DNA from: Thiobacillus denitrificans | GTDB taxonomy: Bacteria; Pseudomonadota; Gammaproteobacteria; Burkholderiales; Thiobacillaceae | Direction: 5' to 3' | Assembly: GCA_020723405.1 (NCBI GenBank) | Contig: DYIY01000002.1 | Coordinates: 62,001 to 126,000 of the forward strand | Length of the DNA: 64,000 nucleotides | In this document: piece by piece, positions 1 through 64,000 of the stretch | How the letters are laid out: every line of letters starts with the position of its first letter | Numbering within the stretch: the stretch's first letter is position 1 | Made by a program: the position numbers and the translations under genes | Notes under the pieces: model-generated | What the model was told of the DNA's origin: nothing | Database searches by the model: none | What the model saw: only the letters and a program-made list of their open reading frames with translations

Positions 1-503
1 ACACACTATACATATGTGTAAATGTTAGTCAAGTAACTACATGTAGCGTTATTCCTTCTCGTGGTTTGGTTGGGTGCTAGCTGATCAACCTGCGGCGGTC
101 AACGATATTGCGTTGTTCCCGGATGGCCCACGGCCTTGCCAGTGAGAGGTAGTCCTGAACGTGGATCAAGGGCAGAAATCAGACCGTGGTAACGAGCTTC
201 CGAATGGAAGCGCCTTGACCGAAAAACTGACATGAATACGCCCCCCTTTATCGCCCTTTCCGGTAGGCCCGTAATTCCCTTCAATTTCTGTACCCCTATG
301 TCACCCTTTCGGGCCGAACGCGAGATTCTTAGCGATCGGCCCGCCCTTTGGATCGGGCCGTAACACTTGGATGTTGCCTGCCGTCCCTTCTGCCCCTTCC
401 GAAATCGCAGCGTGATCTTCCAATAATTCCGTCTCGTTTTTGTACGAATTTCCCGTGGTGCAGGCCTCTATCGTGAGCCCACCCAAACGACAAGAACGAC
501 GGG
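1..503. other. Non-coding left edge upstream of the transfer operon
   Basis: No convincing gene. The first 60 bases are AT-richer than the rest and hold two short palindromes, ACATATGT (10-17) and CTACATGTAG (37-46), which could be operator sites. A GC-rich stem, CGGCCCG (337-343) with CGGGCCG (354-360), lies further in. Two short minus-strand ORFs (99-284 and 301-486) have no good ribosome site or family signature. The region probably carries the promoter and leader of the transfer operon that begins at 504; that is inferred from position only. Confidence 0.4.
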
Positions 504-953
504 ATGTACAAGCGCGCCCCTCTTTACCTACTACCGATCAGCCTGGCGATCATGGCGGGGAATGCCCGCGCTGTGTGCTGGCATGACGCCGCCAAGTCCT
601 ACGGACTGGAACCGCTGGAATTGGGGGCCATCGCTTGCGTCGAGTCGCGCCTGAATGCCGGCGCCATCAGCCCGGTCGGCGCGCGCGGCGTCATGCAGGT
701 CATGCCTTCCAATGCTCATGCCGTGGGCATGCATCCGGACCTGCTCTGGGATGCATGCACCAACATCTACATGGGGGCCTTTGTACTGGCGCAGATGAAA
801 GCCAGGTATGGCGATACCTGGGAGGCGGTCGGCGCTTACAACGCGTCTTGCACGAAGTTGAAGGGCGCCGCCTGCCGCAAGGCTCGTACGCAATACGCCT
901 GGCTGGTCTATCGCGCCCGGCAGCAGCTTGAGCGGACCGGCAAATGCACCTGA
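504..953 (+). CDS. Lytic transglycosylase of the conjugation system (VirB1-like)
   Basis: A 149-aa exported muramidase that should open peptidoglycan locally for assembly of the type IV secretion channel. Residues 1-23 form a signal peptide ending in ARA. The SLT fold follows, with the catalytic glutamate in ACVESRLN (E47), the GARGVMQVMP motif around residues 58-67 and the AVGAYNAS motif near residue 113. The length matches VirB1 or F-plasmid orf169 proteins. It is the first gene of the transfer operon; its ribosome site is weak (GACGGG just before ATG). The next gene overlaps its stop codon. Confidence 0.9.
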   Translation: MYKRAPLYLLPISLAIMAGNARAVCWHDAAKSYGLEPLELGAIACVESRLNAGAISPVGARGVMQVMPSNAHAVGMHPDLLWDACTNIYMGAFVLAQMKARYGDTWEAVGAYNASCTKLKGAACRKARTQYAWLVYRARQQLERTGKCT

Positions 954-1243
954 TGGACTGCGGAGACAAATCGGTGAGCCCACCCTCCGGCAAGAAGGTC
1001 ACGCCGGGCTTTCGGCCCATTCTGGTTTCCGAAGAGGCCTTCGACCGGCTGAAGAAGCTGCAAAGGCTCGCATACGGTCATGACAACGACCCGAACGGGG
1101 TTCGCTTCGATCTCAAGGATGTTGCCTCGGCCGTCGTGCTGGAGGCCTTGCTGATTGACGGCTTTCCGGCACGGGCCATGGACCGCGCAGCGCGGACCGT
1201 TCTCGATTCCTTCCACCACCTCTCCAAGGAGAACGCAGTATGA
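953..1243 (+). CDS. Small hypothetical protein of the transfer operon
   Basis: A charged 96-aa protein if translation starts at the ATG that overlaps the upstream stop (TGATG at 951-955); an alternative ATG at 944 adds three residues. No signal peptide or membrane segment. Central residues are Leu/Ala rich and helical (KDVASAVVLEALLIDGF), and the start VSEEAFDRLKKLQRL is compatible with a small DNA- or protein-binding helical protein, but I do not recognise the family. Its place between the transglycosylase and the pilin, and its 4-bp overlap with traA, support a transfer-related role. Confidence 0.7.
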   Translation: MDCGDKSVSPPSGKKVTPGFRPILVSEEAFDRLKKLQRLAYGHDNDPNGVRFDLKDVASAVVLEALLIDGFPARAMDRAARTVLDSFHHLSKENAV

Positions 1244-1611
1244 AGCTCGTCAACGCCACCCTGAGCCGCATGAGCCAGGCCAAGGCCGCCATCGACCGCA
1301 ATACCACCGCCTGGTACGTCGGCGGTGTCGTCGGCCTGACCGGTATGGCCAACAACGCCCTGGCCATCAACCTCGACATGAACAACGTCGGCGCCGCCAC
1401 TGGTCTCGGGCCGGTATCGACCGCGATCCAGCAGTTCGCCGACATGAACACCGGTCTGAAGGCCCTGGTGATCATCATCGGTTTCTTGGTGGCCTTGATC
1501 GGTCTGGCCGCGCTGCGCAACTTCGCGCCGGTGCTCGGCTATGTGGGCCTGGCCATCTTCGCGGCCGTCGGCCTCACCGTCGCCTTCGCCATCGCCGGGG
1601 CGGTCATCTGA
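1240..1611 (+). CDS. traA: TraA-like conjugative pilin precursor
   Basis: A 123-aa prepilin. A long leader (about 43 residues, like F TraA) ends at NNALA, with probable cleavage before INLDMNN. The mature part has two hydrophobic segments, GLKALVIIIGFLVALIGLAA and LGYVGLAIFAAVGLTVAFAI, separated by a short basic turn (RNFAP), the usual pilin hairpin. It precedes traL and traE as in F-type systems. An S26 peptidase is encoded in the same operon (8878-9432), so processing or cyclisation of this pilin by that enzyme is possible. Strong ribosome site GGAG upstream of ATG (1240), which overlaps the preceding gene. Confidence 0.85.
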   Translation: MKLVNATLSRMSQAKAAIDRNTTAWYVGGVVGLTGMANNALAINLDMNNVGAATGLGPVSTAIQQFADMNTGLKALVIIIGFLVALIGLAALRNFAPVLGYVGLAIFAAVGLTVAFAIAGAVI

Positions 1612-1614
1612 GCT

Positions 1615-1914
1615 ATGGACGGCAGCCGCATCCTTCGGCGACTAGACGATCCCTGGAAGCTCGGACTCTGGGAGCTGGACGTCGCCGGGACCTTCGTCTT
1701 CTTCCTCTGCCTGGGCTTCATGAAGGGCACGATGGGGGCGTTCTTCGCCGCCATCGTGGTGGGCTATTTCGTCTGCTCGCGGATCTCCAAGCTGAAAGCG
1801 ATGCGGCACACCGGGTTCCTCTGGCATTTCCTGTTCTGGTGGCTGCCCCAGGAGGCCATGTTCATTCCACGCGACCTCCTGCCACCTTCGCACTACCGCG
1901 AGTTGGTCGGTTGA
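1615..1914 (+). CDS. traL: TraL pilus-assembly membrane protein
   Basis: A 99-aa protein equivalent to VirB3/TraL in F-type type IV secretion, thought to sit at the inner membrane with TraC and help pilus assembly. The N-terminal RRLDDPWK matches the family's conserved R-x-L-x-x-P start. Two hydrophobic stretches follow (VAGTFVFFLCLGFM; GAFFAAIVVGYFVC), and the tail includes HFLFWWLPQ. Length is close to F TraL (91 aa). It starts three bases after the traA stop and is followed by traE, the canonical order. Confidence 0.88.
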   Translation: MDGSRILRRLDDPWKLGLWELDVAGTFVFFLCLGFMKGTMGAFFAAIVVGYFVCSRISKLKAMRHTGFLWHFLFWWLPQEAMFIPRDLLPPSHYRELVG

Positions 1915-1930
1915 TCGAGGGGAAGGAACC

Positions 1931-2548
1931 ATGAAACGCGAAGCCTACGAAGCCGATGTCCAGATGCTCATCCGGCAGAACCGTTTTCTGTGGCTCACCC
2001 TCGGGGGCATCGTCACCGCCCTGGTCCTGGCCTTGCTGGTAGCCTGGGCGGGCATGGGCGCCACACGCACAGTCGTTACCCCGCCGAAGATCGAAAAATC
2101 CTTCTGGATCACCGACAACACCGCCTCCGGCGAATACATCGATCAAATGGCTCAGTGGATTTCCTACCTGACCCTCGACGTCACCCCCGACAACGTCCAG
2201 TACAAGTCCGACCTGCTGTTGAAGCTCGCCCACCCGGACTACCACGGCGCGCTGCAACAGAAATTGCGTGTCAACGCCGAGAAGATCCGGCGCGACAACG
2301 CCGCCACGTCCTTCGATATCCGCACCGTGCGCGCCGCACCGGATGCGCTGGCCGCGGTCCTGACCGGCCAGCTCAAGGTGCTGATCAACGGCACGCCGGT
2401 CAAGAACGAAATCCGGCATTACCTGGCCCGCTTCGACCTTGATGGCGGCAAGGCCCAACTCATCCAGTTCAAGCAGGTGAAAAACGATGACGTCAAAGCC
2501 GCTCTCGCGGATGCCGCGCTCGATGACGAAACCGACGGCAGTTTCTAG
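1931..2548 (+). CDS. traE: TraE type IV secretion component (VirB5/VirB8-like)
   Basis: A 205-aa bitopic protein required for pilus assembly. A short cytoplasmic N-terminus is followed by one membrane helix (about residues 23-42, LTLGGIVTALVLALLVAWAG) and a periplasmic domain, as in F TraE. The FWITDNTASGEYIDQMAQW stretch corresponds to the conserved start of the periplasmic domain. The ribosome site AGGGGAAGGAACC precedes ATG 1931. The gene overlaps the beginning of traK by 26 bases, suggesting coupled translation. Confidence 0.88.
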   Translation: MKREAYEADVQMLIRQNRFLWLTLGGIVTALVLALLVAWAGMGATRTVVTPPKIEKSFWITDNTASGEYIDQMAQWISYLTLDVTPDNVQYKSDLLLKLAHPDYHGALQQKLRVNAEKIRRDNAATSFDIRTVRAAPDALAAVLTGQLKVLINGTPVKNEIRHYLARFDLDGGKAQLIQFKQVKNDDVKAALADAALDDETDGSF

Positions 2549-3269
2549 CGCGCTGGTCCTCGCGGGCCTGTTGTACGTGGCTCCGGTCTGGGCGCTCCAG
2601 AAGCTGGAGGTCAAGCCGGACACGACAGTGACGGCGCGCATCGCCCTCAAGGAAACGTCCAGGATCAAGGTGGACGGCCTGGCCATCGTGGACGTCTTCG
2701 GGTCGGTCTATTCGCCGGACAACACCGCCGGCGAGTTGATGGTGGCGCCGGATGCCGCGAGCGGCGAGTTGTATGTCATGCCCTCGGTCATGGCCACGCC
2801 GGGGAAGCCGATCAACCTCTTCATCAAGACCGAGAAGGCGACCTACACCCTGTTGCTGACGCCGGTCGACATCCCGAGCGAGACGGTCATCCTGAACGAT
2901 CGCCTGACCAAGGCGAGCAGTCAGGCGGGGCCGCCGCCGACCGGCGAGGCGCCGGATTGGCTGCGGCAGATCAAGAACATGATGCTGGTCCTCACCGGGG
3001 AGTCGACGCCGCCCGGCTATGTCTCGGTCCCGGTCGGCAAACCCGTGGGGCTGTGGCAGGAAGCGCGTTTTCTGGAAATGCGCCGGGTCACGCACCGCCG
3101 CCTGGCCGGTTCCGTATTCGACCTGACCAATGTCTCGGCGGCGCCCATGGCCCTGGACGAACGGGAATTCTTCGACGCGGGCGTGGTGGCGACCGGTATC
3201 GCCAAGACCCAATTGGCGCCGAACGAATCGACCCGCGTCTATGTGATCCGGGAGAAAACGGGTGAGTAG
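2523..3269 (+). CDS. traK: TraK secretin-like outer-membrane core protein
   Basis: A 248-aa periplasmic VirB9-like protein that forms the outer-membrane core with TraB and TraV. In-frame ATGs exist at 2487, 2511 and 2523; 2523 is chosen because it gives a clean signal peptide (MTKPTAVSS to APVWA). The mature chain begins LQKLEVKPDTTVTARIALK, typical of the TraK N-terminal beta domain. The C-terminal part (WQEARFLEMRRVTHRRLAG) resembles the conserved TraK C-domain. Length fits F TraK (242 aa). Confidence 0.88.
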   Translation: MTKPTAVSSALVLAGLLYVAPVWALQKLEVKPDTTVTARIALKETSRIKVDGLAIVDVFGSVYSPDNTAGELMVAPDAASGELYVMPSVMATPGKPINLFIKTEKATYTLLLTPVDIPSETVILNDRLTKASSQAGPPPTGEAPDWLRQIKNMMLVLTGESTPPGYVSVPVGKPVGLWQEARFLEMRRVTHRRLAGSVFDLTNVSAAPMALDEREFFDAGVVATGIAKTQLAPNESTRVYVIREKTGE

Positions 3270-4638
3270 CGGCCAGAGCAAACCTTCCGCGGCGCCCGGA
3301 CTCAGCGGGCTCAAGAACGCCCGCTATGCCCAGTTCGCGGTCATCCTGGTCGCCGTCCTGGCCCTCTGGGTGGGTTTCGTATTCCTGCTTTCTTCCGACA
3401 AGAAGCCCAAGGTCCAGAGTGCCAACACGGACCCCGGCAAGGTGGCGGTCAAGGCCATTACGGCGCCGGGCGAAGTGGTCACCGATGCCCAGCGTTGGCT
3501 GTACAAGGCCGGGGACGACATCTCCACCTTGAAGGGCCGGGTCAAGGAAAGCGAATCGCTGAACAAGGAACTCCAGGCCCGGCTTGCGGCATTGGAGGCC
3601 GAGGCCAAAACAAAGCCCTCCGGGCCGGCTGCGGCCAAGTCCTACGATTTCCCGCCCGGTACGCCCTCGAACCCTGGACAGGGTCAGCCGGTACCGAAGT
3701 TCATTCCGCCGCCCGTCTCCAATACGCCACCGACGGGCGTCGGCGCACAGGCATCCACGCCGCTCCAGCCAGCTTTACCTCCACCGCCTAAGGCGGGCAT
3801 CGGTCACGTCAGCCTGGCCACTGCACCCGTGCCGGGTGCCGGTGGCAGGGTGCCAGGACTGGCACCGGGCGCCGCGGTCAGTTCCACGGCGGCCCCCTCG
3901 TCGAAAGGGGGCGTCGCCGGCGCATCGGCCAAGGAACGCGAAGCCGGCAAGTCGTTCCTGCCCATCGGCCTGGTCAAGGCGAAGCTCCTGGGCGGCCTGG
4001 ATGCACCCACGGCGGGGGCGGCCCAATCCAGCCCGCTGCCGGTGTTCATGCGCCTCGAAGACCTGGCCTGGCTGCCCAACCATTGGCGCGCCAACATCAA
4101 GGATTGCCTGGTCACGGCCGCCGGCTACGGCGATCTGTCTTCCGAGCGCGCCTATTTCCGCTTGGAAAAGCTCTCCTGCGTGCGCCATGACGGTCGCGTG
4201 CTGGAGCAGAACATCTCCGGTTCGGTCTACGGCGAAGACGGTAAGCTGGGCCTGAGGGGCCGGCTGGTGACCAAGCAGGGCCAGATACTGGCCAACGCGC
4301 TCTTGGCCGGCGTGGTCTCGGGCATCGGCCGGGGCGTGGTCTACCAATCGTCCACGGTCGGCACTACCGCGCTCGGCACCGTGGTAACCGATCCCGATCC
4401 TGGCATGGAATACCAGTCCGGGATCGGGCAAGGCGTGAGCAACGCCATGGACCGCCTGGCCCAGTACTACATCTCCCTGGCGGACAAGACCCACCCGATC
4501 ATCGAGATCGACGCCGGCCGACTGGTGGATCTCGGCTTTACCAAGGGCACGGCCCTGGATGTGCCCCTGCCGGAAGACCCAGACCTGCTGGCGATGCGTT
4601 CCGGCCCCCGTAACGGGCCGAGGAGGGTGGTGGAATGA
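3262..4638 (+). CDS. traB: TraB (VirB10/TrbI-type) envelope-spanning core protein
   Basis: A 458-aa protein that links the inner and outer membranes in the secretion core. It starts with GTG at 3262, overlapping the traK stop. One membrane helix (residues about 26-45) is followed by a coiled-coil segment (about 80-115, LKGRVKESESLNKELQAR), a Pro-rich linker (about 120-220), and a C-terminal TrbI/VirB10 beta-barrel domain from about residue 230 (FLPIGLVKAKLLGGLDAP onward, with SGSVYGEDGKLGLRG). Length is near F TraB (475 aa). Confidence 0.92.
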   Translation: MSSGQSKPSAAPGLSGLKNARYAQFAVILVAVLALWVGFVFLLSSDKKPKVQSANTDPGKVAVKAITAPGEVVTDAQRWLYKAGDDISTLKGRVKESESLNKELQARLAALEAEAKTKPSGPAAAKSYDFPPGTPSNPGQGQPVPKFIPPPVSNTPPTGVGAQASTPLQPALPPPPKAGIGHVSLATAPVPGAGGRVPGLAPGAAVSSTAAPSSKGGVAGASAKEREAGKSFLPIGLVKAKLLGGLDAPTAGAAQSSPLPVFMRLEDLAWLPNHWRANIKDCLVTAAGYGDLSSERAYFRLEKLSCVRHDGRVLEQNISGSVYGEDGKLGLRGRLVTKQGQILANALLAGVVSGIGRGVVYQSSTVGTTALGTVVTDPDPGMEYQSGIGQGVSNAMDRLAQYYISLADKTHPIIEIDAGRLVDLGFTKGTALDVPLPEDPDLLAMRSGPRNGPRRVVE

Positions 4639-5366
4639 GGCTCATCGCATTGCTCGCCCTCTCGTTCTTGTCGTTCGCGGCCCTCGGCGATACCGCCGCC
4701 GACGTCAGGACACGTCTCATGGAGCGTTACCCATCCACCCCGGTCGACACAGTGCGACCGACGCCGATTACCGGGCTGTTCGAGGTCGCCATGGGCCGCA
4801 AGATCGTCTACGTCGACGCCACCGGGCAGTATTTCCTGTTCGGGCGGATCTTCGATCTGCCTGGCAACCGCGACCTGACCGAAGAGCGACTGCGCGACCT
4901 CTCACGGCTGGACGTGTCCCTGATCCAGCCGGATCAAATCCTGGAGCAAGGGGAGGGCAGCCAGGTCGTGTATGTGTTTTCCGATCCGGCCTGCGGCCAT
5001 TGCCAGAAGCTGGAGCAGACCCTGGCCGCCATGACGACGCTGAGGGTCCGGACGATCCTGTTACCGCTGCAACCGGGTTCTTCGGACCTGTCCAGGGACA
5101 TCTGGTGCGCATCTGACCGCCAGCGGGCCTGGTCTGCCTGGATGCTCAAGGGCGCCCGGCCCGATCCGGCACCGGAGTCCTGCCAAGCCGACGTTCTGTC
5201 GCGGAACCTGGCATTGGCCAAGGGCTTCGGCATCCGGGCTACGCCGGCGCTGGTCTCACCGGATGGGCGCGTCTCCCTGGGCGCCCTGGAGGCGCCTGCG
5301 CTATCCGCCTGGCTGAACCCCGATCAAACCGCCGTCTCTACTGTCGCCACCGAGGTCAGCCCATGA
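4635..5366 (+). CDS. DsbC-family periplasmic disulfide isomerase of the transfer operon
   Basis: A 243-aa secreted thioredoxin-fold protein. The signal peptide ends near AALG (residue 18). An N-terminal DsbC-like dimerisation region (GLFEVAMGRKIVYVDATGQYF) precedes the thioredoxin domain with the active site CGHC in VFSDPACGHCQKLEQ (about residues 119-122); the cis-proline loop is RATPALV. It is expected to isomerise disulfides in the Cys-rich TraU, TrbC and TraN encoded downstream. It overlaps traB by 4 bases and traV by 4 bases (ATGA), so it belongs to the operon. Confidence 0.88.
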   Translation: MRLIALLALSFLSFAALGDTAADVRTRLMERYPSTPVDTVRPTPITGLFEVAMGRKIVYVDATGQYFLFGRIFDLPGNRDLTEERLRDLSRLDVSLIQPDQILEQGEGSQVVYVFSDPACGHCQKLEQTLAAMTTLRVRTILLPLQPGSSDLSRDIWCASDRQRAWSAWMLKGARPDPAPESCQADVLSRNLALAKGFGIRATPALVSPDGRVSLGALEAPALSAWLNPDQTAVSTVATEVSP

Positions 5367-5935
5367 ACTACCGCCATCTCATTCCGTGCTTGCTGCTGCC
5401 CACCTTGGTGGGCTGCGCGGGCAGCCTATCCGGCCTGGATGGCTCGAAAAAGCTCTCCTGTCCGGTCGGCGAGGGCGTGACCTGCAAGCCCATGTCCCAG
5501 GTCTACGAGGAGTCCGCCAAACCGGCAATGGTCGATGACTCGGACGATCAAACCGCCGTGACCCGACCGCTGCCTCCGCGCAGTGTCGTACACGTGCCGC
5601 CCGGCGCGGAGAACGGCCCGGTGCCGCTTCGCACCCGACCCAGCGTGATGCGTATCTGGATCGCGCCCTGGGAGGACGCCGACGGCGACCTGCACGAGGG
5701 CGCCTGGATCGCCATGCGTCTCGATGACGGCCGCTGGAACATCGACCACGTGCGGGAACGCATCCGCGAAGGCTACGGCGCCGCCCTGGTGCCGCCGCCG
5801 GTGCAGGAAAGCAAGCCGGCCGCTCAGTCCAAACCGTCGTCGGTCGCCGCCGACGTGGCGGATGTGCTGCCGAAGAACCTGCTGCCCGGCTCGAAGGCGC
5901 CCGCGGAACCGTTCTTCGATACCAATGCCGACTGA
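5363..5935 (+). CDS. traV: TraV outer-membrane lipoprotein of the secretion core
   Basis: A 190-aa VirB7-type lipoprotein. The lipobox LVGC (C18) ends the signal peptide, and GSLSGLDGSKKLSCPVGEG followed by TCKPMSQVYEES matches the conserved Cys-containing TraV motif. The remainder is Pro-rich with a recognisable WIAPWEDADGDLHEGAWI segment seen in longer TraV proteins. It should anchor the TraK/TraB core to the outer membrane. The start overlaps the preceding stop (ATGA). Confidence 0.88.
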   Translation: MNYRHLIPCLLLPTLVGCAGSLSGLDGSKKLSCPVGEGVTCKPMSQVYEESAKPAMVDDSDDQTAVTRPLPPRSVVHVPPGAENGPVPLRTRPSVMRIWIAPWEDADGDLHEGAWIAMRLDDGRWNIDHVRERIREGYGAALVPPPVQESKPAAQSKPSSVAADVADVLPKNLLPGSKAPAEPFFDTNAD

Positions 5936-5950
5936 GCCGGGAGCAGACCA

Positions 5951-8506
5951 ATGAGTACCGCGACCGAAGCCCTGCCCAGCTGGCTGGAATGGGTTTCCCG
6001 GCTGTTCGCGCCCAAGGCCGACGTGGATGCCGGCGACCCGCTGCAATTCTCGTCCTATCTGCCATATCGGGGCTGGGATGAAGAGGCCCAGTTGTTCATC
6101 CTGGGCAATCAGGTCGGCTTCTGCCTGGAGCTGGCGCCCCAGTCCGGCTCCGACCAGTCCATGGCGGACATCCTGGAAGGGCTGATGCACAACTGGCCGG
6201 TGGGCACGGGCATCCAATTCCACCTGTTCGGCACGCCCCACATCTACCGCCGCCTGACCCAGTACGCGAACATGCGGCTGGCCGACCCGGACATCAAGGA
6301 ACGCTCCGACCGCGAAGGGCGGCCGGTTCGCAACGAGAACATCTACCGCAAGCTGGCCCGGCGCCGGGTGGAACACCTGTCCCGCGCCGCGCATCAGTCC
6401 CTCACCCGAGGCAACATCTACATGCTGCGGGATTACCGGCTGGTGGTGTCGGTGACGGCGCCGATCCGCTTCAACGAACGCGCTCGCGTCGGCGAATTCC
6501 TCAACGCCCGCGCCGGCATGGAAACGACCCTGCGGGCGGCCGGCTTCCCGTCCCGCGTCTGGGACGCCTCCGACCTGGTCAACTGGTGCGCCGACTTCGC
6601 CAATCCGCACCGCCTGCATACCGAATTGCCGCTGCTCAACTACGATGAGGGACGGCTGCTCAACGCCCAGGTGGTGGACTTCGACACGGTCCAGCTGGAG
6701 CATAGTCGCGGCATCCGCTTCACCAATACCCGGCACGACGACCTCACGGTCGAAATGCGCGCCTACGCCGTGAAGGGCTACCCGGAACGCTTCAGCCTGG
6801 CCCGCATGGGCGCCTTGATCGGCGATCTGACCCAGTCCTCGCTGCAATATCCCTGTCCGTTCCTGCTGACCATGGGCGTGTATTTCCCGGATCCGTCCGG
6901 CACCAAGGCCATGGTGATGATGAATCAGGCGCGGGCGACCCAGAACGCCGTCTCGAAGATGGCGCCGCTGATGCCCGATTCCCAGGACAAGAAGGCGGAC
7001 TGGGATGAAGCCCTGCGTGTCGTCGACGGTGGTGGCGGTCTGGTGAAGGCCTATCACACGCTGCTGCTGTTTCCCGAGGAGGAGTACGCCTCGACGGCCG
7101 AGAAGGCCGCCGAATCGATCTGGCGCGACCAGGGCTTCCAACTCTGCCACATGACCCACATCCATCGGACCATCCTGCTGGCCTCGCTGCCGATGACGCT
7201 GCACGGGGACATGCAGAAGCTGCTGACCCGGTTCAAGCTGCCCTCGACCAAGAGCTACGAGAACGTGGTTTCCCTGGCGCCAATGATCGGGGAGTGGCGC
7301 GGTACGCCCACGCCCATGCTGATCATGGGCGGCCGACGTGGCCAGCTGACCGCCCTGGATTTCTACGACAACCCCGAGGGCAACTATTCCGTCGCCATCA
7401 TCGGCACGCCGGGCTCGGGCAAGTCGGTGCTCTTGAACGAGATCGCCTGGTCTTACCTGGGCGCCGGGGCGAAGGTCTGGCAACTCGATCTGGGCAAATC
7501 CTTCCAGAAGCTCGCAGAGAAGACCGGCGGTCACTTCGTCGACATTCACGCCGGCTCCGGGCATTGCGTCAACCCGTTCACCCACGTGGTCGATTTCTCC
7601 GACGACTTCGCCATGCTGCAAGCAGTGGTTGCCAAGATGGCCTCGCCGTTCACCGACCTGGAGGCCTTCCAGTACCAGGCCATCGGTACGGTCATCACCC
7701 GGATCTGGAACGAGAAGGGCCGGGATACCACCATCACCGACATCCGCGACGTCTTCGCCAAGGGCTGTCTCAACGAGGGCGAACCCGAGGACGCCCGCAT
7801 CCGCGACCTATCCGTGATGCTCTCGCCGTATTCCGCCGGTGGCGCCTACGGCGAGTTCTTCGACGGGCCGGCCAACGTCCAGTTCGACAACGACCATTTG
7901 GTCATCGAACTGGAATCGCTCAAGCGCTCGCCGGCCCTGCACCGGGTCATCATGATGGTGCTGCTGTTCCGCATCACCTCGGAGATGTACTTCAACCGCA
8001 ACCGGAAGAAGCTCCTGATGATCGACGAGCTGAAGCAGCAACTGGGCAACGCCGGCGATTCCACCCTGGTGCTAATCATCGAGGAGGCGGCGCGGCGAGC
8101 CCGGAAATACGGCGGCTCCCTCATCACCGCCACCCACATGGTGGAGGACTACCACGCCAGCGAGGCCCTGCACACGGCCTTCGCCCTGTCCGACTACATC
8201 ATCGTCCTGCGGCAACGCCGGGAATCCATCGAGAAGCTGGCCCAGGAAGGCAAGCTGCACATGGACGAAGGCCGCAAGCGCCTGCTGTCGTCGCTGCGCA
8301 TGGAAAAGGGCGCCTACGCCGAGGCCTACCTTTACAGCACCATGGGCGAGGGCATCGTGCGCCTCATCATCGATCCGTTCAGCCTGCTGATGTTCTCCAA
8401 CCGGCATGAGGACAACGCGCCGATCGACGAGCTGCGCGCCCAGGGCCATTCCCTCGACGAAGCCATCGAGATCCTCCTGGAGCGTCGCGGCGGGAGGGCG
8501 GCATGA
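5951..8506 (+). CDS. traC: TraC (VirB4-type) pilus-assembly ATPase
   Basis: An 851-aa cytoplasmic ATPase that powers pilus assembly. Walker A is GTPGSGKS at residues 485-492 and the Walker B-type acidic motif is LLMIDEL (D692, E693). The N-terminal half carries the TraC/VirB4 domain (FSSYLPYRGWDEEAQLFI; PFLLTMGVYFPDPSGTKAM). The C-terminal RecA-like domain includes GGSLITATHMVEDYH and RQRRESIEKLAQEGKL. Length compares with 875 aa for F TraC. Ribosome site GGGAG lies upstream of ATG 5951. The 3' end overlaps trbI by 4 bases. Confidence 0.95.
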   Translation: MSTATEALPSWLEWVSRLFAPKADVDAGDPLQFSSYLPYRGWDEEAQLFILGNQVGFCLELAPQSGSDQSMADILEGLMHNWPVGTGIQFHLFGTPHIYRRLTQYANMRLADPDIKERSDREGRPVRNENIYRKLARRRVEHLSRAAHQSLTRGNIYMLRDYRLVVSVTAPIRFNERARVGEFLNARAGMETTLRAAGFPSRVWDASDLVNWCADFANPHRLHTELPLLNYDEGRLLNAQVVDFDTVQLEHSRGIRFTNTRHDDLTVEMRAYAVKGYPERFSLARMGALIGDLTQSSLQYPCPFLLTMGVYFPDPSGTKAMVMMNQARATQNAVSKMAPLMPDSQDKKADWDEALRVVDGGGGLVKAYHTLLLFPEEEYASTAEKAAESIWRDQGFQLCHMTHIHRTILLASLPMTLHGDMQKLLTRFKLPSTKSYENVVSLAPMIGEWRGTPTPMLIMGGRRGQLTALDFYDNPEGNYSVAIIGTPGSGKSVLLNEIAWSYLGAGAKVWQLDLGKSFQKLAEKTGGHFVDIHAGSGHCVNPFTHVVDFSDDFAMLQAVVAKMASPFTDLEAFQYQAIGTVITRIWNEKGRDTTITDIRDVFAKGCLNEGEPEDARIRDLSVMLSPYSAGGAYGEFFDGPANVQFDNDHLVIELESLKRSPALHRVIMMVLLFRITSEMYFNRNRKKLLMIDELKQQLGNAGDSTLVLIIEEAARRARKYGGSLITATHMVEDYHASEALHTAFALSDYIIVLRQRRESIEKLAQEGKLHMDEGRKRLLSSLRMEKGAYAEAYLYSTMGEGIVRLIIDPFSLLMFSNRHEDNAPIDELRAQGHSLDEAIEILLERRGGRAA

Positions 8507-8865
8507 CCCTGCGCGACTGGCTGCTGGTCCTGCTGGCCAACTCGACCCTGGTGCTGGGCGGCATCGTGCTCTACGACACCTTGCGTGACGCCGGCAGGCC
8601 TGTGTTCGGCGTGGTCGATCTGGCAAGCGTCTATCGCGAGAAGGAAGAGACCTTCGCCAAAATCATCGGCAACGACAAGACGACCGAGGAAGAGCGCAAC
8701 AAGGCGGTGGCGGCGGCGCAGTCCTTCGCCAAGGCGCTGCCAGCCGTGCTGGCGAGCCTGTCGCAAGAGTGTGGCTGCGTCGTCCTGATGGGCAACGCGG
8801 TAGTCTCGAAGACAACGCAGGTACACGACCTGACGCCGCTTCTACGCGCCCGGCTCGGGATGTGA
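8503..8865 (+). CDS. trbI: TrbI F-type transfer protein
   Basis: A 120-aa protein with one N-terminal membrane helix (LLVLLANSTLVLGGIVLY) and a periplasmic tail beginning PVFGVVDLASVYREKEETF, which matches the F-type TrbI family (128 aa in F). In F, TrbI influences pilus extension and retraction. Its position between traC and the peptidase/traW genes is canonical. It starts within the traC stop (ATGA). Confidence 0.8.
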   Translation: MTLRDWLLVLLANSTLVLGGIVLYDTLRDAGRPVFGVVDLASVYREKEETFAKIIGNDKTTEEERNKAVAAAQSFAKALPAVLASLSQECGCVVLMGNAVVSKTTQVHDLTPLLRARLGM

Positions 8866-8877
8866 CGCGGGGCCTTG

Positions 8878-9432
8878 ATGACGGCTTCTCCACACCCTCA
8901 GTCAGTTCCGGCGCCACGCGGGCGCCTCGCTAATTGGCGGTTCCGAGTCGGCGGCGAGCTGATGGAACTGCTGCGTCTACCGCTGCGTTACTGGAAGGCC
9001 ACGCTTCTGTTCCTTCCAGTGGCCGTCTGGCTGGCCATGCATTACCGGGTGAACCTGAGCCCCTCGATGCCCTGGACACTGGCCAGGGTGGAGTACGGTC
9101 GGCTGCCGCACCTGGGTGAGCTCATGCTCTATGAGTATCGGGGCACCATGCGGGATCTGCCATCCCACACCTTCTTCAAGGAAGTGGCCGGTATTCCCGG
9201 TGACGTCATCAGTCTGGAAGGGCGGGCCGTCTGGATCGGGGCCTGTTACATGGGCCTGGCCATGCCGGCCACGCGCGATGGCAAGCGCCTGACGCCGATT
9301 GCACCGGGCGTGATCCCGCCGGGATATTTCTACGCCAAGGGCGAACATCCGTCGTCGTTCGATTCCCGCTACCGGGAAAGCGGCCTGGTGCCGTTCGATG
9401 CCGTGATCGGCGTCGCGCATCCGGTGTTCTGA
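8878..9432 (+). CDS. S26-family signal peptidase of the conjugation system (RP4 TraF/TrhF type)
   Basis: A 184-aa membrane-anchored serine peptidase. One membrane helix (about residues 41-54) precedes the serine motif SPSMPW (catalytic Ser63), and the lysine of the Ser/Lys dyad is in FFKEVAGIPGDV (Lys101). The C-terminal GVIPPGYFYAKGEHPSSFDSR is the usual S26 box. ATG 8878 is preferred over an adjacent TTG at 8875. In RP4 and IncH systems such peptidases mature or cyclise the pilin, so the operon's TraA is a likely substrate. The gene sits between trbI and traW as in SXT/R27-like systems. Confidence 0.88.
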   Translation: MTASPHPQSVPAPRGRLANWRFRVGGELMELLRLPLRYWKATLLFLPVAVWLAMHYRVNLSPSMPWTLARVEYGRLPHLGELMLYEYRGTMRDLPSHTFFKEVAGIPGDVISLEGRAVWIGACYMGLAMPATRDGKRLTPIAPGVIPPGYFYAKGEHPSSFDSRYRESGLVPFDAVIGVAHPVF

Positions 9433-9434
9433 CA

Positions 9435-10055
9435 ATGCGCGGCCTGTTCGTTCTCCTCCTGGTACTGCCCGGCTGGTCCCCGGCACACGATCTGGGTGCC
9501 TTCGGCAAGACCTATCCCATCACCGAGCCCGATTTCCTGGCCGAGATCCAGGACATCGCCAAGCAGAAGATGGCAAACGGCGAATGGAAACGCCTGGAGG
9601 TCGATGCGCGGGAACGCGGCAAGCGCTACTTCGAGCGCCCGCCGGCCGTCACGGGCCTGCGCACGGCGACGAAGGGCAGGGTACGGCGGTTCGACCCCAG
9701 CATCACCCTCTCCGAGAATATCCGCGATGCCGACGGCCGTCTGCTCTTCGCGGCCGGCACCACCGTGAACCCGGCCGACATCGCGCCGTTCCCCGGCGCG
9801 CTGCTCTATCTGAACGGCGACGACAAGCGCCAGGTTGCCCTGGCTGAGAAGCTCGTCAAACAGAAGGGCGATGCCCTGAGGGTGATCCTGGTCGACGGCT
9901 CGCCGGCCGAGCTGATGCGCCAATGGGAACGGCCGGTCTACTTCGACCAAGCCGGCGCCGGGGTGCGCCGCTTCGGGCTCGACACCGTGCCGGTGCTCAT
10001 CATTCAGAAGAACCCAACCGACCGCTTCCTGACCATCGAGGAGATCAAGCCATGA
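9435..10055 (+). CDS. traW: TraW periplasmic pilus-assembly protein
   Basis: A 206-aa exported protein. The signal peptide ends near SPA (residue 17), followed by HDLGAFGKTYPITEPDFL, the conserved TraW start. The C-terminal half includes YFDQAGAGVRRFGLDTVPV, which is shared with TrbC-type domains and fits F TraW (210 aa). In F, TraW works with TraU and TrbC in pilus assembly, and all three are consecutive here. The stop overlaps the traU start (ATGA at 10052). Confidence 0.9.
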   Translation: MRGLFVLLLVLPGWSPAHDLGAFGKTYPITEPDFLAEIQDIAKQKMANGEWKRLEVDARERGKRYFERPPAVTGLRTATKGRVRRFDPSITLSENIRDADGRLLFAAGTTVNPADIAPFPGALLYLNGDDKRQVALAEKLVKQKGDALRVILVDGSPAELMRQWERPVYFDQAGAGVRRFGLDTVPVLIIQKNPTDRFLTIEEIKP

Positions 10056-11062
10056 TCCGGGCCACGCTCGCCTTGGTTGCCGGCTTGCTCATGTCGCCCA
10101 GCCCGCTCCTGGCGGGTTCCTGCGAAGGGGAGTTCCCCAACCCGGTCACCGACATCTGCTGGCGTTGCATCCTGCCCTTGTCGATCGGCAGCGCCCGCAT
10201 CGCCAACATCGGCAACCAGACCGACATCGACAACCCGGGCAACCCGATCTGCACCTGTGGCAGTGCCCCGCCTCATATCGGCGTCACCCTGGGCTTCTGG
10301 GAGCCGGCCTTGCTGGCGGAGGTGCCGCGCCAGCCATACTGCTTCCCCATCCTGGGCGGCTTGCAGATGAACACCGGCGGCTACCAGCCGACCCAGCACG
10401 CCCGTTCGTCCCAGACGCCGGCCAAGCCGACTTCGACGGCGTTCTACCACGCCCACCACTACACCTTCCCGATCCTCTATGCCCTGGGCGTGCTCCAGGA
10501 TCACCCCTGCCTGGTGCAGAACAGCATCGATATCGGCTTCATGACCGAGTTCGACCCGACCTGGAACGATCCGGCCCTGTCCAGTTGGGTCAATCCGGAG
10601 GCCTTCCTGTTCGCCAACCCGGCCGCCCTGGCGGCCTGCGCGGCCGATTGTGTCGCGGCCAGCGTCGACAAGCCGCTGGCTGCCACGCCTTGGTGCGCCG
10701 GTTGTCAGGGCAGCCTCCACCCCATGCAGGGCTTCGTTCCGCACCACACCGGCGGTGTCGCTACATCGCTGCTACTGACGCAGCGACTGGAAGCCAAGAT
10801 GCACAAGTTCGGGGTGGCCTGGCGTTATCACGGATCGGACGCTCTGTGCGGGCCGTACCCCTCGCCGGTGATGGATCGCCAGGCCTACAAGACCCAGATG
10901 CTCTACCCGGTACCGAACACCCGGAAGATCAACGGCAAGTGCTGCCAGAACCTGGGCGAGTCCTCGATCCTATGGGGCTCGGCCAAGGAATTCCCCATCG
11001 CCGGCGAGGACTTCGCCTACCTCCTGTTCCGCAAGCGGAACTGCTGCATGATCTTGTTCTGA
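10052..11062 (+). CDS. traU: TraU DNA-transfer protein
   Basis: A 336-aa exported, Cys-rich protein needed for DNA transfer more than for pilus formation in F. The start at 10052 is chosen because it overlaps the traW stop and gives a signal peptide ending LLAG. About 16 cysteines are present, including DICWRC, CTCG, WCAGC and two CC pairs near the C-terminus, matching TraU's disulfide-rich nature and length (330 aa in F). The operon's DsbC-like and TraF-like proteins are likely folding factors. Confidence 0.92.
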   Translation: MIRATLALVAGLLMSPSPLLAGSCEGEFPNPVTDICWRCILPLSIGSARIANIGNQTDIDNPGNPICTCGSAPPHIGVTLGFWEPALLAEVPRQPYCFPILGGLQMNTGGYQPTQHARSSQTPAKPTSTAFYHAHHYTFPILYALGVLQDHPCLVQNSIDIGFMTEFDPTWNDPALSSWVNPEAFLFANPAALAACAADCVAASVDKPLAATPWCAGCQGSLHPMQGFVPHHTGGVATSLLLTQRLEAKMHKFGVAWRYHGSDALCGPYPSPVMDRQAYKTQMLYPVPNTRKINGKCCQNLGESSILWGSAKEFPIAGEDFAYLLFRKRNCCMILF

Positions 11063-11069
11063 GGTGGCC

Positions 11070-11783
11070 ATGAAGAACTTGACCAGCCTCACAATCACCG
11101 CTCTGGTAGCCACCGTCCTTGCCACCGCCGCCCGGGGCCAGGATCAGGTTGACTGGCAGTCCCGGATCGACGCGGCCGTTCGCGCCGCCGAGCAGGCCGA
11201 CACGGCGGCGTGGCACCAGCGCGGCGAGAAGGCCATCCAGTCGGCCGAACAGGCGCCGGCACCGGGTATCGCCAACTGGGACAATCTGCCGACCTCAGCA
11301 TCGCCCGCATCGGACGTCCTGCCGTTTGTCGAACTTTTCCAGGGTTACCTGAACCAGCAAGCCCAAGGGCAACCGGCGCCGGGTGGTCTGTCCGTCTTCG
11401 TTTCCCTGTCCATGCCGCGCGGCAGCCTGGAGTTGCTGGTCGCCGAGGCGGAGCGAACCGGCGCGACCCTGGTCCTGCGCGGCATGGTTGACCGCTCGAT
11501 CTCCAAGACGATGCTCGCAGTCCAGAAACTGATAGGTCCGCGGCAGGTCGCCTGGGCCATCGATCCGGATGCCTTCGCGCGCTTCCGGGTGGAGAGCGTC
11601 CCGGTCTTCGTCATGACCCGTCAGGGCGCCCGTATCGAAGGTTGCGGCGACGAGGCCTGTTTTACCCAGGACGACTACGTGCGCCTGGCCGGCGATGTGA
11701 GCATCCCCTATGCCCTCGACGCCATCGAGCGATTGGCGCCTCTGTTCCGTGATGACGTGGCGAAGGCGAGGGCAGGGCGATGA
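11070..11783 (+). CDS. trbC: TrbC F-type pilus-assembly protein
   Basis: A 237-aa periplasmic protein. ATG 11070 is preferred, with GAGG five bases upstream, over a GTG at 11064. The signal peptide ends near AARG; the middle is Ala/Gln rich, and the C-terminal TrbC domain begins LSVFVSLSMPRGSLELLVAEA and contains ESVPVFVM, a thioredoxin-like cis-proline context. F TrbC interacts with TraW. It overlaps the start of traN (ATGA at 11780). Confidence 0.88.
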   Translation: MKNLTSLTITALVATVLATAARGQDQVDWQSRIDAAVRAAEQADTAAWHQRGEKAIQSAEQAPAPGIANWDNLPTSASPASDVLPFVELFQGYLNQQAQGQPAPGGLSVFVSLSMPRGSLELLVAEAERTGATLVLRGMVDRSISKTMLAVQKLIGPRQVAWAIDPDAFARFRVESVPVFVMTRQGARIEGCGDEACFTQDDYVRLAGDVSIPYALDAIERLAPLFRDDVAKARAGR

Positions 11784-14119
11784 GGAAACGATTGGCGCCG
11801 ATGGCGCTGCTGGTCTGCGCGGGTCTTGCCCACGGTGATCCGATGAGCGAGGCCCGCGCCGTCGGCCAGGGATCGGTCGATACGATTTACGGCGGGATCA
11901 ACTACTCCGGGTCGGCCTGGACGCAGGACGCGGCACAGGCCTCGACCGGCGGCAATGCACCCTATGGGGTTGATCCGAGCACCGCCAGCACGCAAGGCGC
12001 GGCCCTGCAAGCGGCATGCGCCTCGAACCCGGCCTCACGGGCCGAATGTGAGGGCTTGAACGCCAGCGCCGACACCGCGAATTCAGGCGTCTACCAGAAT
12101 GCCGGCCAGATCGTGCCGCAGGACGTGTACAAGTTGAGAGAGGGTCAACTGCCCATCGATTCAGCGCTGGCCGATACGGGGATCGCTGGTGCGTACTCCG
12201 CTTGCACTACCCAGACCGTCACCCAGGGCCAGCAGTATTTCGACGAGCAGTATTGCCACGACTATTACCTGCGGGTACTCGACCAGCCTTGCACCAAGAC
12301 CCTGGACGTGGAGCTTGTCTGCGAGTCGAGGGTGGTGCTGCGGGTGAATACCGCCACGGGGTGGTACTGGTGCGGGGGCTGCGCCTACAACCGGGATGGG
12401 CAGTGGAGCACCTACAAGGACCAGGTCACGAACCTGTTGCAGGCGCTCGGCAATCAAACCCAGTTCGCCGGCTCGTTGACCGCCGGGGACTATTGGGGCG
12501 TGGTCGGCACGGGCGGCGCGGCGATGACGTTCAAGGTGAACGGGCATGCCTACGGCACCGGAACCAGCTTCTGGTATTACCACATCCATATCGGACGGGG
12601 GATTTCGTACGGAATCTGCGTCAACAATAGCCCGACCTTCCAGCAATCGGGCTGCACCGGCGCCATCAACGATTCGATGGTCGATCTGTCCGGGCAAGCG
12701 GACTGCCCCAATCCGACCTGGCGTCCGCCGACGGAGGATTATCCCGGCCACTACTATTGCCCAGGGGCGACGACGATCTCCTGCCCAGCCGGTTCGGAGG
12801 CGCAGGTCATCGACGGAAACAGCACCTGCATCGGCGATCTCCAGTGTAGCGAGCGTGATGACTGGCAGGATTCCTGTGCCGGTTATGCGTCTCGCGTCCC
12901 CCCGGGTTTGCTGCCTCCGGATGGGGTCAATCCGGACGGCGGGCTGGTGCCGTTCCCGGTCGCCACCGGCCCGGGCCCCAAGGACAAGTGCGAGCGCACC
13001 ACCTCGGTCTGCACCCAGCCAGGGGAGACACGGGACATCGATGACCATCCGGTCACCCGCGACTGCTGGCAATACACGAACACGTTCACCTGCCTGGACC
13101 TCGATCCGAAGTCCGATTGCGACCAGCCCCGCTGGGGCAGTTGCACCACCCTCGGCACCAGCTGCATCGACAGGGACGAACTGATCCCGGACTTCTGCAC
13201 GGCCGAGCAGACCCGGTTCTCCTGCATGGTGGCGGACACCACCCGCGAGGAAACCGTCACCGATTGCGGCACACAGGTCTATCAGGACTCCAGCGGCGCG
13301 GTCTGGGACACCGGCCACGAGCCCGATAACGACCTGGCCTCGGTCGTGGCATTCATGGAGGCCGGCCGGGAGGCGGGCGGCTACATCGACCCGGATTCAT
13401 TGGAGTTGTTCAAGGGCTTCGACAGCCGCTGCAAGAAGAAGCTTTTCGGCCTGGTTAACTGCTGCAACAAGGGCGGCACCAGCTCCGGGAGCATGTTCTC
13501 CAATTCCGCCATCGCGGCGGTCTCGGCCGGCGGCCAGGCAGCCGCCTCTACCTACACCTTCGATGCCCTGTTCGTGTCGGACGCGCCGAACTGGGTCATC
13601 AACGGCTTTTCGTCGGTGTTCGGCTCCGGCACCAGTTCGGCGCTCGCGGGCCTGCTGGCCGGCCAGGTCTCGGTGGAGAGTTTCCTGACCTCCCTGATAC
13701 CCGGCCCCTGGAGCATCGCCATGCTGGCCCTCCAGTTCTCGGGGTTGCTGAGTTGCGAGGACCGCGACATCGAAACGGCGCTCAAGCGCGATGCCCGCTT
13801 GTGCGTCGATCTGGGCGGCTACTGCTCCAAGAAGGTGCCCATCATCGGCACTTGCCTGGAACGGACCTACAGCCATTGCTGTTTCAACTCGCTGCTCGCC
13901 AAGGCCATCAATACCCAGGGCAAGGCCCAACTCGGGATGGGGATGGGCAGCGCGAAGCAACCGAACTGCGGCGGCTTCACCGCGGCGCAGTTGCAACAGC
14001 TCGATCTGGCCGCCATGGACCTGTCCGAGTTCATGGATCAGGTCAGGCCGCAGGGGGTGTCGCCGACAGCCACATCCTGCTACTTCCAGGGAGAAACCTC
14101 ATGTCCAGCCGTGCATTGA
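11780..14119 (+). CDS. traN: TraN mating-pair stabilisation adhesin
   Basis: A 779-aa outer-membrane adhesin that stabilises mating pairs by contacting a recipient surface protein. The signal peptide ends GLAHG. About 38 cysteines are spread over the mature chain, as expected for TraN, with a C-terminal RLCVDLGGYCSKK and YSHCCFNSLLAKA block conserved in the family. Length is larger than F TraN (602 aa), mainly in the variable middle, where recipient specificity resides. It overlaps the next small gene by 19 bases. Confidence 0.9.
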   Translation: MRKRLAPMALLVCAGLAHGDPMSEARAVGQGSVDTIYGGINYSGSAWTQDAAQASTGGNAPYGVDPSTASTQGAALQAACASNPASRAECEGLNASADTANSGVYQNAGQIVPQDVYKLREGQLPIDSALADTGIAGAYSACTTQTVTQGQQYFDEQYCHDYYLRVLDQPCTKTLDVELVCESRVVLRVNTATGWYWCGGCAYNRDGQWSTYKDQVTNLLQALGNQTQFAGSLTAGDYWGVVGTGGAAMTFKVNGHAYGTGTSFWYYHIHIGRGISYGICVNNSPTFQQSGCTGAINDSMVDLSGQADCPNPTWRPPTEDYPGHYYCPGATTISCPAGSEAQVIDGNSTCIGDLQCSERDDWQDSCAGYASRVPPGLLPPDGVNPDGGLVPFPVATGPGPKDKCERTTSVCTQPGETRDIDDHPVTRDCWQYTNTFTCLDLDPKSDCDQPRWGSCTTLGTSCIDRDELIPDFCTAEQTRFSCMVADTTREETVTDCGTQVYQDSSGAVWDTGHEPDNDLASVVAFMEAGREAGGYIDPDSLELFKGFDSRCKKKLFGLVNCCNKGGTSSGSMFSNSAIAAVSAGGQAAASTYTFDALFVSDAPNWVINGFSSVFGSGTSSALAGLLAGQVSVESFLTSLIPGPWSIAMLALQFSGLLSCEDRDIETALKRDARLCVDLGGYCSKKVPIIGTCLERTYSHCCFNSLLAKAINTQGKAQLGMGMGSAKQPNCGGFTAAQLQQLDLAAMDLSEFMDQVRPQGVSPTATSCYFQGETSCPAVH

Positions 14120-14475
14120 TCGTGATCCTGGCTTTGCTCGCCCAAGACGCCATGGCCCGTCAAACCGTGTCCAGCCTCAAGCCGCTGCTTGTCGAGGCGC
14201 TCAGGAAGGGAAGCGCCGAGGGCTTGCTCGCAAATCCTGATGCCAAGGCCTTCAGCCAGACCTTCGGAAGTACCGCGCCCATCCTGATCGACGTCGTCCG
14301 CATCGGCTCGCACCAGGAGGCGGGCTGTGGCCGCCTGCGCGTGACGACGAGCCAGGCCGGTGTCGTGGAGCGTGATCAGAAGGGCCATGCGCTGCCCGCC
14401 AAGGACCAGCGCATGGTGTACCAGGTCAATTTCTGTGGGAGCGGCCGTTTTCCAATTGGGGAGGAGGGCAGGTGA
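14101..14475 (+). CDS. Small exported protein between traN and traF
   Basis: A 124-aa protein with a signal peptide (MSSRALIVILALLAQDAMA). The mature chain has two cysteines (GCGRLRV; NFCGSG) and a likely beta-rich C-terminus, QRMVYQVNFCG. It begins inside the 3' end of traN and its end overlaps the GTG start of traF, so it is translated with the operon. I do not recognise a family; position suggests a periplasmic accessory of TraN/TraF. Confidence 0.72.
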   Translation: MSSRALIVILALLAQDAMARQTVSSLKPLLVEALRKGSAEGLLANPDAKAFSQTFGSTAPILIDVVRIGSHQEAGCGRLRVTTSQAGVVERDQKGHALPAKDQRMVYQVNFCGSGRFPIGEEGR

Positions 14476-15302
14476 CGCGCGCACGTCTGGGTGTGCTGGG
14501 CGCGCTTCTCTGTAGCGCCTTCGCCTCGGCACAGCCGCTGGAGGCCAAGTCGTTTCTGCTGGACAAGGAACGGGGCTGGTTCTGGTACGAGCAGGCGCCG
14601 GCACCCGTCGAGACCGCGCCGAAACCGAAGGGCGAAGCGGGGCAGGCCACCGGCAAACCGGTCGAGGTTCGGATGTATGAGCAGTTCAAGGCCGGCATGG
14701 AAGAGGCTCGGATCGTCGCCATGTTCAATCCTACCCAGGCGAACGTGGAGCGCTACGTCCAGTACCGCACCGCCCTGGTGAAGCTGGCCGATCAACTGGC
14801 CGAGGCGGGCCAGCGGGTGGTCTGGGCGAACCCCGAATACGATTTCACCCAGGCGCGGCCGGTGTCGGCCGTCGGCCTACAGGTGCATGACGCGGAGAAA
14901 TCGGAACAGCACCGGCGGACCTTCGACCGCCTGGCCAAGACCCACGTGTTGTACTTCTTCTTCAAGTCGGACTGCCCCTACTGCCACGCCTTTGCACCGG
15001 TCCTGCTGGGTTTCTCGCAGGCCACCGGGATCAAGATATTTCCGGTGTCGCTCGATGGCGGTGGTTTGCCGGAGTTTCCCCAACCGCATAAGGACCATGG
15101 CCAAGCGGCGGCGCTGGGCGCCACGACCGTGCCGGCCGTCTACCTGGCCAATCCATTGACCCACGAAATCACGCCGGTCGCCTTCGGCATCCAGTCCGAA
15201 ACGGAACTGGTCGACCGCGTCATGGCCATCGCCAATCCGGGTATGAGCGGCTTTGTCGATGCCTTGACGCCCATTCGTTCCCTGGAGGGATTAGCACCTT
15301 GA
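14472..15302 (+). CDS. traF: TraF thioredoxin-fold pilus-assembly protein with intact CxxC
   Basis: A 276-aa exported protein, GTG start at 14472. The N-terminal GWFWYE and NPTQANVERYVQYRTAL motifs are typical of F-type TraF. The C-terminal thioredoxin-like domain has an active-site-like CPYC in FKSDCPYCHAFAPVL (about residues 168-171) and a TVPAVYL cis-Pro loop, so this copy probably keeps redox activity, unlike F TraF which as I recall lacks the pair. Together with the DsbC-like protein it could oxidise TraN, TraU and TraH. The stop overlaps the traH start. Confidence 0.9.
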   Translation: MTRARLGVLGALLCSAFASAQPLEAKSFLLDKERGWFWYEQAPAPVETAPKPKGEAGQATGKPVEVRMYEQFKAGMEEARIVAMFNPTQANVERYVQYRTALVKLADQLAEAGQRVVWANPEYDFTQARPVSAVGLQVHDAEKSEQHRRTFDRLAKTHVLYFFFKSDCPYCHAFAPVLLGFSQATGIKIFPVSLDGGGLPEFPQPHKDHGQAAALGATTVPAVYLANPLTHEITPVAFGIQSETELVDRVMAIANPGMSGFVDALTPIRSLEGLAP

Positions 15303-16852
15303 AAAAGACTAAGGAAGCACGTGAAACCGGTTTTGGAAATCGACCGTTGCTCCCTCACCCCTACCCCTCTCCCAGAGGGAGAGGGGAACTGCTCCCTTCC
15401 CCCTCCGGGGGAAGGGCTGGGGATGAGGGAGCAACGTATCTATCACTTATCCGCATCCTCGTCGTCGCCCTGGTCATGGCCTCATGTCCGCCGGCCTACG
15501 CCGAGTCGCTGCAATCCCAGGCCGAATCCATGTTCACCGGCATGGCCAATGTCACGGCGCCCCAAGCCTTCAAGGGCCAGACCATGAACACCTACACGGC
15601 TGGCTCCATGTTCGTCCGGGTGCCCAACAAGACCTACCAGTTGCTCGCAGCGCAAGCGCCTTACCTGCGCGCGGGCAACGGCTGCTCCGGCATCGACGCC
15701 TTCGCGGGCTCGTTCAGCCACATCTCGGCCGAAGGGTTCAAGGACATGCTCAAGGGCATCACCTCGGCCCTGCCGGGCGTCCTGTTCCAGTTGGCCATCA
15801 AGTCGGTGGAGCCGCTCCTGGGCGACACCATGGAATGGTTCAATTCCATCGCCACCATGGTCAACCGGGCCAACATCTCCAGTTGCGAGGCGGCGAAGAT
15901 GGCGGTGTACGAGGGCTATCAGATGCTGGGCATGGCCACCGCCAAGAACTGCGAGCAGATCGCCTGGCTGACCGGGAAGGCCAGCGACGGCGCGGCTGCG
16001 CGGGAGTATTGCAAGAACACCGGCAACGTCGACACGGTCATGGCGTCCGCCAACGCCTCCGCCGACCCCAACATCAAGGAACTGCCGCCCTTCCGGGGCA
16101 ATCTGGTCTGGCAGTCCCTCAAAAAAATGCCCCATCTGGACGACTCCGACCGCGAAGTCATCATGTCCGTGACCGGGACGACGATCTACCCCCAGACATA
16201 CACCGACGGCTCCAACCATCCCGGCTCGCTGGGCCCGGCCGACCTGAAGACCTCCACCTTGCTCTACGCCGACGGCGGGCCGTGCGGGGCCAACAAGATC
16301 CAGCTGCTGAGCTGCGGCGGCGACACGACGGATTGCCTGAACCCAACCTATTCCTGCCGAGACTTCACCTCCATGAGTCAGCGGGTGGCGGACATCATGG
16401 CCTCCCTGGCGGGCAAGATCAGCGCTGGCAACCAGTCGCCCACGGTGACCGAGATCAACTTCGTCAACAACGTGCCGGTGCCGGTTTACCGCATCCTGGC
16501 GGTCGGCGGCACGGTCAACAACAGCGCCATCTCGGAATCGTTGCGCGCCCAGTTCAACGACTACGTGGCCGTCGAGTTCGTCCACGCCATGATGTCGCGC
16601 ATGGTCAACGAGGCGATGAACGCGGGCTTGCAGAATGCCAAATTGCTGCCGCCACAGACCGAGCAGTTGAGAAACCACATCGACCTGGCCCGCCTGTTCA
16701 TCCAGCAACTCAATGCCGACCGCCAGGTGGCGGCGCAGAAGGCCCAGGTGGCCACCACCATCATCCAGCAAGTCGCCCAACTGGAACGCGACCTGCGCGC
16801 TGCCATGCCGCAGCAGGTCCGTGACCTGTTGGCCTATTCGGCCCTGCGCTGA
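15299..16852 (+). CDS. traH: TraH pilus-assembly protein with a repeat-encoded leader extension
   Basis: A 517-aa exported protein. The only usable start before the signal-peptide core is TTG 15299, overlapping the traF stop (TTGA), with GGAGGG nine bases upstream. A 92-bp inverted-repeat element (15345-15436) lies in frame between MKKTKEARE and the hydrophobic core LIRILVVALVMASCPPAYA. The mature part begins ESLQSQAESMFTGMANVTAP and has the TraH core (GCSGIDAFAGSFSHIS) and a C-terminal coiled coil (LFIQQLNADRQVAAQKAQVA). Whether the extended leader still directs export is unknown. Normal length is about 460 aa. Confidence 0.9.
   Translation: MKKTKEARETGFGNRPLLPHPYPSPRGRGELLPSPSGGRAGDEGATYLSLIRILVVALVMASCPPAYAESLQSQAESMFTGMANVTAPQAFKGQTMNTYTAGSMFVRVPNKTYQLLAAQAPYLRAGNGCSGIDAFAGSFSHISAEGFKDMLKGITSALPGVLFQLAIKSVEPLLGDTMEWFNSIATMVNRANISSCEAAKMAVYEGYQMLGMATAKNCEQIAWLTGKASDGAAAREYCKNTGNVDTVMASANASADPNIKELPPFRGNLVWQSLKKMPHLDDSDREVIMSVTGTTIYPQTYTDGSNHPGSLGPADLKTSTLLYADGGPCGANKIQLLSCGGDTTDCLNPTYSCRDFTSMSQRVADIMASLAGKISAGNQSPTVTEINFVNNVPVPVYRILAVGGTVNNSAISESLRAQFNDYVAVEFVHAMMSRMVNEAMNAGLQNAKLLPPQTEQLRNHIDLARLFIQQLNADRQVAAQKAQVATTIIQQVAQLERDLRAAMPQQVRDLLAYSALR
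15345..15436. repeat. 92-bp REPIN/MITE-like palindromic repeat inside traH
   Basis: Terminal arms CGTTGCTCCCTCA (15345-15357) and TGAGGGAGCAACG (15424-15436) are perfect inverted repeats and continue imperfectly inward to about 22 bp. The inside holds two more hairpins: CCCCTCTCCC/GGGAGAGGGG with a short loop, and CCCTTCCCCC/GGGGGAAGGG. This architecture matches the dispersed GC-rich palindromic repeats common in proteobacterial intergenic DNA. Here it is inside a reading frame and is translated as a Pro/Gly/Arg-rich stretch in the TraH leader. Confidence 0.85.
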
Positions 16853-16864
16853 CCGGGGAGCAAC

Positions 16865-19774
16865 GTGGCCGGGTACACCCTGTTCAGCTATGGCGACGTC
16901 GACACGCTGGCGTTGATCTTCAATGCCCTCGCCGCCATGACCGGCGGTTCGAGTATGGCCGGCGCCATCGCCATGGTGTTGATCCTCGGCTTCTTCGGCG
17001 CCCTGATCGCCATGGCGGTGATGAAGCACCTGTACGGGGTCCACTGGCTGATCGCGGTGTTCCTGATCAACGGCGTGCTCCTGGTGCCCAAGACCACCGT
17101 CCAGATCGTCGACAAGACGGCGATGCAAGCCCCGGTGCTGGTGGACAACGTGCCCTGGGGCATCGGCGCCCTGGCGTCCATCGTGACCAGCCTCGGATCG
17201 GGCCTCACCGAGATGTTCGAAACCGCGTTCCAGGTCCTGCCGGCGGCGCTTTCGGGTAATAGCATCGTGACCCTGCCGGCCGATCTGACCTATGAGAAAA
17301 CCGGGATGATGTTCGGGGCCACCTTGATCCGTGAGGCCGCCAAGACCCGCTTTCAAGACCCGGTGTTCGAGACCGACTTGGTCAACTTCATCGCCAACTG
17401 CACCATCTACGACATCTCCCAAGGACTGATCGACGCGAACACGTTCAACAACGCCAAGGACCTCTGGCCGTTGATGGCCAATACCAACCAGGCCCGGTTC
17501 ACCACCCTGCATGGTGCCAACGGGGCGGTGGATTCGTATGCCTGCCCAACGGCCTACGCCTCCCTCGATGCCGCCATGGCCAACCAGGTGACGCAGCAAA
17601 TCACCAATATGGCGGTATTCGTCAACCCGGCCCTGAGAGCCAATCTCGGCCAATCAATCACGCCGGCGATGTCGAGCGCCGCGGCGGCCGATCTGGATGC
17701 CCAACTCATGGCGGCCTACAACCGTTCCGCCTTGGGCGGCGCGGCCGCCACGACCGCGCAGATCATCCGCCAACATGGCCTGATCAACGCGGTGAACGGC
17801 GCCGGCGCGATGTTCAGCCAACGAACCAACGATCCCTCGGCGCTGATGCTCGGCATGGCCCAGGCCCAGACCACGGCCGCGCACAATGCCCAGAAGATCG
17901 TCGGCGGCAAGATAGCCGAATCGGCGCTGCCGCTGCTGCACAACGGCATCACCGCCATTGTCTATACAGCCTTCCCGCTGGTGATCCTGATCGCCTTGCT
18001 TCTGGGTGGTCTGGGCGCGATCCGCGTGCTCAAGATGTACAGCCTGTCCCTGGTCTGGCTGGCCATGTGGCCGCCGCTCTATGCCGTGGTGAATTTCCTG
18101 CACTCCACCAAGGCCGCCAAGGCGACGGCGCTGGCTGGCTATGCCAACAGCGTGCAGGGGGTGACCCTGGCCACGGCGCCGAGCATCTACGACACCACGA
18201 TGTCCGAACTGGCCATCACCAGCTGGCTGCTGGTCTCGGTGCCGGTCATCGCCAGCGCCATCGTCTTCGGCATGGACAAGCTGGCCAACGCCGGTATCGG
18301 CTTCATGACCGCAATGGGCACGTCGGCCAGCTTCGGCTCGCGCCAGGCCGGCGACTACGCGGGCAACCTCAGCCTGGACAAGATGGACCTGGCGCCGAAC
18401 TACACCAGTGGATTCATGAGCCAGTACGGCAATGCCCTGGGCACCAGCACCTCGGACATGCTGACCGGGGATTACCGGTATCGTGCCAACCTTGGCCAGT
18501 CGGCTGCCTCGCTGGGCACCTCTACCGAAATCGGTAGCCGCCTATCCACGGCGTCGGCCAACGCCGAGCGGCTGGCAACCCAGGAATCGGAGGCCGCCCA
18601 GAAGGCGGATGCGGCTACCCTGGCGCATATCCTGGGCGAAACGCACAGGGAAGGGGTGGATAGCGCCTACGGCAAGGGCGCACGCCATGGCGACAGTGCC
18701 AGTCTGGGCACCAAGATCGACAAGGTTCATGAGATCACGGATCAGCTCAAACGGGATCTGGGGATTACGGATACAAATACCGCTTCGAGCGCACTGAATT
18801 TTGCATTGGGGGTGGGATATACCAGCGCTTCAGGTCGCCAGAAGGCGGCCGAATCGGTCAAGGAAATGCTGCCGGTCAAGGCGGGACTCGATTCCCGTGG
18901 GCAACAGGCCAATGAAAACACGGTCAAGGTCGCACTGGACAAGGCGCGTTCCGCCGCCATCAAGGCGGGCATTACCGACACCCGCTCGCTCACCGAGGAA
19001 TACGTCAAGACCGAGGACTTCCAGCATCGCATCAGCCAGGGCGACGAGCGGGCTCGGCAAATACAAGTCTCGCACCAGGAAGCCCTGACGCACACCCACG
19101 CCGCCCAGAAGTCCCACGAACAGTCTCAGGAATACCGCCAGAGTGCCGAGAAGGTCATGGCCATGGCGGCGCGGGGTGAGATCAATTGGGTGCCCGAATT
19201 CCACAATTATGTCCGCCAGCACGCCCTCAACGCGCCGGATGAGCATGGCATCCGGGACATGGGTGAGTTGACCGGCGAGAAGGCCGCCTACTGGATGAGC
19301 AAATTCTTCTCCGAAGGGGAGATGGGGCGCGCCCTGGACGGCTCGCCTGCCTGGATGGAGCGGGTCGGGTTTACGCCGACCCGGCATCCCATGGCGCCGG
19401 AGACGAACGCCGATCTTGGGTCACGCTACGCCGGAATGGCGGCGCCGATGATCGATGGCCAGGCAGTGACACCGGAAACGGTAAGTCAGCAGAACCAGTT
19501 CGAACGGACGCTGATGCCGGGTGTTCCCGGTTACCAAGATCCGGAAGCGAAGGGCAGGGCGCTGGAGCAAAAGGTCACGGCCGGCAAGGCCGCCAACCAG
19601 TCGGCCGAGGCGGCGGTCGAGACCGAGATCGGCAGAAAAGACAAACAGCTTGATCAGCAGTACCAGACCAAGACTGAGAACCTGAACTGGGCCAACGAGG
19701 CATTCGGAACCGACGGGGTGTCGGATGCCATCAAGAAAGGCGCGAAGAAACCGGGAGCGACAGGGAAATGGTAG
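16865..19774 (+). CDS. traG: TraG mating-pair stabilisation and entry-exclusion inner-membrane protein
   Basis: A 969-aa protein (F TraG 938 aa). GTG start at 16865 with GGGGAG four bases upstream. The N-terminal half is membrane-embedded: helices near residues 30-55, 60-80, and 355-390 and 430-460 (TAFPLVILIALLLGGLGAIRV; AITSWLLVSVPVIASAIVFG). The C-terminal half is a hydrophilic, helical periplasmic or translocated domain (AHAAQKSHEQSQEYRQSAEKV-type region) that in F mediates exclusion and mating-pair stabilisation. Last of the canonical transfer genes here. Confidence 0.93.
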   Translation: MAGYTLFSYGDVDTLALIFNALAAMTGGSSMAGAIAMVLILGFFGALIAMAVMKHLYGVHWLIAVFLINGVLLVPKTTVQIVDKTAMQAPVLVDNVPWGIGALASIVTSLGSGLTEMFETAFQVLPAALSGNSIVTLPADLTYEKTGMMFGATLIREAAKTRFQDPVFETDLVNFIANCTIYDISQGLIDANTFNNAKDLWPLMANTNQARFTTLHGANGAVDSYACPTAYASLDAAMANQVTQQITNMAVFVNPALRANLGQSITPAMSSAAAADLDAQLMAAYNRSALGGAAATTAQIIRQHGLINAVNGAGAMFSQRTNDPSALMLGMAQAQTTAAHNAQKIVGGKIAESALPLLHNGITAIVYTAFPLVILIALLLGGLGAIRVLKMYSLSLVWLAMWPPLYAVVNFLHSTKAAKATALAGYANSVQGVTLATAPSIYDTTMSELAITSWLLVSVPVIASAIVFGMDKLANAGIGFMTAMGTSASFGSRQAGDYAGNLSLDKMDLAPNYTSGFMSQYGNALGTSTSDMLTGDYRYRANLGQSAASLGTSTEIGSRLSTASANAERLATQESEAAQKADAATLAHILGETHREGVDSAYGKGARHGDSASLGTKIDKVHEITDQLKRDLGITDTNTASSALNFALGVGYTSASGRQKAAESVKEMLPVKAGLDSRGQQANENTVKVALDKARSAAIKAGITDTRSLTEEYVKTEDFQHRISQGDERARQIQVSHQEALTHTHAAQKSHEQSQEYRQSAEKVMAMAARGEINWVPEFHNYVRQHALNAPDEHGIRDMGELTGEKAAYWMSKFFSEGEMGRALDGSPAWMERVGFTPTRHPMAPETNADLGSRYAGMAAPMIDGQAVTPETVSQQNQFERTLMPGVPGYQDPEAKGRALEQKVTAGKAANQSAEAAVETEIGRKDKQLDQQYQTKTENLNWANEAFGTDGVSDAIKKGAKKPGATGKW

Positions 19775-19794
19775 TGGGAGAGCGAGCCACGAGG

Positions 19795-20025
19795 TCAGTC
19801 TTCATCGTGCCTGTGATACATGTTACCGACGAAGTTTCGGTAGGCCGGGTTCGTCACGATGTCATCGTCTCCCAGATGATCATCGGGCTGGCCAGCGGCG
19901 CCATCCGAAGCGCCAAATCGTTCAACCAGCTTGATGACGGCCCACGTCACCAGCACCACGCCGATGAGGATGGCGAAGCGCAACGGGGTCATGTCGTCCC
20001 ACGTGTACCAAGCTGTGTTGTCCAT
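19795..20025 (-). CDS. Small membrane protein, convergent with traG
   Basis: A 76-aa protein with one transmembrane helix (LRFAILIGVVLVTWAVIKLV, about residues 15-34) and an acidic C-terminal tail with NPAYRNFVGNMYHRHDED. A good ribosome site, GGGAG six bases before ATG (20025), supports it. It is the only minus-strand gene within the transfer region and ends 20 bases from the traG stop. I do not recognise the family. A role in entry exclusion is possible from size, topology and place, but only as inference. Confidence 0.65.
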   Translation of the reverse strand: MDNTAWYTWDDMTPLRFAILIGVVLVTWAVIKLVERFGASDGAAGQPDDHLGDDDIVTNPAYRNFVGNMYHRHDED

Positions 20026-20132
20026 GAAGTTCTCCCGGTTTCGTCGATTTCAAGCGGTTTCAGTTTAGGCCTGCGTCATGTGGCATGCAACGCATCGGCA
20101 GGCCCCATGCCTCTTCAACGAAAGGAAATACC

Positions 20133-20462
20133 ATGAAAACACGCTTTGTCACGGCTCTCATTGCCGTGGGCCTGCTTCCCTGTAGGACCACCCAGGCGGC
20201 CGAGCTGTCGGTGCCGGCCATCGTCAAGATTCAGGACTCGATGGGGGTGGCCGCGAGGCCCCAGACGCCAACTGCCGAGCACGGGAAAATTTTGAAAAAG
20301 GGGGATGTCTGCTGGACGCGCGGCTTGCTTACCGAGGTCTGGAATTGTTCTTCTCTTGGAGGGGTAACCATCAGTCAGGTCTACGATCACGGTTGGCGGG
20401 TGGCGGACATGAATGTCGGCGTAAATGGCTCGCCGGCCTTTCTGGTGATCGAAGAACAATGA
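20133..20462 (+). CDS. Small exported protein upstream of the OmpA-domain lipoprotein
   Basis: A 109-aa protein. ATG 20133 is chosen over 20085 because it has AAAGGA upstream and gives a signal peptide ending TTQAA. The mature protein has two cysteines (GDVCWTRGLL and VWNCSSLGG) and a C-terminal VADMNVGVNGSPAFLVIEEQ. No family recognised. Its stop overlaps the next gene's start (ATGA at 20459), so the two are co-translated, suggesting a shared envelope function. Confidence 0.7.
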   Translation: MKTRFVTALIAVGLLPCRTTQAAELSVPAIVKIQDSMGVAARPQTPTAEHGKILKKGDVCWTRGLLTEVWNCSSLGGVTISQVYDHGWRVADMNVGVNGSPAFLVIEEQ

Positions 20463-21214
20463 AGCCCTCCATCCTGGTCCCATTCCTGGTCGTCCTGGCA
20501 GTCTCGGGCTGCCAGGCTATGCCCCCACAGTCCAAGGACGCAGACAAAGGGGAAGAGGGCAAAGCGTTTGTCCTGGAGCGTGGGATCGACCAGATTCGAG
20601 ACGCTGACTCAGGCGAAGCCTTCCATGTGATTTGTAAGCCATGCGCGAAGCCGACTATCAAGACGCGATACCTGCCCCCTCTGCCGGCGGCCTTGACTAT
20701 TGCACCCGCTATGTCTGTCCCAGCGAACCCCGTACCGGTCTTGGTTCAGGAAATGGTGCCAGCGCCGGTTCCAACTCCTGATACGAAATCGGCAGGTCAG
20801 CCGGCCGTGTTCAAGCACTTGGTGCCATTCGCATTCGGCCGTTCAAAGCTAGGTCCACAAGGTCGCTCGGCCATGGATGCCATATTGGCGGTAGCCAGGG
20901 GGGCTACTCGCATCCATGTGCGGGGTTATACCGACATCATCGGGTCAATGTCGATCAACAAGCGCTTGGCCATGGCCCGTGCTGCCGAGATTCGGTCATA
21001 CCTGATCAATGGGGGGGTGACTCCCGACAAGATAACGATCAGTTACTGCATCGACTGCTTTACCGATAGCAATGAAGCCAGCGCTGGTCGTGCCGCCAAC
21101 CGGCGTGGTGTCGTCATATCGCAACAAACATCTGAGGCCATGGATATAAGTTGCTTGGGTCATCGAATGTGTGCTGTATCGGTGAGCCCGAGTTCATCTC
21201 CGACAGGAAGGTGA
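20459..21214 (+). CDS. OmpA-domain lipoprotein at the end of the transfer region
   Basis: A 251-aa lipoprotein. The lipobox is AVSGC (C17). A low-complexity Pro/Ala linker (residues about 75-110) leads to an OmpA-like peptidoglycan-binding domain: VPFAFGRSKLGPQGRSAMDAI, the IHVRGYTDIIGS loop, NKRLAMARAAEIRSYLI and NRRGVVI. OmpA-family lipoproteins accompany several conjugative systems and may stabilise the envelope or cause surface exclusion. Start overlaps the previous gene. Four cysteines occur in the C-terminal part, unusual for the domain. Confidence 0.85.
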   Translation: MKPSILVPFLVVLAVSGCQAMPPQSKDADKGEEGKAFVLERGIDQIRDADSGEAFHVICKPCAKPTIKTRYLPPLPAALTIAPAMSVPANPVPVLVQEMVPAPVPTPDTKSAGQPAVFKHLVPFAFGRSKLGPQGRSAMDAILAVARGATRIHVRGYTDIIGSMSINKRLAMARAAEIRSYLINGGVTPDKITISYCIDCFTDSNEASAGRAANRRGVVISQQTSEAMDISCLGHRMCAVSVSPSSSPTGR

Positions 21215-21263
21215 TCAAGAAGAACCGATTCCATCAAATTGGCAATTAGTCCACACATGAGAT

Positions 21264-21287
21264 GAGATCCAACTTGAGGTCCAACTC
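21264..21287. repeat. Two tandem 12-bp near-identical repeats
   Basis: GAGATCCAACTT (21264-21275) is followed immediately by GAGGTCCAACTC (21276-21287), differing at two positions. The repeats lie in the 201-bp gap between the OmpA-domain lipoprotein and the convergent metal lipoprotein; nothing else was recognised in the gap. It marks the junction of transfer and metal regions and could be a protein-binding site or a scar. Confidence 0.4.
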
Positions 21288-21415
21288 ATGGCCTCAACTT
21301 TGTCGATGTCATCAATTGCTCTTGGCCTTGCTGCGTTGTTTCGAGTATGCCAATCCCGAAACTGGATGGCCTCAATGGTCGGCTGCTTTTACAGCTGCTT
21401 TCACCTGTACGCCCG

Positions 21416-21805
21416 TTATTTGATCGGCTTGGCCTCCACCAGTTTGAATACGCTGTCATCCTGCGCCCTACATGTGCCATGAAGATCGGGCAGGTGGCTC
21501 ACCCACTCGCAGTCCAAGTGGTCGCCATCCCTGGACTTCAGGAGGGCTTGACCTTTTTCGATATGCCGACGATGGACTTTGGACACATTCCGGTAGACGC
21601 CTCGGCATTCCACATTCAAGCAACGTTCGCTATCCCATTTACCCACATAGCGCTTACCGTCCAGCATCACCTCCATGGAATTGGCTTGGAGCCAACCGAG
21701 ATGCAGGGTGCCGACGGCCTGCGTCGCATCGCTTGTATCCTTGAGCGCCACATTCGACGCGCAACCGGCCAATAGCAGCAAAGGGAGAATCGTCAACAGT
21801 TTCAT
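21416..21805 (-). CDS. Metal-cluster lipoprotein, copy 1
   Basis: A 129-aa lipoprotein with lipobox LLAGC (C15). Start 21805 is preferred (AGGA seven bases upstream; clean signal peptide) over 21820. The conserved core NSMEVMLDGKRYVGKWDSERC, the ECRGVYRNVSKVHRRH segment and a terminal CEWVSHLPDLHGTCR are shared almost word for word with the lipoprotein at 41648-42040. Four cysteines in the mature domain. It is the last gene of the copper-ATPase operon, 23 bases after the ATPase. Function unknown; metal-linked by context. Confidence 0.85.
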   Translation of the reverse strand: MKLLTILPLLLLAGCASNVALKDTSDATQAVGTLHLGWLQANSMEVMLDGKRYVGKWDSERCLNVECRGVYRNVSKVHRRHIEKGQALLKSRDGDHLDCEWVSHLPDLHGTCRAQDDSVFKLVEAKPIK

Positions 21806-21828
21806 GGCAATGTCCTTCAAGTGAGGTT

Positions 21829-24143
<2,315 letters not shown>

Positions 24144-24147
<4 letters not shown>

Positions 24148-24803
24148 GGCGTCCTCCCGGCATCCGTGTCGACAAGGTGTAGACGCGGCAGGAAGGCCGG
24201 CGTTCGCGCCTGGTAGTCGCGGTAGGCGTCGCCGAATTCGGCCATGGCATCCCGTTCCTCCCGCCTGGCGAGGCGCACATAGACCGCGAGCAGGACCGGA
24301 AACATTGCCACAGTCGGCAGGGTCGGCCACTGCAACAGGAAGCCGAACATGATGAGGATGAAGGCCGCGTACTGGGGATGCCGGATGCGCGCGTAAGGCC
24401 CTGTTGAGGCCAGGCGGTGCTCGCGCTGGGCATGGAACAGCACGTTCCAGGCCGAGGCGAGCAGCCAGAAACCGCCGAAGATGAAGATATTACTGAGCAG
24501 ATGGAAGGGTCCGAAATGCGGATTTGCGCGCCAGCCAAACATGACTTCCAGCAGATGACCGGCGTCGTGGGCCAGGAAGTTGACGCCGGGGAAGCGCTGC
24601 CCCAGCCAGCCGGACAGCAGGTAGAGGGTGAGCGGAAAGCCGTACATCTCGGTGAACAGGGCGACGATGAAGGCCGAGTACATGCCCAGCCCACGCCAGT
24701 CGCGGGGGGCCTTCGGCTTGTAGAAGCTGAAGGCGAACAGGATGAACACCGCCGAGTTGAACAGCACCAGGTACCAGAGCCCGTAGGCCGGCGAGGCACT
24801 CAT
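24144..24803 (-). CDS. Isoprenylcysteine carboxyl methyltransferase-like membrane protein
   Basis: A 219-aa polytopic protein of the ICMT/PEMT-like family. The signature [19 protein letters not shown] is followed by [20 protein letters not shown], the cofactor-binding end of the family. About five hydrophobic segments. Such genes occur often beside copper ATPases, but their substrate is unknown. It overlaps the ATPase by 4 bases (ATGA) and the upstream DUF2933 gene by 4 bases, so it is part of the operon. Confidence 0.88.
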
Positions 24804-25012
24804 TGATCACCCCCTTTGCCGCCGTGGCCGTGCCCGCCATGGCCGAACAGGTGCATCAGCGGGCAGGCGAGCAGGAGCAACAACGGCAGGGCGCCCAGCA
24901 GGTGGGCGCGGTGCTCGGTCCAGAGATAGAACGCCGCCACCGCGGCAAAGCCGAACCAGGCCAGCTTGGTCCGCAGCGACATGGGCGGTGTGCCGTGACG
25001 ATGCCCGTTCAT
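24800..25012 (-). CDS. DUF2933 small membrane protein
   Basis: A 70-aa protein with start 25012 (GGAG six bases upstream) rather than the long open frame up to 25126. It has a short His-containing N-terminus, two hydrophobic stretches (LAWFGFAAVAAFYLW and LLGALPLLLLLACPLMHLF) joined by TEHRAHL, and a Gly/His-rich tail HGGHGHGGKGG that could bind metal. The TEHRAHLLGALPLLLLL core matches DUF2933 proteins found in copper clusters. Function unknown. Confidence 0.85.
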   Translation of the reverse strand: MNGHRHGTPPMSLRTKLAWFGFAAVAAFYLWTEHRAHLLGALPLLLLLACPLMHLFGHGGHGHGGKGGDQ

Positions 25013-25034
25013 GGCCATCTCCGTCCACGCGGCC

Positions 25035-25181
25035 TCAACGCTGAGGTGTCCGCCCGTGTGATCCGGCACCGGGTGGAGGCGACGAGCAACAGGCATGGGA
25101 TCCGGTGTGCGCATGCGCCTCCGCATTGGCCCGTTGCCAGGCGACGAAGCCTGTCCAGATTTGTTTCAGCCAGTTCAGCAT
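25035..25181 (-). CDS. 48-aa His/Cys-containing small protein
   Basis: A short ORF with a strong AAGGAGG site five to six bases before ATG 25181, overlapping the end of the SHOCT gene. The product starts MLNWLKQIWTGFVAWQR, an amphipathic or membrane-associating helix, followed by AEAHAHTGSHACCSS, three His and a Cys pair, then a Pro/Gly tail. The gap it fills in the operon would otherwise be about 170 bases. Metal binding is suggested by composition only. No family recognised. Confidence 0.6.
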   Translation of the reverse strand: MLNWLKQIWTGFVAWQRANAEAHAHTGSHACCSSPPPGAGSHGRTPQR

Positions 25182-25182
25182 T

Positions 25183-25428
25183 TCAACCTCCTTGCGCGGG
25201 TCGGCCACGGCCTTCCAGGTCGGCGCGCTGCTTCAGATACGTTACGCGGTCAATCTCGCCCTGGGCATAGCGTTGTTCCAGAATGCCCAGGGCGCTCTTG
25301 TCTCGACGCTCCTGCCTGTTTTCGAAGAAATGACGGAGCACCAGGATGATCAGGACGAAGGGCAGCAACCAGACCAGGAGCATGCCCAAGCCGCCGATTC
25401 CCATGCCGATATGATCGATTCCGTACAT
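25183..25428 (-). CDS. SHOCT-domain small membrane protein
   Basis: An 81-aa protein with one membrane helix (LGMLLVWLLPFVLIILVLRHF) and a C-terminal SHOCT motif (ALGILEQRYAQGEIDRVTYLK). SHOCT domains are short helical oligomerisation or anchoring modules and are frequent in copper-resistance operons. Co-directional with the His-rich genes upstream and the 48-aa ORF that overlaps its stop. Confidence 0.85.
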   Translation of the reverse strand: MYGIDHIGMGIGGLGMLLVWLLPFVLIILVLRHFFENRQERRDKSALGILEQRYAQGEIDRVTYLKQRADLEGRGRPAQGG

Positions 25429-25473
25429 GGCTTGTCTCCCGGGACCTGGTGTGCTCGAAGATCGCCAGACGCT

Positions 25474-25764
25474 TCACTTCCTGATGTTGTGAAGCACCGA
25501 GCCGTACGTGTCGCCCTGGCCCTTCTCGGGGGCATGGCTGTCGCCTTGGGTGTGCGGGGTATGCGTTCCCTTGTCCTGGAGGACCGAGCCGTAGGCATCG
25601 CCCGACCCCTTGGCCGGCGCGTGGCTGTCGCCGGGTTTGTGAGGGAAGTGGCTGTCGTGGACGTTCAAAACGCTCTGTTTCGTGTCGGGGCTGTTGTCCA
25701 TGTCGTGGGCGAAGGCCGGGGCGGTCGACAGAATGAGGGCGGTGAGTGCGATGAGAGTTTTCAT
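25474..25764 (-). CDS. His-rich periplasmic repeat protein, copy 1
   Basis: A 96-aa exported protein. Start 25764 (AAGGAA upstream) yields a signal peptide ending PAFA, then HDMDNSPDTKQSVLNVHD. Two repeats of about 26 residues follow, each with GDSHAPxKGxGDxYGSVL. The mature protein has about 10 His and no Cys. It is paralogous to the upstream gene, which shares the mature N-terminus (AHD-x-D-x-x-PD-x-x-QS-x-LN). Probably a periplasmic metal buffer; family not recognised. Confidence 0.75.
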   Translation of the reverse strand: MKTLIALTALILSTAPAFAHDMDNSPDTKQSVLNVHDSHFPHKPGDSHAPAKGSGDAYGSVLQDKGTHTPHTQGDSHAPEKGQGDTYGSVLHNIRK

Positions 25765-25844
25765 GATGGTTTCCTTTTCACGGGTTGATGCAGGCAGGTT
25801 GTCCGCCCGGCGAGTCGGCCCGCCGGGCACCAGGGATAAGCGAT

Positions 25845-26138
25845 TCACCGGTCATTGAGGACCGAACCGTAGGTGTCGCCGAAGCCTTTTTCCGGGCCAT
25901 GGCCGTCACCTCCCTTGTGCGGCACGTGGGTTTCGCCGGCCTGCACGTCCAGGATGATCCAGCCATAGGTGTCGCCGGTGCCGCGCTCCAGCCGGGCGGG
26001 CGAGTAGCCGGTGCCCACGAAACCGCTGGAATGGTCGTTGAGGATGCTTTGCCGCATATCGGGGTTGTCGTCCCAGTCGTGGGCGAAGGCGGAAGTGGCG
26101 GCGAAAGCCAGGACTGCGAAGGGAATGAACGCTTTCAT
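25845..26138 (-). CDS. His-rich periplasmic repeat protein, copy 2
   Basis: A 97-aa exported protein. Start 26138 has AGGAG six bases upstream. The signal peptide ends SAFA, followed by HDWDDNPDMRQSILNDHSS. Two divergent repeats carry GDTYGWIILD and GDTYGSVLND, with KGGDGHGPEKG between them. Likely a tandem duplicate of the gene at 25474-25764. First gene of the copper-ATPase operon, downstream of a CusR-like dyad (26232-26247) and a leader hairpin (26167-26185). Confidence 0.78.
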   Translation of the reverse strand: MKAFIPFAVLAFAATSAFAHDWDDNPDMRQSILNDHSSGFVGTGYSPARLERGTGDTYGWIILDVQAGETHVPHKGGDGHGPEKGFGDTYGSVLNDR

Positions 26139-26166
26139 GATCGACTCCTGTGAAGTTGAGGTGAGG

Positions 26167-26185
26167 ACATCACGCTTCGTGATGT
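26167..26185 (-). promoter_or_regulatory. Leader hairpin before the copper-ATPase operon
   Basis: ACATCACG (26167-26174) and CGTGATGT (26178-26185) form a perfect 8-bp stem with a 3-nt loop. It lies 29 bases upstream of the first start codon of the operon, between the start and the CusR-like dyad. It has no T-run, so it may stabilise the mRNA or bind a regulator rather than terminate. Confidence 0.45.
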
Positions 26186-26231
26186 TGGAGTCAGTATGGA
26201 CAGAGGAGTCCAACAGGAAGCTGATACGGTG

Positions 26232-26247
26232 ATTACAAATGCGTCAT
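26232..26247. promoter_or_regulatory. Candidate CusR-type operator, site 1
   Basis: ATTACAAATGCGTCAT. It aligns without gaps to the dyad in front of the two-component system (38692-38707) and to a third site (35331-35346), giving AT[T/G]AC-N6-GTCA[T/G]. This half-site layout resembles CusR/CopR boxes. It sits 94 bases before the copper-ATPase operon and 219 bases before the divergent protease. The rest of the 327-bp gap (26139-26465) shows no gene. Confidence 0.55.
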
Positions 26248-26465
26248 GCGGGGAGTCGGTGGCGCTGCATGGCGATGGGGCATGGGTCAGCTGTGCCCCC
26301 GCCCCAGAATAAGCATCAGGCCGCCCCACCGTGGGGGCCAAGTCGCTCTTGGGACGGCCTGGCGAACGACTTGAGAGGGCGGCTTTCAGGCGGTTTTCCA
26401 GGGCGTTACACTGGTTTACTCAGGGGCGTCTCCCTCTGCCCTGGGCATGACGTAGGAGTTACCGC

Positions 26466-27398
26466 ATGGCATACGGCCTGAACAAACTGCTGCTGCTTGG
26501 CCTTTGGTCGTGGACCCTGGCCGCGCTCGCGCAGGCGCCGGACTGGAACACGCGGGTCTACAAGCTGGTGGCCACCCAGGCGGACGGTACGACGGAACTC
26601 GGTTCGGCGGTGCCCTTGGGCGGTGAGCGGCTGGTCACGAATTGTCATGTGCTGCGTCAGGCGGTGCGTATCGAGGTGCATGTGGACGGCGCGGTCATGC
26701 GCGCTGAAATCGGTCGGCGCGATGCCTATCGCGATATGTGTTTGGTCACGTTGCCGGGCCTCTCCGCCCCGCCCATGCCGATGATCGAGGTGGGTGAGAG
26801 CCGGGTGGGGTTGGATGTGGTCGCAGCGGGCTGGCCGGGAGGCGAATTGGCCGTGAGCCGTGGTCGCATCATCGGACTGCATCATTGCGAGTGCGATGGC
26901 GGCAGGGTAATCCAGACCTCGGCGGCCTTCGACCGGGGCGCCAGCGGTGGTGGACTGTTCGACGGACGAGGCCGTCTTGTGGGCATCTTGACCTTCAAGG
27001 CCAAGGCGGGCGGCAACTTCCATTTCGCCCTGCCGGTGGGCTGGCTGAGGCATACGGCCATGGGCACGCCGGGGGTACAGCCAGCCGACTCCCCCGCCTT
27101 CTGGGAAAAGCCGGGTCGAGAGAGCGGCTATTTTCTGGCAGCCTGCGACCTTGGCGCGCAGGAAAAGTGGCTCGCCCTGCGGCGCCTGGGCCAGGATTGG
27201 ATCAAGCAGGAGCCCAGTAACCCCGAAGCCTGGATGGCATTGGGACGTGCCGAGCGCGGCATGGGACAGACGGAGCACGCCGTGGTGGCTTTTCAGCGGG
27301 CGTTGATGCTGGATTCGACCCACACCGAGGCCGGGTGGGCGCTGCGGGAGATGGAATTCGACCTGGACCGCGCCATCGGGGAACCCGACGGCCTGTGA
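26466..27398 (+). CDS. Trypsin-like serine protease with C-terminal TPR-like region
   Basis: A 310-aa exported protein; TAGGAG lies seven bases before the ATG. Signal peptide to about residue 23. A trypsin/DegP-like domain has the triad in TNCHVLRQ (His), RDMCLVTLPG (Asp) and GASGGGLFD (Ser). The C-terminal 90 residues (WIKQEPSNPEAWMALGRAERGMGQTEHAVVAFQRAL) look like two TPR helices. No PDZ domain. Divergent from the copper-ATPase operon across a shared regulatory region, so envelope quality control during copper stress is a reasonable guess. Confidence 0.82.
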   Translation: MAYGLNKLLLLGLWSWTLAALAQAPDWNTRVYKLVATQADGTTELGSAVPLGGERLVTNCHVLRQAVRIEVHVDGAVMRAEIGRRDAYRDMCLVTLPGLSAPPMPMIEVGESRVGLDVVAAGWPGGELAVSRGRIIGLHHCECDGGRVIQTSAAFDRGASGGGLFDGRGRLVGILTFKAKAGGNFHFALPVGWLRHTAMGTPGVQPADSPAFWEKPGRESGYFLAACDLGAQEKWLALRRLGQDWIKQEPSNPEAWMALGRAERGMGQTEHAVVAFQRALMLDSTHTEAGWALREMEFDLDRAIGEPDGL

Positions 27399-27401
27399 AC
27401 G

Positions 27402-27422
27402 CCCCCCCTCCCACAGGGGGCA
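27402..27422. terminator. Possible bidirectional hairpin between convergent genes
   Basis: GCCCCC (27402-27407) and GGGGGC (27417-27422) form a 6-bp GC stem with a 9-nt loop, just after the protease stop and before the end of the convergent gene at 27478. No T-run follows on either strand, so termination is uncertain. Confidence 0.3.
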
Positions 27423-27477
27423 AGTTACACGGGGCGGCCCTTCGTTTACTTGAGCGCTACCCAGTTCCGACGACCGG

Positions 27478-27852
27478 TCACTTCAATTGGAAGCGCATGT
27501 TTCCGGTGCCCTTGCCCGGTACGGTGACCACCGCCACCGCCTTGACGCCCTTGCCGGACTTGAACGAGGTGGCCGCGCCCAGGGCGCTGTCGGCGACCTG
27601 CTTGAGTTCCAGTTCTTCCTTCTTGCCGCCACCCAGCAGGGTGAGCTTCCCGCTGCTGCCCTGGGCCGGCAGCATGTCGGCGTGCAGGCTGAGATAGACC
27701 TTGGCCTGGCCGTCCTTGATGACCAGTTCGGCTTGGAAGATCTCGGCATCGGCCACCACACCACCCCAGCGGGGCTTGCCGTGGTCGTCGTGGGCGAATA
27801 CCGGCTGGGCCAGCAGGGCGGAGAACAGGAGGTGGAGGATGGCGTGTTTCAT
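27478..27852 (-). CDS. Periplasmic protein at the end of the first RND block, copy 1
   Basis: A 124-aa exported protein. The signal peptide ends PVFA, then HDDHGKPRWGGVVADAEIFQAELV. The remainder is beta-rich with GKLTLLGGGKKEELELKQV and a terminal VAVVTVPGKGTGNMRFQLK. It is paralogous to the protein at 42076-42459 (shared H-GGVVA start, KLTLLxGG, and xVxLPGK-terminal pattern), and each follows an RND pump gene. Probably a periplasmic accessory; family not named with certainty. Confidence 0.78.
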   Translation of the reverse strand: MKHAILHLLFSALLAQPVFAHDDHGKPRWGGVVADAEIFQAELVIKDGQAKVYLSLHADMLPAQGSSGKLTLLGGGKKEELELKQVADSALGAATSFKSGKGVKAVAVVTVPGKGTGNMRFQLK

Positions 27853-27888
27853 GGAGGATTCCTTTCAGGGGGAAGTGGATCAAGGGGA

Positions 27889-30800
27889 TCAATAAGCCTC
27901 GCCGCCATGAGCCATTTCAGCCAGCAGACGGTTGAGCGGTTTTTCGCCGAACAGCCAGAACATCACCGGGGTGAGCACTGTGTCCAGTAGGGTGGAACTG
28001 ATGAGGCCGCCGAAGATGACCACGGCCACCGGATGCAGGATTTCCTTGCCCGGCGCGTCGGCGGCGAGGAGCAGCGGCACCAGGGCGAAAGCGGCTACCA
28101 GGGCGGTCATCAGCACCGGGGTCAGGCGCTCCAGGGAGCCGCGCACGATCATGGCGCGGCCGAAGGTTTCATTTTCGAAAGCGCACAGGTTGATGTAGTG
28201 GCTGATTTTCAAGATACCGTTGCGGGTGGCGATGCCGGTCAGGGTGATGAAGCCCACCAGGGCTGCCACCGACAGCGGCTGGCCGGACAGCCAGAGGGCG
28301 ACGACGCTGCCCACCAGCGCCAGCGGGATGTTGCCCATGATGATGGCGGCCAGCACCGCCGAACGGTAGCGGCTGTAGAGCACCAGGAAGATCATGGCCA
28401 GCGACACCAGGGCCAGCAGGGCAATCAGGCGGGCGGCGGCCTCCTGGGCCTGGAACTGGCCTTCCAGGGCGGTGAAATAGCCTTCCGGCAAGGGCCGGGC
28501 GGCGAGTTCCGCGCGGATGTCGGCGATCACCTTGGTCATGTCGCGGCCGTCGGTGTTGGCGGAGACGACGATGCGGCGGCGCGAATTTTCGCGGCTGACC
28601 TGATTCGGGCCGTCGCTCTCCTCGACGCGCGCTAGTTGCGCCAGGGGCACGCTGCCGCCGGGCGTCTCGATCAGCAGGCCCTTGAGCGCCTCGGGACCGC
28701 GGCTGCCCTCGGGCAGGCGCACGATGAGATCGAAGCGGCGGTTGCCCTCGATGACCTGGGTGATGCGCTCGCCCTCGATCATCTGTTCCAGTGCCCGCAG
28801 CAGGGCGCCCGGCGCCACGCCCAGGCGCGCCGCCTGTTCATAATCCACGTGGATCTTGACCTGGGGGATGAGCACCTGTTTTTCGACCTGCAGGTCGGTC
28901 ACGCCGGGAATTTTCGCCAGCCGCATCCGCAGGTCTTCCGCCAGGCCGCGCAGGGTGTCCAGGTCGTCGCCATAGACCTTGAGGGCGATCTGGGCGCGTA
29001 CCCCGGAGAGCAGGTGGTCGAGGCGGTGGGAAATGGGCTGGCCGACGTTGCTCGTCGCCGGCAGCACGGCCAGGCGGGTGCGGATGTCGCCGATGATTTC
29101 ATCCCGGCTGCGCTCGGAGGCCTTCAGGTCGACGTCGATCTCGCTGTAATGCACCCCCTCGGCGTGCTCGTCCAGCTCGGCCCGGCCAGTGCGGCGGCCG
29201 ACCTGGGTCACCTCCGGCACCTCCCCGATGAGCCGTTCGGCCTGGACGCCGATGCGGTTGGACTCGGCGAGCGAAGTGCCGGGGTTGAGTAGCACGTTCA
29301 CGGTCAGGGTGCCCTCGTTGAAGGGGGGCAGAAAGGATCGCGGAAACTGGCTGATGGCCGCCACCGCTGCCAGTACCAGCAGCATGGCGGCGGCCAGCAG
29401 GGTGCGGGCATGGCCGAATGACCAGTGCAACAGGCGTGTATCCCAGGCCTTCAGCCTGGACACCAGCGGGCTGTCGCCGTGGCCAAGCTGTTTCATTTTT
29501 GGCAGCAGGTAATAGGCCAGCACCGGCGTCACCGTCACCGAGACGAACATGCTGGCCAGGATGGAGACGATGTAGGCCACGCCCAAAGGCGTGAACAAAC
29601 GCCCCTCGATGCCGGGCAGGGCGAACAGCGGCACAAATACCAGAACGATGATGAAGGTGGCGTAGACGATGGCCGAACGAACCTCCAGCGTGGCCTTGGC
29701 AATGACCTCGGCCACCGGCCTGGGCATGGCCTGGGCGGCGTTTTCCTTCAGGCGGCGCAGCACGTTCTCCACCCCCACCACGGCATCGTCCACCAGTTCT
29801 CCGATGGCGATGGCCAGTCCGCCCAGGGTCATGGTGTTGATGGTCAGGCCGAAGTACTTGAACACCAGCGCCGTCACCAGCAGGGAGACCGGGATGGCGG
29901 TCAGGGAGATGAGGGTGGTGCGGGCATTGAGCAGGAACAGGAACAGGATGACCGCCACCATGATGGCGCCGTCCCGCAGGGCTTCCTCCACGTTGGTCAC
30001 CGAGTGCTCGATGAAGTCCGCCTGCTTGAACAGGAAGCGCGGTGCCTCGACACCCGTCGGCAGGGATTTGGCCAGGTCGGCCAGGGCCTTTTCCACCTCG
30101 CGGGTCAGGGCCACGCTGTCGGCTGAAGGCTGTTTCTGCACCGACAGGATCACCGCCGGCTTGCCGTCGTAGCCAGCGTCGCCGCGCTTGATGGCCGGGG
30201 CCAGTTTGACCTGGGCAACCTGGGAGAGCGGAATGGGTTGACCGTTCTTCACCGCCACCACCAGGTTTTGCAGGTCCTCGATACGGCTGGTGCGGCCCAG
30301 GCCGCGGATGAGGTATTCGCGGCCCTGGGCCTCCAGGAAGCCGCCGCTGGTGTTGGCGCCGAAATCGGCCAGCGCCGCTTCCAACCGCTCGCGCTCGATG
30401 CCCAGCGCCTGCAATTGCGCCGGATCAATCTCCACCCGGTATTGCCGCACCTCGCCGCCGATGGGGATGACCTGGGCCACACCGGGAATGGTCAACAGTC
30501 GCGGGCGCATCACCCAGTCGGCGTACTCGCGCACCTGCATCGGACTCACTTTGTCCGGGTCGGCGGGCAGGGCGATCAGCAAAATCTCGCCCATGATGGA
30601 GGAGATGGGGCCGAGCTGCGGCGCGATGCCCTCGGGCAATTGCTCGCGCACCAGGTTCAGTCGTTCGCTGATCTGCTGGCGATTGCGGTAGATGTCCGAG
30701 CCCCACTCGAATTCCACATAGACGATGGACAGGCCGATGCCGGACACGGAGCGCACTCGGGTCACGCCGGGCATGCCGTTCATGGCGGATTCCACCGGGA

Positions 30801-30999
30801 AGGTGACCAGCTGCTCCACCTCCTCCGGGGCCATGCCCCCGGCCTCGGTCATCAGGGTCACAGTGGGCTTGTTGAGGTCGGGGAAGACGTCCACCGGCAT
30901 CTGCTTCAGGGTCACCGCGCCATAGATGATGAGCAGCAGTGCCACGCCGAGGACGATGAGACGTTGCCGGAGACTGGATTGGATGATGTGTTCGAACAT
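27889..30999 (-). CDS. czcA: Heavy-metal efflux RND transporter (CzcA/CusA family), pump 1
   Basis: A 1036-aa proton-driven inner-membrane pump of the HME-RND family. ATG 30999 is preferred ([18 protein letters not shown] start) over a TTG at 31023 overlapping the previous stop. The family motif [19 protein letters not shown] is intact, and transmembrane helix 4 reads [13 protein letters not shown] with D404 and D405. That helix differs from the classic Cu/Ag signature (GAMVDAA) and from the Zn/Co CzcA signature (DFG-x-x-VDGA). Context (CusF, oxidase, CusRS) argues for copper or silver; sequence alone does not settle the metal. Confidence 0.93.
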
Positions 31000-31019
31000 G
31001 ATGGAGTCAGAGCCGGAAA

Positions 31020-32180
31020 TCAACGCACCTGGGACAACAGGCTGGCCCCCTCGGTGACCACCCGGTCACCGTTCTTGAGACCGTTCACCACGGCCACCGT
31101 CGCCGCGTCATGGGACTCCACCGTCACCCGGCGGGAGAGGAAGCGCTCCGCGCCGTCGCGCACCCACACCGCCGCCTCTCCGGCGCCGGTCTTGACCAGG
31201 GCGCCACGGAGCAGGAGCGCGCCGGTGTGCTGACGGCGTGTGCCGGCGATCACCTTGAGAGGCTGGCCCACCGCCACCGGCGCGTCTTTCGTCTTGATGC
31301 GGAACAGCAACGGTAGAGCCTGTTCGCGCAATTGCCTGCCGGCGCCAATGAATTGCAGATCCAACACGCTTCCGCCGGGCAGGGGCGCGGTGGCCCCGGC
31401 AATGTCCGCCGCCTGAGCCGGGTCGTAGGCCAGGGCCTCCACCGCCAGGCGCGCCGGGTCCACCACCTCGAACAGGATGGCCCCGGCCTCCACCACCTGG
31501 CCGGCCACCACATGGGTCGCGGCGATTACGCCGGAAACCGGAGCGACCAGCGCTTCCGCCGTGCCGACGCTGGCGCCGATGGCGGCGCGACGCTGTTTCA
31601 GCGCTTCCCGTTCGATACGGGCGGCCTCGATCTCCTTTTGCGGCACGGCCCCTTCCAGTTGTTCGAGACGGGCCAGGCGCTTTTCGGCGATGGCTTCCTG
31701 GGCCGCCAGCTCGGCAGCGAGCGCGCGCTGGTTGCCGCGCTCGATGCTGTTGGCGGTGGGGCGCAGTCGCGCCAGTACCTGCCCCCTGGCAACCCACTGT
31801 CCCAGCGTGGGCAAGGGCCCCTCGACGCGGCCTGGCTGATCGGCCTGGACCCGGCCGCCGGCATTGGGGTCGGCGATGACCTTGCCGTTGAATTCCGCCG
31901 TCGCGGCCATGGTGGTGATCTCGGCGATGCGGTGGCGCAGGCCGATCTGGCGCTGCACCGCCTTGGGCACGAACAGGCTGCCGTCCGGTAGACGCCTGGC
32001 CGCGACCGAATCCGTGATAACGGCGGGTTTGGTCATCGTCGGGGGCGCCACGGAGGTCGATTTCGCATCCTGGCTATGGTCTTCGTCGCCATGGGCGCGG
32101 GCATGACCGGAATAAACCGCCACAAAGGTAAGCGCGGCCAAAACGATGTGGGGCACGGGCATCCGAAGCATTTGAATCAT
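31020..32180 (-). CDS. czcB: Membrane-fusion protein of RND pump 1 (CzcB/CusB family)
   Basis: A 386-aa periplasmic adaptor. ATG 32180 overlaps the previous stop (ATGA). A signal peptide and His-rich DHSQ region come first, then [21 protein letters not shown], a lipoyl half ([20 protein letters not shown]), a helical hairpin (residues about 150-230) and the second half [19 protein letters not shown] with [15 protein letters not shown]. The C-terminal domain ends [17 protein letters not shown]. It bridges the pump and outer-membrane channel. Confidence 0.92.
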
Positions 32181-32707
32181 TGGGGGACTCCCTTCATGGC
32201 CTTGCGGCGGCGGGCGAGCACGAACCCCACGGCCACGAGCAACACGCTCGCCGCCCCGCCCCACACGGCCCATTCATCCCAGGAATGCACGTGTTCAACG
32301 GTGACCTCCGGCTCGGTGAGATCGAGACTGGCGGCGAGCAGATCGGCGGTGTCGCCGGCCTGGACGGAAAGGGTCAGCGGGTACTTGGCGGGCTTGGCGA
32401 AGGCGTCGCCCGGCAAGGCGTACAGCCCCGGCTCGGTCTCCTTGGCCACGGCCTTATATGTGCCGCTTTCCAGCTCGATCACGGCGCCGGTGACCGGGGC
32501 GTTATCGGCGTAACGGTCCAGATAGAGCAGTATCCGGCCGCCCGTCTTCAAGACGGTCAGCTCAAAGTCTTCGCTCTGCGCCACGGCGCGCGGCGCGATA
32601 TCGGCGGGCGCAGCAGGTGCGGCATCGTGGCTGTGGTCTTCACCACCGTGGGGCCAGGCCATGGCGGGCAGGATGACCATGGCAAGCAAGGCAAATAGGC
32701 GTTTCAA
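32177..32707 (-). CDS. His-rich, C-terminally anchored periplasmic protein of RND block 1
   Basis: A 176-aa protein starting with TTG (32707, GGGAG seven bases upstream) inside the previous stop. Signal peptide to about residue 18, His-rich GGEDHSHD, a beta-rich domain (SEDFELTVLKTGGRILLYLD) and a C-terminal membrane helix (GGAASVLLVAVGFVLA) with a basic tail. Its paralog at 46727-47263 has the same architecture and the same place between the channel and adaptor genes. Function unknown; probably presents metal to the pump. Confidence 0.82.
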   Translation of the reverse strand: MKRLFALLAMVILPAMAWPHGGEDHSHDAAPAAPADIAPRAVAQSEDFELTVLKTGGRILLYLDRYADNAPVTGAVIELESGTYKAVAKETEPGLYALPGDAFAKPAKYPLTLSVQAGDTADLLAASLDLTEPEVTVEHVHSWDEWAVWGGAASVLLVAVGFVLARRRKAMKGVPQ

Positions 32708-33930
32708 GGCAGCACTCCCAGAATTTGGTTGAAACGGGAAACGGCCGCGCCAAAGGCGACCCGACGCGCGCCCAGCAGGGCGTCGGCCTCCAATGCGGCG
32801 GCGCGGATGCGCAACAGGGTGGTGACGTCCGACTCGCCCAGGGCGAAGGACTTCTCCGCCAGGCGCAGGCTGTCGGCTGCGAGCCGTTGGCGTTCGTTCG
32901 CCATGAGGTGCTGGCGCTCTGCGCTGTCGAGATCAAGATGGGCCTTTTGCACGTCAAGGTCCAGCTGCTGCCGGGCCAGCGCCAGCTCGGCATCGGCCTC
33001 GGCCAGCTCCGCGCGTGCGGCGGCGTGATCGGCACGCACCTGCGGCCCGGAGGAGAACGGCAGCCTAAACTGCACACCGAGGGCATTGCCATAGGGTTCG
33101 GCGGCATCGCCCCGCTCGCGCACCAGGCGCAAAGCCAGTTCCGGTGCTTCGCGCCGGGTGGCCTCGGCAACCTTGAGCCTGGCCTGCGTCGAGCGCACGG
33201 CGGCGTCCAACGCCGCAAGGCGCGGGTGATCCGTCACCGGTTCGTGGCGGGTGTTTCTGGATGGAGACGGCCTTTCTTCCCCGAACGCAGCGGGGGCAAC
33301 CATGCCGGTGAGCTTGAGCCAGACCTGTTCCGCCGCCTTGAGGGTGAGTTCCGCCTGGCCCGTTTCAGCTTCCGCCGCAAGGCGCTCGCCTTGGGCCAGG
33401 TTGGCATCGATGCGGGAAAGATCGCCGGCCCGAAACCGGCGCAGCACGTCCGCTTCCAGCGTACGGGCGGTGGTCAGGCGGCGTCCGGCCAGGTCGAGGG
33501 CATTGCGCGCGGCGGCCAGGTTCCACCAGGCCTCCCGCACCTCGCCCGCGACTTCCAGACGCAGGGCGGCCCGGCGCGCGGCGACCCTGGCCACGGCTGC
33601 GGCGGCCTCATCCCGGCGCGCTGTCTTCTGGGTGGGTAGCCAAAGCGGCGCGGACAGTTCGACCTCCCACTCACGCCGGCCCCGGTTGCCGGTCAGGCCG
33701 TCATTAACATGCCCCAGGGTGAGGCTGGTCGGCCCCGGTGTCAGGCCGGCCGCCACCTCGCCACGGGCTTCGGCCTCCGCCGCGCGAGCGTCGAGGGATC
33801 GCGCCTGGGGGAAGCGTAGCCAGGCTTGTTCCAGCGCGGCGGCCAGGGTGTCCGCATGCGCGGACAAGGCGGGCGCCAGGGAAAAAAGCAGGCCGGCAAG
33901 GAGCCAGCCAGCCGGCCTGCGCACCGTCAT
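32704..33930 (-). CDS. czcC: Outer-membrane channel of RND pump 1 (CzcC/TolC family)
   Basis: A 408-aa exported outer-membrane efflux protein. The signal peptide ends LSAHA. Two OEP repeats of long coiled helices are visible: ALEQAWLRFPQARSLDARAAE with REAWWNLAAARNALDLAGR, and HPRLAALDAAVRSTQARLKVAEA with ALGESDVTTLLRIRAAAL. FRAGDLSRIDANLA is typical of CzcC proteins. Overlaps its neighbours by 4 bases on both sides. Confidence 0.9.
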   Translation of the reverse strand: MTVRRPAGWLLAGLLFSLAPALSAHADTLAAALEQAWLRFPQARSLDARAAEAEARGEVAAGLTPGPTSLTLGHVNDGLTGNRGRREWEVELSAPLWLPTQKTARRDEAAAAVARVAARRAALRLEVAGEVREAWWNLAAARNALDLAGRRLTTARTLEADVLRRFRAGDLSRIDANLAQGERLAAEAETGQAELTLKAAEQVWLKLTGMVAPAAFGEERPSPSRNTRHEPVTDHPRLAALDAAVRSTQARLKVAEATRREAPELALRLVRERGDAAEPYGNALGVQFRLPFSSGPQVRADHAAARAELAEADAELALARQQLDLDVQKAHLDLDSAERQHLMANERQRLAADSLRLAEKSFALGESDVTTLLRIRAAALEADALLGARRVAFGAAVSRFNQILGVLP

Positions 33931-34427
33931 TTCGCTTTGCCCATCTGCTGCATCATCATCTGCATCATGTCCATGCGCTTTTCCATCATCTCCATGCGCT
34001 TGGCCATCATGTCATCGGCGCCGGCGGCGCTTTGGCCCATCATGCCGCCACCCATCATGCCCATGCCGCCCGGGCCACCCATCATGCCCATGCCGGACCC
34101 CATCATGCCGCCCTTGCCACCGGACATCATCGGACACGAGCCATCCTGCATCATGGCTTCCATGTCCTTCATCTGGGCTTCCATGAGTTGTTTGCGCTTC
34201 TCGGGATCCTTGCTCGCACGAATCTCCATCATGCGCGCCCGCATCGCCTGCATTTTGTCTTGCGTGGCGGCGGGGGCCGCTTGAGCCGGGATGGGTGCGG
34301 CGGCTGTTTGTCCGGGGTGGTGGCCACTGTGTTCGTCCTTGGTCGCGTCGGCGGCCATCAGGGGGACGGGCATGGCCAGCGCGGCGGCCAGGGCGAGCAT
34401 CAGGGTATTGCGTTGCATCGATTTCAT
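33927..34427 (-). CDS. Met-rich periplasmic copper-binding protein
   Basis: A 166-aa exported protein. Start 34427 has AGGAG upstream. The signal peptide ends PLMA, then ADATKDEHSGHH. The middle is a helical KMQAMRARMMEIRASKDPEKR segment; the C-terminal half is a Gly/Met domain (GGKGGMMGSGMGMMGGPGG) and MMEKRMDMMQMMMQQMGKA. More than 35 Met residues suit Cu(I) or Ag(I) binding. A truncated copy of its 5' end is at 49021-49125. Confidence 0.85.
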   Translation of the reverse strand: MKSMQRNTLMLALAAALAMPVPLMAADATKDEHSGHHPGQTAAAPIPAQAAPAATQDKMQAMRARMMEIRASKDPEKRKQLMEAQMKDMEAMMQDGSCPMMSGGKGGMMGSGMGMMGGPGGMGMMGGGMMGQSAAGADDMMAKRMEMMEKRMDMMQMMMQQMGKAK

Positions 34428-34470
34428 GAAAATCTCCTGTGGGTGGAAAAAACTGTTCCTTGAGACCGCA

Positions 34471-34812
34471 TCAACGGCCAAGTTGCAGGGCGGTGACCGT
34501 CAACGCGCCGTCCTGGCGCTCGGCCACGAAGCGGATGCGGTCGCCGGGTTTGATCTGGCTGAGCCAGATGGGATCCTTGACCCGGAACACCATGGTCATG
34601 GCGGGCATATCCAGGTTGGCCAGGGGACCATGACTGATGGTGACCTTGCCGACATCGGCGTTGATCTTCTTTATGGTGCCGTCGGCCCAGGCGGTGTCCA
34701 TGGCTTGTCCGGCGGGCATGGTGTGGCCATTGTGGTCGTGGTCGGCAGCCAGTGCCTGAAATTGGGGTGCCAGGAAAAGGCCCGCGATGAGGGTGAGTGT
34801 GGTGGATTTCAT
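34471..34812 (-). CDS. cusF: CusF-like periplasmic copper chaperone, copy 1
   Basis: A 113-aa exported protein with a CusF beta-barrel domain: DGTIKKINADVGKVTISHG, DMPAMTMVFRVKDP and KPGDRIRFVAERQDG. The likely Cu(I) ligands are the His of SHGP and the two Met of AMTM; the tryptophan that caps the metal in E. coli CusF is replaced by Met (LDMPAM). It should hand Cu(I) to the RND pump encoded downstream. His-rich DHDHNGH follows the signal peptide. Confidence 0.9.
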   Translation of the reverse strand: MKSTTLTLIAGLFLAPQFQALAADHDHNGHTMPAGQAMDTAWADGTIKKINADVGKVTISHGPLANLDMPAMTMVFRVKDPIWLSQIKPGDRIRFVAERQDGALTVTALQLGR

Positions 34813-34829
34813 GCCATTCTCCTTTCAGT

Positions 34830-35264
34830 TCAATAACGGGCGTAGGTTTGGGTGCCGCCATCCCGCTTCACCAGCAGGACGTCGTAGGCATCCTTGCGGT
34901 TACCCTGTTCCATACCGGGCGAGCCGATGGGCATGGCTGGGACCACCAGGCCGCGGGCGCGTGGCTTTTCCTTGAGCAAGCGCCGGATTTCCTTTGCCGG
35001 CACGTGGCCTTCCACCAGATAGCCGTTCACCTCGGCGGTATGGCAGGAACCGTGGCCGGGGGGCACGCCCAGGCGGTACTTGTGGCTCACCACGTCGTCG
35101 GTGTCATGGGCGCGCACGGTAAAGCCATTGGCCTTGAGATGGTCGATCCACTTGTTGCAGCAACCGCAAGTCGGGCTCTTGTAGACATCGATCACGGGCG
35201 AGGCCGCCCAAGCGGGCTGGATCAGGACGAAAAGCAGCAGGGTATGGAGGATGGGGGGTTTCAC
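34830..35264 (-). CDS. DUF411 metal-binding protein
   Basis: A 144-aa exported protein, GTG start at 35264 with AAGGAG six bases upstream. The signal peptide ends AWAA. The DUF411 core VYKSPTCGCCNKWIDHLKANG has the CGCC motif, and GVPPGHGSCHTAEVNGYLVEGHVPA and IRRLLKEKP complete the thioredoxin-like family signature. DUF411 proteins are frequent in copper and silver clusters as periplasmic metal binders. First gene after the operator-like site 35331-35346. Confidence 0.9.
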   Translation of the reverse strand: MKPPILHTLLLFVLIQPAWAASPVIDVYKSPTCGCCNKWIDHLKANGFTVRAHDTDDVVSHKYRLGVPPGHGSCHTAEVNGYLVEGHVPAKEIRRLLKEKPRARGLVVPAMPIGSPGMEQGNRKDAYDVLLVKRDGGTQTYARY

Positions 35265-35330
35265 ATTGCACTCCTTGTCGAAGACGATTCCAGTATCCGG
35301 TTTTCATCCGCACGCCAAGCTGACGCGCGG

Positions 35331-35346
35331 ATGACATTTCCGTCAT
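35331..35346 (-). promoter_or_regulatory. Candidate CusR-type operator, site 2
   Basis: On the minus strand ATGACGGAAATGTCAT: a perfect ATGAC/GTCAT inverted repeat with a 6-bp spacer. It matches the AT[T/G]AC-N6-GTCA pattern at 26232 and 38692. It lies 67 bases upstream of the DUF411 start, overlapping the end of the cupredoxin gene, so it may drive the DUF411-cusF-RND operon separately. Confidence 0.55.
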
Positions 35347-35795
35347 GGATGCACACGAATCCGGCCGCGCATGCCCGCCTCGAAATGCCCCGGCACCAGA
35401 CAGGCGAAATCGAAATTGCCGGTGCGGGTGAAAAGCCAGACCAGTTCGCCGGCCTTGCCTGGTTCAACCGTTACGGCGTTGGGATCGTCGTGCTCCATTT
35501 CCGGGAACTTGCGCATCAGGGCCGCGTGCGCTTTCAACTCGGCCAGGGTGCCCAGCACCATTTCGTGCTTCATCTGGCCGCCGTTGACCACTTTGAAGCG
35601 GATGGTCTGGCCGCGTTTGACCCGAATCTCGCTGGGCGAGAAACGCATGTCGTCGCTGGTGGCGATCTCGATGGTGCGGTCTATTTTGGCGTGGTCACCC
35701 GGTTTGCCCAGGGCCGAGGCATGGCTCGGCGAGGCCTGGGCGGCGCTGGTGGAGAGGGCGATCACTGCGAACAGAATGAGAACGTGCTTGCGCAT
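35343..35795 (-). CDS. Periplasmic cupredoxin (type-1 copper protein)
   Basis: A 150-aa exported protein. The signal peptide ends AAQA. A plastocyanin-like fold follows: MRFSPSEIRVKRGQTIRFKVV, then MKHEMVLG, whose His is the first copper ligand, and FACLVPGHFEAGMRG with the Cys, His and Met ligands. It lies directly after the multicopper oxidase and may pass electrons or copper to it. Similar to CopI-type resistance cupredoxins. Confidence 0.9.
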   Translation of the reverse strand: MRKHVLILFAVIALSTSAAQASPSHASALGKPGDHAKIDRTIEIATSDDMRFSPSEIRVKRGQTIRFKVVNGGQMKHEMVLGTLAELKAHAALMRKFPEMEHDDPNAVTVEPGKAGELVWLFTRTGNFDFACLVPGHFEAGMRGRIRVHP

Positions 35796-35811
35796 GGCGC
35801 TTCCTTTTGGG

Positions 35812-37179
35812 TCAATGGCTTTCGTGGCCAGTGGGTTTGCGGGCCTTCAGGGTGTGTTCGTCGGCGGCCGGGCCGGACTGGCGTTCGGCGCTCGGCGCGT
35901 CACAGCCCCATTCCCACGCCACCGTGCCTTGCGGATGCTTGAACCAGCCCGGATCGCGGTAGTCGCCGGGTTTCACGTCGTCGCGTACCTTCACTACCGT
36001 GAACATGCCGCCCATCTCCAGCGGCCCGAACGGCCCCCAGCCGGTCATCATGGGCAAGGTGTTGTCCGGCAGGGGCATTTCCATCTCGCCCATTTCCGCC
36101 ATGCCCTTGCTGCCCATTTCCATGTAGTCGGGCACCAGCTTGCCGATGCGCTCGGTGATGTCGTGCTGGTCGACGCCGATCAGGGTGGGTACGTCGTGGC
36201 CCATGGCATTCATGGTGTGGTGAGACTTGTGGCAGTGGAAGGCCCAGTCGCCCGGTGCGTCTGCGATGAATTCGATGGCACGCATCTGGCCCACCGCCAC
36301 GTCCGTGGTCACCTCCGGCCAGCGCGCCGATTTCGGCACCCAGCCTCCGTCGGTGCCGGTCACCTCGAAATCCACACCGTGCAAGTGCAGCGGGTGGTTG
36401 GTCATGGTCAGGTTGCCGGCGCGGATGCGCACCCGGTCGCCAGTGCGGCACACCAGCGGGTCAATGGCCGGGAACACCCGGCTGTTGAAACACCACAGAT
36501 TGAAGTCCAGCATGGTGTTGACCTTGGGAGTGGCCGCGCCCGGTTCGATATCGAAGGCGTTGAGCAGGAACACGAAGTCCCGGTCCACGCGCATGAAGTC
36601 CGGGTCTTTCGGATGCACGACGATGAAGCCCATCATGCCCATGGCCATCTGCACCATCTCATCGGCGTGTGGGTGATACATGAAGGTGCCCGATTTTTTC
36701 ATCTGGAATTCGTAGACGAAGGTCTTGCCCGGCTTGATCTGGGGCTGGGTCAGGCCGCCCACGCCGTCCATGCCGTTGGGCAGCAGGATGCCGTGCCAGT
36801 GCACGGCCGTATGCTCGGGCAGCTTGTTGGTGACAAAGATGCGGATGCGGTCGCCTTCCACGCATTCGATGGTGGGGCCGGGGCTGGAACCGTTGTAGCC
36901 CCACAGCCGGGCCTTCATGCCCGGCGCCAGCTCGCGTACGACCGGCTCTGCCACCAGGTGGAATTCCTTGACGCCATCCTTCATGCGCCAAGGCAGAGAC
37001 CAGCCGTTGAGGGTGATTACGGGGTTATAGGGGCGGCCCTCCCTGGGCGCCAGCGGTGGCTGGGTGGCGGGGTCGGTGAATACGGGGGCTTCGGGCAACG
37101 AGGCCGCGCCGACGCGGGTAACCAACCCGGCACCCAAAACGGCGGCACCGGAGCGGCTGAGGAATTGGCGGCGATCCAT
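35812..37179 (-). CDS. Multicopper oxidase (CopA/CueO-like)
   Basis: A 455-aa oxidase exported folded by the Tat system (RRQFLSRSG). All four copper-binding motifs are present: HWHG (127-130), HPHADE (169-174), HPLHLHG (262-268) and HCHKSHHTM (315-323) with M326. A Met-rich stretch (about residues 350-376) follows, typical for cuprous oxidases. It should oxidise periplasmic Cu(I) to less toxic Cu(II). It sits 14 bases after the upstream channel gene in the same operon. Confidence 0.94.
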   Translation of the reverse strand: MDRRQFLSRSGAAVLGAGLVTRVGAASLPEAPVFTDPATQPPLAPREGRPYNPVITLNGWSLPWRMKDGVKEFHLVAEPVVRELAPGMKARLWGYNGSSPGPTIECVEGDRIRIFVTNKLPEHTAVHWHGILLPNGMDGVGGLTQPQIKPGKTFVYEFQMKKSGTFMYHPHADEMVQMAMGMMGFIVVHPKDPDFMRVDRDFVFLLNAFDIEPGAATPKVNTMLDFNLWCFNSRVFPAIDPLVCRTGDRVRIRAGNLTMTNHPLHLHGVDFEVTGTDGGWVPKSARWPEVTTDVAVGQMRAIEFIADAPGDWAFHCHKSHHTMNAMGHDVPTLIGVDQHDITERIGKLVPDYMEMGSKGMAEMGEMEMPLPDNTLPMMTGWGPFGPLEMGGMFTVVKVRDDVKPGDYRDPGWFKHPQGTVAWEWGCDAPSAERQSGPAADEHTLKARKPTGHESH

Positions 37180-37193
37180 GATTTTGTCCTTTC

Positions 37194-38618
37194 TCAGTGA
37201 CCGCCGGCCGCTTCGGCCGCGGGCGTGCTTTTCGAGATTGTCATGGCGCCGGCGCCGCGACCGTTGAGGGTGATCTGGAGATTGCTCTCCGCTACCCAGA
37301 ATTCCTTCTGGGCCTGGATGGCGGCATTGACGGCCGCCACTTGGGAGCGGGTGTCGGCGAGCAGATCCCAGACACCGATCAGCATGCCGTTGTAGCGCAG
37401 CAGTGCCTCTTCGGAGAGGCTTTTGCGCAGTGGCACGATCTCGTCCCGATAGCTCGCCGCCAGTTCATGGGCGGCGCGGTAGCCCGCATAGGCGTCGCGC
37501 ACCTCCGATTCGGCGTTCACCGCCAGCTCGGCCACCCGGTGCATGGCCTGGGTGTACAGCGCCTCGGCCTTAATCGTGCGCGCCCCGCCCCAGTCGAAGA
37601 TGGGCAGGGACAACTCGATTTCGTATCCCCGCGCATGGGGTTGCCCGGACACGTTGTTGTTCAAGTAGCTCACTTCCAGCACGTTGACGAAGCGGGTGGC
37701 CTTGACCAGGCCCAGGCTCTTCGCCAGTCCATCCAGTTCCCGCTTGGCCACGTCGAGATCGAGGCGACCGTCCATGGCCCGTTGCAGGACAGCTTTTTCC
37801 TCCATCAGGCTGGCGGGCAGGTCCGGCAGGCGGTCCGGCAGCGTGAAGCCGCGCTGCGCCCCGGAGAGCCCCAACACCCGCGCCAGACGTTCACGGGCGG
37901 CGCTTTCCGTCAGGCGGACGCGGGTCAGTTCGGCACGCGTTTCGGCCTGGAATAATTGTTCCCGCTGCTGGCGCTGGCGGCTGAAATTGCCCACGTCGGC
38001 CATGCGCTTGGCCAGCATCGCGCCGGCCTCGGCGGCGGCCAGCACGTCTTCCTGGTATCGCGCCGCCTGGCGAGCGGCCACGGCCTCGAACCATGCCTGG
38101 CGGGCGGCCTGGGCCAAGCGCATCACCTCTTCAGCAACCCGCAGCTGGGTGGCCTGGAAACGGCGCTGCTCGATTTCAGATCGCGTGGACAGGGTCAGCA
38201 GCCCCATCAGATCGAACAGAAACTTGCGTTCATATTCCCGCTCGCCGCCGCCTTCCAGACGGGCGAAAGTAAAGCCCGGATTGCGCAATCTTCCGGCCTG
38301 GACGAGATCGGCTCCCGCGATGCCCAGGTCAGCGAGGCTGGCTTGAAGACCGCGGTTGTTCAGGAGGGCAATCTTCACCGCGCGTTCCGCGTCGAGCTGC
38401 CCGTTCAGGAGCCGTTTCACTTCCGCTCCGGCATTTTCGCCGTCCTGTTCGGTCTTGATGGTTTGCGGGGCGATGCCCTGGCGCTCGCGTGTGATCGAGG
38501 CCACCTTGTCGAGTCCGCCGTCCTGGCTGAAGCTGGCGCAGCCAGCCAGCACGGTCGTTCCCAACAGCAACAGCGGCAGCCGGATTCGCATTCCTTTCTG
38601 ACTTATGGATTGGGTCAT
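37194..38618 (-). CDS. Outer-membrane efflux lipoprotein (CusC/TolC-like)
   Basis: A 474-aa lipoprotein of the OEP family. Start 38618 is chosen (GGAG seven bases upstream); the lipobox is VLAGC. Helical repeats include LADLGIAGADLVQAGRLRNPG and RVAELAVNAESEVRDAYAGYR. It heads the oxidase-cupredoxin operon and is divergent from the response regulator, with a CusR-like dyad between them. Since pump 1 has its own CzcC, this channel may serve the oxidase operon or a second adaptor; partner unknown. Confidence 0.88.
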   Translation of the reverse strand: MTQSISQKGMRIRLPLLLLGTTVLAGCASFSQDGGLDKVASITRERQGIAPQTIKTEQDGENAGAEVKRLLNGQLDAERAVKIALLNNRGLQASLADLGIAGADLVQAGRLRNPGFTFARLEGGGEREYERKFLFDLMGLLTLSTRSEIEQRRFQATQLRVAEEVMRLAQAARQAWFEAVAARQAARYQEDVLAAAEAGAMLAKRMADVGNFSRQRQQREQLFQAETRAELTRVRLTESAARERLARVLGLSGAQRGFTLPDRLPDLPASLMEEKAVLQRAMDGRLDLDVAKRELDGLAKSLGLVKATRFVNVLEVSYLNNNVSGQPHARGYEIELSLPIFDWGGARTIKAEALYTQAMHRVAELAVNAESEVRDAYAGYRAAHELAASYRDEIVPLRKSLSEEALLRYNGMLIGVWDLLADTRSQVAAVNAAIQAQKEFWVAESNLQITLNGRGAGAMTISKSTPAAEAAGGH

Positions 38619-38691
38619 GCCTGATCTCCATGGGTTATTCATCGGTGAGGCCATTGTTGATAAGGGCATCCGTCATGAACCTGACGGGTGG

Positions 38692-38707
38692 ATTACAAAA
38701 ATGTCAG
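38692..38707. promoter_or_regulatory. Candidate CusR-type operator, site 3
   Basis: ATTACAAAAATGTCAG lies in the gap between the divergent channel gene (start 38618) and response regulator (start 38766). It overlaps a larger inverted repeat, AACCTGAC (38678-38685) with GTCAGGTT (38703-38710), spacer 17. The position suits autoregulation of the two-component system and activation of the oxidase operon. Confidence 0.6.
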
Positions 38708-38765
38708 GTTTGATTCGCCTCCCCATGTCTGTGGCAGGATGTCTCCATTGCGCAAGGAGGCATGT

Positions 38766-39446
38766 ATGAAAATTCTGGTGGTCGAGGATGAACCCAAGAC
38801 CGGTGATTACCTGAAACAAGGCCTCACCGAGGCCGGTTTCGTCACCGATCTGGCCCGCGACGGCTGGGATGGACTGGAGATGGCCAAGGCGAATCCCTAC
38901 GACCTTTTGATCCTGGATGTGATGCTGCCCGGCCTCAACGGCTGGCAGGTCCTCGAAGGCTTACGTCGCGCCGGCCTGGACACGCCGGTGCTGTTCCTGA
39001 CCGCGCGCGATCAGGTCGAAGATCGGGTCAAGGGCCTGGAATTGGGCGCAGACGATTATCTGGTCAAGCCCTTCGCCTTCGCCGAATTGCTCGCCCGCGT
39101 ACGTACCCTGCTGCGCCGGGGGCGGGGCGGCCTGGAGCCGACCGTGCTCAAGGTCGCCGACCTGGAACTGGACCTGCTGCGCCGACGGGCGAATCGCGCC
39201 GGCAAGAAGATCGACCTGACGGCCAAGGAATTCGCCCTGCTGGAACTGCTGTTGCGCCGCCAGGGCGAGGTGTTGCCGAGATCGCTGATCGCCTCCCAGG
39301 TCTGGGACATGAACTTCGATTCGGATACCAACGTCATCGACGTAGCGGTTCGCCGTCTGCGCGCCAAGGTGGATGATGGATTCGAGCCCCGTCTGATCCA
39401 TACCGTGCGCGGCATGGGCTACGTATTGGATGACAGCGAGCGTTAG
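38766..39446 (+). CDS. cusR: Copper/heavy-metal response regulator (CusR/CopR-like)
   Basis: A 226-aa OmpR-family regulator. ATG 38766 has AAGGAGG five bases upstream. The receiver has acidic D8/E9 region VVEDEP, phospho-acceptor D51 ([10 protein letters not shown]), and KPFAF with the conserved Lys. The winged-helix C-terminus ends [29 protein letters not shown]. It should activate the copper operons in response to the kinase encoded downstream. Confidence 0.92.
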
Positions 39447-39479
39447 CGCCGGATTGAACATCGAGAAGGATTTCATCAC

Positions 39480-39695
39480 ATGACGATCACAACGGACGAG
39501 AGCAACGAACTGTGTTTCGGTTGCGTTTACTACCCGCCCAATCTGCCTCGCCATGCCTATGAGCAGGCGGACTGGGACATGCTCCAGGCCCGCTCATGCT
39601 CGTTCGAACATGAACCGGGTGACGCGCATTGCGTGGCCACGCGCAAAACCAGTTGCACGCTTGTGGATCTGGTACCCAGGGCCTCCGCGCAATGA
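39480..39695 (+). CDS. 71-aa Cys-rich protein between regulator and kinase
   Basis: A small cytoplasmic protein (no signal peptide) with five Cys: LCFGCVYYPPN, RSCSFEHEPGD, AHCVATRKT, SCTLVDL. The first two form a CxxC pair. AAGGA lies upstream of the ATG, and its last codons overlap the kinase start (ATGA at 39692), so it is translated within the regulator-kinase operon. Spacing of Cys suggests a small zinc or Cu(I) site. No family recognised; it could tune the two-component system. Confidence 0.75.
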   Translation: MTITTDESNELCFGCVYYPPNLPRHAYEQADWDMLQARSCSFEHEPGDAHCVATRKTSCTLVDLVPRASAQ

Positions 39696-41074
39696 AGTCC
39701 CTGTCTCTGACCGCGCGGGTCAGCCTGTTATTTGGCTTGGTCGTCACCGTGGTTCTGTTCAGCCTGGGCTGGCTGGTGGCCTGGTCGGTGGATCGCCATT
39801 TCCAGGAAATGGATCGACACGAACTGGAGGGTAAACTGGCCCTGGTAACCAATCTGTTGGCCAAGGCGAACTCATCCGATGCCCTGGATGGCGTACCCAA
39901 GGAGCTGGACGACGCGCTGGTTGGCCATGATGGGCTTTCGGTCACGCTGGTCGATGCCCAGGGCAACAAATGGTTCGCCAGCCGCGACCTGGATTTCCCC
40001 TCCGAGCTTTTCCGGGCGCCATCAGACCATGGTCTGACCGTTTGGCGGGAAGGCGAGCAGGGCTTTCGCGGCCTGAAAGCGACCGTGACGACCGGCGACG
40101 GCCGCACCCTCACCGTCGCCATCGTGCTCGACATCAGCCACCACTTGCATTTCATCGACACCTTCAAGCGCGGCGTGGCCCTCGCCATGATTCTGGCTGC
40201 CCTGCTTACCGCCGGTCTGGGCTGGCTGGCCGTGCGGACCGGTTTGCTGCCCTTGCGGCAAATGATCGAACTGGCGACCGGCCTGTCGGCCAACCGCCTT
40301 GATCAGAGGCTGCCGGAATCAGGGCTGCCGCCTGAAATCCGCAGCCTGGCCGTCGCCTTCAACGCCATGCTGGAGCGTCTGGAGGACTCCTTTGTCCGAC
40401 TGTCCGAGTTCTCATCCGACATTGCCCATGAACTGCGTACCCCGGTATCCAATCTGCTGACCCAGACCCAGGTCGCGCTTTCCCATCCCAGAACGGCCGC
40501 CGAGTATCGCGAAGTGCTGCAATCCAGTGCCGAGGAGTATGAGCGTCTGGCCCGGATGATCGGCGACATGCTGTTCCTGGCCAAGGCGGACAACAAGCTC
40601 CTGGCGCTTAACCATGAAAACGTGGATCTGGGCGAGGAAGCAGGAAAATTGGTCGAGTTCTACGGCATCCTGGCCGAAGAACAAGGTGTCAGGCTTGAGG
40701 TTGCCGGATCGGCCACCACGCGAGGCGACCGGCTCATGTTGCGGCGGGCCATGTCCAACCTGCTGTCGAATGCCATCCGGCACAGTCAGGCTGGCGGCAC
40801 CGTGGCGATCAGACTAAGCGGAGATGCTACCCACGCCACACTGGTAGTGGAAAATCCCGGTTCAATTCCCCCCGAGCAGTTGCCTCGCCTGTTCGACCGT
40901 TTCTATACCGGAGACCCTTCCCGCCGCGCCGGTGGCGAGGGGGTCGGGCTTGGACTGGCGATTGTGCGTTCCATCATGAAGACACACGGGGGCTCAGTCG
41001 ACGTCACGTCACAGCTGGGGCTTACTTGCTTTGTGCTGCGTTTGCCAGGTCAGGAAGACCAACAGTCAACCTGA
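39692..41074 (+). CDS. cusS: Heavy-metal sensor histidine kinase (CusS-like)
   Basis: A 460-aa kinase. Start 39692 overlaps the previous stop. Membrane helices at about residues 11-31 and 161-182 flank a periplasmic sensor domain. HAMP is followed by the H-box FSSDIAHELRTPVSN with H246, then the N-box NLLSNAIRHS and G-boxes GEGVGLGLAIV. Architecture and length match CusS/CopS sensors for periplasmic copper or silver. Confidence 0.92.
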   Translation: MKSLSLTARVSLLFGLVVTVVLFSLGWLVAWSVDRHFQEMDRHELEGKLALVTNLLAKANSSDALDGVPKELDDALVGHDGLSVTLVDAQGNKWFASRDLDFPSELFRAPSDHGLTVWREGEQGFRGLKATVTTGDGRTLTVAIVLDISHHLHFIDTFKRGVALAMILAALLTAGLGWLAVRTGLLPLRQMIELATGLSANRLDQRLPESGLPPEIRSLAVAFNAMLERLEDSFVRLSEFSSDIAHELRTPVSNLLTQTQVALSHPRTAAEYREVLQSSAEEYERLARMIGDMLFLAKADNKLLALNHENVDLGEEAGKLVEFYGILAEEQGVRLEVAGSATTRGDRLMLRRAMSNLLSNAIRHSQAGGTVAIRLSGDATHATLVVENPGSIPPEQLPRLFDRFYTGDPSRRAGGEGVGLGLAIVRSIMKTHGGSVDVTSQLGLTCFVLRLPGQEDQQST

Positions 41075-41647
41075 CGTGAAAGTCGCGGCAGCGGCTCTCG
41101 TTGCCTCCTTCAATGAGTGATCGAAGGGGCATATACCTGCCCCTCGTGGACCCAAGAGAGAAATCTTGCGATCAAGCAAAGATTCAAGGATGACCACTGG
41201 GAAGCACAATCTAATGCTCTGGATTACCCCCTAGCACGAATGCCACGTCCAGTCTGGGTCGCCCCAGCACCGCCAATTCCAAAAGGCCAGACGTTGCTCT
41301 CGCCTTTTTTACGTCTGCACACCGTGCTAGTGCTAGTGCTGGTGTTGGTTCCTGGATTCGTGCGAAGGGCGGCACCAACCCGAAAACCCTGGTTTCGGCG
41401 GCTTTCCTGCTCTCTGTGCTCTCCGTTCTCTGTGCCTTTCGTACGATCCCCAGTGTTTACGCGGGTTCCGGGCCGTGAGTCTGAACAATATATTGGGGGT
41501 CGAAGGCGACAAGATCCGTTTTGCCGATGTCCATCAAGGGTAAGCAACGTAGCCCGTTGCTCCTGACCTTGCGAGGTCGCTTGGCGTGTAAATCACGACC
41601 CAGTCTGTGTTGGGTCAACGGATGGGCTGCTCCAGCCTGCACACCCA
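41075..41647. other. Gene-free region between kinase and second metal block
   Basis: No gene supported. It contains a tandem 6-bp run (GTGCTAGTGCTAGTGCTGGT, 41324-41343), a perfect 7-bp hairpin AGCAACG/CGTTGCT (41543-41549, 41555-41561), and a terminator-like structure at 41281-41310. A 149-aa plus-strand ORF (41117-41566) is low-complexity and lacks a ribosome site. The base composition is less GC-rich than flanking genes, suggesting a junction or decayed DNA between two metal islands. Confidence 0.4.
41281..41310 (+). terminator. Possible rho-independent terminator after the two-component operon
   Basis: AAAAGGC (41281-41287) pairs with GCCTTTT (41302-41308), ending in six T. Loop of 14 nt. 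It overlaps a second inverted repeat, CAGACGT (41288-41294) with ACGTCTG (41311-41317). It is about 200 bases after the kinase stop, farther than usual. Confidence 0.4.
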
Positions 41648-42040
41648 CTATTTGGTCGGCTTGGCCTCCTCCAGACGGAACGTTCTGCCATTCTGAGTCC
41701 GACACGAGCCCTTAACATCAGGTAGGTGGCTTACCCACTCGCAGTCCAGGCGATCGCCTTCCTTGGTCTTCAAGACAGCTTGACCTTCCCTGATATGCCG
41801 TCGATGGACTTTGGACATGGTGCGATAGGCACCACGGCATTCCGCGTCCAAACAACGCTCGCTATCCCATTCGCCTACATAGCGCTTGCCATCCAGCATC
41901 ACTTCCATGGAATTTGGCTGCAGCCAAGTCAAAGTTAGCGTACCCACTGCCTGCGTGGTGTTTGAGTCGTCCTTGAGGGCCACGTTGGAAGAACAGCCAG
42001 CCATGGCAATCAGGGGCAGGATCAGCATCAATCGTTTCAT
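41648..42040 (-). CDS. Metal-cluster lipoprotein, copy 2
   Basis: A 130-aa lipoprotein, start 42040 with AAGGAG six bases upstream; lipobox MAGC. It shares NSMEVMLDGKRYVG-WDSERC, the ECRGAYR-x-SKVHRRHI block and CEWVSHLPD with copy 1 at 21416-21805, and the same four mature Cys. Last gene of the second RND block. The pair shows that this protein travels with both metal operons. Function unknown. Confidence 0.85.
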   Translation of the reverse strand: MKRLMLILPLIAMAGCSSNVALKDDSNTTQAVGTLTLTWLQPNSMEVMLDGKRYVGEWDSERCLDAECRGAYRTMSKVHRRHIREGQAVLKTKEGDRLDCEWVSHLPDVKGSCRTQNGRTFRLEEAKPTK

Positions 42041-42075
42041 TTCGATCTCCTTTCGATGGGTAGGTGTTGTCGGCA

Positions 42076-42459
42076 TCAGCGCAGTACGAAGCGCACGGTC
42101 AGGGCGGGTTTGCCTGGCAGGTTCACGAGAGCCACCGCCTTGGCTCCGGTTACCTTGAACTGGCCCATGGCCTCAAGCTTGTCGCCAGCGGGCTTGAGCG
42201 CGACTTCCTGTTTCACGCCACCGGCCAGCAGGGTTAGCTTGGCGCTGGCCTTGGCGACATCGACCGGCTTGCCGTGGTCACGCACATGGAGGCGCAGGCT
42301 GTCCGGCTTGGCGACCAGTTCGAAGTCGATGTCCTTGGCCTCGGCCACCACGCCGCCGTGCAGGGCGGTGTGTTCGTGAGCATGATCGTGACCGCCGGCC
42401 GCGAAGGCGCCGTTGCTCAGTCCGAAGGCCAGGGCGGTAAGTAGATGGATAGGTTTCAT
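42076..42459 (-). CDS. Periplasmic protein at the end of the second RND block, copy 2
   Basis: A 127-aa exported protein. Signal peptide ends AFAA, then His-rich GGHDHAHEHTALHGGVVAEA. A beta-rich body includes KLTLLAGGVKQEVALKP and VALVNLPGKPALTVRFVLR. It is paralogous to 27478-27852, with a more pronounced His-rich N-terminus. Start 42459 is favoured by the signal peptide and by the AAGGAAA upstream. Confidence 0.78.
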   Translation of the reverse strand: MKPIHLLTALAFGLSNGAFAAGGHDHAHEHTALHGGVVAEAKDIDFELVAKPDSLRLHVRDHGKPVDVAKASAKLTLLAGGVKQEVALKPAGDKLEAMGQFKVTGAKAVALVNLPGKPALTVRFVLR

Positions 42460-42499
42460 GGTGTTTCCTTTCCTTGGGGGATGTGAACGAAGGTTGGCA

Positions 42500-45400
42500 T
42501 CACAACGCCTCGGCATCGCGGTCGGCGAGCAGACGCTCGGCATCCCGGCGCCCGAACAGCCAGAACAGCGCGGGGGTGAGATATGTGTCGAGCAGGGTGG
42601 AGCTGATGAGTCCGGAGAAGATGACCACGGCCACCGGGTGGAGGATTTCCGTGCCGGGTCGTTCCGCCTCGAACAGCAGCGGGGCCAGGGCGAAGGCGGT
42701 AACCAGGGCGGTCATCAGCACCGGCGCCAAGCGCTCCAGCGAACCGCGCACGATCATCGTGTGATCGAAGTCCTCGCCTTCGCGGCGCATCAGGTTGATG
42801 TAGTGGCTGACCTTGAGGATGCCGTTGCGTACCGAGATGCCGGCCAGGGTGATGAAGCCGATAAGCGCCGCCACGGAAAGCGGCTGCCCGGATAGCCACA
42901 GCCCCAGCACCGCGCCCACCAGGGCCAGCGGGATGTTGGCCATGATCAACAACGACAGCCGCGCCGACTTGTAGCGGCTGTAAAGCACCACGAACATCAG
43001 CGTGAGCGACACGATGGACAACAGGCCGACCAGCTTCGAGGCCTCTTCCTGGGCCTGGAACTGGCCGCCCAGGGTGACGAAGTAGCCCTCGGGCAGTTTC
43101 GTGCCCCCGACCGCCTTGCGGATGTCGGCCACCACCTCGGACAGTGCCCGGCCCTGGGCGTTGGCCGAGAGGACGATGCGGCGCTTGCCGTCGTCGCGGC
43201 TGATCTGGTTGGGGCCGTCGCTATCCTCGATGGTGGCGATGCGCGACAGGGGCACGCTGCCGCTCGGAGTGCTGAACTGGATGCGACTTAAGCCCTCCAC
43301 CGTGCGCGCCGATTCCGGCAGACGCATGACCAGGGCGAAACGCCGGCCGCCCTCGACGATCTGGGCGGATTTCTCGCCCTCCACCAGGCCTTGCAGCATG
43401 GCCAGGATTTGCGGCGTCGGCACGCCGTATTGCGCCGCTGCCGCATAGTCGATGCGCACCTTGATCTGGGGTGCGAGCACCTGCTTTTCGATTTGCAGGT
43501 CGGCCAGCCCGGGGATGCCGGCAAGCTTGCCGCGCAGCAGGTCGGCCTGGGCGCGCAGGGTATCCAGGTCATCGCCGTAGATCTTGATGGCGATCTGCGA
43601 GCGCACACCGGACAGCATGTGGTCGATGCGATGCGAAATGGGCTGGCCGATTTCGATGGCGGCGGGCAGGTTGATGAGGCGCCCGCGGATGTCGGCCTTG
43701 ATGTCGTCCAGCGGTCGGGTCAATTCGGCGGCAGGCTTGATGCCCACGTCCAGTTCGCTGACATGCACCCCCTCGGCATGCTCGTCCAGTTCGGCGCGGC
43801 CACTGCGCCGTCCGACATGAACCACCTCCGGCACCTGGCGCACCAACACCTCGGCCTGCCGCGCCAGGGCGGACGATTCGGCCAGGGTCACCCCAGGATT
43901 CAGGCGCAGACCGATGAGCAGGGTGCCCTCGTTGAACGGCGGCAGGAAGGTGGTGGGGAAGAACGGCACCGCCACCGCCGCTACCAGCACCGCCGTAGCC
44001 CCCGCCGCCAAGGCTGCACGGGGTCGGTCCAGCACGGCTTGCAGGCTGCCGCGATACCTGGACTTGAGCCAGGCCAAGAGCCGCGTATCGCCGTGGTCGA
44101 GGGACTTCATTCGGGGAAGGAGGTAGAACGCCAGCACCGGGGTGATGGACACCGACACCACCAGGGAGGCCAGGGTCGAGACGATGAAGGCGATCCCGAG
44201 TGGCACGAACAGCCTGCCCTCCATGCCGGGCAGGGCGAACAGCGGCAGGAATACCAGCACGATGATGAGCGTGGCGTAAAGGATGGCGGAACGTACCTCC
44301 AGGGTGGCGTGGGCCACCAGCTCGATGGGATGCAGGCGATGATCAGGGTGCTTGGCCCGGTCTTCCTTAAGCCGTCGCAAGACGTTCTCGATGCCCACCA
44401 CCGCATCGTCCACCAGGCCGCCGATGGCGATGGCGAGTCCCCCGAGGGTCATGGTGTTGATCGACATGCCGAAATACTTGAACACCAATGCGGTCATGAA
44501 GATCGACACCGGGATGGCGGTGAGTGCGATCACGGTCGGGCGCAAGGTGCCCAGGAAGAAGAACAGGATCACCGCGACGAACACCGAGGCGCCGATCAGC
44601 TTGCCCTTCAAGGTATCGATGGAGGCCTCGATGAAGCTGGCCTGGCGGAAGGTGACACGGGGCTCGGCCATGCCCGCTGGAAGTCCCTGCTTGAGCGAGC
44701 CCAGGGCGTCCTCGATGGAGCGGGTCAGCCCGATGGTGTCCGCCGTGGGCTGTTTCTGGATGCCCAGGATCACCGCCGGGCGGCCCTCGAATCCGGCGTC
44801 GCCGCGCTTGATGGCCGGGGCGAAGGTCACCTCGGCGATCTGGCGCAGCAGGATGGGTTGGCCGCTGCGCGCAGTCAGCGCCAGATTCTTCAGGTCTTCC
44901 AGGCGCGAGGTGCGGCCCAGATTGCGGATCAGATATTCCCGGCCGTTGAGTTCCAGGAAGCCCCCCGACGAGTTCGAGGAGAAGCCGCGCAGGGCGCCGT
45001 CGAGTTGGTCGTGATTGACACCCAGTTCCGCCATGCGCACGGTATCCGGCTGCACCTGGAACTGGCGCACCTCGCCGCCGATGGGGATGACCTGCGCGAC
45101 GCCGGGGATCGCCATGAGGCGAGGCCGGAGTACCCAGTCGGCGTATTCGCGCACCTGCATGGGGGTGATCTTTCCCGTGTCGATGGGGATGGCGATCTGC
45201 ATGATCTCGCCCATGATCGAGCTGATCGGCCCCATGCGCGGCGTCACCCCATCGGGCAGACCTTCTTCCATGGAGGTGAGGCGTTCCGAGACCATCTGCC
45301 GCGCCCGGAAGATGTCGGTGCGCCAGTCGAAGGTGACGTAGATGAAGGACAGTCCGGCGCTGGACACCGAACGCACGCTCTCCACCCCAGGCAGGCCGTT

Positions 45401-45619
45401 CATGGTGGTCTCCAGCGGGAAGGTGATGAGTTGCTCCACCTCCTCCGGGGCCATGCCGCCCGCCTCGGTCATCAGGGTGACGGTGGGCTTGTTGAGGTCG
45501 GGAAAGACGTCCACCGGCGTCTGCATCAGGGTGAATGCGCCGTAGGCCATCACCACCAGGCTGGCGATGATCACCAGCAGCCGGTTGGTCAGGCTGTTGT
45601 CGAGTAGCCACTTGAACAT
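42500..45619 (-). CDS. czcA: Heavy-metal efflux RND transporter (CzcA family), pump 2
   Basis: A 1039-aa HME-RND pump. ATG 45619 (MFKWLLDNSLTNRLLVIIAS start). Family motifs match pump 1: [19 protein letters not shown] and helix 4 [13 protein letters not shown] with the same two acidic residues at 404-405. The periplasmic segment RIDHMLSGVRSQIAIKIYG aligns with [19 protein letters not shown] in pump 1. The preceding czcI-like gene and nearby CDF/CadR genes suggest Zn, Cd or Co as substrates, by context. Confidence 0.93.
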   Translation of the reverse strand: MFKWLLDNSLTNRLLVIIASLVVMAYGAFTLMQTPVDVFPDLNKPTVTLMTEAGGMAPEEVEQLITFPLETTMNGLPGVESVRSVSSAGLSFIYVTFDWRTDIFRARQMVSERLTSMEEGLPDGVTPRMGPISSIMGEIMQIAIPIDTGKITPMQVREYADWVLRPRLMAIPGVAQVIPIGGEVRQFQVQPDTVRMAELGVNHDQLDGALRGFSSNSSGGFLELNGREYLIRNLGRTSRLEDLKNLALTARSGQPILLRQIAEVTFAPAIKRGDAGFEGRPAVILGIQKQPTADTIGLTRSIEDALGSLKQGLPAGMAEPRVTFRQASFIEASIDTLKGKLIGASVFVAVILFFFLGTLRPTVIALTAIPVSIFMTALVFKYFGMSINTMTLGGLAIAIGGLVDDAVVGIENVLRRLKEDRAKHPDHRLHPIELVAHATLEVRSAILYATLIIVLVFLPLFALPGMEGRLFVPLGIAFIVSTLASLVVSVSITPVLAFYLLPRMKSLDHGDTRLLAWLKSRYRGSLQAVLDRPRAALAAGATAVLVAAVAVPFFPTTFLPPFNEGTLLIGLRLNPGVTLAESSALARQAEVLVRQVPEVVHVGRRSGRAELDEHAEGVHVSELDVGIKPAAELTRPLDDIKADIRGRLINLPAAIEIGQPISHRIDHMLSGVRSQIAIKIYGDDLDTLRAQADLLRGKLAGIPGLADLQIEKQVLAPQIKVRIDYAAAAQYGVPTPQILAMLQGLVEGEKSAQIVEGGRRFALVMRLPESARTVEGLSRIQFSTPSGSVPLSRIATIEDSDGPNQISRDDGKRRIVLSANAQGRALSEVVADIRKAVGGTKLPEGYFVTLGGQFQAQEEASKLVGLLSIVSLTLMFVVLYSRYKSARLSLLIMANIPLALVGAVLGLWLSGQPLSVAALIGFITLAGISVRNGILKVSHYINLMRREGEDFDHTMIVRGSLERLAPVLMTALVTAFALAPLLFEAERPGTEILHPVAVVIFSGLISSTLLDTYLTPALFWLFGRRDAERLLADRDAEAL

Positions 45620-45629
45620 GATGGCGCCC

Positions 45630-46730
45630 CTACCTGACCTGATTGACCAGCGTCGCGCCACGCACCACCACCCGGTCGCCCGCCTTCAGGCCGGTGGTCA
45701 CCGCCACGTTCGCACCGTCCAGGGGTTCCACCGTCACCGTGCGCGGTTCGAAGCGTTCCGGCGCGGTCTTGACCCAGACGATGGCCTGGTTGGCCGGGTT
45801 TTTCACCAACGCCGCCGCCGGCACGCGATAGCCCTGCACGGTGCTCCGGGTCAACGCGAAAACCTTGACCGGCTGGCCCAACGCCAGATTGGCCAAGGCA
45901 TTGCCCTCGCCACGGAACATCAGGGGCAAGGCCTGTTCGCGCAGGCTGCGGGCAGCGCCGACGAAGGCCAGCGGCACCCGCGCATCGCCTACCGCCAGGC
46001 TGCCGGAAACCACGTCCAAGGCCTGTGCGGTGTCGTAGGCAAGCGCTTCGACGCGCGAGCGGTTGGGATCGACCACCTCGAACACCGCCTCGCGTGCCTC
46101 GACTACCTGCCCAGCCACGGCATTGCTCATGGCGACCACGCCTGTGACCGGCGCGACCAGGGCATCGCGGTTGGAAAGTCCGGCACCCAGGGCGGCGATG
46201 CGCCCGTTGAGGCTATCGACCTCGCTCTCAGCCGCCTCGATCTCCTTTCTCGGGATGGTGTCGGCCAGTTCCTTCAGGCGGGTCAGCCGCTTCTCGGCCA
46301 GACCCTTGGTGGCACGCAATTCCGCCAGTTGAGCGGACTGGTTGGAGCGCTCGATCATGCCGGCGGACGGCACTACCCAGGCCAGCACCTCGCCTTTGTT
46401 GACCCGTTGTCCGAGGCTGGGGAAGCCGCGCGGGCCGGGCTCCAGCCTGCCGGCGATGAGGGCCTGAACCTTGCCGCCGGCATTGGGGTCCATGACCACC
46501 TTGCCGGAGAGTTCGAAGGCACGGGGCAGCGCGCCTTCCTCCACTGGCTGGGTGCGCACACCAATCTGGCGTTGCGCTGGCTTGGGCATGAAGACGCCGC
46601 CATCGGGCAGCCGCTTGGGGCCGCTACTGTTGGCGGCCGGAGAGGCGTCGCCGTGGTCGTGGCCCTCACCGGCATGGGCACCGGACACCAAGGCCAGGCA
46701 GAAGATGGCTATAAGGGCGAGCGGTTTCAT
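45630..46730 (-). CDS. czcB: Membrane-fusion protein of RND pump 2 (CzcB family)
   Basis: A 366-aa periplasmic adaptor. Signal peptide ends GAHA, His-rich GEGHDHGD, then KRLPDGGVFMPKPAQRQIGVR, lipoyl halves KVVMDPNAGGKVQALIAGRL and [19 protein letters not shown], and a C-terminal GDRVVVRGATLVNQVR. It parallels the adaptor at 31020-32180 throughout. Start overlaps the upstream stop (ATGA). Confidence 0.92.
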   Translation of the reverse strand: MKPLALIAIFCLALVSGAHAGEGHDHGDASPAANSSGPKRLPDGGVFMPKPAQRQIGVRTQPVEEGALPRAFELSGKVVMDPNAGGKVQALIAGRLEPGPRGFPSLGQRVNKGEVLAWVVPSAGMIERSNQSAQLAELRATKGLAEKRLTRLKELADTIPRKEIEAAESEVDSLNGRIAALGAGLSNRDALVAPVTGVVAMSNAVAGQVVEAREAVFEVVDPNRSRVEALAYDTAQALDVVSGSLAVGDARVPLAFVGAARSLREQALPLMFRGEGNALANLALGQPVKVFALTRSTVQGYRVPAAALVKNPANQAIVWVKTAPERFEPRTVTVEPLDGANVAVTTGLKAGDRVVVRGATLVNQVR

Positions 46731-47263
46731 GCGGCACCTCCCAAGCGTTGGCTGCGAAGGCGACGGATCAGCGCGGCCAGGCCGGCCAGTGCCGCGCCAG
46801 CGATGGCGGCCCAGAGGGCGTATTCCTGCCAGCCATGGGTATGCGCGGCCTCGGCAGCTTCGGCTTCGGCGTGGATATCAAAATCGCCAGCCAGTAGGTC
46901 GGCCTCCTCACCGGCATACACGGTGGCGGCAACCGGGAATTCCCCCGGCGTGAGCGGCTTGGCCAGGATGGCCTCGAATTCCCCTTCACCGTGGACCTTC
47001 ACTGGCACCTTGATGCCGCCGAGTTCCAGTTCGAGCTTGGCGTCCTTGACCGGGCTGTTGTCGGCGGCATGGTCGAGCCAGAGGGTCAGATGTTTGCCGT
47101 CGAGCACGCCGACCAGTTCGAAGAGATCGGACGTGGCGGCAAAGCGCGGCAACGTGGAGCCGGCAGTGGCGGCGGGGGCGTCGCCATGGTCGTGTCCATC
47201 ACCGGCCCAGGCTGGCGAAGCGACGGCCAGGCTCAGGGCCGCCAGGATATGTTTGGGGTTCAT
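46727..47263 (-). CDS. His-rich, C-terminally anchored periplasmic protein of RND block 2
   Basis: A 178-aa protein, start 47263 with AGGAGG eight bases upstream. Signal peptide ends PAWA, His-rich GDGHDHGD, a beta-rich domain (LFELVGVLDGKHLTLWLDHA), and a C-terminal helix (EYALWAAIAGAALAGLAALI) with basic tail RRLRSQR. Same place and layout as 32177-32707. Confidence 0.82.
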   Translation of the reverse strand: MNPKHILAALSLAVASPAWAGDGHDHGDAPAATAGSTLPRFAATSDLFELVGVLDGKHLTLWLDHAADNSPVKDAKLELELGGIKVPVKVHGEGEFEAILAKPLTPGEFPVAATVYAGEEADLLAGDFDIHAEAEAAEAAHTHGWQEYALWAAIAGAALAGLAALIRRLRSQRLGGAA

Positions 47264-47280
47264 GGGTGTTTCCTCCTGAA

Positions 47281-48531
47281 TTATTCGGGTAGCAGGCCCA
47301 AGGCCTGGCGCAGGGCGGAGACCGATGCGGCCAGTTCGACGCGGGCACGGGCGGCCTCGCGTTCGGCCTCGGCCGCTTCGCCCTCGATGCGCAAACGGGT
47401 GGGCAGGTCGGTCTCGCCCAGGCGGAAGGATTTCTCGAAGAAGCCGCGCGACTCGTTCGCCAGCTGCGCCCGCTGCTCGGCGGCAGCCAGCCAGGCACGG
47501 GCCGCTTCTTCGCGCTGACGGGCGGCGTCGATCTCGGCGGCGATGCGTTCCTGTTCGACGGCCAGTTGAGCCTCCACCTCGGTTTCCTCGGCGGTCGCCG
47601 TGGCGACACGGACGCGCTGCCGGCTGTCGGAGCCGAAGGGGATGCGCACGCCCAGGGTGAGGGTGTTGGACCAGGCATCGCCCGCAGCCGCACGGTCGCG
47701 GGTTGCAGCCAGGCGTAGTTCCGGGTTGGCGCGGCTTTGCACACCGGCCAGGTTGCGAGCGGCGCGGGCCGTCTCGACACGGGCGGCCATATCCTTCAAG
47801 AGCGGATGTACGTCCCCCTCGTTGGCTTGGGATGGGGTGGGTTCGGTGGCAGCGGATACAGCACCATTCACCGTTACGCCCGTAAGGCTGCGCAGGCGCT
47901 TGGCCGCTTCGGCCAGTGCCCCGCGTGACCGCGCGACTTCGGCGACGGCCCCAGCCACGGCGGCGTCGGCCTGGTGCCCATCGGCCCGCGACAGGTCGCC
48001 CGCCTTGACCCGCCGGGCCACGTCGGCGGCCAGCCGTTCGGCGTTTTGCCGGCGGGCCTCGGCGGCCTCCAGATCGATACGCGCCAAGGCCAGGGACCAC
48101 CAGGCCTCGCGTACTTCGCCCGCCGTACGCAGTTGTGCAGATTCCAACCGCCATTCCAGCGCGGCGCCTTCGACTTCGGCCAGGGCGCGTTGACCGGCCC
48201 GCTCGCCTGGCAACCAGAGCGGCATGGCGAGGCCGACCTCGTATTCCCGGCTGCCCTGGTCGTGATTGAGCTGGTCGGTTTTGTAGGAAACATCCAGGCT
48301 GGGCGGCTCCGCCAGCCAGCTGTCGGCCGTCTGCCGACGTGCGCCGACGGCATCGCGTCGCGCCCTGGCGGCACGCGCCTCCGGCTGACGTGCCCAGGCG
48401 GCCTTGAAGGCCTGTTTGAGAGTTGGAGACGTTTCCACAGCCTGGGCAGGGGGAATCAGTGCGGCAAATGGGATGGCCCATGCCAGCAGCCAGAGGGAAG
48501 CACTTCCCCTAAAGCGGAACACAATGTTCAT
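47281..48531 (-). CDS. czcC: Outer-membrane channel of RND pump 2 (CzcC family)
   Basis: A 416-aa exported channel. Start 48531 is favoured by the signal peptide (ending PPAQA). OEP repeats: FKAAWARQPEARAARARRDAV with REAWWSLALARIDLEAAEA, and ARAARNLAGVQSRANPELRL with FRLGETDLPTRLRIEGEA. VKAGDLSRADGHQADAAVAG is the CzcC signature also seen in pump 1's channel. Confidence 0.9.
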   Translation of the reverse strand: MNIVFRFRGSASLWLLAWAIPFAALIPPAQAVETSPTLKQAFKAAWARQPEARAARARRDAVGARRQTADSWLAEPPSLDVSYKTDQLNHDQGSREYEVGLAMPLWLPGERAGQRALAEVEGAALEWRLESAQLRTAGEVREAWWSLALARIDLEAAEARRQNAERLAADVARRVKAGDLSRADGHQADAAVAGAVAEVARSRGALAEAAKRLRSLTGVTVNGAVSAATEPTPSQANEGDVHPLLKDMAARVETARAARNLAGVQSRANPELRLAATRDRAAAGDAWSNTLTLGVRIPFGSDSRQRVRVATATAEETEVEAQLAVEQERIAAEIDAARQREEAARAWLAAAEQRAQLANESRGFFEKSFRLGETDLPTRLRIEGEAAEAEREAARARVELAASVSALRQALGLLPE

Positions 48532-48659
48532 TTGAAGCCTCGTCCTGATGCGGCCGCCCACGTCGAGGGCAGCCGGGAATAACGCAAATACTTACGTCAA
48601 ATCCGGCGAGGTAATCGCGACAACGAGGGAATCGAGGGACGCGCCAACCTGCCGGAGCT

Positions 48660-49010
48660 TCAGGCGAGGTCGACTAGAGGGGGGCGAAACAGGGAGCTTG
48701 GCGGCGGGGTGGGCAGGAAGGCCCGGTAAGCCATGGCAGCACGGACTTGCGAAACCGGAAGCATGGGCGAATCGGCGTCGATGACGGCTTGCGCGAAATG
48801 CGCGTGGCAACTCGGGCAGTCGGCATCGAAATCGCTATTGCCGGAATCGCTGTCCGTTTGGGCAGCGCTGGCCTGATGTTCATGCGCGTGGTGGCCGATG
48901 TGCTGCTGGGCTGGACCATCCGTTTCGTGCAGGCAATAAGCTGCCACCGCCGCAGTGGTCCACTGCAGCGGCAGGATAAGCAGGAAAAGGATGGCTACAA
49001 GCTTGCGCAT
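48660..49010 (-). CDS. czcI: CzcI-like exported protein heading the second RND operon
   Basis: A 116-aa exported protein. The start MRKLVAILFLLILPLQWT and AAVAAYCLHETDG closely recall CzcI of Cupriavidus, as does the His-rich IGHHAHEHQ and the DADCPSCHAHFAQA motif (CxxCH). CzcI precedes czcC in classical czc operons and modulates expression. The same order here supports a Czc-type (Co/Zn/Cd) role for pump 2. Confidence 0.82.
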   Translation of the reverse strand: MRKLVAILFLLILPLQWTTAAVAAYCLHETDGPAQQHIGHHAHEHQASAAQTDSDSGNSDFDADCPSCHAHFAQAVIDADSPMLPVSQVRAAMAYRAFLPTPPPSSLFRPPLVDLA

Positions 49011-49020
49011 GTCGGGGAAG

Positions 49021-49125
49021 CTAACACAGCGCGCGCGTGCCGCACAACCGCAAGACCTGGGTGGCTATCAGGGTGGCGGGCATGGCCAGGGCGAACATCA
49101 GGGTATTGCGCTGCATCGATTTCAT
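49021..49125 (-). pseudogene. Truncated remnant of the Met-rich protein gene
   Basis: A 34-codon ORF starting MKSMQRNTLMFALAMP, nearly identical at the start to the 166-aa Met-rich protein (33927-34427, MKSMQRNTLMLALAAALAMP). The nucleotide match covers about 60 bases including the ribosome-site region, with a 12-base deletion, then it breaks off into unrelated sequence ending LRLCGTRALC. The break coincides with a 19-bp repeat shared with the CDF gene (49687-49705). It sits directly after the cusF-like gene, the same order as in block 1. Confidence 0.8.
49032..49050. repeat. 19-bp direct repeat, left copy
   Basis: CGCGCGTGCCGCACAACCG. An identical copy is at 49687-49705 inside the 3' end of the CDF-like gene. 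The two flank the second cusF-like gene and the Met-rich remnant, suggesting the segment between was inserted or rearranged by recombination at this sequence. Confidence 0.75.
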
Positions 49126-49164
49126 GTCCCCCGTGGGTAGGAAAAGTCGCTCATTGAGACTGCC

Positions 49165-49524
49165 TCAGCGGCCGGGTTGCAGCGCGGTAATCGTTAAGGC
49201 GCCATCCAGGCGTTCCACCACGAAACGGATGCGGTCGCCGGGTTTGACCTGGTCGAGCCAGGCGGGATCCGTAACCCGGAACATCAAGGCCAAGGCGGGC
49301 ATGTCCGGATTGTCCGGATCCAGGTTGGCCAGTTGGGCCAGGCGCACATTGCTGACGGCGATCTTGCCGATATTGGAGTTGATTTTCTTCACGGTGCCGT
49401 CGGTCCAGACCCTGTCCTTGGCTTGTTCGGCATGCATGACGTGGCCGTTGTTGTCGGCGGCCAACACCGGAAGTTGGGGCGCCATGAAGAGGCCCGCAAT
49501 AAGGGTGAGCGTGATGAATTTCAT
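49165..49524 (-). CDS. CusF-like protein lacking canonical copper ligands, copy 2
   Basis: A 119-aa exported protein. Start 49524 (GGAG six bases upstream) is preferred over 49536. It keeps the CusF scaffold (DGTVKKINSNIGKIAVSN; MPALALMFRVTDPAWLDQVKPGDRIRF) but the ligand His is Asn (SNVR) and the AMTM pair is ALAL; a nine-residue insertion (ANLDPDNPD region) enlarges the loop. So it probably does not bind Cu(I) in the CusF way. It may bind another metal or be decaying. Confidence 0.82.
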   Translation of the reverse strand: MKFITLTLIAGLFMAPQLPVLAADNNGHVMHAEQAKDRVWTDGTVKKINSNIGKIAVSNVRLAQLANLDPDNPDMPALALMFRVTDPAWLDQVKPGDRIRFVVERLDGALTITALQPGR

Positions 49525-49652
49525 GCCGTTCTCCATTCAGTTCAATCATAAGTTTGGGCATTACCATGGTCCATGGCGGAGAAATTTCCGCCCTATTGGA
49601 AGCGGGGGTTACCCCCGCTTCGCTGTGCATTTGCTGACCCGGAAACTGGGGG

Positions 49653-50285
49653 TTAATGCAGAGGAACAGCCAGAACCAACTCGGCACGCGCGTGCCGCAC
49701 AACCGTGACCGAGGCCGTCAAGGCCAGAGTCGCCATCACGCCCGCCACCAGCAGATCGGGCCAGGCCGAGCCGGTGCCGAATACGCCTAGGGCGGCGAGG
49801 GCCACCGCCACGTTGCCGATGGCGTCGTTGCGGCTGCACAGCCAGACGGAACGCATGTTGGCGTCACCGTTGCGCCAAGCGTAAAGCATGATCGCCACGC
49901 CGACATTGACCGCCAGGGCCAGCAGGGCCACCAATCCCATGGTCATTGGCTCGGGCGGGATGCCCAGTGAGGCGGCCCAGGCGGTCTTAGCCAATACCAG
50001 GATGCCGTAGACGCCCATAGTGACGCCCTTGACCCAGGCTGCACGTGCCCGCCAGGCCAGTCCCATGGACAGTACCGCCAATGAGAGGCCGTAGTTGGCG
50101 GCGTCCCCCGCGAAATCGACTGCATCGGCCAACAGGGACACCGATCCGGATTGCAGGCCGCCGCCGATTTCCACAAAGAACATCACGGCGTTGAGGACAA
50201 GCGCCACCCACAATACACGCCGGTAACGCGGTGACACGGCGGTACTGGAGGACTCACAACTTCCGGTGCAGGAGCAACCTGACAT
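49653..50285 (-). CDS. CDF-like cation transporter
   Basis: A 210-aa inner-membrane protein, shorter than full CDF proteins (about 300 aa) and without a cytoplasmic C-domain. A Cys-rich N-terminus (SGCSCTGSCESS) may bind metal. About six helices; metal-site motifs are LLADAVDFAGDAANYG and CSRNDAIGN. It is divergent from a CadR/PbrR-like regulator, with a typical MerR-type promoter between them, so it is probably induced by Cd, Pb or Zn. Confidence 0.87.
   Translation of the reverse strand: MSGCSCTGSCESSSTAVSPRYRRVLWVALVLNAVMFFVEIGGGLQSGSVSLLADAVDFAGDAANYGLSLAVLSMGLAWRARAAWVKGVTMGVYGILVLAKTAWAASLGIPPEPMTMGLVALLALAVNVGVAIMLYAWRNGDANMRSVWLCSRNDAIGNVAVALAALGVFGTGSAWPDLLVAGVMATLALTASVTVVRHARAELVLAVPLH
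49687..49705. repeat. 19-bp direct repeat, right copy
   Basis: Identical to 49032-49050. Here the sequence encodes part of VTVVRHARAE near the C-terminus of the CDF-like protein. Confidence 0.75.
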
Positions 50286-50315
50286 GGTTATGAATTTCGG
50301 TGATGAGATGGCCGC

Positions 50316-50346
50316 ATTGAAAACCCTGGAGCCGCTCCGGGGTCAA
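50316..50346 (-). promoter_or_regulatory. MerR-type promoter/operator for the CDF-like gene
   Basis: On the minus strand TTGACC (-35, 50341-50346) and TTCAAT (-10, 50316-50321) are separated by 19 bp, the long spacer used by MerR-family activators. The spacer holds a dyad, ACCCTGGAG (50323-50331) and CTCCGGGGT (50335-50343) with one mismatch. This places the transporter under the divergent MerR-type regulator. Confidence 0.8.
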
Positions 50347-50381
50347 GAGGGTAAAGTCATGTTCTTGATTTGGAGTGAGCC

Positions 50382-50858
50382 ATGCGCATCGGTGATCTGG
50401 CGAAAGCCACCGGGGTGGATATCGAGACCATCCGCTATTACGAGAAGGCCGGACTGCTGCCCGAGCCCGGACGCGAGGCCAATGGCTACCGTGCCTACCA
50501 GCAGGCTCATCTGGAACGACTGGCCTTCATCCGTCATTGCCGGGCATTGGACATGCCCCTGGAGTCGATCCGACGCCTGCTGGATTTCGTCGCCCACCCA
50601 GAGGCGGAGTGTGGCGACATCAACCGGCTGATCGACGAGCAATTGGCTCGTGTGCAGGCGCGGCTCAACAGCTTACGCGCACTGGAGAGCCAACTTGCTG
50701 CGTTGCGGGCGCAATGCGGAGAAAACCACAGCGCACGGGAGTGCGGTATTTTGCATGAATTGGTGGCAGCAGCACATGGCGAGGCTTGTGCATGCCATTT
50801 CGATGCTAAATCTGGCAGTCATTATTTACTCATGGGGAAACAAAAAAACCGCCCATGA
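50382..50858 (+). CDS. cadR: MerR-family heavy-metal regulator (CadR/PbrR type)
   Basis: A 158-aa regulator. The HTH is MRIGDLAKATGVDIETIRYYEKAGLLPEPGR; a long dimerisation helix follows. Metal-site cysteines match the CadR/PbrR group: one in EAECGDIN, one in RAQCGEN and one in ARECGILHEL. A C-terminal HGEACACHFD tail adds a second Cys/His site, as in CadR. It should sense Cd(II), Pb(II) or Zn(II) and activate the divergent transporter. Confidence 0.9.
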   Translation: MRIGDLAKATGVDIETIRYYEKAGLLPEPGREANGYRAYQQAHLERLAFIRHCRALDMPLESIRRLLDFVAHPEAECGDINRLIDEQLARVQARLNSLRALESQLAALRAQCGENHSARECGILHELVAAAHGEACACHFDAKSGSHYLLMGKQKNRP

Positions 50859-50866
50859 GGGCGGTT
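50841..50866 (-). terminator. Rho-independent terminator for the leftward ICE operon
   Basis: AACCGCCC (50847-50854) and GGGCGGTT (50859-50866) form an 8-bp stem with a 4-nt loop; reading leftward the stem is followed by seven T (50842-50848 region). It overlaps the stop of the MerR-type gene and ends transcription arriving from 50963. A second stem, CCCCGAG/CTCGGGG (50872-50878, 50882-50888), lies next to it. Confidence 0.8.
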
Positions 50867-50962
50867 GAAGACCCCGAGTTGCTCGGGGGTGGGGATATCA
50901 TTGAATAGACTCTACACAACAGTTTAGCTGATCAAACAATAGAGGCATGGCGGTACACCTCC

Positions 50963-51163
50963 TCATCCCTCTGGCGATTCACGCGTTACCACGCACAGAC
51001 GATCCAGCCGGGTGTGCAAGGCCACGATTTCCTCCAGGAGTCCATAGCCAATGTCCGCCAGGAGCGGGTTGTCGGCCCGACTCAGATCCAGCAGATCCTG
51101 CTGCAATAACTGGGCCGCCTGAGCGGCTTTATCGAGCCGTTCTTGATCCGGATTCGTCAACAT
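50963..51163 (-). CDS. Small hypothetical protein downstream of the helicase gene
   Basis: A 66-aa acidic, helical protein (LDKAAQAAQLLQQDLLDLSRADNPL; GLLEEIVALHTRLDRL). Start 51163 has GGAGG five bases upstream. No family recognised. It follows the helicase by 56 bases and precedes the terminator. Confidence 0.65.
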   Translation of the reverse strand: MLTNPDQERLDKAAQAAQLLQQDLLDLSRADNPLLADIGYGLLEEIVALHTRLDRLCVVTRESPEG

Positions 51164-51219
51164 CATCACCTCCAATTCTGTAATGAACCCCGGCACGCCT
51201 TGAGGCGCGCCGAGGAAGA

Positions 51220-53916
51220 TCAGGCCACCAACTGCCTGGCCAGTGCCACTTCGATGGAATCACCCGACTGGTTCAACACGTCCAGCCCCGACTCGGGCAT
51301 GTCGCCCGAAGTCGATTGAGCCACGGCGATCTTCTTCGCCATCAGCTCAAGGCAGGCCAACTGCGCCGTGCCCTGGTAGCCCAGGAAAACCACGTCCACT
51401 GCTTGCTTCTGGCCGATCCGCCAGGAACGGCGGGCGGCCTGTTGCAGGGTGTAGACGTTGTACCCGGACTGTAGGAACACGATGGTCGGAAACTCCAGCA
51501 GGTCGAGACCGGTTTTCACCAACTCGGGGTTGGTTATCAGCACGTCGATGCCGCGGTCGACTTGGTCGGCGACCCAGTCTTCCCGCTTCTCGGCGGCCAC
51601 GCTGGCGCTCAGTGTCGCCACTTTGATGCCCTCCAACGCCAGAAGCGCCTTCAGCCTCGCCGTGGTGTCACGGGTGCCCGTGTAGACCGTGTAAATCAGG
51701 ACACGACGTCCCCTGGCTTTCTCGGCCTTCACGCGCTCAATGAGCATGCGCTCCTTCGGCATTGGCTCCGAACCGTCGAACAGCGCCGGCACATGAGCCA
51801 ACACGCGGTCGCGACGATGCGGGTGGACGACGTGCTCCTCGCGGAACGCGCAATCCGGCCACGCCAGTAAGGCGTTGAGCACCACCCCCAACAGGCTGTG
51901 GTCCCCGGCACGCAAGGCATCTTTCAATGCCTGTTTCAGTGCATCTTCCAGCTTTCGATACCACTCTTGCTGGATCGGTGTCATGACCACCCCGTCGAAA
52001 TGTTCCTCGTAGGGAGGCAGGACATTGCCGCCGATCTGCTTGAGCTTCAGGAACGCGCTGATCGGCACCACATAGCGCATGATGCCGTTCGGGCCGAAGC
52101 CCGGTCCCTTGGTCGCGCGATGCATGGTCTGTCGACCGCGCGCCGTGCGATGGGATCGGGCTTCGTCGTCACTTTTGGACTTGTAGATGTCCTTGATGAC
52201 GCCATGGGCGCGCAGAAAGCCCATGGAGGCCGGCCCGAGCGAGCCGCGCCGCGAGTAGCCGAAACCGTCCTCCATCATCGCCCTGGGTTGTAGCCGCCAG
52301 AGCAAATAGAAGAGATCGTCGGCATAACCGCCCATCAGCGTTCCGGTCAGGAGCAGCGTTTTGCTGCATTTCCTGGCCAGCACGCCGAAGGCCTGGCCCT
52401 GGGCGGAGCCCTCGTTCTTGAACTCGTGACCTTCGTCGACGATGAGCAAGCCGAAGTAGCCCTGGGGCAGATAGCGCTTGATGAACTCGGTCGGCTGGTA
52501 GCCGCCTTGCCCAAAGCTGAACTCGGAGTTGGCCATGGCCCGCTCCATTCGGGTCGCCTGGCGATCGGAGAAGAACAGGTCGCCATCCTCGTCCATCAGG
52601 TTGATGAACTCGTAGACGTTGTCCTCCAGCATGTCGCCCAGCATCGTGGCGCCGAACTTGTCCAACAACCGGCGCGCGGTTTTCGTGCCAATCGTCGGTA
52701 GCTGCTGCATGGCCGCGAGCACCATCTCCTCCCGCGACTTCGCCGAGGCCTGCGGACGGGTCAACGTCCACAAGGCACCATGGCAATGCGGGCAGAAACG
52801 GCGTTCCTTGGCCAAGTGCATTTCCGCCAGGGCGGGATTGAGGGGCGCATCGTCCCCATCCGTCACCCAGGCGTAGCAGCTCGGACAACAGGCGACCCGA
52901 GCCCCGCCAGGGATCGTCGTATCGCCGGCCTCGACCGTTTCCACGACGCGCTTGATGATGAAAGACGGCTTCCAGTGGTAGCCCATGCGCATCCGCACCC
53001 GGCCCATCACGAAGAACTCGGGATGAAGTGGCGCTTCGCGCATCTGCCGTAGCGTCAGGAGCTTCTTGAGCGTGTCTGGGCCGTTCAGCACCCAGACCCG
53101 CGCATTCGGCACCGTCTGCTTGATCTCCCGCCGCCACTTGTAGACCAGGTGAGGAGGGCAGATCACCAGGCTGCGTGGATAGCCTTCGGCATGGGCGACC
53201 GCGGCGGCCGCGATGGCCATCATGGTCTTGCCCGTGCCCATCTCGGCGTTGATGATGCCGGCTGGATCGTTTTCATCGAAGAGCAGCGCGGCCATGGCTT
53301 GCACCACTTCGCGCTGGGCAGGGAAGGGCGCCCGGGTGAGGGCGTCCATCACCGCCTCCCGCCGTTCATTTGGTACTCCGGAATAAACGGGCGGGTTCTG
53401 TCGGCGCACGGCTTCGAGCAGGCCCGAGCCGAACGATGAAACGAACTCCGATAGCGACAACACCCCAGGCTCGGCGATCGGCGCGATGTCGCCATCGAAT
53501 CGTTCTTCCTGTGCCTGGACGCCCTCGTTGGTTCGCTGATAGTAGGCGGACACGGCTTCGTCCTTGCTGCGCGGTCGGAAATATCGATCCACTTCGATGC
53601 GAGGCGCCGATCCCGGCATACCGGACAAGCCGGCATGCAGCTCGGCCAACTCGTCGATGGAGACGGTGCCCCATTCGTCGTAGTCCAGGCCGGTAACGAA
53701 GCCGAAGCCGATCCGCTCTTTGGCGTCGTATTCGGTCAGCCACCAGGTGGCCGAGCCGAAGGCGTCGAAGAGCTTGCAGATGACCCATTGTTCCGGGGCC
53801 TCCTCGGGCTTGGGATGCGAGGCGATGAACTCCAGGATGTCCGAATGCAGCTTGTTATCTTCGCCCACCGGTTGGGTGGATGTCGTGACGTGAAATTGAT
53901 GTTGAGTGACTTGCAT
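51220..53916 (-). CDS. SNF2-type helicase with N-terminal DUF2958 and internal zinc ribbon
   Basis: An 898-aa protein. Start 53916 (TTGGAGAG upstream). Residues about 40-100 match DUF2958 (KLFDAFGSATWWLTEYD; GFGFVTGLDYDEWGTVS). The SNF2 ATPase has Walker A AEMGTGKT (224-231), DEGH (494-497), an inserted Cys pair set (C344/C347 and C375/C378) and a C-terminal helicase domain with TNPELVKTGLDLLEFP and SWRIGQKQ (about 829). Likely a DNA translocase in mobile-element maintenance, defence or anti-defence. Its leader carries a ribosome-site hairpin. Confidence 0.88.
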   Translation of the reverse strand: MQVTQHQFHVTTSTQPVGEDNKLHSDILEFIASHPKPEEAPEQWVICKLFDAFGSATWWLTEYDAKERIGFGFVTGLDYDEWGTVSIDELAELHAGLSGMPGSAPRIEVDRYFRPRSKDEAVSAYYQRTNEGVQAQEERFDGDIAPIAEPGVLSLSEFVSSFGSGLLEAVRRQNPPVYSGVPNERREAVMDALTRAPFPAQREVVQAMAALLFDENDPAGIINAEMGTGKTMMAIAAAAVAHAEGYPRSLVICPPHLVYKWRREIKQTVPNARVWVLNGPDTLKKLLTLRQMREAPLHPEFFVMGRVRMRMGYHWKPSFIIKRVVETVEAGDTTIPGGARVACCPSCYAWVTDGDDAPLNPALAEMHLAKERRFCPHCHGALWTLTRPQASAKSREEMVLAAMQQLPTIGTKTARRLLDKFGATMLGDMLEDNVYEFINLMDEDGDLFFSDRQATRMERAMANSEFSFGQGGYQPTEFIKRYLPQGYFGLLIVDEGHEFKNEGSAQGQAFGVLARKCSKTLLLTGTLMGGYADDLFYLLWRLQPRAMMEDGFGYSRRGSLGPASMGFLRAHGVIKDIYKSKSDDEARSHRTARGRQTMHRATKGPGFGPNGIMRYVVPISAFLKLKQIGGNVLPPYEEHFDGVVMTPIQQEWYRKLEDALKQALKDALRAGDHSLLGVVLNALLAWPDCAFREEHVVHPHRRDRVLAHVPALFDGSEPMPKERMLIERVKAEKARGRRVLIYTVYTGTRDTTARLKALLALEGIKVATLSASVAAEKREDWVADQVDRGIDVLITNPELVKTGLDLLEFPTIVFLQSGYNVYTLQQAARRSWRIGQKQAVDVVFLGYQGTAQLACLELMAKKIAVAQSTSGDMPESGLDVLNQSGDSIEVALARQLVA

Positions 53917-53995
53917 GATGCTCTCCAAGAAGTGCGGAGACACCCTGCCCCTGGCGGGGACGGCATCCCCGCGAGGGTGGTAAGAAATGAACAGG

Positions 53996-54721
53996 TCAGG
54001 CCGCGAGCGACAATTCCTGCGGGGTGGTTTCACCGGCTTCAGCCTGGCGCGTGAGCACCCGGTTTTTCACCAGAAGGGAAATGGCTTGGGTGAAGTTCTC
54101 TCCCAAATCGATCAGCGAGGCCTGGATAGGCCCCAGGGCCGGCCAGGTAGCCTTGGCGTTGAGATCGGTGATGATCTTTTCGCCCAGGGCGGCCAGCACC
54201 GGCTCGCACCAGGCTTCGATCAGCGGCACCGGAGAGATGCGCTGGATCATCGCCCAGACCGATTGCCGGTGATCTTGGCCATCGTTGCCGAAAGTCAGTA
54301 CCCAGGCCCGGCCGTTGGCCGTGTCCGGGTCGATGACCATTGGGTCGTAGATGAAGACGTGCGACACCGGCCCGAACAAAGACCGGCGCGGCAGCTTGCC
54401 CGCCAGCTTGGTCAGCCGCGAGGCATCGCCGATGAAGGCGATACCCCGGTGGTCTTCCCCTGCCGGCGCTTCGGGATGAAGCGTTACCACGCCCGCCACG
54501 CCGTCGCCGGGCCGAGGCGGGGCCTTGACCGGCTTCAACGTGATGCGGTCGACACCGCCGGACGTTACCGGCAGCGAGAAGGCCGCCAGCAATTGCTGGA
54601 TGGCGGTATCCCGGCCGTAGAGCGATGCGAACATGAGCTGGCCTGCTTCGTTGCGGACCAGGGCGTCGAGAAAGACATCCGAAAACTCCCGGATGCCCCA
54701 CAAAGGTACAGATGCGGACAT
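53996..54721 (-). CDS. Hypothetical ICE protein upstream of the helicase
   Basis: A 241-aa protein without signal peptide or membrane segment. GGAGG lies upstream of ATG 54721. Segments of note: SHVFIYDPMVIDPDTANGRAW, VWAMIQRISPVPLIEAWCEPV. No family recognised. The leader contains a perfect 9-bp stem GTGGGGCTC/GAGCCCCAC (54742-54750, 54765-54773) and the upstream repeated pseudoknot element. Next to the helicase and methyltransferase, it may act with them. Confidence 0.7.
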   Translation of the reverse strand: MSASVPLWGIREFSDVFLDALVRNEAGQLMFASLYGRDTAIQQLLAAFSLPVTSGGVDRITLKPVKAPPRPGDGVAGVVTLHPEAPAGEDHRGIAFIGDASRLTKLAGKLPRRSLFGPVSHVFIYDPMVIDPDTANGRAWVLTFGNDGQDHRQSVWAMIQRISPVPLIEAWCEPVLAALGEKIITDLNAKATWPALGPIQASLIDLGENFTQAISLLVKNRVLTRQAEAGETTPQELSLAA

Positions 54722-54809
54722 GATGATGAGCCTCCAAGGTAGTGGGGCTCTTCCCGGTGGGGGCGAGCCCCACGGGGGTGATGAATCACCGATCGGATGA
54801 TCGGCTTGC

Positions 54810-54900
54810 TCCCGGCGCCAGACGCCGATCCGGTTTCAGGGATGACCGGACCTCGATGCTTACGGCATCGGCGAGTCGAAAACCGTTCGACCAGCGGTGG
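54810..54900. ncRNA. Repeated structured leader element, copy A
   Basis: Three hairpins in plus-strand order: H1 TCCGG (54829-54833)/CCGGA (54846-54850) with loop TTTCAGGGATGA; H2 CGATGC (54854-54859)/GCATCG (54865-54870); H3 GTCGAA (54875-54880)/TTCGAC (54886-54891) with loop AACCG, then CGGTGG. H1's loop GGGA (54839-54842) can pair with TCCC (54810-54813), a pseudoknot. Other copies keep the same plan with different stem sequences. It lies 89 bases before the gene starting at 54721. Confidence 0.7.
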
Positions 54901-54964
54901 TGCCAGTGCCAGTTACGGCCAAGCGGCCAAGGGCCTTTCCGAAGCACCCGCCAGGCAGGCGCTT

Positions 54965-54988
54965 CAAAAAGACCCCTCGATGAGGGGT
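54965..54988 (-). terminator. Terminator after the DNA methyltransferase gene
   Basis: Leftward, ACCCCTC (complement of 54982-54988) and GAGGGGT (complement of 54972-54978) form a 7-bp stem with a 3-nt loop, followed by CTTTTTG. It is 22 bases after the methyltransferase stop. Confidence 0.8.
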
Positions 54989-55010
54989 AAAGGGAGGAGC
55001 CACATGAAGC

Positions 55011-56111
55011 TCAGCGTATGGTGAGCACGTCCCCGAAGGTCATGCTCCCGGCCGTGAAATCGATGGCCCGGATCACCGGCACGAAGCGATCGGTCAGGAT
55101 GCGCGTCTCGGAGACGTCGCCCTTCGCGTCGGTCTCGTGCTGTACCGAAACCTCTTTTTCCTTGTAGGTCGAGCCCTTGATGAGATAGGTGCGGCCATCC
55201 TCGGCGTCCACGAAACCGCCGATCTGGCCCGCCGCCAACCCGAGCGCCAGGTGCCAGTCCGACAGCATCCGCAAGGGACGCCGATGGACCTGGGCCTGAG
55301 CGCTGAAGGTGCGCGGGAAACTCGGCCACAAAGTGCTGGCATGATGCTTGGCGACCTCGGCCGCCAGTTCCGGACCATTCAGGCGAATCGCCTGGAAAAC
55401 CAGGTCCTCGCCAACGGGCATCTCGGGCACCAGCAGCGGCGCATGCGGCCAGGCCTCGGGCAATTCGGCTGGTGGCGTGTCTCTTGCCGCCATCAAGGCC
55501 TCGACCTGCCCCTTGGACGGGGCGGCGGCGCGGCGCTTGATGCCGAAGACGACCATCTGCTTGAACTGCCGTTCCGGCGCCGACCAGGCCGTGAGGTGGG
55601 TGAAGTGGCGGCACAGATAGTTGGCCATCTCCTCGCTCATGACCGTGTGCGGCACGATGAAGACCAGCACTCCGCCCGCCTGGAGCCATCCCGCCGTCTT
55701 GCGCAGGAAGAGCAACTCCAGCCGTTCGCTGTGCTTGCCATCACCGGTCTGCCCGGTGTCGGCCACGGTATGGCCATAGGGTGGGTTCAGGAACAGCAAC
55801 CCGGTCGATCTGGCCGATACCCAGGCATCGTTCATATCGGCATGGAGCACGGTATCGAGCAATTGCTTGGCGTGCCAGGCACGTTCGGCGTCGAACTCGA
55901 TGGCCAGGGCTTCGACGGCGGCGCCGGCCTCGGTCAGGGCATGCTTGACCTCGGCCAGGGCGACGCCCTCGCCGCAGCACGGGTCCGCGATGCGGACCCG
56001 TGTGCCGGCGATATCGAGCGCGTTGAGGATGCGGGCGAGGGTGACCTCGTCGGTGGGGAAGTAGCCATTTTTAATAAAATTGCGGGCGAGCCGCGAGAAC
56101 ATGAGTCCCAT
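55011..56111 (-). CDS. DNA methyltransferase-like protein (DUF6094 type)
   Basis: A 366-aa protein. Start 56111 is favoured by GGAGA upstream. The N-terminus SRLARNFIKNGYFPTDEVTL is the mobile-element methyltransferase start; SAM motif I is IADPCCGEGVAL (DPCCGEG at 43-49) and the catalytic motif NPPY is at 109-112, as in N6-adenine methyltransferases. The C-terminal half is the variable part. Leader: a perfect 10-bp hairpin covers the ribosome site. Often found beside such helicases on ICEs. Confidence 0.85.
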   Translation of the reverse strand: MGLMFSRLARNFIKNGYFPTDEVTLARILNALDIAGTRVRIADPCCGEGVALAEVKHALTEAGAAVEALAIEFDAERAWHAKQLLDTVLHADMNDAWVSARSTGLLFLNPPYGHTVADTGQTGDGKHSERLELLFLRKTAGWLQAGGVLVFIVPHTVMSEEMANYLCRHFTHLTAWSAPERQFKQMVVFGIKRRAAAPSKGQVEALMAARDTPPAELPEAWPHAPLLVPEMPVGEDLVFQAIRLNGPELAAEVAKHHASTLWPSFPRTFSAQAQVHRRPLRMLSDWHLALGLAAGQIGGFVDAEDGRTYLIKGSTYKEKEVSVQHETDAKGDVSETRILTDRFVPVIRAIDFTAGSMTFGDVLTIR

Positions 56112-56167
56112 GGTTGTCTCCAGGAAATGCGGAGACAACCTGCCCCAGGCGGGGAGGATATCCCCGC
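56112..56167 (-). promoter_or_regulatory. Leader of the methyltransferase gene with sequestered ribosome site
   Basis: Reading leftward, GGTTGTCTCC (complement of 56131-56140) pairs perfectly over 10 bp with GGAGACAACC (complement of 56112-56121), which contains the Shine-Dalgarno and touches the ATG. A second stem, GCGGGGA (56149-56155)/TCCCCGC (56161-56167), lies upstream. Similar pairs of stems precede several other genes of the module. Confidence 0.75.
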
Positions 56168-56189
56168 GAGGGTTGAGTAAAACAGCTAT

Positions 56190-56231
56190 GTCCCGGACCT
56201 TGCGGCCGTGCGTGTTTCAGGGACTGACGCG
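56190..56231. ncRNA. Repeated structured leader element, copy D (H1 only)
   Basis: GTCCC (56190-56194) can pair with GGGAC (56220-56224) in the loop of H1, GCGTG (56210-56214)/CGCGC (56228-56232 region, one wobble on the plus strand). The 18 bases after position 56190 are identical to copies B and C. H2 and H3 are absent because the upstream gene ends here. 79 bases before the methyltransferase start. Confidence 0.6.
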
Positions 56232-56244
56232 CCTCGAAAAGCCT

Positions 56245-56472
56245 TCATACGATGTAAGCAGGACAGGGCTGATCGGGATCGATCGGCCCTGCAATGAGCT
56301 CGCCGGTATCGGTGTGGTAGACCTCCACCCAAAGCCCGCGCCGATGAAAATGGCGGGTCTTCGCGCTCGCGGACGAACGATCCGGGCAGTAATCGAAATC
56401 GGCCAGGTTGTCCCTGGCATACCCTTCGCGCGTACGCGGGTCGCTGGTGCTGGCCTCGACGGTGAATTGCAT
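56245..56472 (-). CDS. Small hypothetical protein
   Basis: A 75-aa protein, AGGAG seven bases before ATG 56472. Segments: TREGYARDNLADFDYCPDRSS and RRGLWVEVYHTDTGELIAGP. No signal peptide; looks like a small soluble beta-rich protein. Downstream of the DUF6927-like gene, probably in its transcript. Confidence 0.65.
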   Translation of the reverse strand: MQFTVEASTSDPRTREGYARDNLADFDYCPDRSSASAKTRHFHRRGLWVEVYHTDTGELIAGPIDPDQPCPAYIV

Positions 56473-56543
56473 GTTCACGCTCCTGGAAATACGACCAGCC
56501 CGCGACGGGGCCGGTACGATGGATTGAACTCTCGGTGGTCGAG

Positions 56544-57080
56544 TTAGGCCGCCAGGCGCTGATCGACTACCTTGGCCAGGATTCGGGGAGGAATGCGGTA
56601 CAGACAGCCACCGTATTCGCCCACGAGGCGCCGACCTTGTTTCGAAACGATCTTGACCTCGGGGATGGCAAGCCCCTCGAAGATCAACACATCGCCGATA
56701 TCGACCTTGCGTTTGCGCGAGGCATGCCAAGCGCGGACCTGGGCGCGCCAATCCGCATCGGCAACCGGCGCCATGTCCAGGTAGGACAAGGGACAGGTGT
56801 TGTAGCAAGGCCCCATGCTTTCGCACAGATCCTTGTAACCCCAGCCTTCGCCCTTCCTGCCGGGCGCCAGCAAGTCGCAGCCGATATAACGATAGGGCTC
56901 CCTGTAGGCCATGGGCGGCTTCGGATCGGCGGGAGTGACCTCCCATACCGTCCAGAGCACATTGCCCACTGCCGTGTGACGCAGGCATTCCCAGCGGGTG
57001 CCATCGGCCTGCGTAGCCGACCGGGTGCGCTCCTGGATGAGCTGCCGCCGGTTGCTATCGAATGTCACGGTCCATCCCAT
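56544..57080 (-). CDS. DUF6927-like mobile-element protein
   Basis: A 178-aa protein starting MGWTVTF, with GGAGG eight bases upstream of 57080. The segment YIGCDLL and the GWGYKDLCESMGPCYNTCPLS block with LDMAP resemble DUF6927 proteins of ICEs and plasmids. Seven or more Cys. The C-terminus (DIGDVLIFEGLAIPEVKIVS) may be a small beta domain. Function unknown. Its leader has TTTCCT/AGGAAA pairing over the ribosome site (57086-57091 with 57106-57111). Confidence 0.72.
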   Translation of the reverse strand: MGWTVTFDSNRRQLIQERTRSATQADGTRWECLRHTAVGNVLWTVWEVTPADPKPPMAYREPYRYIGCDLLAPGRKGEGWGYKDLCESMGPCYNTCPLSYLDMAPVADADWRAQVRAWHASRKRKVDIGDVLIFEGLAIPEVKIVSKQGRRLVGEYGGCLYRIPPRILAKVVDQRLAA

Positions 57081-57183
57081 GATGATTTCCTCCATGCTGA
57101 GCCGAAGGAAACGCAGCCCCTCCAGGGCGGCGAAGCACCCCGGCGGGTTGAGATAAAACCCCTTACGGGGCGGATTTGATGAA

Positions 57184-57276
57184 GTCCCGGACCTTGCGGC
57201 CGTGCTCGTTTCAGGGACTGACGAACGGCGATCCTTGACGGGGATCGAGCGGGCTGTAACCGACAGCCGGCGGTGG
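57184..57276. ncRNA. Repeated structured leader element, copy B
   Basis: Pseudoknot strand GTCCC (57184-57188) with loop GGGAC (57214-57218). H1 TCGT (57206-57209)/ACGA (57221-57224). H2 CGATCC (57229-57234)/GGATCG (57242-57247), loop TTGACGG. H3 GGCTGT (57252-57257)/ACAGCC (57263-57268), loop AACCG, then CGGTGG ending 57276. About 100 bp are near-identical to copy C. 104 bases before the gene at 57080. Confidence 0.75.
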
Positions 57277-57292
57277 AACACGGATGGCGCTC

Positions 57293-57348
57293 GGCCTTTC
57301 CTGGGGCGTTGAGGCAACGGCCCAGGAAAGGCCCCTCGATGAGGGGCC
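57293..57348 (-). terminator. Overlapping stems after the 216-aa gene, terminator-like
   Basis: GGCCCCTC (57330-57337)/GAGGGGCC (57341-57348) is an 8-bp stem with a 3-nt loop, 14 bases after the stop at 57363 and followed leftward by TTTCC. It shares bases with a larger stem, GGCCTTTCCTGGG (57293-57305)/CCCAGGAAAGGCC (57321-57333), perfect over 13 bp. The two are mutually exclusive, like a terminator and antiterminator. Confidence 0.55.
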
Positions 57349-57362
57349 AAGTTGAAGAAGGA

Positions 57363-58013
57363 TCAGCCTTCCGATTCCGCTTGCCATACACCGGCGACGA
57401 ACTCGGGATCGAGATCCACGCCATGAGAGATGATCGTGGCCAGGGTGGTCGAGCCACCGCTCTGCGGCACCTCGACTGCGCCATCGTCCACATCGTTCAT
57501 GTCGTAATCGAGCACGACGAGTTCCACCGGCCTGTCGGACGACGCGCCCTGGACCAGGCCGCCCTCGACACCGACCACGACGCGGGGCCGGGGCGACTCA
57601 GGCATCCTGGTCGGATGGCCATCAACTGCCATTCGAGCCAGCCGATATGCGGTTTCAACGAGCGATTGCTCATAGTCGCCAGGCGTCGGGCCGTTCAGAC
57701 CGCGCATCGACTCCGCCACCACCAGAAGACGACAAGCCTCCATGGCGTTCGCCGTGCGGCGTTGCTGGAGAACGCTGGCATCCGGTACCGGCCAGGCAGC
57801 CACCGTGGCCACCACCTGGAAGTCCAGCGTTTCGCCTTCCTTCTCCTCGTAATCGTCGAAGAGGAGGGGCATCGCCGGGGTGTCGTCCCAGATCGTGCCG
57901 GCATCGAAAGCGGCCTGCGCCTTGGCGAGGGCCTCTTCGTCGCTATCGGACAGAATGCCGACCTGGACGCGGTGGGCGTAATCGATGGTGTACTCGACGA
58001 TGCGCAGGTTCAT
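57363..58013 (-). CDS. Hypothetical acidic ICE protein
   Basis: A 216-aa acidic soluble protein (pI clearly low; DYEEKEGETLDF, DYDMNDVDDGAVEVP). The N-terminus NLRIVEYTIDYAHRVQVGI and the segment ANAMEACRLLVVAESMRGLNG suggest an alpha/beta fold. No family recognised. Start overlaps the stop of the 78-aa gene upstream (58010), so both form one unit. Confidence 0.68.
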   Translation of the reverse strand: MNLRIVEYTIDYAHRVQVGILSDSDEEALAKAQAAFDAGTIWDDTPAMPLLFDDYEEKEGETLDFQVVATVAAWPVPDASVLQQRRTANAMEACRLLVVAESMRGLNGPTPGDYEQSLVETAYRLARMAVDGHPTRMPESPRPRVVVGVEGGLVQGASSDRPVELVVLDYDMNDVDDGAVEVPQSGGSTTLATIISHGVDLDPEFVAGVWQAESEG

Positions 58014-58246
58014 GACGTGCCCTCCTGTGCCAGTTCCAGTTCCTTGGCGCAGAACAGCGCGATACGTTGCTTGGCGCGGCGTGTGGCTTCGAGCTGGACA
58101 TACCAGTACCCACCCGACTCGCGGCCAAACATGTTTTCACGGACGACGACGCCGATCCGGCCAGGATACTGAGGTCCGCCGAGGCGGTCTTGCTGGCGCT
58201 TGACCATGACCCGGGTACCGATGGCGATGGCTGATGATTCACTCAT
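58010..58246 (-). CDS. Small hypothetical protein with KOW-like barrel
   Basis: A 78-aa protein, start 58246 (GGAGA upstream). The pattern AIGTRVMVKRQQDRLGGPQYPGRIGVVVREN and GGYWYVQLEATRRAK resembles a small SH3/KOW-like barrel that binds nucleic acid, though not assigned to a family. Its leader repeats the TCTCC/GGAGA ribosome-site stem and GCCCCGCGGGG element. Overlaps the downstream gene by 4 bases. Confidence 0.65.
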   Translation of the reverse strand: MSESSAIAIGTRVMVKRQQDRLGGPQYPGRIGVVVRENMFGRESGGYWYVQLEATRRAKQRIALFCAKELELAQEGTS

Positions 58247-58320
58247 GATGTTCTCCAAGACAATGCGGAGACACCACGCCCCGCAGGGCAAGGCGCCCCG
58301 CGGGGTGATGAAAAAAGCGG

Positions 58321-58935
58321 TCAGATCAAACCTCGTTCCGCCATGGAAAGGGTTTGGTTGCCGGCGACAATGAAATGATCCAGAACCTTGACGTCGACCA
58401 GGGCCAGCGCCGCTTTCAGCTGATCAGTCAACCAGCGGTCGGCCTGACTGGGCTCCATCGTTCCGGATGGATGGTTGTGGCAGAGGATGACGGCACAGGC
58501 GTTGTATTCCAGGGCGATCTTGACGACCTCCCTGGGATAGACGCTGGTTTGAGTCAGCGTGCCGCGAAAGCACTCTCGCGAGGCGATCAGCCGGTTCTGC
58601 GCATCCAGGAACAACACGACGAAGGCTTCGTGAGGCAGATGTGACAGCGAGGTGATCAGATGGCTGCGCACGGCCCCCGGTGAGGACAACGCATCCCGAT
58701 GACGCAAGGACTCGGCAAAACCCCGCGTAACCAGCTCGCGGGAAACGTCGAGGAGCCGCCGGACACGGTTCCATCCATCCTCGGGCGCGGATTCACAAAC
58801 CAGATGATCCACCGCCGCCAGGCTGAAAAGTTGGTACAACGATCCCTGGTTTTCCTGCAAAAGGTTCTCGGCGGCTTGGGTGCCGACCAGAACCCCCAGC
58901 AGATCAAGGTCCGACATTTGAGAGGAGAGAGGCAT
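58321..58935 (-). CDS. radC: RadC/JAB-domain protein
   Basis: A 204-aa RadC-family protein. The JAB metal-binding motif is [15 protein letters not shown], with the upstream Glu in [17 protein letters not shown] and the downstream [11 protein letters not shown]. The N-terminal helix-hairpin-helix region of chromosomal RadC is replaced by a different short segment, as usual for ICE and phage copies. Role in ICE biology not known with certainty. Leader: CTCCA/TGGAG stem at the ribosome site. Confidence 0.9.
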
Positions 58936-59043
58936 GATGAACTCCAGTGAAGTGGAGACACCTTGCCCCGAGCGGGAACAGTGTCCCCGCGTGGGTTGAA
59001 GTAAGGGTGCGAAAGATCAGAGAAGCCTGGCTCGGACGGACGC

Positions 59044-59223
59044 TCAGGCCGGTATCCAACCTCCGTTGACCAATGCTCTGGCGGCTTCCAAATAGGTCGG
59101 ATAAACGTCTTCGGATACCCTGCAATAGCACTGCAAGTCCTCGTCGTCGGCATAGCCGGCAATGAAATAGCCTCTGCCGGGGGCGAAACCGACAATTAGC
59201 TCAGGTCGAACTTCAATATCCAT
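59044..59223 (-). CDS. Small hypothetical protein, related to 59636-59851
   Basis: A 59-aa protein, AAGGAGA before ATG 59223. The core GRGYFIAGYADDEDLQ and YPTYLEAARALVNGGW matches the pattern GYYIGTV and YFPTLEAAEAALESGAW of the 71-aa protein at 59636-59851, so these are two members of one small family. Function unknown. Confidence 0.65.
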   Translation of the reverse strand: MDIEVRPELIVGFAPGRGYFIAGYADDEDLQCYCRVSEDVYPTYLEAARALVNGGWIPA

Positions 59224-59289
59224 TTTTGTCTCCTTGGTGCAAAGGTGCGGCAAGCTGAATGCCTGCTACTTCGGGAGTGTGAAGAGTGG

Positions 59290-59379
59290 TCAAATCCAAC
59301 CGGCCCGATGCAACACCGGCCGAATCAAGCTGAAATACAGGGTGAGCCCGAAGGCCGCGCACAGGGTGAATGCGAACAT
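59290..59379 (-). CDS. 29-aa hydrophobic peptide
   Basis: A very short ORF: MFAFTLCAAFGLTLYFSLIR then a short basic tail. One membrane helix. GGAGG lies seven bases before ATG 59379, and it is preceded by a full copy of the structured leader and the ribosome-site hairpin (GGTGGTTCC/GGAAACACC), as for larger genes in this module. That context is the main reason to call it. Confidence 0.5.
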   Translation of the reverse strand: MFAFTLCAAFGLTLYFSLIRPVLHRAGWI

Positions 59380-59452
59380 GGTGGTTCCTCCAGAAAAGCG
59401 GAAACACCATGCCCCTGGCGGGGAACGGAATCCCCGCGTGGGTTGAGATGAA

Positions 59453-59545
59453 GTCCCGGACCTTGCGGCCGTGCTCGTTTCAGGGACTGACGAGCGGCGA
59501 TCCTTGACGGGGATCGAGCGGGCGGAAACCGTCTGCCGGCGGTGG
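59453..59545. ncRNA. Repeated structured leader element, copy C
   Basis: Pseudoknot strand GTCCC (59453-59457) with loop GGGAC (59483-59487). H1 CTCGT (59474-59478)/ACGAG (59490-59494). H2 CGATCC (59498-59503)/GGATCG (59511-59516). H3 GGCGGA (59521-59526)/TCTGCC (59532-59537) with loop AACCG, then CGGTGG. 74 bases before the 29-aa ORF. Confidence 0.75.
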
Positions 59546-59565
59546 AACAACGACAAGCCAGGCTG

Positions 59566-59597
59566 GCTTTTCTTCAGGGTTGTCCCTCAAGAAAAGC
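59566..59597. repeat. 32-bp near-perfect hairpin
   Basis: GCTTTTCTTCAGGG (59566-59579) and CCCTCAAGAAAAGC (59584-59597) pair with one mismatch around a 4-nt loop. It lies 39 bases after the stop of the 71-aa gene and before copy C; it may end that transcript, though no T-run follows leftward. Confidence 0.5.
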
Positions 59598-59635
59598 CCC
59601 TGGGTGAGGCGCGTGGCATCCACCAGGGCGAAGCT

Positions 59636-59851
59636 TCAGAGTTCGTACTCCAGCTGAGTCCAAGCACCCGATTCGAGTGCCGCCTCGGCGGCCTCAAGGG
59701 TGGGGAAATATTCTTCCGACTCGCGGCTGTAGGGTCCGTCCTTGGGATGAACGGTGCCGATGTAATAGCCCGCAGCACTCCGACAAACCTGGAGGGGCAG
59801 GGCGACGTTGAAACACTGTTTGGCCAGATGGCCGATCTTCTGGGGTGACAT
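59636..59851 (-). CDS. Small hypothetical protein, related to 59044-59223
   Basis: A 71-aa protein, GGGAG five bases before ATG 59851. The N-terminal half (GHLAKQCFNVALPLQVCRSA) precedes the shared core GYYIGTVHPKDGPYS and EEYFPTLEAAEAALESGAW. Function unknown. Preceded by leader copy E. Confidence 0.65.
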   Translation of the reverse strand: MSPQKIGHLAKQCFNVALPLQVCRSAAGYYIGTVHPKDGPYSRESEEYFPTLEAAEAALESGAWTQLEYEL

Positions 59852-59902
59852 GCTTACTCCCTTCTATTTTCTTGATTGGAACTGGGTTCCGGTTGCAATT
59901 AT

Positions 59903-59945
59903 GCCGCGCGCCTCTCGGTGCGTACTGTTTCAGCGGCGTCAGTAC
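59903..59945. ncRNA. Repeated structured leader element, copy E (H1 and pseudoknot strand)
   Basis: H1 GTACTG (59922-59927)/CAGTAC (59940-59945) with loop TTTCAGCGGCGT. Loop bases GCGGC (59933-59937) can pair with GCCGC (59903-59907), at exactly the same spacing as GTCCC/GGGAC in copies B, C and D. Both the stem and the loop pairing are changed together. 52 bases before the 71-aa gene. Confidence 0.6.
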
Positions 59946-59977
59946 ATTTCGGGTGGCCACAAGGGCCGGGGAAACAC

Positions 59978-60019
59978 GGCATCCGTCAGCCGGCTCGCCG
60001 GAACCGGCTGACGGATGCC
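59978..60019. repeat. Perfect 16-bp inverted repeat
   Basis: GGCATCCGTCAGCCGG (59978-59993) and CCGGCTGACGGATGCC (60004-60019) with a 10-nt loop. The strongest hairpin in the window. No T-run next to it. Could be a terminator, protein-binding site or single-strand folding site. Confidence 0.85.
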
Positions 60020-60242
60020 CTGGGGGCGAGATGCAAACGGAGTGGGTGGCTGAAATCGCGCCTCCTGGCGGCCACGGAACAGGCGCCGCCGCGTCCGGCA
60101 AGGGGAGGCCTGGACGCGCAGTTAAGGGATGCGGTTTGGGAAAGCCGCCAACCAGGCTGCAATCGCCGCTATTCGGGCTCACCCTGGAGGCCTCATTCAA
60201 GCCGCCCGGGTGAACCCGCCTGAGCGGGTTCGGAGGTTGAGA

Positions 60243-60785
60243 TTACTCAGCAGGCATTTCCCACATTTGCGTGCTGGCATCGAACCGGTAGCCATGTCCC
60301 TTGAGGGCATCGCGTTGAGCCCGGAACAGGCCGCGATCCACGGTGGGATCGAGCTTGACGGCTTTGCCGGCTTCGATGAGGTCATGGGTTTCGGCATCGA
60401 ACAACGAGGTCTCGGTTGGCGCCGCCGGCAGCGCGTCGGAAACGGGCGTGACGGCAGTCTCTTGCACCGGGCGGTTCTCGTTCGCCGGATCGGGTTCGAC
60501 CGACTCCGGCAAGGTCTCGGTATCGGGCGTTTCGGGTTCGCTCTCGACATGGATCGCCGACAGCCTGGCCCGCACTTCGACCCAGACCTTCCCGCGCCAG
60601 GTGTAGCTGGACGGGAAAATCTCCTCGATGACGAAAGTCCCGTCGTAATCGCCGGGGCTGTACTGGTCGAGAATCGCGTCCTTGACCTTGAAGGTGCCCA
60701 CGCTGGTGGACAAGTCGCCGACGCAGAAAGAACCCTTGCTGCCGTTGACCGCTTTGATGCTGAGTGTTCCGGTGATGCTGATCAT
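60243..60785 (-). CDS. DUF3275 ICE protein
   Basis: A 180-aa protein, start 60785. The start MISITGTLSIKAVNGSKGSF, LSTSVGTFKVKDAILDQY, and GDYDGTFVIEEIFPSSY match DUF3275 of ICEs and genomic islands, likely an OB-like beta domain. A Pro/Glu-rich linker (residues about 82-130) is followed by a C-terminal GYRFDASTQMWEMPAE segment. Next to DUF3577 it is probably part of ICE DNA replication or maintenance. Confidence 0.85.
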   Translation of the reverse strand: MISITGTLSIKAVNGSKGSFCVGDLSTSVGTFKVKDAILDQYSPGDYDGTFVIEEIFPSSYTWRGKVWVEVRARLSAIHVESEPETPDTETLPESVEPDPANENRPVQETAVTPVSDALPAAPTETSLFDAETHDLIEAGKAVKLDPTVDRGLFRAQRDALKGHGYRFDASTQMWEMPAE

Positions 60786-60936
60786 GATGTGCCTCCAGGA
60801 TGAAAATGAAGCCCAGCCGGAAGGCGCCATTCCCCTTGGGGAGTGGACGCACTCCCGGTAGGGATGGGTAAAACACGAAACCATGCGGATGAATCCGAAT
60901 GGCGGGTAGGGCAGGGTGCTTTGAGTTCGCCTGGGA

Positions 60937-61371
60937 TCAGGCGGCAAAGCGCATTTCAGCGAAATCGACGGGCATGCCGTCTATCTTCGCGGAGGCGATC
61001 TTGAGCAACCGTCCCTTGATCGAAACACCGGTCTGGCCTTGCTTGGGGCCGGACTGGTAAACGAAGGACTCGGGATAGATGTCACCCAAACGGAAGGCAA
61101 CCGTCACCTTCTGGTTGGCGTTGACGGCGCTCTTGAGGAATTTGACCCTCTCAAGCGCCTCGGCGCCTTCGATCTTGACATCGAAGTAGGTGGTTTCGGG
61201 CGCGTCGATCGAGCCATGCAGCGCGGCGATGGAACAAGCCCAGAACGAGCCCTTCTTGACCTTCACTTCACGGACACGATTCAAATACCCGATCCCGTTC
61301 ACATGCAGATCGAGATGCGTCTTCGGCTTCTCGGCGGCAGCGGCGGTGGGTTCAGCAGCGGTAGTGTTCAT
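60937..61371 (-). CDS. DUF3577 / STY4534-type ICE replication protein
   Basis: A 144-aa protein, AAGGAG before ATG 61371. The core HLDLHVNGIGYLNRVREVKVKKG, ACSIAALHGSIDAPETTYFD, and VTVAFRLGDIYPESFVYQSG matches DUF3577, annotated in ICEs as STY4534-family replication protein, a single-strand-binding-like fold. First gene of the leftward module. The leader contains a TCTCC/GGAGA pairing and a GGGGA/TCCCC stem. Confidence 0.88.
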   Translation of the reverse strand: MNTTAAEPTAAAAEKPKTHLDLHVNGIGYLNRVREVKVKKGSFWACSIAALHGSIDAPETTYFDVKIEGAEALERVKFLKSAVNANQKVTVAFRLGDIYPESFVYQSGPKQGQTGVSIKGRLLKIASAKIDGMPVDFAEMRFAA

Positions 61372-61978
61372 AGCGATCTCCTTGATGAAAAAACAAAGGG
61401 AGACCACTACCCGTGAGGGGAGTAAGCCTCCCCAGTGGGATGTGGGTCTTGCGACCCGATGAAACCGGTTGCCCGGCGGTGGTTGAATTGGTTTTCCGAA
61501 GCGGTGACTTACCTAGGTAATCCAGCGGGATATCCGCCAGATGTGGTGGGCCGGGAGTGTCGTGCTATCGGAATGAGCCTCCATCAGGGAATGGAGGCGA
61601 CCGGTGGGGATGCAATCCCGCGCGGTCAGAGAAAGGATTTGGCCTCGGCTCTTACGAGCGTCGCGGTGTCAGAGGCTGACCGCGATCTAGTGGCTGGATG
61701 ACGCACCAGAAGGCGAATCGCGTTACGTGCGATCAGGCGAGCCCTGAGGCTAGGGAATACGCGGACAAGTCCAACACGAAATAAAATTCGTGTCAAGGCG
61801 AAATGGCTGGCGGTGTCAGCTACTGTTTGTTCGGGCGCTTCGGGTCGCACCGTGACTTTGTACCCAAGTGAGATGACAGAATCCCGCGCGCTGCGCACTG
61901 GCCCTTCGCGCCTGAGAATGGCAGAATTGGCCAATCTTTGGAACATTCCGCCACGCGATACCAATTGGGCAGCCTGAC
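61372..61978. other. Gene-free divergent region between ICE module and R-M locus
   Basis: No gene supported in about 600 bases. It has a possible degenerate copy of the leader element (61444-61482: GGGTC/GACCC stem, AACCG, CGGTGG) and a perfect 12-bp palindrome TTACCTAGGTAA (61509-61520). A 112-aa minus frame (61626-61964) has no ribosome site or recognisable domain. Promoters for both flanking operons must lie here. Confidence 0.45.
61509..61520. promoter_or_regulatory. 12-bp perfect palindrome
   Basis: TTACCTAGGTAA in the divergent region. It could be the operator of the HTH protein encoded at 61979, inferred from symmetry and position only. Confidence 0.35.
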
Positions 61979-62179
61979 ATGACCGAAGCCGATGGCGAAA
62001 TTCTCACGCTGGAAGAAGTGGCCGCCTATCTGAAGGCAGGCAAGAAAACCGTTTATCGGCTGGCTCAGCAGGGCCAGATACCGAGCTTCAAACTGGGCGG
62101 CACCTGGCGGTTTCGCCGCACCGAGCTGGATCGCTGGATTGCAGCGCAGATTGCCGAGAAGACACAGGACAGAACATGA
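61979..62179 (+). CDS. Helix-turn-helix (excisionase-family) small protein
   Basis: A 66-aa DNA-binding protein of the HTH_17/MerR-like group: LTLEEVAAYLKAGKKTVYRLAQQGQIPSFKLGGTWRFRRTELDRW. Its stop overlaps the methyltransferase start (ATGA at 62176), so it is likely a regulator or controller of the modification locus rather than an excisionase. Confidence 0.88.
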   Translation: MTEADGEILTLEEVAAYLKAGKKTVYRLAQQGQIPSFKLGGTWRFRRTELDRWIAAQIAEKTQDRT

Positions 62180-64000
62180 GCGACCCGCAAAACGATACCA
62201 ACTTGGCCGCATCACCCAACCCGGCCGACGAGCGCCGCGCGCAACTGGCCGCGCTCATCCCCGAGGCATTTTCCGAAGGCAAGCTTGACCTGGCCGCCCT
62301 CAAACGGGCGCTGGGCGAGCACGTAGTCACCGAAGGTGGCGAGCGCTATGCGCTGACCTGGGCAGGCAAGAACGACGCCTACAAGGTGCTGCAAACGCCT
62401 TCCAGCGCCACGCTGCGGCCCGAGCGCGACAAGTCGGTGAATTTCGATCAGGCGCAGCACGTATTCATCGAAGGCGAGAACCTGGAAGTCCTCAAGGTCT
62501 TGCAGAAGGCGTACTTCGGCAAGGTCAAGCTGATCTACATCGACCCGCCCTATAACACCGGCTCGGACAGCTTCATCTACCCTGACCGCTTTCAGGAAAG
62601 CAAGGAGGACTACCTCAAGCGCATCAACGATCTTGCCGACGACGGCACGTTGATGCGCGAGGGCTTCTTCCGCAAGAACAGCAAGGAGAACGGTCACTAC
62701 CACAGCAACTGGCTGTCGATGATGTTGCCGCGCCTCTACATCACCAGGAACCTCTTGCGCGAGGACGGAGTGATCTTCGTTTCGTGCGATGACAACGAGG
62801 TCCATAACCTGCGCTGCCTGATGAATGAAGTCTTCGGCGAGGAAAATTTCATTGCTTGCATCGCTTGGCAGAACGTATATGGCGGTGGAGCGAAGGTCAA
62901 AACGATAGTTGCCCAACATGAATACGTAGTCGTCTTTGCTCGTTCCAAAGACGCTGTGGGCGAGATAGACCTTCCTCCAGATCCTGAATACCGAAAGATG
63001 TACAAGGAGAAAGACGAAAAATTTGAAAAGCGTGGCCCGTACTTCACGCAGCCCCTAGCCACGACGAGTATGGACGAACGCGAGAACCTGCGGTTCCCGA
63101 TTACATGGCAAGGCAATGAGATTTGGCCGGAGAAGCAGTGGCAATGGTCTCAGGATCGCGTGAAGAAGGCACTCGCAGAAAATGAACTGGTTATCAAGAA
63201 AACCGGAGATGGTTGGTCCGTTCGTTACAAGCAATACCTCAAAGATGAAGACGGCAACGAGCGCCCGGCCAAGCTCTACTCTGTAATGACAGGGCCATGG
63301 AGCCAAGCGGGAACAGAGGAGATTCGAGGATTCTTTGTTGACGGGAAGGTTTTCCCGTTCCCCAAGCCGTCGTCGCTAATCAAAACCATTCTTGGCGTAG
63401 CTTGGCGTGATCCCAACTGCATCGTTCTAGATTTCTTTGCCGGGTCTGCGCCAACCGCCCAAGCTTTGCTCGAACTGAATCAGGAGATTGCCGGTAATCG
63501 CAAGTTAGTAGCTATTCAATTACCGGAGCCCATAGAAGTTGAAAGTCCTGCGGGGAAAGCTGGCTTCGGAACGGTTGCGGATATTGGACGTGCTCGCTTC
63601 CAGAAGGTAATCGACAAGATTCGGGCTGTTAGCGATCTTGCCAACCCCGCACCAGAGAATCTTGGCTTCAAGTCCTTCCTTCTCGCTCCCTCCAACTTCA
63701 AACAATGGCGCGGTGATGGCATCGACACGCCTGAACAACTGGCCGAGCAGATGCAGATGTTCGCCAAGGCCGAGAAGGAAGGCGCGGCCGTTGAAGACAT
63801 GCTCTACGAGTTGCTGCTGAAATTCGGGCAGGAACTGACCACACCCATCGAATCCCTGGAGGTGACGGGCGGCAAGGTATTCGCCATCCACGACCGCAAG
63901 ATGCTCTTCGTGCTGGAGTCGTTCACCGAGGCCATGATCGTGCCGCTGGTGGACATTAAGCCGCGCGAGATCATCGCCATCGATGGCGTGTTCAACGATT
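62176..64000 (+). CDS. mod: Type III-like DNA adenine methyltransferase (Mod), 3' end outside the window
   Basis: At least 608 aa, open at the right edge. Catalytic motif DPPYNTG begins at D123 and the SAM motif DFFAGSAPTA at D419; this order (DPPY before FxG) is the beta class used by type III Mod proteins. SNWLSMMLPRLYITRNLL and VIFVSCDDNEVHNLR are typical. Between the motifs lies a variable target-recognition region that is visibly less GC-rich (about 62850-63600). A Res subunit would be expected beyond the window. Confidence 0.9.
   Translation, partial: MSDPQNDTNLAASPNPADERRAQLAALIPEAFSEGKLDLAALKRALGEHVVTEGGERYALTWAGKNDAYKVLQTPSSATLRPERDKSVNFDQAQHVFIEGENLEVLKVLQKAYFGKVKLIYIDPPYNTGSDSFIYPDRFQESKEDYLKRINDLADDGTLMREGFFRKNSKENGHYHSNWLSMMLPRLYITRNLLREDGVIFVSCDDNEVHNLRCLMNEVFGEENFIACIAWQNVYGGGAKVKTIVAQHEYVVVFARSKDAVGEIDLPPDPEYRKMYKEKDEKFEKRGPYFTQPLATTSMDERENLRFPITWQGNEIWPEKQWQWSQDRVKKALAENELVIKKTGDGWSVRYKQYLKDEDGNERPAKLYSVMTGPWSQAGTEEIRGFFVDGKVFPFPKPSSLIKTILGVAWRDPNCIVLDFFAGSAPTAQALLELNQEIAGNRKLVAIQLPEPIEVESPAGKAGFGTVADIGRARFQKVIDKIRAVSDLANPAPENLGFKSFLLAPSNFKQWRGDGIDTPEQLAEQMQMFAKAEKEGAAVEDMLYELLLKFGQELTTPIESLEVTGGKVFAIHDRKMLFVLESFTEAMIVPLVDIKPREIIAIDGVFND

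Follow-up and report, generated by a model that had tools for sequence, protein, structure and literature searches.

A Pseudoknotted Leader RNA of an ICE-Type Module in Thiobacillus denitrificans, a Positional and Topological Counterpart of the radC RNA

Copies of the Element in the Thiobacillus denitrificans Window

The window analyzed here is a stretch of 64,000 nucleotides from Thiobacillus denitrificans (contig DYIY01000002.1, positions 62,001 to 126,000). It harbors minus-strand genes of an ICE-type module, preceded by copies of a structured element (Table 1). The element consists of a hairpin, H1, and a second hairpin, H4, with the H1 loop pairing with the strand just 3′ of H4 to form a 5-bp pseudoknot. 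The preliminary description had listed five copies upstream of minus-strand genes, and all five were found in place, with cores 48–100 bases before the starts; the count fell short, as a sixth copy (F) had been overlooked. The H1 hairpin and its loop pairing were likewise recovered, with one A.C pair in H1 of copy B, as were the additional hairpins H2 and H3 of copies A, C, and D, with one H3 pair of copy D reading A.C on the sense strand. Missing from that account of the structure was H4, which follows H1 and precedes the second pseudoknot strand.

Copy A (H1 UCCGG/CCGGA, H4 GGCG/CGCC, pseudoknot UCCC/GGGA) lies 84 bases 5′ of the start of ORF 53996–54721. Copy B has H4 GGCC/GGUC with a GCAA loop and the pseudoknot GUCCC/GGGAC, and 75 bases separate its core from the start of the DUF6094 gene (55011–56111, minus strand). 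The distance from the core is 100 bases for copy C, to ORF 56544–57080 (DUF6927-like, with a score under the Pfam cut-off), 70 bases for copy D, to a 29-codon ORF (59290–59379), and 48 bases for copy E, to ORF 59636–59851. Copy E contains the pseudoknot GCCGC/GCGGC and a GAGA loop in H4; copies resembling it are present in loci L005, L006, and L007. Copy F (H1 CGCGG/CCGCG; H4 GCUC/GAGC with a GUAA loop; pseudoknot GCCUC/GAGGC) is placed 267 bases 5′ of the DUF3577 start. The six window copies are single and at least 400 bases apart. Elsewhere in this genome, a different contig carries four more copies. Megablast of 54000–62000 gave no plasmid match; 64 plasmid records carry DUF6094 relatives.

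Table 1. Copies of the element and neighboring features in the window (window coordinates)
Feature	Position	Strand	Basis
Copy A core	54806-54850	minus	R1 covariance model 32.9 bits, E 0.0018
H2 of copy A, CGAUGC/GCAUCG	54854-54870	minus	sequence
H3 of copy A, GUCGAA/UUCGAC	54875-54891	minus	sequence
Hairpin ACCCCUCAUCGAGGGGU + CUUUUU, intrinsic-terminator-like, 5′ of copy A	54966-54988	minus	
SD-holding hairpin LH2, directly 5′ of DUF6094 start codon	56112-56140	minus	
Copy B core	56187-56232	minus	R1 53.8 bits
Copy C core	57181-57226	minus	R1 53.0 bits
H2 of copy C	57229-57247	minus	sequence
H3 of copy C	57252-57268	minus	sequence
Hairpin GGCCCCUCAUCGAGGGGCC + UUUCC, intrinsic-terminator-like, 5′ of copy C	57325-57348	minus	
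Copy D core	59450-59495	minus	R1 56.2 bits
H2 of copy D	59498-59516	minus	sequence
H3 of copy D	59521-59537	minus	sequence
Copy E core	59900-59944	minus	R1 25.4 bits, E 0.065
DUF3577 gene	60937-61371	minus	Pfam PF12101 E 2.2e-41
Copy F core, sixth copy	61639-61684	minus	R1 24.6 bits, E 0.096
TTGACA (-35-like), upstream of copy F	61791-61796	minus	

Covariation and Acting Strand of the RNA Family

The R1 covariance-model search, a check suggested in the preliminary description, returned 106 matches (E ≤ 1, the weakest ones being unsure) in 26 of 76 sources. All but two are oriented as the module; several copies per module are the usual state, with up to eight per locus. A search of a further 368 genomes from the class, run with filters that lose weak matches, gave no R1 match at E ≤ 0.01. 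A sequence-only anchor hit 49 sites across the window and 74 loci; 46 of these had four or more contiguous H1 pairs. A chance origin of the shared structure is excluded.

For the tree-based covariation test, the 106 rows were reduced to 94 and then to 81 by dropping identical rows and rows of at least 96% identity. The 11 top-scoring column pairs among the 81 thinned sequences were H1, H4, or pseudoknot pairs only, and the best pseudoknot pair, which is not in the model, outscored every pair of 200 tree-simulated nulls. The pseudoknot is clearly kept by selection, in agreement with the earlier view of the covariation as the mark of a selected RNA. The acting strand, previously left open, is the minus strand, i.e., the sense strand of the genes, as judged from G.U versus A.C pairs: 77 vs. 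15 on the sense strand over all pairs and 70 vs. 7 in H4 and the pseudoknot, with H1 alone giving 7 vs. 8. A topology descriptor matched 101 times in sense and 7 times in antisense. The core-to-start distance was 60–110 nt in 76 of 105 copies with heuristically chosen starts. A separate assignment of downstream starts was wrong in some cases, copy D and L006 6728 among them. The element represents a sense-strand structured RNA family whose members occupy untranslated leaders in a conserved ICE-type module (DUF3577, DUF3275, RadC, DUF6094). A shared cis-acting structured RNA of this module, in line with the earlier proposal, is supported by the covariation, the sense-strand bias, the leader position, and the lack of R1 matches in the other genomes searched.

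Comparison With the radC RNA and Other Known RNAs

The radC RNA (RF01754) entered the literature as a candidate in 2010; no functional work on it was found in the literature searched. In the cited part of PMC2864571, Table 1 enters it as RNA “Y” and cis-regulatory “y”. The Rfam radC RNA was found in 18 sister loci before the same kinds of gene, and in no source together with the present pseudoknot. Rfam 15, including RF01754 (gathering cut-off 40 bits), gave no match in the 11 of 26 pseudoknot-bearing sources scanned (window, L003, L005, L007, L011, L013, L014, L015, L018, L020, and L032), L007 being Parasulfuritortus cantonensis and L020 Aromatoleum toluvorans. At lax thresholds, radC RNA was absent at E ≤ 10 from 54000–62000 and at E ≤ 5 from L020 7000–13000; eight matches to Rfam families in 54000–62000 at a lax threshold were rejected, every one being far under its gathering score.

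Both RNAs precede DUF3577, a small LPLQV..GYYIGT protein, and a ELSDLYADACIRD protein on the same strand, and both are followed by a similar SD-hairpin leader. The 3′ half of the radC RNA shows the same topology of H1, H4 as a tetraloop hairpin, and loop pseudoknot, the radC pseudoknot being our own reading and not that of Rfam, and its H1 loop has a five-base tail, mostly UUCAA. The RF01754 blocks CCCAGG, CCAGUUCGC, and GCAUC are not evident in the present motif, and loop constants and 5′ hairpins differ. Seven weak R3 matches (E 0.011–0.76; window 2, L026 2, L006 1, L034 1, L050 1) were excluded before the radC column-pair, gene-cluster/spacing, and promoter/terminator counts. After removal of identical rows (43 to 39), the radC pseudoknot columns 12–46 and 11–47 ranked third and fourth (E 0.15 and 0.17, suggestive but not significant). 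Position and topology make the radC RNA of sister elements the counterpart of the present motif. Two or more additional sequence classes share the build, with loop constants differing by class.

A “DUF3577 motif” RNA positioned before DUF3577 genes was reportedly described by Weinberg in 2017; it shares that position with the present element. Should the two structures prove identical, this RNA would already be in print as a candidate. STAXI (RF01728) is a pseudoknot RNA near DNA-handling genes, as here; according to the cited part of PMC2864571, it comprises two or three tandem repeats, whereas the present copies are single and, within the window, separated by hundreds of bases or more. Membership in STAXI was rejected given this spacing and the absence of an Rfam STAXI match in the window.

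Promoters and Terminators Around the Copies

Among the 15 copies before DUF3577, TTGAC[AG] was present 40–150 nt upstream in 14, the sole exception being in L017, and none had a strict terminator. The other copies showed TTGAC[AG] in 6 of 91 (p 5e-12), and 34 of the 91 had a strict intrinsic terminator in sense within 350 nt upstream (antisense 4), with a terminator-to-core gap of 79–134 nt in 27 of the 34. Per gene, a terminator was found for 18 of 47 conserved genes behind the element, compared with 8 of 113 element-free conserved genes of those loci (p 4e-6) and 30 of 339 in loci without R1 matches (p 8e-7). The automatic gene calls from conserved ORFs are noisy, and the per-gene counts were kept as computed; some pseudoknot-negative genes (e.g., L013 3187, L016 5821, L017 13937, L007 8002) truly lie behind an element, because their start was chosen inside it.

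The strict rule was fixed after the sequences had been viewed. A laxer fold-based rule gave no difference (12/30 vs. 26/67, p 1.0), nor did it by strand (sense 12/30 vs. antisense 6/30, p 0.16); this detector was too lax, as it was swamped by stems in coding sequence. The -10 boxes before DUF3577 are weak, the full promoter rule holding for 4 of 15 copies (antisense 1); TTGAC[AG] was counted by itself after this full rule had yielded few promoters. The radC RNA has an upstream terminator in 18 of 43 copies (antisense 0); its copies before DUF3577 (terminator 7/18, promoter-like site by the full rule 0/18) show a pattern unlike that of the present motif. By the TTGAC[AG] count and the strict terminator rule, the element is found preferentially downstream of a promoter-like site or terminator, which suggests an aid to the transcription of its own genes.

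Possible Roles of the Pseudoknot

Known systems of the put, canT, and EAR kind typically have one or two RNAs per operon. The present motif, with up to eight copies per locus, is unlike canT, put, EAR, and conAn in this respect. As given in the cited part of PMC11658703, Tn916 canT, HK022 put, Bacillus EAR, and pLS20 conAn are structured RNAs of operons with internal intrinsic terminators, an arrangement that the present module, with its terminator-like hairpins, may share; canT is positioned downstream of an ICE operon’s promoter and lets polymerase pass the terminators of the element. For HK022, PMC9378689 describes a put RNA that works on polymerase unaided. Drawing on the covariation, the acting strand, the promoter and terminator associations, and these precedents, the reading tentatively favored (probability roughly 0.4) is that the pseudoknot may be a put/canT-like cis-acting RNA allowing polymerase to pass the internal terminators of the module. 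The first copy would be transcribed behind the promoter of the module, and the nascent pseudoknot would bind RNA polymerase, either directly as the HK022 put RNA does or with an element protein. The bound polymerase would become resistant to the intrinsic terminators between some module genes, and further copies beyond these would renew the effect. Translation would be set separately by the SD-holding hairpin, which occurs whether or not a gene has the pseudoknot. A partner in the form of a NusG/RfaH paralogue was rejected, the only NusG-type protein found in the genome being encoded on a different contig, outside the module. Counted against antitermination, along with the number of RNAs per locus, the null result of the laxer terminator rule, the weak -10 boxes, and the deviating radC pattern, are the 57 of the 91 copies not before DUF3577 that lack a strict upstream terminator and the candidate own promoters of internal copies (10/91 vs. 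3 antisense), which would fit plain 5′ leaders.

The pseudoknots could instead be bound by an element protein, e.g., the SSB-like DUF3577 product, that controls opening of the SD hairpin, much as T4 gp32 acts on a pseudoknot of its own leader. In many leaders, the stretch from element to start codon does contain a hairpin that holds the Shine-Dalgarno sequence, with arms matching better than in shuffled sequences, and the narrow spacing to the start codon fits such control, as do the class-specific loop constants expected of co-evolving protein–RNA pairs. However, the SD hairpin is at least as clear in genes without the pseudoknot, which is therefore not needed for the SD layer, and the terminator association is left unexplained. 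DUF3577 is the commonest gene family downstream of the element (15 copies; 18 for the radC RNA), and its structure model resembles SSB/OB folds (best SSB match E 3.7e-4), the top match being a chain of a trypanosome RNA-editing complex (E 1.3e-4); yet SSB matches at E ≤ 0.001 have modest TM-scores (0.33–0.44 on the query). Of 22 listed non-own DUF3577 matches, 18 were retrieved, the other four being two of G247 and one each of G131 and G226. A translational role of this kind is judged rather unlikely.

Somewhat more improbable is a function in mRNA punctuation, in which the terminator hairpin would guard one 3′ end and the pseudoknot the next 5′ end after processing or re-initiation, thereby setting mRNA stability rather than the behavior of polymerase. 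It would account for the order of terminator and pseudoknot, for the second large hairpin seen between the two in several copies, and for the 75 nt upstream of the copies, which on average fold better than shuffles (mean z -1.1, n = 101); it explains the copies behind a promoter-like site no better than a plain leader does.

A single-stranded DNA element on the transferred strand, modeled on the single-stranded DNA promoter type Frpo or on a replication signal, is very unlikely. The module does encode SSB-like and other DNA-handling proteins, and nearly all R1 matches share its direction, but the G.U pairs kept on the sense strand and the rarity of A.C in H4 and the pseudoknot speak against the antisense strand, though not against single-stranded DNA of the sense strand. 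Among the thinned sequences whose H4 loop is gap-free (n = 67), 28 have GNRA or UUCG in it, and UUCG loops were an argument of Weinberg et al. that STAXI is RNA, as worded in the cited part of PMC2864571. A metabolite riboswitch, to which the compact pseudoknot fold and conserved loops might point, is least credible of all for an RNA restricted to one kind of mobile module, in several copies each, before DNA-handling and uncharacterized genes and with loop constants varying by class.

Returning to antitermination, the radC RNA and a second RNA unmatched in Rfam have a common build, including a probable pseudoknot, and common genomic places. This would give both a shared, testable job, namely polymerase passage through the terminators of their own element. 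If true, this would explain how elements can be silent under host read-through yet expressed from their own promoter, as is described for Tn916 in the cited part of PMC11658703. A wider reading, which is held with considerable doubt, is that this motif, the radC RNA, and the other classes could form a leader-pseudoknot superfamily for RNA-based processive antitermination in Gram-negative ICEs, each class using a separate loop/strand code that is renewed beyond internal terminators. To our knowledge, it would be the first such system in Gram-negative ICEs; the module would then be readable only by polymerases started at the element’s own promoter.

The DUF3577 module and its pseudoknot RNA

The window comes from a contig of 404,594 bases, and the genes considered at 54-62 kb, all on the minus strand, are called here an ICE-type module on account of their content. 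Among the 73 DUF6094 relatives found, the nearest belonged to a Gallionellaceae MAG (97% identity). Judged by eye, the stretches adjoining the module at 42500-45661 and 50382-50858 resemble an RND metal-efflux pump and a MerR-type regulator.

Features of the module and copies of the pseudoknot RNA in the window
Feature	Position	Strand	Basis
Copy A	54806-54850	-	R1 search, sequence check
DUF6094 gene	55011-56111	-	Pfam
Copy B	56187-56232	-	R1 search, sequence check
DUF6927 match	56544-57080	-	Below Pfam cut-off
Copy C	57181-57226	-	R1 search, sequence check
RadC gene	58321-58935	-	Pfam
Copy D	59450-59495	-	R1 search, sequence check
Copy E	59900-59944	-	R1 search, sequence check
DUF3275 gene	60243-60866	-	Pfam
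DUF3577 gene	60937-61371	-	Pfam
Copy F	61639-61684	-	R1 search, sequence check	

The five copies of a structured element in the preliminary description proved to be real, and a sixth (F) is placed before DUF3577. Four further copies were found in the same genome on contig C7, where another such module has a DUF3577 of its own (locus L003, C7:1-20000, at 9105-15907). The sense RNA reads, from 5' to 3', H3 (in some copies), H2, H1 5' arm, UCA, GYCCC, UGWAA, H1 3' arm, AC, H4, C and GGGRY, the pseudoknot being formed by GYCCC of the H1 loop with GGGRY. The pairs seen include GUCCC/GGGAC, GCCCC/GGGGU or GGGGC, GUUCC/GGAAU, GCCUC/GAGGC and GCCGC/GCGGC. H4 has about 4 bp, with GNRA or UUCG frequent as its loop (in fixed columns of 81 thinned sequences, 20 GNRA, 10 GNCA, 8 UUCG, 29 other and 14 gapped). 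Of the 101 distinct upstream stretches, 74 had a hairpin in the place of H2, whereas shuffling predicts 31.7. Thiobacillus-type and related copies in loci L012, L013, L015, L016 and L045 showed long H4 arms or, in L012 (5957, 7437, 8731), an additional hairpin within the H1 loop.

Statistical support and strand

The covariance-model search suggested earlier was carried out with R1, a model trained on 20 hand-picked copies with H1 and H4 as pairs and the pseudoknot as sequence only. It returned 106 matches at E≤1, some weak and possibly false, which came from 26 of the 76 sources. With R2, a model of sequence only, there were 74 at E≤0.1. When the element was anchored by sequence only, pairing not being required, 46 of 49 places had at least four contiguous H1 pairs.

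Covariation was evaluated by the APC-corrected G statistic on 81 sequences of <96% identity, the null being 200 alignments generated by simulation along the inferred tree. In agreement with the covariation claimed in the preliminary description, the top 11 column pairs all belonged to H1, H4 or the pseudoknot. Three pairs, two of H1 and the pseudoknot pair 10-42 (49 T-A, 27 C-G, 2 A-T), exceeded every simulated pair and four more had E values of 0.01-0.06. None of the others, among them four of the five pseudoknot pairs, was individually significant against this null. A candidate sixth pseudoknot pair was unsupported (48/78 paired). The counts for H1 and H4 are biased in their favor because the alignment was fitted to them, unlike the pseudoknot, whose pairing is absent from R1. 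In the strand test, G.U outnumbered A.C by 77 to 15, a sense-strand excess owed to H4 and the pseudoknot (70 vs 7; H1, 7 vs 8).

Distribution and position

At E≤0.01 with stricter filters, R1 matched one of 369 whole genomes of the class, that of the window, and DUF3577 was found in 20/369; hence, the element is linked to a subset of DUF3577 modules. The radC RNA (RF01754) was present in 1/369. All 10 R1 matches (E≤1) in the genome of the window lay within its two modules, and up to 8 copies occurred in one 21-kb locus. The distance to the start codon, chosen heuristically, was 60-110 nt in 76/105 copies, copy F (267 nt) being an exception. The orientation was that of the module in 104 of 106 matches; the two reversed copies (L075 5646-5691 and L076 6651-6696, both minus) have TTGACG upstream, and the heuristic found no clear downstream gene for them.

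Relation to radC RNA and other classes

No match to the element was found with Rfam 15 in the sources scanned, nor any account of it in the literature searched on DUF3577 RNA motifs, radC RNA and ICE structured RNA or antitermination. The candidate known as the "DUF3577 motif" may be the same RNA. Near two of the modules, Rfam identified group II intron pieces (L029 16816-19171, minus) and an ALIL pseudoknot (L061 16659-16775).

A model of the 3' half of radC RNA (R3) gave 43 matches, seven weak ones having been dropped, in 18 loci; Rfam detected radC RNA in all 18 (44 matches at gathering; 16 + 18 + 10), and R1 matched none of them. Conversely, radC RNA was absent from all 11 R1 sources scanned with Rfam (of 26) and from seven loci without a kept R1 or R3 match. 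Both RNAs precede DUF3577 (15 element and 18 radC copies), a small LPLQV..GYYIGT protein (9 and 9) and a ELSDLYADACIRD protein (12 and 5); other downstream families were seen with only one of the two kinds. At the tail of the H1 loop, radC RNA mostly has UUCAA and the element UGWAA. The radC loops (e.g., CGGUC, GAUC, CGACC) are complementary to the strand past the tetraloop hairpin (GACCG, GAUC, GGUCG); the loop-pairing columns ranked third and fourth of all pairs, with E values of 0.15 and 0.17 on 39 sequences, and a radC pseudoknot is therefore suggestive only. A passage of PMC7657543 names radC among the families gaining extra supported pairs by its method.

A topology-only descriptor, which recovered 75/139 known copies in loci L005-L077, gave 101 sense and 7 antisense matches there, against 3 on one strand in one round of shuffling. 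Further classes, without R1 or R3 match, were AAACC/GGGUU with UGCAA (L029 and L030, two places in one genome with identical matches, thus counted twice), GAACC/GGUUC with UGCAA (L035), a GGAA-tail class with GACCG/CGGUC, GAUCG/CGAUC and GUUCG/CGAAC (L038, L042, L073) and a less certain CCUUC/GAAGG class (L025, L040, L043). Rfam had no match to the new pseudoknots in L029, L035 and L038, the loci scanned among L029, L030, L035, L038, L042, L073 and L119. In 18 loci chosen by protein only, around 18 of the 22 non-own DUF3577 matches listed, R1 found nothing better than E 0.99. Sense descriptor matches occurred in four (9 sense, 2 antisense; shuffles, 0.5), including L119 with five GGAA-class copies, of which the first lies 178 nt upstream of the DUF3577 match; another, L103, was of radC type. 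The topology recurs yet is far from universal, as 14 of these 18 loci showed no such match.

Promoters, terminators and the Shine-Dalgarno hairpin

TTGAC[AG] was present upstream of 14/15 copies before DUF3577 vs 6/91 others, with none antisense; the full promoter rule was satisfied in 4/15 and 10/91 (antisense, 1 and 3). A strict intrinsic terminator lay ≤350 nt upstream of 34/104 copies (4 antisense). Conserved genes had one upstream in 18/47 cases with the element vs 8/113 where genes of the same loci lack it, and in 30/339 in loci without R1 match, radC loci included; an earlier strict count gave 18/71 vs 7/171, and a lax detector showed no difference. The figure for radC copies was 18/43 (antisense, 0). 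Before DUF3577, radC copies had a terminator in 7/18 cases and a promoter-like site in 0/18; a promoter-first layout is thus no general rule. Upstream of copy C, a long hairpin (GGCCUUUCCUGGGC...GCCCCAGGAAAGGCC, 57293-57333) overlaps the terminator U-tract, and similar ones lie ahead of other copies.

Many leaders carry two additional hairpins between the element and the start codon, the second containing the Shine-Dalgarno sequence. At 56112-56140 and in many module-gene leaders of L003-L076, this sequence forms the 3' arm just before the start, with a GGGG/CCCC hairpin ahead. The arm match, of 5 pairs, was 2.54 vs 2.22 shuffled for genes with the element (within the range of 2000 shuffles), 3.24 vs 2.45 for genes of the same loci that lack it and 2.89 vs 2.08 in loci without it, the latter two above every shuffle. 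The hairpin also occurs in genes, and in elements, that lack the pseudoknot. It is possibly a second leader RNA in its own right.

Proposed mode of action

As the Shine-Dalgarno layer does not need the pseudoknot, which is itself enriched at sites where transcription begins or has to get past a stop, the action of the pseudoknot is placed on transcription, where it would help polymerase past terminators. A serious alternative is that an SSB-like DUF3577 protein binds the pseudoknot and regulates its own synthesis. The DUF3577 structure model (mean pLDDT 87.4) had eight PDB matches at E≤0.001, comprising five bacterial SSB chains, one Plasmodium SSB and two trypanosome editing-complex chains, one of which was the top match. 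For the action on transcription, there are two precedents: Tn916 canT, by which polymerase passes the terminators of an ICE (PMC11658703), and HK022 put, whose RNA alone suffices for antitermination (PMC9378689). From the position of the pseudoknot, we infer that its role in these modules may likewise be antitermination.
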